From: Candidatus Lindowbacteria bacterium RIFCSPLOWO2_12_FULL_62_27
GTDB taxonomy: Bacteria > Lindowbacteria > 2-12-FULL-62-27
Length of the DNA: 35,200 bases
Assembly: GCA_001784175.1 (NCBI GenBank)
Contig: MFPR01000022.1
Span: 1 to 35,200 of the forward strand
Direction: 5' to 3'
Shown: positions 1 through 35,200 of the stretch, piece after piece
Numbering within the stretch: position 1 is the first letter of the stretch
Layout: every line of letters starts with the position of its first letter
The notes under the pieces: model-generated
Seen by the model: only the letters and a program-made list of their open reading frames with translations
Database searches by the model: none
Told to the model about the DNA's origin: nothing
Translations under genes and position numbers: made by a program

Positions 1-740
1 CCCAGCCCGCGCCCAGCGCCGCCGGCGCTTTCGACGCCGGCACCCGCCGCCGGTCCGTGTACACCACCGTCCGCGCGTCGTCCGTGTCGCCCGGGCGGGT
101 CGACACCAGGATCACGTACATGCCGTCGCCCGCCGTCAGCGGGATTGATTGCGTGAGACCGCCGGAATCGGTCGTCGTGCCCGAGGGGTTGGCGACTTCG
201 GTGCCCTCATACTCAACCTTGAAATTCACGATCGCGTTCGGCACTCCTTCGCCGGACGAATCCTTGACGGTGACCTGAAACGCCGCCGACCCGCCGCTCG
301 GGACCATCTGGTGCGCGCCGCTGTCGATGATGGCCGAATCGCCGCCGACGCCGGCCGCGACCATCGTCGCGGTCATGGTCCGCAGATCGCCGGACGGTGT
401 GTCGATGTAGGTCACGCGGATCTGGTCGGACGCGCGCACCAGGAGCTTGCCGCTGTTGGGTGTGTCCGACGCCATTGTCGTCATCATGATCTTGCCGGAA
501 AAGACCGGCGAGTCCACGCTGATCTCCGTACACGTCACCGTTTCCGTTTCCGTGCCCAGCGTCAGGTTCACGATCGTCACCGTACAGGTCTGGACCACGC
601 CCGGGTCCGTGTTCGGGTCCGAGTCGTTCACTTCCACCGACACGCTGTCGCCCGCGCGCACCTTGATGTACGCCGCCGTCGCGCCCGTGTCGCTGACAAA
701 CCGCACGCCGCCTGACCCGCCGAAGATCGGGTTCACTTTG
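1..740 (-). other. C-terminal Ig-like tail of the giant beta-helix protein, shared with the second giant protein
   Basis: After the ninth Fn3 domain the frame reads VEVNDSDPN, SGKLLVRASDQIRVTYID, SAIIDSGAHQMVPSGGS, then VPNAIVNFKVEYEG and LTQSIPLTAGDGMYVILVST, ending VVYTDRRRVPAS at the window edge. Each block has a counterpart in the same order in the protein encoded at 35200-27293 (EVNDTDPN, SGKLFVRPGDVVRVNYLD, ILSAGGS, SSITLTLGSGNGIYVVTAT, VVYTDKRDVPAN). The second half resembles bacterial Ig-like (Big_1/invasin) domains. By analogy, a few hundred more residues and a sorting domain probably follow outside the window. Confidence 0.75.
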
Positions 741-3700
741 GAGACGTCCGACATGAACCCCTCCAGATTCGCGCCGTTGAACGTGCTCGAGTCGAACGCC
801 AGCACGCGGTAATAGTAGACGCTGCCCGGGACGAGGTCGGTGTCGATCAAAAACGTGTCGCCCGCCGCCGTATCAGGCAGGGGCGCGAGGAGCCGCCAGT
901 TCGAGGTGTCGTACAGGTTTCTCAAACGGAATACGCGGTATCCGGCGATTTCCGGGGCGCTGCCGTCCTCCTCCTGCGAGGGAGGCGACCACCGGATGAG
1001 GTTGCGGTTCGGCACGTTGTTCTCGATCACCACGCCGGTCGGCTTCCTCGACGCGCTCGAATCGCCGCTCGCGCGCGTGTCGACGGGGGCGAACCGGAAA
1101 GATTGCGCGACAAATCCGCTGCTGCGACTTTTCCTTTTGATCTCCTCTGAATCGGTTGTTCCAAAATAATTATAGTTGGCGGTGGGGAAGCCGCTGACGA
1201 ATACGAAGGAGTCGGAAATATTGTAAAGGTTGTTCCACTGAATCTCTCCGGTACTGAGCCCCCCGCTGATAGCGGTGTCGGCGTTGGAAATATCGTTGGC
1301 ATGGATGGTGTGGCCAAACCCCGGAGCTGATACCGCCAACCGGACGTTACGGATATTGTTTCGGACAATGCTGCCCGAGTTGCCGTTCAGATAAATCCCC
1401 CGCCAGGCCCCCCGAACGATGTTGTCCGCGATCAATATTCCGTTGGCGGACGACGACACCTGCCAGACCACGGTCGCCGCGCTCGTGCCGGTCACGTTTT
1501 CGGCGTAGCAGTTCCGAATCATTGCGTTGGCGCCGTCCACTTGGACGACCGCTTGGGAGAAATTGACGGCCGTGCAGTGCTCAACCGTGATGTTCGCGGC
1601 GCCGGATTTGCCGAACAATCCGTAGGCGGCGTTCCGGACGGTCACGTTGCGGATGATGAGCGGCTGGCCGGCGTTGGATTGGTTCGCCACGAGGATCTTG
1701 ACACCGGTCGACGAATCCCGGCCGTCCACCACGAATCCTTCGATCCGCGCACTGCTGTCCACCGTGAACATCGCGCCCGTCAGGCCCGACGTCTCGCCGC
1801 TCCACGTCACGGTCGGGAACGTGTCCCCGCCGCCGCCGTTGTCGGTTCCGAACAGAGCCTTGCGCGAGATGAGGGTGAGACCGCTGTCGATCGAATAACC
1901 GGTGTCGGAAATGGAATAGCTGTCACGCATGGATTTGAACACGATGATGGTGTCGAATCCGTTCGACGGGTCGAGCGCGGACAGCGCGGAATCGAGCGAC
2001 GGGAACGCCGCGATCGGGCTGTCCGCACTAGGCTGCGTGGCCTGGCCCGAGTCGCTCAGATAGACGGTCATCGATCCGAGATCGCAGAACGAGCCGCCGG
2101 GCGTCGCCTGGAAGCTGTCGGTGAAATAACTTTCGTTCGGGAAGGGCGTTGCGGCGTCAAAGGCGGTCAGGCGGTAGAAATACGTGACGCCGTTGGTCAC
2201 CGCCTGGTCCACATAAGTGGTGTCGGCCGAGGGCCGCTCAGTCAAAAACGCGTTGCCTTTCCAGTCCCGCTCGGCCGGATTCGTCGTCCGGTAAATCCTG
2301 AATCCCGTATGCCCAGGCGCCGCCTCGCCCGCCTCGTTCACGGTCGGCGCGGTCCACCGGACCTTCACGGCCCCCGCGCAGATCGACGACGCCCAGAACG
2401 CGCCCGCTGTCTCGTACGGCGCAAGGCTGTCGCCGGACACGCTCGTGTCGACCGGCGCGAATCGCGGCTGGGTGTCGGCGGCGTATGCCAATCCCCCCTT
2501 GTCCAATCCATCCCACACGAGGCCAAAGAGTGTGCGTTTGGTCACGATATTGTCGTTCCAGTCGCCTTCATTCGTCGTGTCCATGTAATTTCGCCAGAAA
2601 AAGTTGGTCGCCACCTGGCCGTTGGCCAGGAATATCCCGTAACTGTCGGGCTTCAAGACATTGTTGCGAATAAACCGGTTGCCGCCCGGCGGATTGAGCG
2701 CTCCTTTGTCAATGTAGATGGCATAGCGGTCGCCATGCGACTCGTTCTGAATAAACGTGTTGGTGTCGGAATTCGCCAACACATAAAATCCGGCGGTCGT
2801 GTCGTTTTCCGCCGACAGATTGCGCGCGAGGGTGTTCTGCGTGCTCATGTCCAGCGTGAAGCCTTCGGTGTTGTACATCGCGATGTTGCCGGTCACCGCG
2901 TTGCCCGTGGCCGACGACAGATAGATGCCGCGGTAGTTGCCCATCATCGTGTTGCCGCTGATCGTGTTGTTCGAAGACCCGGTAACATAAATGCCCTGGA
3001 CGCCGTTGGAAATGACGCTGTTGCCGCTGATGGTGTTGCCCGCGGCGTTGACCGAGATGCCGATCGTCCCGTTGGCCCTCACGGTATTGCCGCTGACCGT
3101 GTTGCCGGATGAAACGATCCTGATCCCGTTACCGGTGTTAGAGTCGACCACACAATTGCTGACCGTGTTGGTGTCAGAGCCCGCGCCAAGATAGACGCCG
3201 ATGCTGCCGTTGCCGCTGATGCTGTCGCCGCTCACGATCGAATTCGTGACGGCGTCCAGAAATACTCCGTGATACCCGCCCGTCACGCCGATGTTTCTGA
3301 TCACCATGCCGGTTTGCGTGTCCGCGTATATGCCGTAGAGTCCGGCCGTCGAGATCGCCCCTGGCGGGTCGATGACGCTGCGGTTCGAATCCACGCCCTC
3401 GATACAGATATAGTCGGTATCGATCACGACGGTCTCCGCGTACGTGTTGCGGTCGATCAGGACCGTGTCGAATTGCTGGGTGTCGGCCGGAATTGCCTGG
3501 AGGGCGCGGGTGATGGTCTTGAACGGATAGTTCGGATGCCCCGTGAACGTGTCGGCGCCGGTGTCCTTGTCGACGTACCACACCGGACCGCCCCAGTAGG
3601 GGACGGCGACGACCGCGACTTTCGTGTCCGTGAAAAACGACTGATTGACGACCGTGGACGCATCGAAGCTCGTCAGCTTGTAATAATAGGTGTTGCCGAT

Positions 3701-6700
3701 GGCGACGTTCGTGTCCGTCCAGGTCGTGTCCGACGCGCCGGTGGTCTTGACAAGGAGAACGGAGTTGGCCCATTGGGTCGTGTCGACCGCGTTGAGAAGC
3801 CGGTATATTTTAGCGCCGGCGAATCCGCTCAGGCTCTGCGTGTCCTCGTCCGCCGTCGGAATCGCCCACGTCAGCGTCACCGACACGCCGCTCGAGGTGT
3901 CCACCGTCACGTTCTGCGGCTCCAGCGGCGCGCGGGTGTCCGCGCCGGCGGCGGTGTCGACGACGCCCAAGCGGTAGGGCCGGAAGGTCGACGCGGTGTC
4001 GACGAACTTCGCCGAGATCGTCACCTCGTCCGTCGTGCCGAACCAGTTGCGTTTCATCGTCTGCGTCAATCCCGCCTTGTTCAGCACGCTGCTCACGGCG
4101 TTGCCGGTGAGGTTGTTGTGGGCAAGGATGTTGTTGAAGGCCGCGCCGTTGATGAGGACGCCGGTGTCGTTGCCGGAGATGTCGTTCAGCCGGACGCCGT
4201 TGGTGTCGGAGGCGTCGATGTAAAGGCCGGCCTGGACGTTGGATTTGATCGCGTTGTTCCAAAACGTGTTGAGGTTGCTGGCGCTTGAAATCCAGACGCC
4301 GTATTCCCTGTTGCCGGTGATGACGGAGTTCCGGACGACGTTGTTTTTCGACCCGCCGGTCAGCAGGAAGCCGTCAAACACATTGGAGGTAGCGGCGTTG
4401 CCGGTGAGGGTGTTGCCGTTGGCGGCGGAAAGTTCAATACCGGCGCTGAAGTTTCCGGAGGCCGCGTTGTTCTGAAGGGTATTGCCGTGACTGCCGTCCA
4501 CCACGATGCCGGTCAGGCCGTTCGAGTCGGCCGCGCAGCCCGTGACGGTGTTGGTGTCGGCGCCGTTAAGAAGATAAATGCCGTTGTTTCCGTTATCGCT
4601 CGCGCTGTCGCCGGATAGGGTCGAAAGATCGACGTTGCTGAACTTGATCCCGTCATACGCGCCGCGCACGGCGACGTTGCGGATGGTGACGCCGCTCCGG
4701 CCGGAGGCGTAAATGCCGTAGAGATCGGGCTGCGTTCTGGGACCCGGCGGATCGATCACGGTCGAGGCGGAGTCCTTGCCGATCAGATACAGATAGTCGA
4801 TATTGATGCTCGCGACGGCGGTTTCGGTCGCCGTGGGATTGACGTGCGAGTCGTACAGCCCGGCGTCGACAAACACGCTGTCGCCGGAAGTCGAGAACTG
4901 CAGGGCGCGCGAGATCGTCCGGAGCGGTTTGCTCGCCGTGCCCTCGCCCGCCGACGTGTCCGACCCGGCCGCGTAGGTGAAACTGTCGCCGGAGGTCGAG
5001 CCGTCGTTCACGAACCAGCTCACGCGGCTCGAATGCACCGCGCTGTCGCCGGGCTGGGAGTCGGAGTAAAAGCTTTCGTTCTTGAGCGGCGCGGCGGTGT
5101 CGTAGGCCGTGACACGGTAGTAATACGCGCGCCCCAGAACCACGTTCGTGTCCTGAAACCGCGTCGTTGTGCTGATCGCCAGCGATATCCAGGACGACGT
5201 GTCTCTGATTCCGCTCCGGTAAATCCCGTACGCCAGCACGCCCGGAGACCCGCCCATACCCTCTTCATTGGTGTTCACCGCGCTCCATTCCAGCACGATC
5301 GACGTGTCGTTTGAGATGATCGCCACTGTGTCCGGAGATTCCGGCGCGGTCGTGTCGGCGCCGGCGGCGGTGTCGACCATGCCGAGACGGTAGGGTTGAT
5401 ACTGGATCCCGTTGGTGGCCGACGTATCGTAAATCCGGCGCTGAATGGTGACCGAGTCGGCCGATCCCCACCAGTTGCGGGTGAAATCGAACGCGAAGCT
5501 CGTGACATTCTTGACGCCCGAATCGGGCCGGGCGTCCGAGCCGCGGAGATTGTTTTTGGCGAAGAGATTCGAACGCGAGTTTCCCGTGAGGGACAAGGCC
5601 CAACCACCGTTCGAATCCACCTGATTCTGAATCATCCGGTTGGATTGCGCCCCAACGAAACGCGCGCCGTCCAGCGTGTTGCTGAAACTGAGATTGCCCG
5701 TCAGGATGTTGCTGTCCGAACTGCTCACGTCGAATCCGTACTGCGAATTTTTGATGACGGTATTGCCGCTGAACACGTTGCGGTCGCTGCCGGAGGTCAG
5801 CCGGAAGCCGCTCAAGGCGTTGTTCGAGACGGAATTGTTTAGAAAGGCGCACGTGTCGGCTGAGGACAGAAAGAATCCGTTCGCGTTGGACATGCTGGTG
5901 TTGTTGGACAGCGTATCGCTGTTCGATCCGTCCACGTCGAATCCGCCGGCGCTGTTGGACGTGGCGGTGTTGCCGGTAATGACGTTGCCGTTGCTGGAAC
6001 CGTTCAGCCGGATGCCGTCATTGGAATTGCCGGTCACGGTGTTGCCGCTCAACGTGTTGAAACTGGAAGATGTCAGCGTGATTCCGTCGCCAGGCGTGTT
6101 GGAGGCGGCGGTGTTGGCGGAAAGAACGTTTGAATTCGACTGGGTCAGAACAATACCGTTGCCGTTGGATGCCGCGTAATTTCCGGAGATCGTGTTCCCG
6201 GCCGACGCGCTCAGTGAGATGCCGGTTCCCTGGTTGCTTTGGACGGTGTTGGACGAGAGGACATTCGTGTCCGAGCCGTTTTTAAGAATCATCCCCGCGC
6301 CGTCGGGGTAGGGGTCCCCGCCGAGCGTGGTCAACTCCACAGTGACGTTCTCGATGCGCGAGTTCGTGACGCCCGACCACTCGATGCCGATCAGACAAAT
6401 TTGGACCCGCAGGTTCCGGATCAAGAGTCCCGTCTGCGTGTCGGCCTGAATGCCCCTCATACTGTCGCTCGCAAGATCGTCGTTGGGATTGATCACGGTT
6501 GCGCTCGAATCCTTGCCGATGAGACTCACCCGGTCGGTGTCGATCGTCAGCGTTTCGTTGTAGGTTCCGGAGTCGATGTAAATCGTGTCGCCGGCCGACA
6601 CGAATTTCAGCGCGCGGCTGATTCTGAGGAACGGGCTCGACCTCTGCAAGCCCGTGTTCGTGTCGGCGCCGGCGGCGGTCGTGTAGGAGTCGCCGATGGT

Positions 6701-9700
6701 GAAGCTGTCGTTGACGTACCAGACGTTCGGCAGGGTCGTGTCGAGGCTGGGGACGACGCTCAAGGTGTCGGTGAAGACAGACTCGTTGAAGAATCCTCCG
6801 GTCAAGGTTTCGGATGCGGAGACGCGGTAGTAATAGGTGAGGCCGTCGGTCACGGCGAGGTCCACGTAATTCGTCTGGCCCGACGCCACGCTCGCCCGAA
6901 ACGCGTTTCTCCAGTCGCTCGTGTCCGGCGTCGAGATCAGGCGATAGATGCGGTACTCGCCGAACGCGTCCGGCGTGCCGCCGTCCTCATCGAAGTCCGG
7001 CGTGTCCCACGAGACCGTGACCTGGCCGCCCGTGCCGCTGACGCCGTTCAGCGCGAACGTGTCGGGCTTGCCGGGCGCGGTGGTGTCGGACTCGTCGGCG
7101 CTGGTATCCGGAGGCGTGGTGAGGTGCGGGAAAATCTTCACGGATCCGTCGGCAGCCATTTTCGACAGGATCGCGTTCATGTCGCGGATGCCCCACCAGT
7201 TGCGGCGCGCGTCGAAGTTCGGCGAGGAGCCCATGTCCAGCAGCGTCGAGCCGATGTTGACGAGACTGTTTTTGGCGAACGTATCGGCGCCCGCGCCCAA
7301 TAGCCAGACGCCGGTGTCGGAATTATAAATCTGGTTGTGGTAAATGTGGTTCTGTCCGCCCGTCGAGACGAATTCTGTCGCCATGTTGGCGTCGCGCACG
7401 ATGTTGTCGCGGACGACGTTGCGGGCGGTGGAAGTCTTGAGCTTGATCCCGTGGCCGTGGCCGGTCGGGTGCTTCTGCCGCTCGACGGTGTTTCTGTAGA
7501 TGAGGTTGTTCTGGCTTCCGTTATCGAAGTGGATGCCGTCGCGGACGATGTCCGCAATGTGATTGTATTTCACCGTCGTGTAATGCGCGCTGTCGCCGAC
7601 AATACCGTTGTAAACGTTCCGGATCTCCATATTCCGCACGAATGCGCCGGAACAGGAATTCGGCAGAAACACGCCGTTATGTTCCAGCGCGTTCGCCAGT
7701 ACGCCTGCGACGCTCGTGCGGGTCGAGTCGATGCCGTCGAGGAACAGGCCCTCGACGATCGTGTTGGTCCACACCTTGAGAATCGTTCCCGTATCGAAGG
7801 CGACGCGCGGCAGAGTGTCGAATACCGGATCGGTCCCGATGATTCGCTTCACCGCGATGATCTTCACGCCCGTGTCGTTCGTCAGGTCCAGTTGCTGGAA
7901 ATAGGAATCGCCGCCGGGCCGGGCGAAAACCACGATCGTGTCCCAGCCGTTGTCCGGGCGGACCGCCGACAGCGCCTCGTTGATGTTGCGGAAGGCCTTC
8001 GTCGTGTCGTACGCGCCGGGGTTGGTCGAATCGCCGAAGGACGAGACGTACACAAGCGCCGCGCCGGTGTCGAACCAGGCCGGCGTCACCGATTTCGTGT
8101 CGGTGAAGAAACTTTCGTTCTCAAACGGGGTGAGGCCGTCCAGGGCGCTGAGCCGGTAGTAGTACTTCGTGCCGTTGGTCAGGCCCGTATCGACAAATGA
8201 ATTCTTTCCGGCCGGCACATCCTTGATCAGCGCGGAATCCCAGTGGGTCGTATCCGGAACGGCCAGCCGGAAAATGCCGACGCTCGTGAACCCCGACAGC
8301 GACGCCGAATCCTCATCCTGCGTCGGCGTGTCCCACGTGATGAGCGCGGTCTCGCTGCCAGCGTGGATCACGATCGACGTGTCGAACACGTAGGGCGCGC
8401 GGGTGTCGGCGCCGGCCGCGGTGTCGACCGGGGCGAGGCGGTAGGGCTTGAAGGCCGACGCGGTGTCGTAGAATTTCGCCGAGATCAGGGTCTCCTGCGT
8501 CGTGCCCCACCAGTTGCGGTTGAAGGTCTGAGCGGCGGAGGCCGGGCTGAATACGTTGTAGACGGTGTTGTTGGCCACGTTGTTCCGGGTGAAGACGTTT
8601 CCGGCGCCGGAATTCTGGATCCAGATGCCGGTGTCGTTCGACCGGAATTCGTTCTGGTAGACAATGTTCGAGTTGGACGCCACCAGGCCGAATCCGGACT
8701 GGGTGTTGGAATCCGAGAGGTTGTTGCGGACGAGGTTCCCGTGGGAATTGATTTCGATATAAATTCCGTGCTTGTTGCGGCGGGCGATGTTCCGGGTGAT
8801 GACGTTATTGCGGGAACTGGAATTCAAATGAATCCCCTGGGAATTTTCCTCGGCGATGTTGTTGTCGATCGTGTTGTTGAAACAGTTGGTCACCATGTAC
8901 AGGCCCTGGTTGAGGTTCGAGATCAGAAGGTTGTTGGAGATCGTATTGGAGTCACAGCCGTTCTGGAGATAAATGCCGCGGCCGACGTGGTCGCTGAGGC
9001 TGTCGCCGGTGATCGTGGAGGCGGTGACATTGAAAAAGCGTATCCCCTCGGTGGCGCCGGTGACGCCGAGATTCTTGATGAGAAGCCCCGTCTGCGTATC
9101 CGCATAGATGCCGTTGCCCGACGCGGGATCGATCACCGTCGCGTTGGAGTCCTTGCCGATCAGGCTGACGGAATCGACGTCGATGACGACCGTCTCGGCA
9201 TAGACGCCGCGGTCGATGAAAATCGTGTCGCCCGGCGTCACGAATTGAAGCGCCTTCGTGATCGTCCGCAGGGGCTGCTGCTTCGTTCCCTTCCCGCTCG
9301 CGTCCGATCCCGCCGCCGCGGCCCAGGAGTCGCCCGAGGTCGAATCGTCGTTGACATAGATTTCGACGGCCGCGCTCAGGACCGCGCTGTCGGAGGGCTG
9401 GGAGTCCGAAAAGAACGACTCGTTCTCGAACGGCGATGCCGTGTCAAACGCCGTCACCCGGTAATAGTACTTGCGGCCCAGCACGACATCCGTATCCTGA
9501 TACCGGATGCCGGTCGCCTGACCCACCTTCATCCACGACGACGTGTCTTTCACCTCGCTGCGGTAGACCCGGTAGCCCGACAGCGCGACGTTGCCGCCGT
9601 TGACCTCCTCCAACGCCGCCACCGCGCTCCACTCGAGGATGATCGACGTGTCGGACGGCGCGCTGAGGATCGCCACCGTGTCCGGCGCCTTGGGCGCGGT

Positions 9701-12700
9701 CGTGTCGGCGCCGGCGGCGGTGTCGACGGCGCCGAGGCGGTAGGGCTGCCAGGCCGAAGCGGTGTCGCCGAGTTTGGCCTTGATCGTCACCGAATCGGCG
9801 GAGCCGAACCAGTTGCGGCGCAGGGTCTGGGCGACGTCGGTCTGGTTGTAAATATTCTTGACGTTGTTGTTCGCGATATTGTTTTTGGCGATCAGGTTGT
9901 TCGTCGCGGCGTCCGATATCCAGATGCCGGAATCGTTGGCGGCGATGTCGTTCTGCAAGACCACGATCGACTCGGCGTTCTCCAGCCGGAGGCCGGCCTG
10001 GGTGTTGGACCGGATGAGATTGTTGCTGACCGTCAGGTCGGTGCTCGCCGAAATATACACGCCGAACTGCCCGTTCGACCGGGCGATGTTGCCGGTGATG
10101 AGAAGTCCGGTGTCCCCGCCGGTAGCGTCAATGCCGCTGGCGAGGTTCGATTGAACGGTGTTGCCCTGGATGAGGATGGAGACGCCGGCGTTGATGAAGA
10201 TGCCGTCCTGGGTGTTCAAGTTGGCGGTGTTGTTGAGGATCGTGTCGAGCGCCGATCCGTCCACGAGAATGCCGCCGACGGAGGAGTTCGCGTTGGCCGA
10301 GTTGTTGCTGACGGTGTTCAGGTTGGACCCCATGTGGAGATAAATGCCGTTGACGTTCGAATCGGCGATGTTGTTCGTGATCATGTTGTTGTGGCTGGTT
10401 TGGAGGTAGATGGCGGTGGAGTTCGAGTCCATGGTGTTCCCGCTGATGGTGTTGGAGTCCGCCGGATTCAGATGAACGCCGTGGGTGGCATTCTGACGCG
10501 CGCCATTATTGCTGACGGTGTTCCCGGCGGAGTTCCCGGACAGCAGAATCCCGGCGGCGCCGTTCAGATTCACGCTGTTGTTGCTGATCGCGCACCCGGC
10601 GCCGGCCTCGATCTCCAAGCCGTCGCTGGTGTTCGACCAGACCGCGTTGCCGGTGAGGGTGTTCGTGTCGGACCCATTGATCAGATAGACGCCGCGGTTG
10701 CCGTTCGAGCTGAAACTGTCGCCGCTCAAGGTGGCCCGGTCGACGTTGATGAAATAGAGGCCGCGGTTGGCGCCGGTCACGCCAAGCGTCTTGATCAACA
10801 GCCCGGTCTGGGTGTCGGCGTAAATGCCGTAGAGGCCGCTGACCGTCTTCGCCCCCGGCGGGTCAATCACGGTCGACGCCGAGTCTTTGCCCACGAGCGT
10901 GATCGAGTCCTTGTCGATGTTGACGCCCGCCGTCTCGGCGCCGTTGACGGTCACGTACGAGTCATACAATCCAGCGTCAATCCAAATCGTGTCCCCCGCC
11001 GTCGCAAACCGCATCGACATCGGGATCGTCCGGAACGGTTTGGCCGCCGTGCCCAGCCCCCACGAGGTGTCGCTCCCCGTCCCGCTTGTGTACACATCGC
11101 CCGTTACGCTCGTGTCGTTCACGTACCAGTTCACCTGCGAAGCGAACATCGCCGTATCCCCCGGCTGAGAGTCGCTGTAGAAACTCTCGTTCACCGTCGT
11201 CGATGTGTCATACGACGTCACGCGGTAGTAGTACGTCAGCCCAAGCACGACATCCGTGTCCTGATACCTGATCCCGCTCGTCACCTGCGCCACCTGTATC
11301 CACGACGACGTGTCTTTCGTCCGACTGCGGTAGACCTTGTACCCGCCAAGCGCGATGTTGCCGCCGTTCGACTCCTCAAGCGCCCCGACAGCCGCCCACT
11401 CGAGGATGACGGACGTGTCGCTCGGCAAGCCGCCAATCACCGCCACCGAATCCGGCGCGCGCGGCGACGTCGTGTCCGCGCCCGAGGTCGTGTCCACCGC
11501 GCCGAGCCGGAACGGTATGTAAGAATCAACCGATGAGGTAAACTTTGCCTTGATGGCAGCCGAATCCGTCGTGCCATACCAATTGCGGAGAGCATTTTGA
11601 TTGTTGCCGGTGTTGTTGTCGACAAATGCCCTGGCGCTTGAGATGATATTATTCTTCGTAACCTCATTTCCCCGGATGGTTCCGCCTCCCGTGATATAAA
11701 CGCCGGTATCCCCTCCCACGATTTCATTGGCATAAACAACATTGCTGTCTCCCACCAAAGCCACACCCGCATTGATATTCGACCTTATTTGATTGAACGA
11801 GATTGTGTTCATCGGACTGCCGTTGTTCAACACGATACCGTAACCGTTTGCATTGACGATGTTATTCGTTACGGTGTTGACCAACGGCCCGAAAATAAAC
11901 ACGATGCCGTATTCGGCGTTTGCATTCGCCGTGTTTCCGCTGATGGTGTTTTGGGTACTGTAGTATCCCAACTCGATGCCATACATCCCGTTGGAATTGC
12001 ATGTGTTGTTGCTGACAATTGTATTTGTGCATCGGCTCATGGAGAGGCCGACCTGCCAATTCGAGTTGAACGTATTTGAACTTATCGTGTTGCCGTAAGG
12101 TTTCCCAAGTATCAAGTCGCATCCGGTTCGATTGAAACTGGCAATACTGTTGACCACCGTATTGGTATCGGAACCGTTCACCAGGTCAATGCCGGTGCCG
12201 TCACAGTATGTGAAACTGCTGTTGTTGATCGTCGAACGATCGACCGAATTGAGATAAACGCCGTAGTAGGCGCCGGTCACACCGATATTTCTAATCGACA
12301 GATTCACCTGCGAATCGGCAAAGATTCCGTAGATCACCTGATCGGAGGAGTCGCCCGGAGGGTCGATGACGGTCGAAGCAGAATCCTTGCCGATCAGAGT
12401 AATCGAATCCTTGTCAATATGGACCCCGGCGGAATCATTTCCGGAGATGTAGACATACGAGTCATAGATCCCCGCGTCGACGTAGATGGTGTCGCCCGTG
12501 TCCGCGTACTGCATGGCCTTCGGGATGCTGGCAAACGGCCGCGCCGCCGTCCCCAGCCCCCACGACGTGTCGCTTCCCGTCCCGCTCGTGTACACATCGC
12601 CCGCTGCGCTCGTGTCATTCACGTACCAGTTCACCACGGGCGATGTCGCTCCGATGCTCGACACTTGCGAGTCGGAATAGAAACTCTCGTTGGCATAAGG

Positions 12701-14266
12701 CGACGCCGTGTCGAACGCCGTCACGCGGTAGTAGAACGTCGCGGCGCCCGTCGCGCTCGTGTCCTGATACCGAATGGAACCTGCCGCCACCGTTCCCATC
12801 AATGTCCACGACGACGTGTCCGCGATGGTGCTGCGGTAGACTTTGTATCCCGACAGCGCCGTGCCGCCTGCCATCGTCTCCTCGTTGGTCGTTACCGCCG
12901 CCCACTCCAGGATGATGGACGTGTCATTGTTCAGAACCGCGACCGTATCCGGCGCGTCCGGCGCAGTCGTGTCGGCGCCCGCCGTGGTGTCTACCGCGCC
13001 GAGGCGGAACGGCGTGTATCCGATGCGGTTGACGTAGCCCGTGTCGAACATTTTGCGTCCGATGGCCACCGTGTCCGCCGTGTTCCACCAGTTGCGCGCG
13101 AAATCGAAAGTTTTGCCGGTCCAGTTGTACACCCCGCTGTCGGGATTCGTCGCCGACGTCACGATGTTGTTCTTCTGCACAGTGTCCGACGACGATGTGC
13201 CGGTGATAAAGATCTGATACCGCGTATTCAGCCGCACGTCGTTTAGACTCACCGTGTTGTTCGAAGAAGAACTTAGATAGATTCCATAGTATGCGTTCGA
13301 ACTGAGCGTGTTGTTCGTGATCATGTTGTTGCTCGAACTCGTAGTCAAATACAGGCCGACGCTGCTATTCGACGTGATCGCGTTGTTCGTCACCGTGTTG
13401 TTCGAACCCCCGGTCAGATTGATGCCGGTGACGCCTGAAGGGATCGTGTTGTTCGATATCGTGGCGCCGCCCGAGCCGTTAGCCAGTTGGATTCCGACGC
13501 TTCCGTTCGAAGTGAGCGTGTTGTTCGTCACCGTGCTGCCGTTCGCACCCCCGTTCAGCATGATGCCGTAGAGGTTCGAAGCGACCGTATTGTTCGTCAC
13601 CGTGTTGCTGTTCGAAGACGAAAACACATCGATGCCGCTGTTTGTATTCGACACCGCCGTGCTGTTTTTGACTGTGTTGGTGTCGGACCGGAAGTACAGG
13701 TAGATGCCGTCGTTGCCGCAGGAACTTGCGCTGTCGCCGTCGATGGTCGAGTAGTCCACGTTATAGAAATGAATCCCGTTATACGCCCCCGTCACGCCGA
13801 TGTTGCGGATGAACAGATTGATCTGCGTGTCGGCGTAGATGCCGTACAGACCGGACTGCGTCTTGGGCCCGGGCGGATTGATGACCGTCGCGCCCGAGTC
13901 CTTGCCGACGAGCGTGATGGAGTCCTTGGTGATGTTGACGCCCGCCGTTTCCGTGCCGTTCACCGTCACGTACGAGTCATACAGTCCCGCGTCGATGTAG
14001 ATGGTGTCGCCGATGGCCGCGGAATCGATGGCGCTCTGAATGCAGCGAAACGGCTCGGCGGCGGTGCCGGGCTGGGTGTCTTCGCCGTTGGACGACGTGT
14101 AGACGTCGCCGGCGGCGCTGGTGTCGTTCACGTACCAGTTGGCGGCCTCGGCTCTCGAAGTTAAAAGTGAAAAGCTAAAAGTCAACAGCGATAAAGGCAG
14201 GATGAGCGGCAAGCGGACCAGAAAGGAGGAAAAGGGGACGGATACTAACTTTTTAACATTTCGCAT
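1..14266 (-). CDS. Giant secreted parallel beta-helix / Fn3 repeat protein (3' end beyond window)
   Basis: One minus-strand frame stays open from an ATG at 14266 to the left edge, at least 4,755 codons without a stop. The N-terminus MRNVKKLVSV is followed by a long hydrophobic stretch and a likely signal-peptidase site after SRAEA (about residue 41), so the protein is exported. Nine modules follow. Each has a WYVND-like cap, a GDTIYIDAG-type strand, a SLIGKDS / VIDPPG strand, a NLGVTGA turn, many NTVSGN-type coils of about 22 residues (right-handed beta-helix, pectate-lyase-like fold), an RNWWG motif, the linker PYRLGAVDTAAGADT, and an Fn3 domain ending YYYRVTAFD. From about base 740 down comes a non-helical tail with an invasin-like Ig domain. 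An in-frame ATG at 14305 is possible, but 14266 gives the better signal peptide. No catalytic residues were recognised; adhesin, polysaccharide-binding or surface-layer roles are guesses. Confidence 0.93.
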   Translation of the reverse strand, partial: MRNVKKLVSVPFSSFLVRLPLILPLSLLTFSFSLLTSRAEAANWYVNDTSAAGDVYTSSNGEDTQPGTAAEPFRCIQSAIDSAAIGDTIYIDAGLYDSYVTVNGTETAGVNITKDSITLVGKDSGATVINPPGPKTQSGLYGIYADTQINLFIRNIGVTGAYNGIHFYNVDYSTIDGDSASSCGNDGIYLYFRSDTNTVKNSTAVSNTNSGIDVFSSSNSNTVTNNTVASNLYGIMLNGGANGSTVTNNTLTSNGSVGIQLANGSGGATISNNTIPSGVTGINLTGGSNNTVTNNAITSNSSVGLYLTTSSSNNMITNNTLSSNAYYGIYLSSSSNNTVSLNDVRLNTRYQIFITGTSSSDTVQKNNIVTSATNPDSGVYNWTGKTFDFARNWWNTADTVAIGRKMFDTGYVNRIGYTPFRLGAVDTTAGADTTAPDAPDTVAVLNNDTSIILEWAAVTTNEETMAGGTALSGYKVYRSTIADTSSWTLMGTVAAGSIRYQDTSATGAATFYYRVTAFDTASPYANESFYSDSQVSSIGATSPVVNWYVNDTSAAGDVYTSGTGSDTSWGLGTAARPFASIPKAMQYADTGDTIYVDAGIYDSYVYISGNDSAGVHIDKDSITLIGKDSASTVIDPPGDSSDQVIYGIFADSQVNLSIRNIGVTGAYYGVYLNSVDRSTINNSSFTYCDGTGIDLVNGSDTNTVVNSIASFNRTGCDLILGKPYGNTISSNTFNSNWQVGLSMSRCTNTIVSNNTCNSNGMYGIELGYYSTQNTISGNTANANAEYGIVFIFGPLVNTVTNNIVNANGYGIVLNNGSPMNTISFNQIRSNINAGVALVGDSNVVYANEIVGGDTGVYITGGGTIRGNEVTKNNIISSARAFVDNNTGNNQNALRNWYGTTDSAAIKAKFTSSVDSYIPFRLGAVDTTSGADTTSPRAPDSVAVIGGLPSDTSVILEWAAVGALEESNGGNIALGGYKVYRSRTKDTSSWIQVAQVTSGIRYQDTDVVLGLTYYYRVTSYDTSTTVNESFYSDSQPGDTAMFASQVNWYVNDTSVTGDVYTSGTGSDTSWGLGTAAKPFRTIPMSMRFATAGDTIWIDAGLYDSYVTVNGAETAGVNIDKDSITLVGKDSASTVIDPPGAKTVSGLYGIYADTQTGLLIKTLGVTGANRGLYFINVDRATLSGDSFSSNGNRGVYLINGSDTNTLTGNAVWSNTSDGLEIEAGAGCAISNNSVNLNGAAGILLSGNSAGNTVSNNGARQNATHGVHLNPADSNTISGNTMDSNSTAIYLQTSHNNMITNNIADSNVNGIYLHMGSNLNTVSNNSANANSSVGGILVDGSALDTILNNTANLNTQDGIFINAGVSILIQGNTVQSNLASGIDATGGDTGLLITGNIARSNGQFGVYISASTDLTVSNNLIRSNTQAGLRLENAESIVVLQNDIAANDSGIWISDAATNNLIAKNNIANNNVKNIYNQTDVAQTLRRNWFGSADSVTIKAKLGDTASAWQPYRLGAVDTAAGADTTAPKAPDTVAILSAPSDTSIILEWSAVAALEEVNGGNVALSGYRVYRSEVKDTSSWMKVGQATGIRYQDTDVVLGRKYYYRVTAFDTASPFENESFFSDSQPSDSAVLSAAVEIYVNDDSTSGDSWAAAAGSDASGKGTKQQPLRTITKALQFVTPGDTIFIDRGVYAETVVIDVDSVSLIGKDSNATVIDPASGNGIYADTQTGLLIKNLGVTGATEGIRFFNVTASTITGDSLSDHVGRGIYLQNGCDSNTISNNLLISNLNQGLYMVTNCFNNTIDNNIAEENSQGIHLNSSSRNNVITRNIARRNKHGIYIEINSHGNLVRNNLSDSNTQSGFGLVASNSNIVYQNEFRSNDTGIWIQNSGAGNVFTRNNVANNTVYNVFSPASAAQTFNRNWWGTTQETLISAKFYDTASAFKPYRLAPVDTAAGADTRAPYVFDTSIVIHAGSETALITWDTPTQDEDSASLSGFTSVGIFRLAVPDTTHWDSALIKDVPAGKNSFVDTGLTNGTKYYYRLSALDGLTPFENESFFTDTKSVTPAWFDTGAALVYVSSFGDSTNPGAYDTTKAFRNINEALSAVRPDNGWDTIVVFARPGGDSYFQQLDLTNDTGVKIIAVKRIIGTDPVFDTLPRVAFDTGTILKVWTNTIVEGLFLDGIDSTRTSVAGVLANALEHNGVFLPNSCSGAFVRNMEIRNVYNGIVGDSAHYTTVKYNHIADIVRDGIHFDNGSQNNLIYRNTVERQKHPTGHGHGIKLKTSTARNVVRDNIVRDANMATEFVSTGGQNHIYHNQIYNSDTGVWLLGAGADTFAKNSLVNIGSTLLDMGSSPNFDARRNWWGIRDMNAILSKMAADGSVKIFPHLTTPPDTSADESDTTAPGKPDTFALNGVSGTGGQVTVSWDTPDFDEDGGTPDAFGEYRIYRLISTPDTSDWRNAFRASVASGQTNYVDLAVTDGLTYYYRVSASETLTGGFFNESVFTDTLSVVPSLDTTLPNVWYVNDSFTIGDSYTTAAGADTNTGLQRSSPFLRISRALKFVSAGDTIYIDSGTYNETLTIDTDRVSLIGKDSSATVINPNDDLASDSMRGIQADTQTGLLIRNLRVQICLIGIEWSGVTNSRIENVTVELTTLGGDPYPDGAGMILKNGSDTNVLSSNTVQSNQGTGISLSASAGNTISGNYAASNGNGIVLTQSNSNVLSANTAASNTPGDGITLTSSSFNTLSGNTVTGNSNDGIRLNGSSNGNVITGNTATSNSAGGFDVDGSNSDTLSNNTSMSNANGFFLSSADTCAFLNNSVSNNALSGFRLTSGSDRNVFSGNTVIKNSQYGFDVSSSDSNILTGNLSFSNTLDGARFVGAQSNRMIQNQVDSNGGWALSLTGNSRSNLFAKNNLRGSDARPDSGVKNVTSFAFDFTRNWWGSADSVTIQRRIYDTSATNGIQYQPYRLGMVDTAAGADTTAPESPDTVAIISNDTSIVLEWSAVNTNEEGMGGSPGVLAYGIYRSGIRDTSSWISLAISTTTRFQDTNVVLGRAYYYRVTAYDTAAPLKNESFYSDSQPGDSAVHSSRVSWFVNDGSTSGDSFTYAAGSDTSAGEGTASKPLRTISRALQFSTSGDSVFVDAGLYDSHVNPTATETAVASINIDYLYLIGKDSASTVIDPPGPRTQPDLYGIYASGRSGVTIRNVAVRGAYDGIKFSNVDLSTLSGDSASDNGNNGIYLLNGADTNTVTGCAADSNGLTGIVVDGSHGNTLQNNAASGNFSAGIELSAANGNTLTGNAATSNVFDGFLLTGGSKNNVVRNSVITGNREYGVWISSASNLNTFWNNAIKSNVQAGLYIDASDTNGVRLNDISGNDTGVLINGAAFNNILAHNNLTGNAVSSVLNKAGLTQTMKRNWFGTTDEVTISAKFVDTASTFRPYRLGVVDTAAGADTRAPLEPQNVTVDTSSGVSVTLTWAIPTADEDTQSLSGFAGAKIYRLLNAVDTTQWANSVLLVKTTGASDTTWTDTNVAIGNTYYYKLTSFDASTVVNQSFFTDTKVAVVAVPYWGGPVWYVDKDTGADTFTGHPNYPFKTITRALQAIPADTQQFDTVLIDRNTYAETVVIDTDYICIEGVDSNRSVIDPPGAISTAGLYGIYADTQTGMVIRNIGVTGGYHGVFLDAVTNSIVSGDSISGNGSIGVYLGAGSDTNTVSNCVVDSNTGNGIRIVSSGNTVSGNTVRANGTIGISVNAAGNTISGNSVISNGVQGIYVTGSSNNTISGNTMMGNYRGIYLSSATGNAVTGNIAMYNTEGFTLDMSTQNTLARNLSAENDTTAGFYVLANSDTNTFIQNESHGDRYAIYIDKGALNPPGGNRFIRNNVLKPDSYGIFLANGQVATNFFWRNYMDTTNEGDWNDNIVTKRTLFGLVWDGLDKGGLAYAADTQPRFAPVDTSVSGDSLAPYETAGAFWASSICAGAVKVRWTAPTVNEAGEAAPGHTGFRIYRTTNPAERDWKGNAFLTERPSADTTYVDQAVTNGVTYFYRLTAFDAATPFPNESYFTDSFQATPGGSFCDLGSMTVYLSDSGQATQPSADSPIAAFPSLDSALSALDPSNGFDTIIVFKSMRDSYSISDTGYSIDSGLTLISRKALFGTDNGGGGDTFPTVTWSGETSGLTGAMFTVDSSARIEGFVVDGRDSSTGVKILVANQSNAGQPLIIRNVTVRNAAYGLFGKSGAANITVEHCTAVNFSQAVVQVDGANAMIRNCYAENVTGTSAATVVWQVSSSANGILIADNIVRGAWRGIYLNGNSGSIVRNNIRNVRLAVSAPGFGHTIHANDISNADTAISGGLSTGEIQWNNLYNISDSFVFVSGFPTANYNYFGTTDSEEIKRKSRSSGFVAQSFRFAPVDTRASGDSSASRKPTGVVIENNVPNRNLIRWSPPSQEEDGSAPEIAGYRVFRLRNLYDTSNWRLLAPLPDTAAGDTFLIDTDLVPGSVYYYRVLAFDSSTFNGANLEGFMSDVSKVNPIFGGSGGVRFVSDTGATAAYIKVRAGDSVSVEVNDSDPNTDPGVVQTCTVTIVNLTLGTETETVTCTEISVDSPVFSGKIMMTTMASDTPNSGKLLVRASDQIRVTYIDTPSGDLRTMTATMVAAGVGGDSAIIDSGAHQMVPSGGSAAFQVTVKDSSGEGVPNAIVNFKVEYEGTEVANPSGTTTDSGGLTQSIPLTAGDGMYVILVSTRPGDTDDARTVVYTDRRRVPASKAPAALGAGW
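806..14138 (-). repeat. Nine tandem beta-helix + Fn3 modules
   Basis: Module caps begin near 14138, 12626, 11126, 9360, 8050, 6716, 5014, 3578 and 2066. The Fn3 YY(Y/F)R-type motifs that close the modules lie near 12726, 11219, 9459, 8152, 6822, 5109, 3678, 2171 and 806. Modules are 1.2-1.8 kb long; most of the variation comes from the number of beta-helix coils, while caps, the RNWWG motif, the GADT linker and the Fn3 domain recur. Modules five and nine carry a variant cap (VYVSS / VYLSD, then ALSA, NG(W/F)DTI(V/I)VF and a GTD strand) in place of WYVND. Confidence 0.88.
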
Positions 14267-14305
14267 CAGAGCACCGTCTGGATGTCCGGGAAAGGGGTCA
14301 AGCAT

Positions 14306-14386
14306 TAAGTTATTGAAGTTATTGTTCCAGCGAGGAAGGGATTTCATAGGGCTGCGGTGCCAGCCCCTAAGTTATTGAAGTTATTG
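14306..14386. repeat. 19-bp direct repeat (two copies) upstream of the giant beta-helix gene
   Basis: The 19-mer TAAGTTATTGAAGTTATTG occurs at 14306-14324 and again at 14368-14386, 62 bp apart. Each copy contains two adjacent AAGTTATTG 9-mers. The second copy overlaps the left arm of the 21-bp inverted repeat that brackets the RAYT gene. The repeats lie between the RAYT stop codon and the giant gene's start, so they occupy its 5' region; an in-frame ATG at 14305 abuts the first copy. Confidence 0.8.
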
Positions 14387-15369
14387 GATGCGGCCGACGG
14401 GATGGTATTCATCGCAGAGATTCCAGATCGACGCCGGAGGCAAGCTGAATAACAGCCGAAACGGTCTTCCCCAGTTTTTCGGCGATGTCGGTTGTTGAAA
14501 TGCCCTCGCGGCGGGACAGCGCGCAGAAAAGAGCGCGTGCTTTAGAGACCTTCCGCACACGGCCTCCGGCCAGCACGACCCCGCGCCCGACGCCGCAACG
14601 TTCCTCGACCTCACGCCAGATATGCTCCACGTCGATGTCCCGCGGGCGCCGGGCGAGCCGGCGGCGCTCCGCGCGGCGCTCAACCAGCAATTCGACCTTT
14701 TTCCGAAAATCCTCCGGCCCGGTCATCCAGAGATTACGAGCGGGATGCGAATCCGGGACCCGATCATCATCACAGTGTTCCCGGTACGGCGTCTCCCGCA
14801 AAAGCTTGGCGTAGGCGCCGATGCCTCCGGACAATTCGAGGATGAACTCAGAGCAAACCGGGATGTCCGTCGTTCCGCCGAAAAATGCCCTCACACTGCT
14901 CCAGCGATAGTCCCTGACGTCCTCGACCATTCCGGCGTCACGGGGATTAACATGAATGTAGCACGAGCAGATAACCGCATGCTCATCCCGCTCTACAGGC
15001 TCCGGCCTGTGCCGTTCTCCGAATACGTGCCCGGTTCGGCCCATGCTGAGGTTCCAAAAGCGGGCGTATCCGCCTTGCAGACGTTCCATCGCGTGCGGCA
15101 GGCCGACGCCCGTCACATCTTGAATGAGCAGATGTACGTGATTGGTCATGAGACAGTACGTCAATACCCTGATTTTATATGTCGGAAAAATGTCGTTCAA
15201 CCGCCTGATATATTCGAGTTTGAATTCGTCGGTCTGAAAAATATTCTGCCTGTTATTCCCCCGCGCGGTCACATGGTAAAGTCCTTCCGGCACGTGAATT
15301 CTCGGCGCCCTCATCGACTTATCCCCATCCGCGCACCTGAAAAACTTAAATAACTTAGGGGCTGGCACC
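14356..15369 (-). mobile_element. RAYT unit bounded by 21-bp perfect inverted repeats
   Basis: Bases 14356-14376 and 15349-15369 are exact reverse complements over 21 bp (core GGTGCCAGCCCCTAAGTTAT) and bracket a complete RAYT coding region. The GGTGCCAGCCCC core recurs as a tandem copy just outside the right arm. REP/BIME-type repeats next to their cognate transposase are the normal arrangement for RAYTs, which are usually single-copy domesticated relatives of IS200/IS605 transposases. I saw no target-site duplication, so recent movement of the whole unit is not shown. Confidence 0.65.
14409..15314 (-). CDS. REP-associated tyrosine transposase (RAYT, Y1_Tnp/HUH family)
   Basis: This 301-residue protein has the family layout: an N-terminal RIHVPEGLYHVTARGNNRQ strand, the metal-binding HUH motif in TNHVHLLI (His59 and His61), the candidate nucleophile Tyr83 in GGYARFWN, and downstream GHVFGERH, YIHVNPRDAGMV and YRWSSVRAF blocks. 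A C-terminal region of about 100 residues (DIDVEHIWREVEERCGVG ... TTDIAEKLGKTVSAVIQLASG) looks like the DnaA-C/HTH-type DNA-binding extension common in this subgroup. HUH Y1 enzymes nick single-stranded DNA at hairpins through a 5'-phosphotyrosine link. I chose ATG 15314 because a GGGGA Shine-Dalgarno-like sequence precedes it; the frame stays open to 15389, but only by reading through the GGTGCCAGCCCC repeats (MVPAP ... MVPAP). The gene appears intact. Confidence 0.92.
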   Translation of the reverse strand: MRAPRIHVPEGLYHVTARGNNRQNIFQTDEFKLEYIRRLNDIFPTYKIRVLTYCLMTNHVHLLIQDVTGVGLPHAMERLQGGYARFWNLSMGRTGHVFGERHRPEPVERDEHAVICSCYIHVNPRDAGMVEDVRDYRWSSVRAFFGGTTDIPVCSEFILELSGGIGAYAKLLRETPYREHCDDDRVPDSHPARNLWMTGPEDFRKKVELLVERRAERRRLARRPRDIDVEHIWREVEERCGVGRGVVLAGGRVRKVSKARALFCALSRREGISTTDIAEKLGKTVSAVIQLASGVDLESLR

Positions 15370-15393
15370 ATTCGGGGGGCTGGCACCATTCGG
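15359..15393. repeat. Tandem REP-like repeat, 2 x 17 bp
   Basis: GGGCTGGCACCATTCGG occurs at 15359-15375 and 15377-15393, a period of 18 bp, just upstream of the RAYT start. Its GGCTGGCACC core is the reverse complement of the GGTGCCAGCC core at 14356-14365 on the other side of the gene. This is probably the RAYT's cognate repeat. The remaining bases to the next gene (15394-15608) show no convincing gene or hairpin terminator. Confidence 0.75.
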
Positions 15394-15608
15394 ATGGGGA
15401 CAGACCGGCAACGGCGACCGGGCGATCTCCATCGGTCCGGCGTACACCCCGCGCAGTCAATCCCCTCCGGCGCCCCCTCTTGAAGCCGGCCATACGGACT
15501 ACTCCTTCACCCCATCCACGGATCGATGAAACCTGATTCATGTTCTCTAATAGCAGGGGATTGTCAACGGGAAACTCGGGGCCGGGCGAAGAGGGGAGGA
15601 GAAGAAAC

Positions 15609-16358
15609 TCAATTGCGGTTGAACACCACATCCGCGAAGTTGCGGAGGTACCGTTCGTCGCTGAGGGCGTCGTCGGGGAAGGGCACGCGCGATTTGAAGT
15701 GTGCAGCGAGCGATGCAAAGACCGCCAGGCGTGCGGCCGGGTCGAGGTCGTCGCGGCTGAGGACGGCGCCGAGCAGAAGGCCCGCTTCCTCCGGGACGAT
15801 CCTCGATCTTGCCATGTACACGAGGTGCGGATGGTCGAGAAACGAGTTGTACCGGTCGCCCAGGAGCGCCGACACGTCCGGCCGGGCCCGGCGCGCCTCG
15901 CGGACGACGACCGTGCCGGCGAGCATGTCGCCGAGGCGCTGCCGGCGCGGGCTGAAAAACGAGACGATGCCGCCCAGAAGGTACGCGACCGGCAGCGCGT
16001 CGACCGCGCGCATGAGATTGCGGAGAACGACCTGTTCGAGGCGGAGCTTGAAGCCCTGCGCGTCCATGACGCGGAGGCCCAGGATTTTTTTCCCGACCGA
16101 CTGTCCCTGCAGATACCATTCCGTCGCGATGTAATAGCCCCACATAACGAGAAAAAACACGAGGAACTGCACGGCCGTCCCGACGTCGCGCCAGATCAGA
16201 TCGAGCGCCGTCGTGAACCGGTTCGCGAAATAATACAGGCCGTAAATGCACAGCCCGTCGAGGAGCAGAGAATACAACCGGAGGACGGGGCCGGCCAGTT
16301 CATACGTGAAGGAGATGCCTTCGGGCGTTTCGATTTCGAGAGCCGCCGGCGCGCTCAT
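15609..16358 (-). CDS. RDD family membrane protein with C-terminal extension
   Basis: This 249-residue protein carries an RDD domain over about the first 150 residues: the Arg/Asp helix PVLRLYSLLLDGLCIYGLYYF, a second hydrophobic helix (FLVFFLVMWGYYIATEWYL), the cytoplasmic signature QSVGKKILGLRV, and the closing block RRQRLGDMLAGTVVV. RDD proteins are small polytopic membrane proteins, some linked to ion or solute transport; the substrate here is unknown. About 80 residues follow the domain without membrane segments, which is longer than a minimal RDD protein. ATG 16358 overlaps the SpoIIM-family stop (ATGA), so it is translationally coupled and is the last gene of the run. The upstream in-frame extension to 16487 is only overlap with the previous gene. 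Confidence 0.88.
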   Translation of the reverse strand: MSAPAALEIETPEGISFTYELAGPVLRLYSLLLDGLCIYGLYYFANRFTTALDLIWRDVGTAVQFLVFFLVMWGYYIATEWYLQGQSVGKKILGLRVMDAQGFKLRLEQVVLRNLMRAVDALPVAYLLGGIVSFFSPRRQRLGDMLAGTVVVREARRARPDVSALLGDRYNSFLDHPHLVYMARSRIVPEEAGLLLGAVLSRDDLDPAARLAVFASLAAHFKSRVPFPDDALSDERYLRNFADVVFNRN

Positions 16359-17341
16359 CGCCGGCCGGCGAGGGTCAGGTACGACACGAGCGCGGCGAAC
16401 TCGACGACCCCGATCGAGATTTTGGTCGCGTAGGTCAGGACGGGTTCGTGGGTCTGGGAGAGGAAGGATTCGACGAATCCGGCCCACACGAGCATCGCGC
16501 AGATGCCGCCGATCAGCAGGATCAAGTCGGGTCCCTGCCGGCGCAGCCGGTCGAGCCGGGCCAGGCGCGGGTCGCGTTCGAGGATGCAGCGCGCGATCAG
16601 AAAGCCGGCCTGGCCGGCGATCAGGATCGCCGGAATTTCAATCGATCCGTGCGGCAGGAGCCACCCGAGGAGAAAGCGGCCGACGCCCGCCGACAGGTAA
16701 TCCGCCGCGACCGCGCCGAGGATCACGCCGTTGTAAAACAGGATGCACAGCGTTCCGACCCCGAACGTGAATCCGAGCGCGAGCGCGAACACGGAGACCT
16801 TGATGTTGTGCGTCATCAGAAACGTCGAAAAAGCCGCGTGCCGGCCCAGGGGATATCGCGCATCCACGGACCGCTCTTCCGCCGCCACCCGGTCCTCCGG
16901 GCGGCCCTGCAGATGCCCGAAGCCGATAAGCGCCGACTTGGCCGGCGGATCGAGGACGACGGCGAGACCGCCAAAGGCGGCGCCCGCCAGCGTCACGGCC
17001 GCGGACAGATAAAACATCCGGACGTGCCGCCGGAAGGCCTGGGGGAACCCCGTCCAGAGGCGCCGCCACCCCCGCTCCTGCCGCGCGCGCCGGACCTGGT
17101 ACATCTGCGTGAACGCGCGCGAGACCAGAGATTCGAGATAGGAAACCAGATCAGGGTCGGTCGAAAACGTCTGGAGCCGGTTCAGGTCCGACGAGACCGT
17201 GCGGTAGAGCAGATTAAACCGCTCGGTTTCCTTCAAGCTGAGATGCGCGATCCCGCCGGCGCGCGCGCGGTCCAGAAAGTCCTCGAGCTGCCGCCAGTCG
17301 AATTCGCGCGACTGGATGAACCGTTTGAGGTCGATAATCAT
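16355..17341 (-). CDS. SpoIIM-family (stage II sporulation protein M-like) membrane protein
   Basis: This is a 328-residue protein. The soluble N-terminal part (about 1-105) has the family pattern LKETERFNLLYRTVSSDLNRLQ. It is followed by about five membrane segments, starting near FYLSAAVTLAGAAFGGLAVV. The hallmark segment FALALGFTFGVGTLCILFYNG is followed by LLPHGSIEIPAILIAGQAG, the conserved LPHGxxEIPA signature. SpoIIM takes part in engulfment in endospore formers, but this family is widespread in non-sporulators, typically beside RDD, DUF58 and MoxR genes as here, where its role is uncharacterised. It starts 3 bp after the DUF58 stop and shares an ATGA with the RDD gene downstream, which indicates one transcript. 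Confidence 0.92.
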   Translation of the reverse strand: MIIDLKRFIQSREFDWRQLEDFLDRARAGGIAHLSLKETERFNLLYRTVSSDLNRLQTFSTDPDLVSYLESLVSRAFTQMYQVRRARQERGWRRLWTGFPQAFRRHVRMFYLSAAVTLAGAAFGGLAVVLDPPAKSALIGFGHLQGRPEDRVAAEERSVDARYPLGRHAAFSTFLMTHNIKVSVFALALGFTFGVGTLCILFYNGVILGAVAADYLSAGVGRFLLGWLLPHGSIEIPAILIAGQAGFLIARCILERDPRLARLDRLRRQGPDLILLIGGICAMLVWAGFVESFLSQTHEPVLTYATKISIGVVEFAALVSYLTLAGRR

Positions 17342-17344
17342 CTC

Positions 17345-18661
17345 TTAGATGAGCTGCCGTTCTTTGACGCGCAGATACGCGTTGAGGGTATCGGCACAGA
17401 TTCTCGAGGGGTCCGTGACGAGGAGGTCGACACCGAGCTGTTTGAGGTCGCGACGGATCCGGTCGATCTGCGTCAATCCCATCTGTCCCGCGAGACGTGC
17501 GTAGATTTCGCGCGCGTCGCCGGCCGGCGCCTCCTCAAAGAGGGGCCGGGCCCAGGCCGGCCGGAAGTGGATCGCCGCGCACAGGTGCTTGGGGCCGAGG
17601 ACCCGCAGGTTCTGCCGAAAGATCGCGCCGTGCGCAGGGTCGCTGAGGTCGGTGAAGAAAATGAGGAATGACCGCCGCCGGACCATCCGCCGGATGAAGA
17701 CCATCAGTTCCTCATAGGCCGGCGTCACGGCCGACGCCTCAAGGCCCGACACTCGCTCCCGCAGGCGTTTGAGATGCGCCGTGCCGCGCGCGGCCGGGAC
17801 AAATCCGTTGACGCGGTCGGAAAAATCGATGAGGCCGAACAGGTCGCCCTCGCGCTCGCAGCGGATCGCCAGGTGCAGCGCGGTTTCGGCCACATAGTCC
17901 AGACTGGACTTGTCGCCGTGCCGGACCCTGCCCAGCCTCGACGTGTCGACCGCCGCGTAAATCGTCTGCGTCCGCTCGATCCTGTAGAGCTTGGTGACGG
18001 GCCGGTCCAGCCGCGCCGTCGCCTTCCAGTGGATGTCCTGGTACGGATCGCCCGGCACATAATCGCGGAGCTGGTCGAACTCGCGCCCCTTGCCCGCCAG
18101 GTTCGCCCGGCGCGGCCCGGAGACGCTTCGGAGCATTCGGGACGAGTAGAGCGCCGCCGCCATGCGGCCGATGTCCGGATACACCGTGACCCGCGCGCCG
18201 ACCGTCGCCTTCCACCGCGCCCGCATGAGCCGCCAGGGCATGTCGGCCTCGAAGTAGATGTCGGACACGAGCGCCTTGCCGCGATCCACCGGCGTCACGT
18301 CAAATTCCAAGCGCGTCTCCGAGCCGGCCGGGAGCGTGACCGTCCGGATGGGATCATGCACGCCCAAGCGCGCGTCGGCGGCGAGACCCGCGCGCAGAAA
18401 GAGCGGGCGGGGGCCGGAATTTCTGATCAGGATCGCGAGCTTGTCCGGCCGGCACTGGAAAAAGCGCTGGTCGGGCGCCACCGCTCCAACGAACCGCGCC
18501 GGATTGGTTCGAAGCCATCCGTCGATCCACGCCGCAACGGCCAGCGCCGCCGCGCCCGCATACACGAGGACTTCGGCCCACGCCCCATGCGGCATGAGGA
18601 GCGCGAACGGCCCGAGGAGAAGGCCCAGCCGGAGAAGGCGGGGGGCGGGGAGGCGGCTCAC
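17345..18661 (-). CDS. DUF58 domain-containing protein (vWA-like, MoxR partner)
   Basis: This is a 438-residue protein. Hydrophobic helices lie in the first 45 residues (LLLGPFALLMPHGAW, VLVYAGAAALAVAAWI). A beta-rich region follows, then the DUF58 core EFDQLRDYVPGDPYQDIHWK (about 194-213) and a vWA-like strand TIYAAVDTSRLG with an Asp-Thr-Ser in the MIDAS position. DUF58 proteins are regular companions of MoxR ATPases and are thought to be their substrates or adaptors. I chose the GTG at 18661, which overlaps the moxR-family stop as GTGA. The same frame is open far upstream to 19528, but there it only mirrors the AAA+ gene in another frame. Confidence 0.92.
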   Translation of the reverse strand: MSRLPAPRLLRLGLLLGPFALLMPHGAWAEVLVYAGAAALAVAAWIDGWLRTNPARFVGAVAPDQRFFQCRPDKLAILIRNSGPRPLFLRAGLAADARLGVHDPIRTVTLPAGSETRLEFDVTPVDRGKALVSDIYFEADMPWRLMRARWKATVGARVTVYPDIGRMAAALYSSRMLRSVSGPRRANLAGKGREFDQLRDYVPGDPYQDIHWKATARLDRPVTKLYRIERTQTIYAAVDTSRLGRVRHGDKSSLDYVAETALHLAIRCEREGDLFGLIDFSDRVNGFVPAARGTAHLKRLRERVSGLEASAVTPAYEELMVFIRRMVRRRSFLIFFTDLSDPAHGAIFRQNLRVLGPKHLCAAIHFRPAWARPLFEEAPAGDAREIYARLAGQMGLTQIDRIRRDLKQLGVDLLVTDPSRICADTLNAYLRVKERQLI

Positions 18662-19629
18662 CTGGGCACCGGACACGATTTGAGGATCTGGTCGAGGACG
18701 TCCGGGACCGTGAGGCCGTCGATTTCGTATTCGGGCCGAAGGACAATTCGGTGTTCGAGCGCGGGCCGGAACATCGACTGGATGTCGTCCGGCGTGACGA
18801 AGTCCCGGTCTCTCAGCGCCGCCGTCGCCTTGCTCGCATACAGGATCGACAGCGCCGCGCGGGGACTGGCGCCCAGCAGGATCGAGGGCGCCTTGCGGGT
18901 CGACGTGACGAGGCTGGTGATGTACTGGACAAGTTCCGGCGTGATGCCGATCGATTTCAGTCCGGCCTTGACCTGCTCCAGCCGCCCCTCGTCCATGACC
19001 GGCGCCGGAATCAGCCCGGCGATGTCGCGGTCCGGCTCGCGGCCCTGGTCCGCCAGATGGAGCAGTTCGGATTCCCGGTCGGAATCGGGATAGCTCATGG
19101 TGACCTTCATCAGAAACCGGTCTCTCTGCGCCTCGGGCAGCGGATACGTGCCTTCGAATTCGATCGGATTTTGCGTCGCGAAGACGGTGAAGTTCCGCGA
19201 GAGCTCGTGGGTCACGCCGTCGATCGATACCTGCCGTTCCTGCATGGCCTGCAGGAGCGCCGCCTGGGTCTTGGCCTGCGCGCGGTTGATCTCGTCGGCG
19301 AGGAGGAACGTCGAAAAGACGGGGCCTCGGACGAGATCGAACTCGCGCGTTTTCAGATTGAACACGCTGGTCCCTGTGATGTCGGACGGCATCAGGTCCG
19401 GCGTGAACTGGATGCGGTTGGAGGCGGCGCCGAACGCCCGGGCGATCGCCCGCACCAGAAGGGTCTTGCCGACGCCCGGCACGCCTTCGATGAGGGCGTG
19501 GCCGCCGCTGAAAATCGTGATCAGACACATCTCGATGGCGGTCTCCTGGCCGATCACCACCCGCGAAACGGCCTCGCGGGCCTCGCGGATGGCGCCTTTC
19601 ACCGCCTGCGCTTGTTCTTCAGAGGACAT
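18658..19629 (-). CDS. MoxR family AAA+ ATPase
   Basis: This 323-residue AAA+ protein has every expected motif: Walker A GVPGVGKT (about 49-56), Walker B FLLADEINRA (about 108-117), sensor 1 FATQNP (about 150-155), and the EAQRDRF segment (about 167-173) with the candidate arginine finger. The lid domain ends with TPDDIQSMFRPALEHRIVL. MoxR proteins are hexameric chaperone-like ATPases that help metal insertion or complex assembly, usually together with neighbouring vWA/DUF58 and membrane proteins. ATG 19629 is set by a strong AAAGGAGA site at 19634-19641; the frame extends to 19695 without a better start. It overlaps the DUF4350 gene by 11 bp and DUF58 by 4 bp. Confidence 0.95.
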   Translation of the reverse strand: MSSEEQAQAVKGAIREAREAVSRVVIGQETAIEMCLITIFSGGHALIEGVPGVGKTLLVRAIARAFGAASNRIQFTPDLMPSDITGTSVFNLKTREFDLVRGPVFSTFLLADEINRAQAKTQAALLQAMQERQVSIDGVTHELSRNFTVFATQNPIEFEGTYPLPEAQRDRFLMKVTMSYPDSDRESELLHLADQGREPDRDIAGLIPAPVMDEGRLEQVKAGLKSIGITPELVQYITSLVTSTRKAPSILLGASPRAALSILYASKATAALRDRDFVTPDDIQSMFRPALEHRIVLRPEYEIDGLTVPDVLDQILKSCPVPR

Positions 19630-20749
19630 GTCGTCTCCTTTCCTGAACGATGTTGTAAATGCGATTGTATGTATCACAAGTCTCGCGCTCCGCACGGCCC
19701 CCCGGAGCGCCTTCGGACGCCGCCCTCAGAGCCTGCCGGACCTCCGGGACGGCGGGGTCGTCTGGGTGACGGCGCGCCGCGATCCAGCGATCGACGCAAA
19801 CCGTGAGAAGTTCCCCGCGGGAAACCGTCTGCGTGAGGAGGTTGACGAATCCCTCGTGCGTGTCCTGGACCAGCCGGTGAGTCGGGCCAGTCGGCGGCGC
19901 CGGCATGAACGGCGGCACGGCCGACCAGAGGTACAAGAGCACCATCGCGGCGAGAAAAATCAAAAACGGCCGAAGCCTGTACTTGCCGAACAGCGCCGTC
20001 ACGCCCGTTCGCTGGATCTTCCCGTGATGGTATTCGTCGATCGACGCGCGCTTCCGGTCGCGCATGATCCACGACACCAGCCCGACCGGCCGGTGCCGGA
20101 ACAGGCCTTCGTTCGACAAAAGATAGGGCTCCGAACACGCGATCAGCTCGCCCCTCCCAACGCGCGCGCGCATCAGGACCGGGAACGTGTCCGACGCGAG
20201 GAGCGCGTCCGCCTGCGGCCAGAATCCCGAAAGGCGCCGCAGGCCCGGACTCCACATCGGCGTGTCGGCCGCGATCGCGCGCAGCGCTCCGATCGGCCGG
20301 ACGGGCTTCATGATCGGTCCCGTGTCGACTTCGGAATTCCATCTCACATAGATCCTGTAATCCGCCATGAGGGAGTTGTCGCCATCCGCGGTGACCACGA
20401 CGCGGCCGCCGTCGAGCAGAAACGCGCGGATGCGGGCAAGCTCCTCGGGGTCGAAATTCGAAAATCCCCACACGCGCGGCGACAGATAAAAAATCACCGT
20501 CTGGCCAGCGTCGGAGACGCCCTCCGGATCCAGCGGCGCCGTCAGCGTCTCCACCGATACGCCGCCGGATTCCAACGTTTCCCGCAGCGCCGAAGATCCC
20601 AGCGGGTCCGCGAGGAAGCTCGAGTAGGGCGGATAGACGTCGCCCGTGGAGAATTTGGCGGTCATGAGATGGACCGCGCCGGCGGCTGTCCCTGCGAGGA
20701 CCAGCGCGACCAGCGCGGCGGACGCCCTGCTACGCCGCACGGCCCGCAC
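19619..20749 (-). CDS. DUF4350 domain-containing membrane protein
   Basis: The protein has about 376 residues. It has an N-terminal membrane helix (ASAALVALVLAGTAAGAVHLM) followed by the DUF4350 opening TGDVYPPYSSFLADPLGSSAL, in which the protein is read as needing complete, rapid degradation of a fixed lipoprotein-like fold; I cannot support any such activity and take only the family match from this segment. The ELARIRAFLLDGGRVVVTAD stretch resembles a GATase-like fold seen in the family. A second helix (FLIFLAAMVLLYLWSAVPPF, about residue 265) precedes a cytoplasmic C-terminus. The family recurs with MoxR, DUF58 and DUF4129 genes; its biochemical role is unknown. Two GTG codons compete: 20749 (20-bp overlap with the upstream gene) and 20740 (11-bp overlap, better spaced from the AAGGGGG site), so the start is uncertain by three codons. 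Confidence 0.87.
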   Translation of the reverse strand: MRAVRRSRASAALVALVLAGTAAGAVHLMTAKFSTGDVYPPYSSFLADPLGSSALRETLESGGVSVETLTAPLDPEGVSDAGQTVIFYLSPRVWGFSNFDPEELARIRAFLLDGGRVVVTADGDNSLMADYRIYVRWNSEVDTGPIMKPVRPIGALRAIAADTPMWSPGLRRLSGFWPQADALLASDTFPVLMRARVGRGELIACSEPYLLSNEGLFRHRPVGLVSWIMRDRKRASIDEYHHGKIQRTGVTALFGKYRLRPFLIFLAAMVLLYLWSAVPPFMPAPPTGPTHRLVQDTHEGFVNLLTQTVSRGELLTVCVDRWIAARRHPDDPAVPEVRQALRAASEGAPGGRAERETCDTYNRIYNIVQERRRHVL

Positions 20750-22613
20750 CCCCTTCCAAGACCGCCCGGGTCATGCCCCTGAACGACTCGAACGATTCCA
20801 GCGTGACGGGCCGGCCGCCGTACCAGACGCGTTCGAAGCGCAGGACCATTTCCGAAAAGGCGCCGGCCGGCGTCGGAGACGCCGGCACTTGGGGCGCCGG
20901 AGGCGCTGACCCGGCCCGCTCGGCCGCCGAAACGCCTCGCAGGCTGAATTCCCTCACATAGGCGAGGTTGGTCTTGTGCGGCTCAAACCGGATCAGGCCG
21001 AGTTCGTTGAGTTTCGACAGCGTCGCGAGAAACACGGCGCGGAGCGCCAGCGGAAGCCGGTTTTCCCTCAGCATCGACTCCGCCATCGCCATCCATTCGT
21101 CCAGGGCCAGTTGACGCGCGTCGATCCGGCTCGCTTCAAGGTCCGGCCCGGCGGCCGGCGGCGCGGTTGCGCGGACGAATTTTTTCCTCTGCCGGACGAG
21201 CAGGACGGCGAGTACGGCGGAGAGAACGAAAACGAACACGATGCCCGCCAGTTCCAGATAATAAGGGACTGCGGTCGGCGGGCTCGCCGGTCCCGACCGG
21301 TCGCGGAGGTTGAGGATCCACTCAAGAAGCCACCGGACGATTTTTTTCACCCCCCGGTTCAGCCACCGGACCGCCGCCTTGACGGGCCGGCCCAGCCACT
21401 CGAAGAGCGGCGCGAACAGGCCGTCCTTCCGGGCCGGTTCCGGCTCGTACGCCACGCGCCAGCGGTATTTGTCCGCGCGAAACACTTCGCTCATCGGGCC
21501 GCTGAAGTTGCGCGCGCCGGCCGGCGAATCCCCTGCGACCTGCTGCGATTCGTAGCGCACTCTTTGTTTGAGAAATTTGACAGTTTCCGGAGTCCAAGTG
21601 TCCGTCTGGAGCAGTTCGGGGATCCACCAAAGCTGCGCCGTGTCGGCGCGGCGGATTTCTTCAGCCCAGTATTTTTTCAAGAGCGGGACGTAGTAGTCCC
21701 GATGGCCCGCGCGGGTATCCTCCGGGCCGTCGAGAATCCGGCGGTCTCCAGCCGATGCGATCGAGGGAGCCATGACGAAAACAAGGACCGCCAGCGCCGC
21801 CAGCGCCAGCGCCCCACGCGCCGCTTTCACAGCCGACAGCCGCGCGAGGAGATCCGCGCCGCTTTTACGCGAGACGCTGCGGTAATGGAAAATCACGTAC
21901 CCGAGTTTGACGATCGGGTCGACGGCGAGGTAGGTGAATCCGAGCGCCAGCATGAGAAAGGTCGAGTTGAGCGTCGAAACGGGTGACTCGGAAAAGACGG
22001 TGTCGATGTTGAACAGCGTCTTCAGCAGCGCCGGAAGGATTTGGAACAGGAACGCCAGATTCACGAAGATCACAAGATACAGGAGACTCGCCAGGCTCCA
22101 GAACCCATGTTGCGCCCATACGCCCTCCATCGACATCTTGTACGCGCGCTTCAGCGCCGGTTTCCAATCGGCGGTTTTTTCTCCGGCCAGCACGAACAGA
22201 TGCTGGCACATCGCGCAGGTGACGCCGAACGTCACGAAGAGGAACGACGACAGAATCGATACCGGCAGCATGATCGACTGGACCGTACCGGCGACGACCG
22301 CCAGCCGGGCGATGCCCCCCGCGGACCACGCGGGCGGCGCGCCGGTAAGCTCGGCCACCGCCGACCGGCAGTAGATCGTCTGGCCGGCGGACTTGAGGCA
22401 GAAAAGTCCCGAGAGGACGAAGGCGCGCCTCGCGATCTCGCCGGGAATCACGAGGCCTTCCGAGAGGCTCGCGACGAATTCGATCGCGGCCAGCACGAAC
22501 GGCGCTGTGAACAGATAATAGATCCACGCGGGGCCCAAGAGATGCCGGCGGAACATCTGGCCGGCTTCGCCCAGAACGCCCGCCGCGCCCAGCCGTTGGT
22601 CTAGGGAAGCCAC
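20730..22613 (-). CDS. Polytopic membrane protein with C-terminal DUF4129 domain
   Basis: The protein has 627 residues from a GTG at 22613. The first half is an integral membrane region of several helices (for example YYLFTAPFVLAAIEFVASL, MLPVSILSSFLFVTFGVTCA, FWSLASLLYLVIFVNLAFLF). A helix near residue 275 then leads to an extracytoplasmic stretch rich in Trp and Arg, a further helix (ELAGIVFVFVLSAVLAVLLV, about 460), and a C-terminal domain (about 500-627). The last domain has LALDEWMAMAESMLRENRLP, LATLSKLNELGLIRF and FERVWYGG, typical of DUF4129. DUF4129 genes are regular neighbours of MoxR/DUF58. GTG 22613 overlaps the zinc-finger gene by 13 bp with no clear ribosome site, suggesting coupling; ATG 22556 is the alternative start. 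Confidence 0.85.
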   Translation of the reverse strand: MASLDQRLGAAGVLGEAGQMFRRHLLGPAWIYYLFTAPFVLAAIEFVASLSEGLVIPGEIARRAFVLSGLFCLKSAGQTIYCRSAVAELTGAPPAWSAGGIARLAVVAGTVQSIMLPVSILSSFLFVTFGVTCAMCQHLFVLAGEKTADWKPALKRAYKMSMEGVWAQHGFWSLASLLYLVIFVNLAFLFQILPALLKTLFNIDTVFSESPVSTLNSTFLMLALGFTYLAVDPIVKLGYVIFHYRSVSRKSGADLLARLSAVKAARGALALAALAVLVFVMAPSIASAGDRRILDGPEDTRAGHRDYYVPLLKKYWAEEIRRADTAQLWWIPELLQTDTWTPETVKFLKQRVRYESQQVAGDSPAGARNFSGPMSEVFRADKYRWRVAYEPEPARKDGLFAPLFEWLGRPVKAAVRWLNRGVKKIVRWLLEWILNLRDRSGPASPPTAVPYYLELAGIVFVFVLSAVLAVLLVRQRKKFVRATAPPAAGPDLEASRIDARQLALDEWMAMAESMLRENRLPLALRAVFLATLSKLNELGLIRFEPHKTNLAYVREFSLRGVSAAERAGSAPPAPQVPASPTPAGAFSEMVLRFERVWYGGRPVTLESFESFRGMTRAVLEGGAGRAA

Positions 22614-22912
22614 GGCAGCTTGCCGGCGTGGTAGTCCGGCGGGATCCAGGAGAGAATCTGGCCGGCGAAATAGAATAGGGTGTAGACGCCGAAAAGCCCC
22701 GCCCCCAGCATCGCGAGGCGGGCCGGCCACTCCCAAAGGCCCGCGCGGCGATCCGCCGGAGACCGAACCGCATCCATGCATGACCGGCACAGGAGCTGAT
22801 CATCGTGTTCGGTTACGCACTCCCGGCAATAATACCGCCGGCATCCCGGGCACAGCGCCGCCGCCGGGCGGTCCGGATGGAGTCGGCAGGACGACGCCGC
22901 AAGTTCCGTCAT
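22601..22912 (-). CDS. Small B-box-like zinc-finger membrane protein
   Basis: This 103-residue protein has an N-terminal cysteine cluster of B-box type: CRLH, then CPGC, CREC and CRSC within about 40 residues, enough ligands for two zinc ions. A single membrane helix follows (LAMLGAGLFGVYTLFYFAG, about 67-85) with a short tail ending KLPWLP. Bacterial B-box-like fingers fused to membrane helices are common but functionally unassigned; protein-protein contact is the usual suggestion. ATG 22912 overlaps the previous stop as ATGA, and its own stop overlaps the DUF4129 gene. It is too short to carry an enzymatic domain. Confidence 0.85.
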   Translation of the reverse strand: MTELAASSCRLHPDRPAAALCPGCRRYYCRECVTEHDDQLLCRSCMDAVRSPADRRAGLWEWPARLAMLGAGLFGVYTLFYFAGQILSWIPPDYHAGKLPWLP

Positions 22913-23919
22913 GCGCGCTCCTGCGGCTGATTTGGCGCGTCCGGCGCGTCCGGGTCGCGCCGCGAGATCGCGCGGGCGACCGCGGCGCCGCAGAGAAGCA
23001 CGGCCAGCGCGAGATTACCCGAGAGCGGATGCATGACGCCGGCGTAGGCCGGATCGCGCGACATGCGAATCAGCACGTCCAGCTCGGAAATCCACGGCTT
23101 GGCCGCCTGCAGACTCTCCTTCAAGACGCCCTTGTAGTAAAAAAAGATCAGCGCCGCCATCGCCGCCGCGGCGGACAAACATCCGTACCAGCCGGCCGCT
23201 TTCGTCCACGGCGTCGACTCCGGAAGCTGGCGGAGCCGGAACATCACGAAGATCATGCCGGCCAGACTCAGGCAGAAGACAACGGGCGAGACCACAAAAA
23301 TTTTCGGGAAGAAAAATCCGGCCGACATGATCACCAGGTTTGGAACCGCCATCATCCACAGCGTCGCGTACAGCCACACGTCGGCCGGTTTCGGAGGCGC
23401 GGCGCCACGCGCGCCGGCGGCCCGGGAACGCGGAGAGGGCGAAAAGCCGGCGAACGAGACCGGCGCGAACGGCTCATGGGCCGGCATCGGGTCCGGCCAG
23501 GCGCCCTGGGCCTGCAGGACGGCGGCGGCGAGCGCGTCCAGAATTTTCCGGACCCGCCGCAGTCTCGACACGTGCGATATTTTTTCGGCGGAATTCGCCG
23601 TGCGGATCTCGAAGGTCGCCCGCGGGCCTCGCCAGAATTCCCACGCCAGACCCAGCGCGCCGGCCCCGAGCGCCCACGGACTGGTGAACACGCCGATCAG
23701 GAACACGCCGCCCCACACGCAGGGTTCGACCAGATAAAACCGCGAGCGCACGGCCACGAGACTCACGATGTCCTTGAAAAAAAACCGCTTCACCGTCATC
23801 GTGTATCCCGTGGTCCGCAGGACGGCCACGTGGTCTTCGAACTGATACATCGAAATCGTCTGGAAAAATCCGCGAAACCACGCCGTTCGGTTCCGGCGCC
23901 TCAGAAGATACTCGGCCAT
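22909..23919 (-). CDS. Membrane protein with an N-terminal PH-like domain, function unknown
   Basis: This 336-residue protein begins MAEYLLRRRNRTAWFRGFFQ. A beta-rich segment (about 20-135) contains TISMYQFEDHVAVLRTTGYT, a hydrophobic interruption (VFLIGVFTSPWALGAGALGLAW), ATFEIRTANSAEKI and a final helix VRKILDALAAAVL. This pattern suggests a bacterial PH-like fold split by membrane helices. After a Pro/Ala-rich linker come about four more helices (for example LYATLWMMAVPNLVIMSAGFFF and ALAVLLCGAAVARAI). I do not recognise a named family with certainty. ATG 23919 shares one base with the upstream stop (TGATG), so it is coupled to the zinc-finger gene before it. The longer frame to 24276 merely overlaps that gene. 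Confidence 0.78.
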   Translation of the reverse strand: MAEYLLRRRNRTAWFRGFFQTISMYQFEDHVAVLRTTGYTMTVKRFFFKDIVSLVAVRSRFYLVEPCVWGGVFLIGVFTSPWALGAGALGLAWEFWRGPRATFEIRTANSAEKISHVSRLRRVRKILDALAAAVLQAQGAWPDPMPAHEPFAPVSFAGFSPSPRSRAAGARGAAPPKPADVWLYATLWMMAVPNLVIMSAGFFFPKIFVVSPVVFCLSLAGMIFVMFRLRQLPESTPWTKAAGWYGCLSAAAAMAALIFFYYKGVLKESLQAAKPWISELDVLIRMSRDPAYAGVMHPLSGNLALAVLLCGAAVARAISRRDPDAPDAPNQPQERA

Positions 23920-24512
23920 CAGTCGCGGACCACCCGGCGGAGAATGAAATAGAACAGCCAGATCCATGCCGCGCAGAGGGCGAGGGCGAACAGGGCAGCC
24001 AGGTAAAACCGCCAGCGCAGGCGCGGCTGGATGCTCTGTCGCGGCGTGGACCAGTATTTGCAGATGTAGACGATCGTGAGAGGCGCGGTGATGATCGTGA
24101 ACGGCCACAGGAGGAGCGGCAGGACGGACATGGCGAGCGCGACCGAATCGTGCCGCGTTTCGTGATGTTTCAGCGTCTGAATCCGCCCCTGGCTGTCCAT
24201 CCGGCCGAAACAGGACGGGCAGTAGGTCCGGCCTTCCACGGAAAGTTCGCAGAGCGCGCAGAGGAACCGGCCGCACTGATCGCAGGCGGACACCGCCGGT
24301 TTCGCGTCGTGGTTGTAACAGACGGCCGCCGCGCCCGCGCCCGGCGGCGCGACTGACTCAGCGCCGGCGACCTCCGGCGCCGCAACCTGCGGGAACACCC
24401 GGCCGTGCAGCGGCGTTTCGCACGACACGCACGCGCCCTCGACAACGCCTCCGGCCCACACCGTTCCCCACGTCAGGGGCCTGTCGCAGCGCGGGCAGGT
24501 TACGGCCGGCAC
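23919..24512 (-). CDS. Zinc-ribbon / B-box zinc-finger protein with C-terminal membrane helices
   Basis: This 197-residue protein has two metal sites. An N-terminal ribbon uses CPRC (about 6-9) and CVSC (about 28-31). A B-box-like cluster uses CYNH, CDQC, CALC and CPSC (about 65-101). Two hydrophobic helices follow (ALAMSVLPLLLWPFTIITAP and FYLAALFALALCAAWIWLFY), ending in a basic tail. It resembles the smaller zinc-finger protein at 22601-22912, and the two flank the PH-like gene. GTG 24512 is the start, preceded by GGAG with an 8-nt spacer; the gap to the upstream RDD stop is 22 bp. It is probably membrane-anchored with its fingers in the cytoplasm; partners are unknown. Confidence 0.85.
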   Translation of the reverse strand: MPAVTCPRCDRPLTWGTVWAGGVVEGACVSCETPLHGRVFPQVAAPEVAGAESVAPPGAGAAAVCYNHDAKPAVSACDQCGRFLCALCELSVEGRTYCPSCFGRMDSQGRIQTLKHHETRHDSVALAMSVLPLLLWPFTIITAPLTIVYICKYWSTPRQSIQPRLRWRFYLAALFALALCAAWIWLFYFILRRVVRD

Positions 24513-24534
24513 GAGTCAGACTCCGGCTGGATAA

Positions 24535-25074
24535 TTATTTTTGAATGACGATCGTTCCGCAGATGCGGTCGTGGAGCGCGCGTTTTTGCGGGTCCCAGCC
24601 GGCCATCATGTATCCGAAGAGGAGGGTGAGGGCCGACAGGATTTCCGAGAAGGCCCGGCCGGCGGCCTTGGCGTAGCTGATGGGCGTGCCGTCGGCGTTG
24701 ACGATCCTGGCGCCGATCATCATCTTGCCGGGCGTCGCGCCGTAGCGGCCGTTGAAAAAAATGGGATAGGAAAATCCGATGACCAGGCCGATCAGCATCT
24801 CGATGCCGACCACCGCGAAAGACTGGTTGCCTCCCGCCGCGACTCCCACCGCCACGCCGATGAGCATGCCGGCGACTTGGGTGATCAATCCGTCAACGAA
24901 CTTGGCGACGAACCGGGTCCAGAAACCTTTGTACTGAAACCCGCCGGCCGCCGCCGACCCTTCCTGCAGACGCTTCAGATAGCCGGGTTTGCAGCCGCCG
25001 CAGACGGTCACCCCCTGGATCGCCACGACGTTGTCCGGCAAAAAGTTCTGTCCGCATTCCGCGCATACCGCCAT
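24535..25074 (-). CDS. RDD family protein with N-terminal zinc ribbon
   Basis: This 179-residue protein opens with a CAEC ... CGGC zinc ribbon (about 4-29). A canonical RDD domain follows: FWTRFVAKFVDGLITQVAGM with the Arg/Asp pair, a second helix (VVGIEMLIGLVIGFSYPIFF), the loop GATPGKMMIGARIVNADG, and the terminal WDPQKRALHDRICGTIVIQK. It matches the family's usual length and is more typical than the second RDD protein at 15609-16358, to which it is only distantly similar. ATG 25074 has a GGAGG site 8 nt upstream. It is the first gene of the compact run and sits after an 84-bp gap holding a hairpin. Confidence 0.92.
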   Translation of the reverse strand: MAVCAECGQNFLPDNVVAIQGVTVCGGCKPGYLKRLQEGSAAAGGFQYKGFWTRFVAKFVDGLITQVAGMLIGVAVGVAAGGNQSFAVVGIEMLIGLVIGFSYPIFFNGRYGATPGKMMIGARIVNADGTPISYAKAAGRAFSEILSALTLLFGYMMAGWDPQKRALHDRICGTIVIQK

Positions 25075-25097
25075 TGCCCGCGCCTCCCCGGCTTTAT

Positions 25098-25145
25098 GGT
25101 GAAATAAAACCCGATGGCATGACAGCAGACGGCGCCGTGGCTGTC
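25098..25145 (-). terminator. Possible terminator hairpin after the FapA-like gene
   Basis: On the minus strand GACAGC and GCTGTC form a 6-bp stem around the self-complementary core ACGGCGCCGT (25121-25145). A T-rich run (GTTTTATTT) comes about 13 nt further on, near 25107-25098, which is far for a classic intrinsic terminator. It is the only clear hairpin between the FapA-like gene and the ten-gene run, so it may attenuate or end the first transcript. Confidence 0.35.
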
Positions 25146-25158
25146 AAGTTGGGACCCG

Positions 25159-26604
25159 CTACGAAACGTCCACTTCCTTGAACTCGGCCGAGCCGACGCC
25201 TTTGCGCGTCGGGTTGAGGTAAAAGCGCGACGCGCTCTGCGCCTTGTCGATCGAGAGTGTCTGGTCGACGATGATGAGGTGCGTGCCCGGATAGATTTTT
25301 TCGCGGACGCTGACGAATCCCGGTTTGGCGGCGCCCGCCTGCTCCTGGAGGGTCGTCTGTTCGGCGAGGAGCTTTTTCAATTCGGCGCCGTGGGTTTGCG
25401 CGGCGGCGATCATCTGTCGAAGCTGGGTTTCCTTGTCGAGGGGAATCTGCCGCATCCGGGCGCGCAGTTTGTTGAGGGCCTCGACCGCGTGGATGTTCTT
25501 TTCGAATTCGGCCCTGTGCTCGTCGATCAGCTTCTGCACTTCCGCAAGTCTCGCGCGGAGCGCGGGATCGAGGCCGATTTCAACCTGCGTTTCGACGGTG
25601 ATCTCCGCGCCGATGGCCCGGGCCTCGATGCATCCGGCGGCCCGGATCTGGCCGCCGACGATACTCGCGTGTTTTCCGCCGCGCACGACGACGTGCTTGC
25701 CGGCGGTGACGTTGGCGTGCAGAATGATGTCGGCGACGATCACGCTGCCGCCGGCATGGACATTGGCGTTTTCGATGAACTTCGCGGTCACGTTGCCTTT
25801 GGCCGTCACATGAGTCTCCGGCGATCCGATGATCCCCCTTTCGACGACGACGTTGCGGCCGGCCTCCACGAAGGCCTTGGAGACGGACTGGACCACGACG
25901 TCGGCGGTGGCCTTGACTGTGAAGCCCTCGTGGATCGCGCCCTGGATGTTGATGGTTCCGTCGAAATCGATGTTGCCGACGTTGAAATCGACGTCGCCCT
26001 GGTGAACGAGGACGGCATCGACGGACAACACGGCGCCTTGAAGCGTCACGACGCCGGGTCCGGCGGCCGAAAAGCGCGCGCCGTCCTCCGAAACCGTCAC
26101 GTTCGGTCCCGCGGACAGCGCCGCCGCCTGGCCGGGGTTGGCGGGGATTTCCGAGCCAAAGACATCGGCGCCGTTTTCGCCCGGCGTGGGCGGGCGGCGC
26201 GTGGTGAGAAGCTCGCCGGATGTGGCGAAGTTGAGGGAGGAGTACTCCCGGAAGTCGACGCGGCCCTTCTCGTCTTCCGAAACTTTTTCCTCGGACTTTT
26301 GAAGGAAATGATGTTCCAGGGTCCCGTTCTCGCCGGCGCGGGGCGGCCGGCCGCGCACGATCACGAGGGGGCCGCCGAAGTTTCCCGCCTGCAAGTAGGC
26401 GCGCACGGCGTCGCCGTCCACGGATTTGATCCCCAGCTCCGACGCGCGGCCCAGGACCGCGTCCGAATCGACCGCCTTGCCGCCCGGATCGGGCGGCACG
26501 ACTTCAAGCGACGCCATCATCTTGTCGGGCGCCACGGTGACCTCAAACGTCCCGTCGCGCGGTACGCCTGACTTCGCGTCTTCGGCCTTCTGCTCCTCTG
26601 CCAT
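25159..26604 (-). CDS. FapA family (DUF342) protein
   Basis: This 481-residue protein has the FapA layout. An N-terminal domain (to about 200) includes VRAYLQAGNFGGPLVIVRGR and RRPPTPGENGADVFG. A DUF342 beta-helix of short hydrophobic repeats follows (about 200-340: NIDFDGTINIQGAIHEGFTV, NVTAKFIENANVHAGGSVIV, GGQIRAAGCIEARAIGAEI). Then come a coiled coil (about 345-425, VQKLIDEHRAEFEKNIHAVEA ...) and a short C-terminal beta region. Families of this type are named after a Vibrio protein affecting polar flagellar assembly, and bactofilin-like scaffolding is often suggested; no flagellar gene is present here. ATG 26604 has GGAG 7 nt upstream. It is separated from both neighbours by gaps of 84 and about 200 bp, so it may be its own unit. 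Confidence 0.9.
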   Translation of the reverse strand: MAEEQKAEDAKSGVPRDGTFEVTVAPDKMMASLEVVPPDPGGKAVDSDAVLGRASELGIKSVDGDAVRAYLQAGNFGGPLVIVRGRPPRAGENGTLEHHFLQKSEEKVSEDEKGRVDFREYSSLNFATSGELLTTRRPPTPGENGADVFGSEIPANPGQAAALSAGPNVTVSEDGARFSAAGPGVVTLQGAVLSVDAVLVHQGDVDFNVGNIDFDGTINIQGAIHEGFTVKATADVVVQSVSKAFVEAGRNVVVERGIIGSPETHVTAKGNVTAKFIENANVHAGGSVIVADIILHANVTAGKHVVVRGGKHASIVGGQIRAAGCIEARAIGAEITVETQVEIGLDPALRARLAEVQKLIDEHRAEFEKNIHAVEALNKLRARMRQIPLDKETQLRQMIAAAQTHGAELKKLLAEQTTLQEQAGAAKPGFVSVREKIYPGTHLIIVDQTLSIDKAQSASRFYLNPTRKGVGSAEFKEVDVS

Positions 26605-26775
26605 GCGTGATCTCCCCGTCCAGTGATGGAAACTCTCCCCTTGAGACTTTTCGGCAGAACGTGCGTTGGATATTACAGCGCCGGAGAAGGCGGGAAAAGA
26701 CGGCGACCGTGGATCAGCAGGAGAATTTCGACGCGGCGGGATACGAATCGGTACGGGGAAAATGATTTCGCGTGA

Positions 26776-27248
26776 CTTACCAATATTTTCTATTTGTCAT
26801 TTTCTATTGGCTATTTTCTATTTATCATTCGTCCTCGAACTGTTTTGATCGAAGTGGATATAATTCGAGCGAGCTGGTCGTTTTCATCAAGGATATCGTC
26901 AAGCAGGGTCTTCTTCATCAGGCCGCTTTTCGATATCATCTTCAGCCATATCATTGTTTCATTGAGTTCCTTCAATACGACGGACAATTTGTGAACAAAG
27001 TCAGCGTCGCTTTCGGCAGAGCGGGATTCTCCGTAATTGGGAGCGGGCGACGTTCCAGACCGCACTATCTGACGCGCAAGATGTTTGCCGGCCGGCGTTG
27101 GAGGAAGATGTCCGGACAGCTTGATGATTCTTACGCCAAAGTCGATAAGCCTCTCTTCAAGTTCATCCGCTTTCCGCTGATCCATCGATGACGAACTGTA
27201 ATAGAAAATAGCAGATAAACAATGACAAATAGAAAATAGTTTTGTAAG
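26776..27248. repeat. Long nested inverted repeats enclosing the four-helix-bundle gene
   Basis: Bases 26776-26838 and 27185-27248 are reverse complements over about 63 nt at roughly three-quarters identity. They contain two perfect cores: 18 bp (26784-26801 with 27221-27238) and 12 bp (26810-26821 with 27201-27212). The cores are in mirror order and 8 bp apart in both arms. The left arm covers the last codons and stop of the gene and the right arm reaches its start codon, so a transcript could close into a long stem around the whole reading frame. The arms are far more AT-rich than their surroundings. Confidence 0.8.
26811..27185 (-). CDS. Four-helix-bundle protein (S23 / 23S rRNA intervening-sequence protein family)
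   Basis: This 124-residue all-helical protein has the family signature LEERLIDFGVRIIKL ... GKHLARQIVRSGTSPAPNYGE, then SDADFVHKLSVVLKELNET and a final helix ending RMINRK. The pattern RS(G/A)TS-x-x-x-N(Y/I)xE is diagnostic for the family first seen as the open reading frame inside 23S rRNA intervening sequences of Leptospira and Coxiella; free-standing copies are widespread and their function is unknown. No Shine-Dalgarno sequence precedes ATG 27185, and the 5' sequence is the right arm of a long inverted repeat, so translation may depend on RNA structure. No rRNA flanks it here. Confidence 0.9.
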   Translation of the reverse strand: MDQRKADELEERLIDFGVRIIKLSGHLPPTPAGKHLARQIVRSGTSPAPNYGESRSAESDADFVHKLSVVLKELNETMIWLKMISKSGLMKKTLLDDILDENDQLARIISTSIKTVRGRMINRK

Positions 27249-27292
27249 AGGCTGTGGTCAGACGGTCAGCGCACCCTACGACGACATCCCTG

Positions 27293-30200
27293 TCAGCGGA
27301 CGATCGCGAGCTTGTCGATGAGTTTGTTGCCGCTCGATTCGAGGATGTAGATGTAGACGCCCGAGCCGACTTTCTGGCCGTGCTTGTTGGTGGTGTCCCA
27401 CTTGAGCGTCATGTTGAGGCCGGCCTTGCCGGGTTCGGCGAGTTCCCGGATGAGGCGGCCGGCGACGTCATATATCTTGAGTGTGACCGGCGCGTCGGCG
27501 GGCAGACTGTACTTGAAGGTCATCTGGCCGGTGGCGGCGTCCGGGCCCGGATTCGGGTAGACGAACGACTGTTCCTTGTCGAGCGCGGCCGCAAGGAAGG
27601 CGGCGAGATAGTCCGGCAACCCGACGGCCAGGGTCAGTTTGACCGACGAGGACAGCATGACGGCGGTGGAGGCCGCGCTCTTCATGTCGACCGGGCCCGA
27701 CGGACCGCCGATGAGCACGGCGCCGAATTCGCCCGGCACGTTGCTCGCGTCCCACTTCAGCGTCACGGGGCCGGTCGGGCCTGTGACGACCACCGGCCAC
27801 GCGGCCGCCGTTTTCACCGGCGCGCCGATGCTCGCCGCATAGTATTTCCCGGATTCTTCGGCCGGTGATTCCGGCGACGAGGGTTCGCCGATCCATACCT
27901 GCACGTCGCCCGCCATGCCCGGGGCCTTCCAGAGATCGTTCATGTCTTCGTCATTCCGCGCCGCGGGGGCAACGCCCACGAAGTTGTACTCGTCCCGCAC
28001 CTGACTGTCGCCGGTGTAGGCCATGAGCTGGAGCCGCCAACTTGAAATATCCCCTCCCCCCTGCGAGTAGACGGGGGCCGATTGCTTGACCTTGGTCGAC
28101 TGCGGCATGCGCTTGTTGCCGCCGTAATAGACGATGGTGCAGGCCGTGTTGATCTTGACCCAGTATCCGACCCACGGTTTGATCTGCAGAGAATCCTCGC
28201 CGGTGGACGTCAGGGACGCGAGATACTGCCCCGCGCTGTGATCCCGCCACTGGAGTTTGGTGTCGATGTACGTGGTGGTGCGCAATTGGGACAACGGGTA
28301 CTGACACCCTGTTGCATCGGTTTCCACGTAGACGTCGTCAAGCCAGTTGATGAAGTGCGGGAACGGGTTGCCGATCATATTGGCGCCCGCGGTCATGATG
28401 GTTTTCGCGTAGCTGGCGGTGGACACCACGGGAGTCCCGAGAAGCCCGACGGACGTCGCCGACGTCGATTTGAACCAGTAGGCCTGGCCGGTGTCATATT
28501 TAGTGAACTCGCCGTTTGCCGAATTGTTCGGCGAGGCCTGGCCGGTAACCGATTTGTATCTATAAAAGGTCGCGTTCGAAGACGAGATGGTCGGATCGTT
28601 CGAATAGGACAGGCCCGTGCCGCTGTAAGACAACTGGCCAAGACCGGTGAGGGACTGGTCCGGCCGTTTGAAGGGCGAGAACATGACCCATGTGTTCGCC
28701 GGGACATCGCGCTTGTCGGTGTAGACCACGATTTGCGCCTGTCGGGAGCTCGCGCTCGTCGCCGTCACCACATAGATGCCGTTGCCGCTGCCGAGCGTCA
28801 GGGTGATCGACGACGTGAAGCCATTCGAGCCCGTCGTGGTGGACGACGTGGGAGACAACGTCGCGCCGCCGGCGGCGTTGGAGCCGTTATAATCGACGGT
28901 GTAGGACACGGTCGCGTTGGACACGGTGTCGCCGGTGGTGTCGTAGGCGGCGATCCTGAAGGTCATCGAGCCGCCCGCGCTCAGGATGTGGTGGTTGCCG
29001 GTGTCGAACACGAGCGAGTCGCCCGTCGTGCCGCCGCCTTCGATCGTGGCCGTCGCCGTGACCAGAATCAGGCGGGGGCTGTCCAGATAATTGACGCGGA
29101 CCACGTCGCCCGGCCGGACGAAAAGCTTGCCGCTGGCGGCGGCGGAGTGCGAGCTGCTGACCAGCGAGATCGGGAAACTCTCGCGGAAGACGCTTGCGTT
29201 GGCGCTGAGTTCGCCAAGGGTCGCCGTTTCGTATTCGGCGTTGCCCTCGGAGTTGAACGTCACATTTTCAAGCCAGACCTGCACGCTGTCCACGGCGCCG
29301 GTGTTCGCATTCGGATCCGTGTCGTTCACTTCGATCACGATGCTGTCATGCCGGATGGCCTTGTAGGTCGTCGCGACCGATCCGCCCTTCGTCAGCATCT
29401 GCACCGTGCCGAACCGGACGTTCGTGTCGGACCGGAAAGAGCCGGTGGCCGAATAGGCGCTGTTGTTGGCCAGATCGTCGATGGTCCTGACGCGCCAATA
29501 GTATGTGTCGATGTACAAATTCGTGACCGTGTCGCTGGTCCGCGCGCCGTCGATCGTGTCAGAGAAGGTGAGGGACGTAAAGTTGGTGTTCTTGGACACT
29601 TCGAGGGCGAACGAATCGATCCCCACGCTGTCCGAGCCGGCTGTCCACGACACCACAACCTGCGACACGGTCGTCTCGTGGCCGTTGACCGGCAGCATCG
29701 TGTCCGGCCGCGGCGCGTGGGTGTCGACGACGAATCCACGCGCGGTCGAGTGCGCGCTGACGTTGCCGAGATCGTCAATTGCGCGGACGTGCCAGAAGTA
29801 CGTGTCGTTGTAGAGAGGCGACGCGGTCCGGCTGGCGGTGGCGGCGTCGAAGGTGTCGTTGATGGCCATCATCGTGAAGTTGCTGTTCTTCGACAGCTCG
29901 ATCGCGTAGCTGTCCAAGCCTACGCTGTCGGAAACCGCAGTCCATGAGAGCACGATAGAGGTGTTCGTGGTCTCATGCGCGTCGGCCGGCTGGCTGAGCG
30001 TTGTGACGTTGACGAGAGTGTCGACGACGAATCCCCGCGTGGCCGAATTGGGGCCGACATTGGCCAGATCGTCGATCGCGCGGACACGCCAGAAATAGGT
30101 GTCGTTATACGTGCCCGTGATGTAATCGGTGGTCGCCGTGCCGTCGACGGTGTCGGCGAAGACGGTCGTGGCGAACGACGTGCCTTTGGACGCCTCGACC

Positions 30201-33200
30201 ACGAATGAATCGATCCCCACGCTGTCGTCCAGGATGGCCCAACTGACCGGGATCGACAGCGCGGTGGTTTCTGTTCCGTCGGCCGGCGCGGACACCGTCA
30301 CCTGGCTCGCGTGCGTGTCGAGGAGAACCGTCTGGGTGGCCGTGGTGTCGGTCAGGGCGCCGACCGCCACGGTGCTGATGACGCCCACGCGCCAGAAGTA
30401 GGTGTCTTCGCGGGGCAGCTTGAAGGTGGTGTCCGTGGCCGCGTCGAATACCTGCTGCGCGAGGATGGAGGCGAAGGTCGACACCTGCGATATCTGGAAT
30501 ATGTAGGTGTCGACATTCGAGCCGCTCCACTGGAAGACGATGTTTGCGTTGGTCGTATCGTGCGCGACCGTCGGGGACACCAGCGCGACGCCGAAGGACG
30601 TGTCGACCTTGAAGGCGAACGTCTCCGAATAGGCGCCGGCATTGGCCAGATCGTCGATCGCCTTGACGCGCCAGTAATAGTGGGTGTCGCCGATGAGTTC
30701 CTTGGTGGTCGAATCGGTGAAGGTTCCATTTCTTGTGTCGACGTGGAGCGTCTGCGCGAACGACGTGTCCCGGGCAATCTCGACCACGTACGAATCGACG
30801 CCCACGCTGTCCGAAATCGCCTGCCAGGTCAGGGTCGGGGTCGTGTCCGTCGTCACGGCGTTGTTGACCGGCAACAGCAGCGTGACTTTCGCGATGATCG
30901 TGTCCGTCACGAATCCCCGGGTCGACGAATACGCGCCGGCGTTGGCGCGGTTGTCGACCGCGCGAACGCGCCAGTAGTACGTGTCATTGTACAAGCCGGT
31001 CACGGTGTCGCTGGTGAACGCGCCGTCGATCGTGTCGGTGAACGCGATGCCCGTGAAGCCGGTGTTCTTCGACACCTCCACCGCGTAGCTGTCGATCCCG
31101 ACGCTGTCGGCCAGCGTGCTCCAGCTTACGAGGAAGTTGGTGGCTGACGTTTCATGCGCGTCGGCCGGCAACGACAGAGCCACGGCGCCGATCAGGGTGT
31201 CGGTCACGAACCCGCGCATGGTTGACCATGCGCCGCCGTTGCCCAGATCGTCGACCGCTCTGACATGCCAGAAATAGGTGTCGTTGTAGAGACCGGTCAC
31301 GGTGTCGCTGGTGAATGCCTGATCGATCGTGTCCGTGAACGCCAGATTCGTGAATAGCGAGTTCTTCGAAACCTCCACGGCATAGCTGTCCACACCCACG
31401 CTGTCCGTAACCGAACTCCAACTCACCACGACGCTGGTCACCGCTGTCTCGTGACCGTCGGACGGCTGGCTCAGGCTTACCACCTTCACGATCGTGTCCG
31501 CGATGAATCCCCGCGTGGTCGAGAAGGATCCGCCGTTGGCGAGGTTGTCGACCGCCCGGACGCGCCAGAAGTATGTGTCGTTGTAAAGTCCGGTGATCGC
31601 GTCGCTCGTAGAGGCGCCATCGATCGTATCGGTGAAGGCGATGCTCGTGAAGCCCGTGTTCTTCGACACCTCCACCGCGTAGCTGTCGATCCCGACGCTG
31701 TCGGCCAGCGCGGTCCAGCTTGCCGAGAAGTTGACGGCATTTGTTTCATGCGCGTCCGCTGGCAGGGACAACGTCACCTGGCCGATGAGTGTGTCGACGA
31801 CGAATCCGCGTGCGCTCGAATAGGCGCTCACGTTGCCCAGGCCGTCGATGGACCGGACGCGCCAGAAATGCGTGTCATTGTAGAAGGGCGACACGTTGAG
31901 GACGTTGGCGCCGGTGATGGCCTGGAAGGTGAGGCCGAGCGGCGTCAGTATGGTAAAACTGCTGTTCTTCGCTATCTCCACCGCGTAGCTGTCCAAGCCG
32001 ACGCTGTCCGGCTCCGCGGTCCAGCTCAACCGGACGTTCGTGGCGGTGGTTTCGTGCCCGTCCGCCGGCCCGGTGGGCGAAGGGGCAGTGACAATGGTGT
32101 CGGTCACGAACCCCCTCGAGGTCGACCAAGCGCCGCCGTTGCCGAGGTCGTCGATGGCCCGGGCACGCCAGTGGTAGGTGTCGTTGTAGAGGCCGGTGAC
32201 GGTGTCGGACGTGTTAGCCTGGTCGACGGTGTCGGTAAACGCCAGATTCGTGTAGTCTGAATTTTTCGAGACTTCGACCGCGTAGGAATCAACGCCGACG
32301 CTGTCGGAAACGGCAGTCCACCGGACGACAAAATCGATCGCCGTCGTCTCGTGGCCGTCCGCCGGAAGGGACGCGGACACCTGGTTCACGATCGTGTCCG
32401 TCACAAACCCGAGGGTCACCGAGAACGAGCCGCTGTTGGCCAGAGTGTCGATTGCGCGCACCCGCCAGTAATACGTATCGTTATAGAGGCCCGTCACCGT
32501 GTCGTTCGTGAACGATCCGTCCACCGTGTCCGTGAAGGCGATGCTTGTGAAGGCCGTGTTTTTCGACACCTCCACTGCGTAGCTGTCGATCCCGACGCTG
32601 TCGGCCAGCGCGGACCAGCTCACCAAAATGTTGATCGCCGTCGTTTCGTGGCTGTTCGCCGGCTGCGAGGCGCTCACCTGGTTGACACTCGTGTCGAGGA
32701 CGATCGACCGCGTCGCTGTGGTGTCCACCGTGTTGGTGGACCCCCGCGTTCCAATGACACGCCAGTAAAAGGTGTCCTGGTCGGGCAAAGCCTTTGTGCA
32801 GGACGTGACGGTCGTGTCGGCAACGGTGAGCAGGATGCTGGAAAATGAAGCCGATCTCGACAACTGCCACGTGTACGTGTCGACGTTGGTCCCGGCCCAA
32901 TTGAACACCACGGTGCCGTTCGTCGTCTCATGGCCGTCCGCAGGGCTGGTCAGAGAGATGGAGAAGTTGGTGTCGACCTTGAACGCGAACGAGTCCGCGG
33001 CTGCGAGGGTGCCGGCGTTCCCCAGATCATCGATCGCCTTGACGCGCCAGTAATAGGTCGTGTCGCCATACAGAACCACGGTCGTCGAATCGGTCGACGC
33101 GCCGTCCCGCGTGTCCTCGTGCAGAATCGCAGAAAACGTCGAGTCGCCTTTTGATATATGGAGAACGTAACTGTCGATCCCCACGCTGTCCGACACCGCG

Positions 33201-35200
33201 CCCCACGCCAACGTCGGGGTCGAGTCAGCAATGACCGCGTTGTTGGACGGCGTCGACAGCGCCGGCTTGTTCACGATCGTGTCCGTCACAAACCCGCGGG
33301 TCGACGAAAACGACCCGGCGTTGCCCAGATCGTCGATCGCGCGCACGCGCCAGTAGTACGTATCGTTGTAGAGTCCCGTCACCGTGTCGGCCGTGAACGC
33401 CTGGTCGAACGTGTCCGTGAAGGCGATGTTGCTAAACCCCGTATTTTTCGATACCTCCACCGCGTAACTGTCCACGCCCACGCTGTCGCTTGCCGCGCTC
33501 CAGCTCACCTGAAAGCCGATCGACGTCGTCTCGTGGCCGTCCGCCGGGAGCGACAGGCTCACCGTGTTCACGATCGTGTCCGTCACGAACCCCCGCGTTG
33601 CCGAGTACGATCCGCCGTTGGCCAGATCGTCGATCGCGCGCACGCGCCAGTAATACGTATCATTGTATAACCCCGTCACCGTGTCGCTCGTCAAGGCTTG
33701 GTCGATCGTGTCGGTAAAGACCATGTTCGAGACAAAGTTCGAATTCTTCGCGACTTCCACCGCGTAGCTGTCCACCCCCACGCTGTCCGAGACCACGCTC
33801 CAGCTCACCACGATGTTGATCGCCGTCGTCTCGTGCGCGTCCGCAGGCTGCGACGCGCTCACCTGGTTCACCAGCGTGTCCGTCACAAAGCCCCGCGTCG
33901 ACGAGTACGACCCGCCGTTCGCCAGATCGTCCACTGCGCGCACGCGCCAGTAATACGTATCGTTGTAGAGACCCGTCACCGTATCGCTCGTCAATACGCC
34001 GTCCACCGTGTCCGTGAACGCGATGTTCGTGAACCCTGTATTCTTCGATACCTCCACCGCGTAACTGTCCACACTCACGCTGTCCGAGACCACGCTCCAG
34101 CTCACCAGAATGTTGATCGCCGTCGTCTCGTGGCCGTCCGCAGGCTGTGACAGGCTCACTGTGTTCACGATCGTGTCCGTCACAAAGCCCCGCGCTGTCG
34201 AAAACGTCCCCTGGTTCCCCAGATCGTCCACCGCTCGCACACGCCAGTAATACGTATCGTTGTAGAGACCCGTCACCGTGTCGCTCGTCAAGGCCTGGTC
34301 CAGCGTGTCCGTAAAGATCATGTTGCTGAACCCCGTGTTTTTCGATACCTCCACCGCGTAACTGTCGATCCCCACGCTGTCGGCCAGAGCGGTCCAGCTC
34401 ACCACAATATTGATCGCCGTCGTCTCGTGGCCGTCCGCCGGCTGGGACAGGCTCACTGTGTTCACGATCGTGTCCGCCACAAAGCCCCGCGTCGCCGTAT
34501 ACGGACCGCCGTTGCCCAGATCGTCGATCGCGCGCATACGCCAATAATATGTGTCGTTGTAAATCCCGGTGGGCGTCGAAAGGGTCGTGCCGCTGTCCAC
34601 CGTGTCCGTGATCACGTTCGTAAAATTCGTGTTCTTGGATACTTCCACCGCGTAGCTGTCGATCCCCACACTGTCGCTCACCGCGGTCCATACAAACGCG
34701 ACGTAGAGCGACACGGTCTCCAATCCGTCCGCTGGCTGCAGCAGGCTCACCACGTTCACGATCGTGTCCGTCACAAATCCACGCGTCGCCGAAAACGACC
34801 CGCCGTTCGCCAGGTCATCGACGCCGCGGACACGCCAATAATACGTGTCGTTGTACAAGCCCGTCACCGTGTCGTTGGTGAAGGCGCCATCCACCGTGTC
34901 CGTGAACGCGATGTTCGAAAAGCTCGTGTTCTTCGATACCTCCACTGCGTAACTGTCGATCCCCACGCTGTCGGCCAGCGCGGTCCAGCCCACCAGGAAA
35001 TTGATCGCCGTCGTCTCATGCCCGTCCGCCGGCAAAGAGGCGCTCACTTGGTTGACGCTCGTGTCGAGAACAATCGCGCGGACGCCAGTCGTATCGAACG
35101 TGCTTGTGGCCACCCTCTGCCCGATGACGCGCCAGTAAAAGGTGTCCGGATCCGGCAGGGCCTTCGTGCAGGACGGGACCGACGTGTCGGCCACGGTCAA
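27293..35200 (-). CDS. Giant Fn3-repeat surface protein with C-terminal sorting domain (5' end beyond window)
   Basis: The visible 2,635 residues are the C-terminal part of a larger protein. Residues 1 to about 1,928 are roughly 20 fibronectin-III-like domains of about 98 residues. Each typically has PADGHETTAI, SDSVGIDSYAVEVSKN, YNDTYYWRVRAIDDL and TRGFVTDT. An Ig-like tail follows (EVNDTDPN, SGKLFVRPGDVVRVNYLD, VVYTDKRDVPAN). Next is a region with AYWFKS, MIGNPFPHFINW and IKPWVGYWVKI, often found ahead of type IX sorting domains. The last 90 residues (YPNPGPDAATGQ ... LKIYDVAGRLIREL ... GSGVYIYILESSG) form a FlgD-like/T9SS-type C-terminal domain. This implies export and surface anchoring. 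No enzyme domain is visible; an adhesive or structural role is an inference. The stop is TGA at 27295-27293; the start lies outside the window. Confidence 0.93.
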   Translation of the reverse strand: MTVADTSVPSCTKALPDPDTFYWRVIGQRVATSTFDTTGVRAIVLDTSVNQVSASLPADGHETTAINFLVGWTALADSVGIDSYAVEVSKNTSFSNIAFTDTVDGAFTNDTVTGLYNDTYYWRVRGVDDLANGGSFSATRGFVTDTIVNVVSLLQPADGLETVSLYVAFVWTAVSDSVGIDSYAVEVSKNTNFTNVITDTVDSGTTLSTPTGIYNDTYYWRMRAIDDLGNGGPYTATRGFVADTIVNTVSLSQPADGHETTAINIVVSWTALADSVGIDSYAVEVSKNTGFSNMIFTDTLDQALTSDTVTGLYNDTYYWRVRAVDDLGNQGTFSTARGFVTDTIVNTVSLSQPADGHETTAINILVSWSVVSDSVSVDSYAVEVSKNTGFTNIAFTDTVDGVLTSDTVTGLYNDTYYWRVRAVDDLANGGSYSSTRGFVTDTLVNQVSASQPADAHETTAINIVVSWSVVSDSVGVDSYAVEVAKNSNFVSNMVFTDTIDQALTSDTVTGLYNDTYYWRVRAIDDLANGGSYSATRGFVTDTIVNTVSLSLPADGHETTSIGFQVSWSAASDSVGVDSYAVEVSKNTGFSNIAFTDTFDQAFTADTVTGLYNDTYYWRVRAIDDLGNAGSFSSTRGFVTDTIVNKPALSTPSNNAVIADSTPTLAWGAVSDSVGIDSYVLHISKGDSTFSAILHEDTRDGASTDSTTVVLYGDTTYYWRVKAIDDLGNAGTLAAADSFAFKVDTNFSISLTSPADGHETTNGTVVFNWAGTNVDTYTWQLSRSASFSSILLTVADTTVTSCTKALPDQDTFYWRVIGTRGSTNTVDTTATRSIVLDTSVNQVSASQPANSHETTAINILVSWSALADSVGIDSYAVEVSKNTAFTSIAFTDTVDGSFTNDTVTGLYNDTYYWRVRAIDTLANSGSFSVTLGFVTDTIVNQVSASLPADGHETTAIDFVVRWTAVSDSVGVDSYAVEVSKNSDYTNLAFTDTVDQANTSDTVTGLYNDTYHWRARAIDDLGNGGAWSTSRGFVTDTIVTAPSPTGPADGHETTATNVRLSWTAEPDSVGLDSYAVEIAKNSSFTILTPLGLTFQAITGANVLNVSPFYNDTHFWRVRSIDGLGNVSAYSSARGFVVDTLIGQVTLSLPADAHETNAVNFSASWTALADSVGIDSYAVEVSKNTGFTSIAFTDTIDGASTSDAITGLYNDTYFWRVRAVDNLANGGSFSTTRGFIADTIVKVVSLSQPSDGHETAVTSVVVSWSSVTDSVGVDSYAVEVSKNSLFTNLAFTDTIDQAFTSDTVTGLYNDTYFWHVRAVDDLGNGGAWSTMRGFVTDTLIGAVALSLPADAHETSATNFLVSWSTLADSVGIDSYAVEVSKNTGFTGIAFTDTIDGAFTSDTVTGLYNDTYYWRVRAVDNRANAGAYSSTRGFVTDTIIAKVTLLLPVNNAVTTDTTPTLTWQAISDSVGVDSYVVEIARDTSFAQTLHVDTRNGTFTDSTTKELIGDTHYYWRVKAIDDLANAGAYSETFAFKVDTSFGVALVSPTVAHDTTNANIVFQWSGSNVDTYIFQISQVSTFASILAQQVFDAATDTTFKLPREDTYFWRVGVISTVAVGALTDTTATQTVLLDTHASQVTVSAPADGTETTALSIPVSWAILDDSVGIDSFVVEASKGTSFATTVFADTVDGTATTDYITGTYNDTYFWRVRAIDDLANVGPNSATRGFVVDTLVNVTTLSQPADAHETTNTSIVLSWTAVSDSVGLDSYAIELSKNSNFTMMAINDTFDAATASRTASPLYNDTYFWHVRAIDDLGNVSAHSTARGFVVDTHAPRPDTMLPVNGHETTVSQVVVSWTAGSDSVGIDSFALEVSKNTNFTSLTFSDTIDGARTSDTVTNLYIDTYYWRVRTIDDLANNSAYSATGSFRSDTNVRFGTVQMLTKGGSVATTYKAIRHDSIVIEVNDTDPNANTGAVDSVQVWLENVTFNSEGNAEYETATLGELSANASVFRESFPISLVSSSHSAAASGKLFVRPGDVVRVNYLDSPRLILVTATATIEGGGTTGDSLVFDTGNHHILSAGGSMTFRIAAYDTTGDTVSNATVSYTVDYNGSNAAGGATLSPTSSTTTGSNGFTSSITLTLGSGNGIYVVTATSASSRQAQIVVYTDKRDVPANTWVMFSPFKRPDQSLTGLGQLSYSGTGLSYSNDPTISSSNATFYRYKSVTGQASPNNSANGEFTKYDTGQAYWFKSTSATSVGLLGTPVVSTASYAKTIMTAGANMIGNPFPHFINWLDDVYVETDATGCQYPLSQLRTTTYIDTKLQWRDHSAGQYLASLTSTGEDSLQIKPWVGYWVKINTACTIVYYGGNKRMPQSTKVKQSAPVYSQGGGDISSWRLQLMAYTGDSQVRDEYNFVGVAPAARNDEDMNDLWKAPGMAGDVQVWIGEPSSPESPAEESGKYYAASIGAPVKTAAAWPVVVTGPTGPVTLKWDASNVPGEFGAVLIGGPSGPVDMKSAASTAVMLSSSVKLTLAVGLPDYLAAFLAAALDKEQSFVYPNPGPDAATGQMTFKYSLPADAPVTLKIYDVAGRLIRELAEPGKAGLNMTLKWDTTNKHGQKVGSGVYIYILESSGNKLIDKLAIVR
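29415..35200 (-). repeat. Array of about 20 Fn3-like domains with an eight-domain super-repeat
   Basis: Domain types, in reading order from 35200, are: C (partial), A x6, B, C, A x6, B, C, A x3. Type A carries DSVGIDSYAVEVSKN and YNDTYYWRVRA. Type B (33270-32965 and 30890-30600) carries TPTLAW / TPTLTW and SFAFKVDT / TFAFKVDT. Type C (32964-32685 and 30597-30305) carries NVDTY and lacks the DSVGID motif. The marker GTGTCGAG at the end of each C domain lies at 35061, 32691 and 30315, giving periods of 2,370 and 2,376 bp, which are 790 and 792 codons. Confidence 0.85.

Follow-up and report, generated by a model that had tools for sequence, protein, structure and literature searches.

A giant minus-strand gene of beta-helix and Fn3 modules in Candidatus Lindowbacteria, likely one member of a family of exported surface fibres

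The left 14 kb of a contig from Candidatus Lindowbacteria is occupied by a single minus-strand reading frame that never closes, which poses the question of whether a gene of this size is real and, if it is, what kind of protein a chain of several thousand residues might be: an enzyme array, a surface structure or an accident of assembly. Here, we take up these possibilities in turn, beginning with the frame itself and its modules and moving from there to its C-terminus, its fold and its relatives in the same and neighboring genomes.

The giant frame

The window, by which we mean the whole stretch of DNA analysed, is the entire 35,200-base contig C22 of a source assembly of 44 contigs and 4.39 Mb (C-numbers denote contigs of the window's genome, G000). 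The open reading frame listing places the giant frame (designated P0001) at 2..14347 on the minus strand, with 4,782 stop-free codons, an ATG start and an open 3' end. An earlier reading made from the sequence only had described a single minus-strand frame of at least 4,755 codons, unclosed in the window, a number that corresponds to positions 14266 to 2 as counted from Met28 (residue 28). This description stands: over the same stretch the giant frame has 0 stops, where the two remaining minus frames have 63 and 170 and the three plus frames 25, 150 and 223, and its GC content per codon position (0.50/0.49/0.83) is strongly coding. Chance as the origin of the open frame is ruled out by these stop counts and the codon-position GC. 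The plus-strand mirror frames are likewise long, as had been pointed out (e.g. 8243..11536, 1,097 aa). The stop codon is missing because the edge of C22 cuts the gene, and its absence is not a biological feature. The giant gene is real and near-complete.

Also in agreement with the sequence-only reading, the chain probably has a secreted start: residues 28-69, read by eye, form a signal-peptide-like stretch (MRNVKKL...LPLSLLTFSFSLLTSRAEA-A) that begins at Met28 and ends in AEA-A. A short element, AATAACTTCAATAACTTA, is present on the minus strand at 14306-14323 and again at 14368-14385, with six exact copies in the genome and zero for a reversed control. In the sense direction, the copies on C22, on C24 and at C6:257083 either coincide with the start of a giant gene or closely precede it, positions that suggest that Met28 is the true start, and another copy at C6:152132 is located approximately 1.5 kb upstream of a frame of 9,114 aa. 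The element could represent the end of a transposon or a 5' element that is shared. A gene for a RAYT-like (REP-associated, Y1) transposase (14356-15389) directly precedes the giant and is bounded by a 30-nt inverted repeat (14356-14385/15340-15369, 93%).

The features of the giant frame and of a second giant in the window are as follows.

2..14347, minus strand: giant open reading frame, 4,782 codons, 3' end cut by the contig edge
14141..14266, minus strand: likely true start (Met28) and signal-peptide-like segment, by sequence reading only
12632..14140, minus strand: module 1, beta-helix and Fn3, 503 aa (alignment, Pfam)
11132..12631, minus strand: module 2, beta-helix and Fn3, 500 aa (alignment, Pfam, model with pLDDT 88.5, structure matches)
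9365..11131, minus strand: module 3, beta-helix and Fn3, 589 aa (alignment, Pfam)
8057..9364, minus strand: module 4, beta-helix (DUF1565 match) and Fn3, 436 aa (alignment, Pfam)
6725..8056, minus strand: module 5, divergent beta-helix and Fn3, 444 aa (alignment, Pfam)
5021..6724, minus strand: module 6, beta-helix and Fn3, 568 aa (alignment, Pfam)
3584..5020, minus strand: module 7, beta-helix and Fn3, 479 aa (alignment, Pfam)
2072..3583, minus strand: module 8, beta-helix and Fn3, 504 aa (alignment, Pfam)
713..2071, minus strand: module 9, most divergent beta-helix and Fn3, 453 aa (Beta_helix 27.2 bits, cut-off 25.9; fn3 20.8 bits, cut-off 25)
2..712, minus strand: start of a C-terminal block common to the giants, Ig-like, weak Big_1 (homology, Pfam)
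27293..35200, minus strand: second giant frame, 2,635 aa, 5' end cut (Fn3/Ig repeats, same C-terminal blocks, complete tail)

Alignment divides the chain into nine modules of 436-589 aa with pairwise identities of 23-53%. The usual module order is a head of the W/I-Y-V-N-D type, the beta-helix, a motif of the R-N-W-W-G type at the helix end, a VDT.AGADTTAP linker and then an Fn3-like domain that ends in NESF.SDS. Profile searches found the helices, with Pfam Beta_helix over its gathering score in 9/9 modules (27.2 to 167.5 bits, cut-off 25.9; module 9 clears it narrowly) and the NosD and DUF1565 profiles matching as well, whereas the fn3 scores of 20.6-20.8 bits fall below the cut-off of 25. 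Both the alignment and the structure model show the Fn3 part clearly: the module profile matches titin chains, and the modelled C-terminal part has a beta-sandwich-like strand pattern. The alignment, the nine Beta_helix matches and the AlphaFold model of module 2 described below together uphold the nine beta-helix and Fn3 modules that had been read from the sequence. Module 9 is followed by a block of 237 residues with weak Ig-like (Big_1) similarity.

The missing C-terminus and the export route

The last 266 aa of the giant frame match a pre-tail block, at 40% in the other window giant and 44% in C19, that sits approximately 1.4 kb before the stop in two other genes of the genome. A 469-codon frame at the right end of C24 is open at its 5' end and begins with VMFSP; at the corresponding junction, the other window giant reads ...VPANTW followed by VMFSP, and P0001 ends in ...LGAGW. 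The two contigs can be joined with a one-base overlap that keeps the frame (TGG GTG ATG). The best relatives of the C24 end piece are the C24 giant (70%), C19 (57%) and the right giant of the window (57%), and the same three are the best relatives of P0001's C-terminal block. From this homology and the one-base overlap, not from reads, we infer that the C24 frame continues the giant, which would give a full protein of 5,251 residues (5,224 from Met28). The leftward search for a stop thus met the contig end inside the gene, and the terminus is placed on C24 provisionally. The C24 end frame matches TIGR04183 at 31.2 bits (cut-off 23), as a T9SS type A/FlgD-like tail. A tail of this kind is also over the cut-off in the second window giant, which has the same C-terminal blocks as P0001. 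The two giants are separated by a minus-strand gene cluster, RDD - SpoIIM - DUF58 - MoxR - DUF4350 - DUF4129 (15609-22790), and by a FapA protein at 25159-26604.

The nature of this tail bears on the alternative that survives best, namely that the giant is a surface protein that uses no T9SS-like route, its FlgD-like Ig domain being no more than a widespread end domain and its anchoring achieved by other means. The FlgD_ig and FlgD models match the tail too, and FlgD-like tails are also found in proteins unrelated to T9SS. Of the T9SS components sought, the C25 domain of the PorU peptidase was found neither in the window's genome (94% complete) nor in the control genomes, with a partial match in G001 only; GldM had no match in the genome, and likewise none in the controls. 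The SprA candidate on C20 (1,825 aa, with a 66% identical copy in G001) is weak, scoring 69-70 bits against a cut-off of 200, and it gave no match to the SprA_N profile, as was true also of the control genomes. The lack of a PorU peptidase match and the low SprA score would fit a route other than T9SS. Against this, the genome has 29 sites that match TIGR04183 (Por_Secre_tail, the T9SS type A tail), the tail resembles the C-terminal region of PorU in the PDB (chain 6za2, E 3.8e-7), and each of the three genomes of the family has an expanded PorV_fam, which exceeds its cut-off at least 13 times in the window's genome. The PorV genes, on C44, C18, C31, C10, C28, C30 and C40, often lie within approximately 1 kb of a tail-bearing gene, hinting at dedicated PorV-cargo pairs. 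We consider a surface protein without any such route to be rather unlikely. With the tail and PorV present, SprA weak and PorU not found, a T9SS-like export route is plausible but unproven, and we make no claim of T9SS membership.

Fold of the modules and the question of catalysis

Module 2, which the sequence-only reading had named for structure prediction, was modelled by AlphaFold (AF2) using 36 modules taken from this window and related public contigs. The model (pLDDT 88.5, pTM 0.87) is a long right-handed parallel beta-helix to approximately residue 350, followed by a beta-sandwich-like domain. Its closest PDB folds are the A-modules of AlgE6/AlgE4 (Z 39-40, rmsd 1.8-1.9 A, 316-323 residues, 20% identity; for 5lw3, Z 40.3 and rmsd 1.9 over 323 residues), and NosD (Z 35) and phage tailspikes are among the other matches, which range overall over Z 30-40. 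A Z score of about 40 to these A-modules confirms, for module 2, the beta-helix fold that the sequence-only reading had proposed.

The same match invites a second alternative, that of a secreted polysaccharide-active enzyme array built of AlgE-like lyase or C5-epimerase modules in which every helix is catalytic, and AlgG/AlgE match the module profile by sequence as well. The residues, however, point elsewhere. The DPH/DPHE motif is absent from the whole giant frame; none of its 35 His in 4,782 residues is conserved between modules; no conserved His/Lys/Arg catalytic cluster was found in the helices; and no catalytic Pfam family matches the giant frame. The helix positions that are conserved at 75% or more are instead mostly N, T, S and D at coil turns and caps, i.e. 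Asn-ladder and end-cap positions. A fold shared with AlgE does not show function, and because conserved catalytic residues were not found, the helices are most likely rods and binding faces and not enzymes. The suggestion of lyase-like units is accordingly dropped, and an enzyme array is quite improbable.

A family of giant genes

At least 26 frames of at least 2,000 residues are present in the genome, amounting to 120,149 codons or approximately 8.2% of the assembly; the count is a lower bound because the genome was sampled by search, and some of the lengths include a stretch before the true start. The beta-helix/Fn3 module is carried by at least 12 of these giants, among them one closed frame of 9,114 aa within C6 (266 kb) and another of 5,498 aa within C28 (392 kb). 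Such chains had been called unusual, a judgement that finds no support within the giant's own genome, where this many paralogues share the module. The remaining giants include Fn3/Ig arrays, e.g. the second giant of the window. On C2, a stop-free minus-strand frame of 22,286 codons (43827-110684) runs off the contig end and far exceeds P0001 in length; one gap of 18 N lies close to its 5' end and is followed by approximately 22,100 codons, the composition is uniform (GC3 0.88), and the 10,000 residues scanned include several FlgD_ig domains along with Ig-like (Big) and VWA domains. C40 carries a giant frame of 10,454 codons whose 3' end is cut by the contig edge.

Giant genes contain approximately 20 of the contig ends, and this would account for the fragmented assembly. 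The starts of C6 and C34 (C6:1 and C34:1) lie within near-identical Kelch-like sequence of two different giants, a likely cause of the assembly break there. That P0001 was itself lengthened artificially by an assembly chimera or collapsed repeats, as the MAG-like contigs and the contig ends in giant genes might suggest, is highly improbable, given that its modules differ strongly, that 14.3 kb pass without a stop or frame change and with coding composition throughout, that closed paralogues lie on long contigs, and that a second genome, G002, has the same architecture. A frame artefact is ruled out by the existence of the closed paralogues.

Relatives were sought with the first three modules as query, all nine together having given no conserved stretch. 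Two further genomes of the same family carry giants, G001 (Ca. Lindowbacteria nzgw232) and G002, the latter with frames of up to 6,275 aa, and the 57 more distant genomes covered by this search gave no match passing E 1e-40. Similar modules, at 28-32% identity, are found in single contigs labelled Hydrogenedentota and Dependentiae. Open-licence papers on Lindowbacteria and on beta-helix/Fn3/T9SS giants yielded no description of the giant family.

Tiles of P0001 find their best matches in different giants: module 1 in C24 (80-87%), module 3 in C34 (66-78%), module 5 in C24 (64-75%) and several Fn3 parts in C6. The best match of a complete module lies in the same protein in 15/41 cases, compared with 3.3 expected at random, and in another protein in 26/41. 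The pattern is consistent with tandem duplication as well as with exchange from one gene to another.

A proposed role

We put at roughly 0.6 the probability that the frame belongs to a lineage-specific set of giant exported multivalent surface fibres, likely adhesive. The long multivalent surface fibre first suggested from the sequence is retained as the most likely role. The signal peptide would send the giant chain through Sec, and nine rigid right-handed beta-helix rods with Fn3 joints would form an extended chain of roughly 90-100 nm when fully stretched (estimated at 4.8 A per coil and 3.5-4 nm per Fn3). The C-terminal T9SS type A/FlgD-like Ig domain may then target the chain to, or hold it at, the outer surface, where the helix faces could act as multivalent, non-catalytic binding surfaces for adhesion to carbohydrate, cells or mineral; a purely structural role would fit as well as binding. 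Diversity would arise via tandem duplication and module exchange between paralogous giant genes.

It is tempting to extend this reading to the genome as a whole. In this tentative and less probable proposal, approximately 8% of the Lindowbacteria genome would encode recombining giant mosaic fibres, composed of beta-helix/Fn3, Fn3/Ig and other modules with one exit tail. A reduced T9SS-like system that lacks PorU and has many dedicated PorV proteins would export them, and module exchange would create new binding specificities. If the export reading is true, T9SS-like secretion with an expanded PorV family extends beyond Bacteroidota and to chains 5,000 to 9,000 residues long. P0001 is a clean, fold-confirmed giant protein of repeated beta-helix rods from a lineage with almost no studied biology. 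Even so, the main interest lies less in the single frame than in the size and mosaic evolution of the family, whose giant genes recombine and break assemblies.

Comparison with known systems

The giants resemble T9SS type A cargo (TIGR04183/PF18962 tail) in their signal-like N-terminus and long beta-rich chain, in the C-terminal Ig-like tail that is over the cut-off in sister giants and in the presence of a PorV family in the genome. They differ in that PorU peptidase and GldM matches were not found in the genome and SprA is a weak candidate, in that the lineage lies outside Bacteroidota, and in that P0001's own tail would be on another contig. NosD/DUF1565 beta-helix families are the best sequence-profile matches for the giant's helices, but the NosD score is 282.4 bits against a cut-off of 300 even when summed over ten stretches, and the giant's modules stand in tandem. 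The neighbors (MoxR/DUF58/DUF4350/DUF4129/SpoIIM/RDD) include no nos genes.

The A-modules of AlgE-type mannuronan C5-epimerases (2pyg, 5lw3) share the right-handed parallel beta-helix, superposing at an rmsd of 1.8-1.9 A over approximately 320 residues. AlgE A-modules are partnered by RTX R-modules, whereas the giant frame has an Fn3 partner, nine helices and no catalytic motif. Finally, huge bacterial proteins (> 5,000 aa) constitute a class of surface proteins that is frequent in some environmental phyla (PMC11573180), a topic with earlier work on giant bacterial surface proteins (Reva and Tummler 2008, as cited in PMC11573180). P0001 has 4,782 codons in the window and passes the size threshold, at 5,251, only with the inferred C24 join. 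The giant frame is like these huge proteins in probably belonging to a surface-protein class; what sets it apart is the alternation of beta-helix and Fn3 and the many recombining paralogues within one genome.

Follow-up and report, generated by a model that had tools for sequence, protein, structure and literature searches.

An S23 gene enclosed by inverted heptamer arms is probably a free-standing mobile relative of 23S rRNA intervening sequences

Results

A four-helix-bundle gene lies between its own inverted arms

Within the window, by which we mean the whole 35,200-nt stretch of DNA analysed, a 473-nt element occupies positions 26776-27248 on the reverse strand. Its sole recognised gene, S23, which codes for a four-helix-bundle protein of 124 amino acids, lies at 26811-27185 on that strand and starts with an ATG at 27185. 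The 5′ arm (27185-27248 on the reverse strand, which is the S23 sense strand; heptamer core at 27200-27239) pairs with the 3′ arm (26776-26838, reverse strand; heptamer core at 26784-26829), and the inner end of the latter encodes the C-terminus of S23, including its last residues and the TAG stop codon (M I N R K stop). Both flanking genes read in the same direction as S23. Downstream lies a 481-aa ORF (25159-26604, reverse strand) that we take, by eye, to be FapA/DUF342-like; upstream, a long repetitive ORF (27293-35200, reverse strand) runs off the window and stops 45 nt short of the element. No transposase was found between the arms, and Rfam gave no rRNA match in the window, in agreement with a preliminary description of this locus that had presented the gene as a copy without surrounding rRNA. 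A scan for rRNA-embedded S23 copies in 40 sources (the window and 39 other loci) found none.

The same description had proposed arms of about 63 nt that pair across the whole gene. Alignment confirmed the pairing of 26776-26838 with 27185-27248 (81.5%, score 63). With loops of up to 1.3 kb allowed, this is the strongest inverted repeat of the 35 kb, followed by one around a Y1 transposase (score 50) and then by one scoring 30. The ungapped core of the arms covers 39 nt at 90% (26784-26822 and 27200-27238), and the maximum score reached by composition-matched shuffles of the two arms (n=2000) was 35, compared to 70 observed. Read from the sequence, the arms are made of tandem degenerate heptamers (TTTTCTA, TTTGTCA, TTTTCTA, TTGGCTA, TTTTCTA and TTTATCA). 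The AT-richness that had been noted for the unit is real but resides mostly in the arms, whose GC content of 28% compares with 49% for the interior of the ORF and 62-65% for the flanking DNA. Its 473 nt fall within the 415-1089 nt (median 500) spanned by 108 relatives.

The family call made beforehand was borne out by profile searches, in which the ORF matched PF05635 (23S_rRNA_IVP) with 51 bits (cut-off 33.8) and TIGR02436 with 82.7 bits (cut-off 24), and by an AlphaFold2 model that is a helical bundle with a pLDDT of 96. The PDB structures nearest to this model were 2rld and 2gsc, both of the S23 family, and then the Avd structures 4dwl and 8ub7, with TM values of 0.65-0.69. S23 is under purifying selection: dN/dS was ∼0.07-0.16 in WOR-3, NaphS2 and cross-phylum pairs, and higher (∼0.27-0.35) in two recently diverged pairs within a genome. 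As a separate observation, one genome (G010; loci L028, L075 and L076) holds 19 partial PF05635 matches, many of them as closely spaced divergent pairs, and differs in this from the other genomes surveyed.

Intervening sequences (IVSs) of 23S rRNA contain S23 ORFs in stem-loops that are cut by RNase III. The sense RNA of the window element was likewise predicted to fold so that the arms pair into a single stem enclosing the gene (-145 kcal/mol, z -4.2), as the preliminary description had anticipated. In the transcript, the gene would then occupy the loop of a long duplex made by the arms, and RNase III may cut this predicted stem by analogy with the 23S IVSs. A search of 26500-27600 gave no sigma-70-like promoter, and S23 may be expressed by read-through, which would explain the orientation of the elements: S23 is in sense in 37 of the 41 that lie between two codirectional genes (37:4, with a few duplicate sites included). 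Several elements adjoin codirectional tRNA or tmRNA genes, and those at the nrd and cas sites described below are antisense. Sense placement fits read-through expression, as with the IVS in rRNA, and selection alone can explain it.

Heptad arms surround most S23 genes and vary together with them

Inverted arms were scored in two surveys. The first comprised 64 S23 loci from the window's own and related genomes (60 genomes searched), and in 42 of them the arms scored higher than the 99th percentile of mismatched-pair controls; a few loci at contig edges were scored at wrong positions, which should only lower this count, arm scores are strand-symmetric, and contamination or breaks at repeats are possible in metagenome-assembled genomes. 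The second comprised 80 S23 loci of named genomes from 23 or more phyla, with shifted positions of the same loci as controls. Of the 79 that were scored, 65 exceeded the 99th percentile of their controls and 60 the control maximum. The same arm pattern was seen at 7 of 8 S23 loci on viral contigs, on cyanobacterial plasmids and in a further genome sample, and about 18% (second survey) to a third (first survey) of the S23 loci showed no arms by the scoring test. The anatomy of the window element is thus that of most S23 loci surveyed. The best arm period was 7 or 14 in 90 of 108 cases and 8, 15 or 16 in another 11 (together 101 of 108), while the unit sequences differ among arms despite the common period.

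Period-7 repeats also dominate in the window's own genome, where they account for five of the top six long inverted repeats in 400 kb, all five in an S23 cluster at 215-219 kb of contig C4. The S23 copy at 217 kb of C4 has perfectly complementary arms of 36 nt with an AGACAGA unit, the copy on contig C6 has an 8-nt arm unit of CAATGAAC type, and copy L004 has arms of GACAGAA type, with similar GACAGA-type units at L325 and L327 in other genomes.

Arm similarity rose with S23 identity in cross-phylum pairs, chiefly in the same orientation (Mantel rho 0.37, compared to at most 0.13 in 300 permutations, with phyla as groups and genomes without a name counted as separate groups). The S23 tree contained 41 phylum changes over 73 rows and 23 phyla (shuffled mean 57, floor 22) and combines a partial vertical signal with much transfer.

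Relatives hold multiple copies, gene-less derivatives and empty sites

One related genome, G055, carries four near-identical copies of the S23 gene whose flanks are unrelated outside the arms, together with about 35 gene-less copies that consist of the two element ends, many of them as 201-nt tandem arrays. Gene-less hairpin arrays of this period, with a second hairpin in the spacer, were noted at C5:158252-159377 and on contigs C21, C22, C24, C25, C26 and C7 of G055, several at contig ends. In the window's own genome, C4:215040-215220 is an L004 element with an internal deletion that kept both ends, and solo heptamer arrays with the L004 unit stand in intergenic gaps. One AGACAGA family accounts for two S23 elements, one copy without the gene and one solo end in the surrounding cluster (C4:215040-219396; L073, L186-L192); nucleotidyltransferase-like and retropepsin-like genes also lie between arms there, and the second S23 gene, which is truncated, contains a gene-less heptamer hairpin.

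Occupied and empty versions of the same site were found on cyanobacterial plasmids. Between nrdA and nrdB, Nostoc edaphicum has an S23 element (L304) where Calothrix NIES-4105 has a 40-nt gap between the annotated genes (L310); the ends of the element are the ends of its arms, and no target duplication is visible at this one clean junction, with flanks that are 85% identical. Between cas1 and cas2, an S23 element is present in Anabaena PCC 7122 and Nostoc TCL26-01 (L306 and L307), compared to 0-2 nt in two other Nostoc plasmids (L308 and L309). Three WOR-3 species with a common hdr operon hold an S23 element in one (L095) and a gene-less hairpin of 8-nt units in the other two (L098 and L099) at one site, and S23 in all three at a second. 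Because of the gene-less hairpin, the first of these sites was rejected as a clean empty site. Interrupted genes were rejected as a source of empty sites, since the ORFs of joined flanks indicated mostly intergenic insertion. The exception was a split Y1 transposase gene in Scytonema NIES-4073 (L159, 3716-4700), in which the middle ∼120 residues are missing; the S23 element in it has CCCC..GGGG mini-hairpins at its outer ends and arms that occur dozens of times across the genome. Cyanobacterial plasmids (L306, L307, L300-L302) were also seen to hold S23 genes both between cas1 and cas2, in antisense, and between drmD and the methyltransferase of DISARM-like loci.

For the copy in the window, no second element with its arms was found elsewhere in its own genome (E≤1e-3) and no empty allele of its site was found; the orthologues of its neighbours in two family relatives (G001 and G002) differ in context, and those of the 481-aa ORF have no element upstream. 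The preliminary description had seen in this copy a small mobile unit resembling a free-standing IVS, to be recognised by further copies and empty sites. Relatives supplied the near-identical copies, the gene-less forms and the empty nrdA/nrdB and cas1/cas2 sites, so that the proposal holds for the class, while movement of the window copy itself was not seen. As a class, the arm-S23-arm unit inserts in intergenic gaps, multiplies, leaves gene-less hairpins, crosses phyla together with its arms and keeps S23 under selection.

S23 genes co-occur with Y1 transposases

Matches to Y1_Tnp were present in all 24 genomes with S23 and in 17 of the 36 without it (p 7e-6; p 1e-5 for genomes of at least 2 Mb). 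A replicate among G055 relatives gave a weaker association (40/46 with S23 and 5/15 without, p 1.5e-4), and both samples are phylogenetically structured. Six S23-bearing genomes of the replicate had no Y1 match, and one of them, G114, is 96% complete and has several S23 genes. Neither RVT_1 (7/24 with S23, 10/36 without) nor DDE_Tnp_1 (14/24 and 19/36) was associated with S23, and RVT_1 had no match in G055 or on the window's contig, C22.

The window's own genome (G000) has eight Y1 matches, one of which lies in the window at 14991-15281 and is bounded by GGTGCCAGCCCC repeats, unlike the arms of the S23 element. This match belongs to a Y1/RAYT-type transposase gene at 14409-15506 on the reverse strand, with the HUH motif NHVHLL; the gene is bounded by a 30-nt inverted repeat (GGTGCCAGCCCCTAAGTTATT..., 14356-14385 and 15340-15369) that is the second-strongest in the window. 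Heptamer arms were mostly absent at 20 Y1 loci, and the idea that the heptad arms belong directly to RAYT was rejected because RAYT loci are mostly without heptamers. As a further observation, a RAYT-like Y1 domain in G055 (L285, C5 ∼26.3-26.8 kb) lies in frame within an 817-aa ORF that is otherwise restriction-modification-like.

Discussion

Our results make it probable that the S23 unit is a free-standing mobile element of IVS type with MITE-like derivatives. The unit of this class would be one S23 gene of Avd fold inside inverted tandem arms of 7 nt, or of 8 nt in some relatives. Like the 23S rRNA IVSs of Leptospira and Coxiella, it has an S23 gene in the loop, a stem of inverted ends and a length of 400-500 nt, and gene-bearing forms occur beside ORF-less or gene-less ones in both; ORF-less IVSs are known (PMC2672173). 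Heptamers are a further likeness: the 5′ arm of the Coxiella IVS contains three GACAGAT heptamers and one GACAGAA, in a number that varies between strains (PMC4990558), and GACAGA-type units occur at L004, L325 and L327. In contrast to IVSs, the free-standing elements lie outside rRNA, in protein-coding operons, tRNA operons, plasmids and viral contigs, mostly have both arms heptad and form multi-copy families. The Coxiella heptamers were the only published hint that we found; no description of heptad inverted arms around free-standing S23 came up in a search that left most subscription journals and bioRxiv outside, so that a prior one is possible. Where 23S rRNA IVSs and the abundant S23 family come from, how they move and what they do have been open questions since about 1990 (reviewed in PMC4990558).

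The resemblance to Avd of diversity-generating retroelements extends to the four-helix-bundle fold, whereas the window's contig has no RVT_1 match and the element has inverted heptad arms instead. Compared to an insertion sequence, the inverted arms are present but an own transposase is absent, and copies at multiple sites were found in relatives but not for the window element. MITEs and REPINs are hairpins that lack a gene and depend on enzymes supplied in trans for their movement, in the case of REPINs on RAYT Y1 transposases. The S23 class is like them in having gene-less hairpins beside gene-bearing parents, in its co-occurrence with Y1 and in the lack of target duplication at the one clean junction; it differs in that the parent element carries S23 and no transposase and that the ends are variable heptad arrays and not REP palindromes. 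Hairpin ends in single-stranded DNA are the substrate of IS200/IS605-type Y1 enzymes, which leave no target duplication, and this fits the nrd junction. It is conceivable, though we hold it with considerable doubt, that the element is moved in trans by a Y1/HUH transposase of IS200/RAYT type; S23 could serve as an adaptor that binds DNA/RNA and picks out the arms around its own gene, and the two steps together are offered just as tentatively. Heptad- or octad-armed S23 units could then be widespread minimal mobile elements without a catalytic protein of their own, whose S23 adaptor hijacks a resident HUH (Y1) enzyme in trans, and IVSs and orphan heptamer repeats might be their insertions and remnants, a proposal that we make in the same speculative spirit. 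Given the Y1-less genomes with S23 and the heptamer-less Y1 loci, the role of Y1 is to be read as a correlation, confounded by phylogeny and maybe reflecting general mobile-element load.

Mobility could also act at the RNA level, with S23, as a relative of Avd, handing the RNA stem-loop over to a reverse transcriptase, whose cDNA would return into transcribed regions. The fold match to Avd of DGR ribonucleoproteins, the 37:4 sense-strand bias, the closed predicted RNA stem, the elements beside codirectional tRNA or tmRNA genes and the position of published IVSs in rRNA all favour this route, but selection for expression by read-through would produce the sense bias as well. Because RVT_1 is unassociated with S23 and absent from G055, a genome that holds four copies with the gene and about 35 without it, retro-mobility was dropped from the main route to a rival that we now regard as quite unlikely. 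It is unlikely, too, that the unit is an immobile RNA-processing cassette, serving the host or itself, whose stem cuts or protects the operon mRNA while S23 binds the stem. The strong purifying selection on S23, its long persistence at a shared site across three WOR-3 species and its sense position within operons agree with such a role; mobility is indicated instead by families with multiple copies, by derivatives that lack the gene, by empty sites and by spread across phyla, although for the window copy the two are not exclusive.

Heptamer repeats of unexplained origin have been described in Beggiatoaceae (TAACTGA), cyanobacteria (STRRs) and Bacteroidetes; they are intergenic direct repeats in tandem, of scattered phylogeny, and the mechanism of their spread was stated as unknown (PMC4679880). 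A text search of that paper found no inverted arms around S23 for them. The published repeats, together with the solo heptamer arrays without S23 in the window's own genome, could mean that heptad arrays are independent intergenic repeats between which S23 genes merely accumulate. We consider this improbable, since the arms co-vary with S23 sequence across phyla, their inversion around S23 is far above controls, arms and gene move as one unit that ends at the arms, and the solo arrays fit remnants. AT-rich, low-complexity arms could inflate pairing and so produce an inverted repeat by chance or artefact; with composition-matched shuffles never near the observed score and the pattern recurring in three samples, the probability of this is close to negligible.

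If S23 units are free-standing mobile elements of IVS type, the fixed arm periodicity of 7 or 8 nt that is common to free-standing copies of many phyla and to the Coxiella IVS provides a simple sequence definition of the element and links IVSs with a family that is mobile and has derivatives lacking the gene. S23 elements would also be a candidate source of the unexplained heptamer repeats, and the mechanism can be tested with a construct of less than a kilobase.

Two minor observations concern the arms of other elements. An arm motif, AATATCGAACAAGGAAT or AATATCGAACCGCAGAAT, is common to L116, L130, L139, L149, L151, L154, L161 and L163, from Thermodesulfobacteriota, Planctomycetota, Bacteroidota and others. 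In one genome of Cloacimonadota, two copies (L124 and L131) have the outer terminus AAGTGGGT at both ends beyond the heptamers, which is possibly a true element end.
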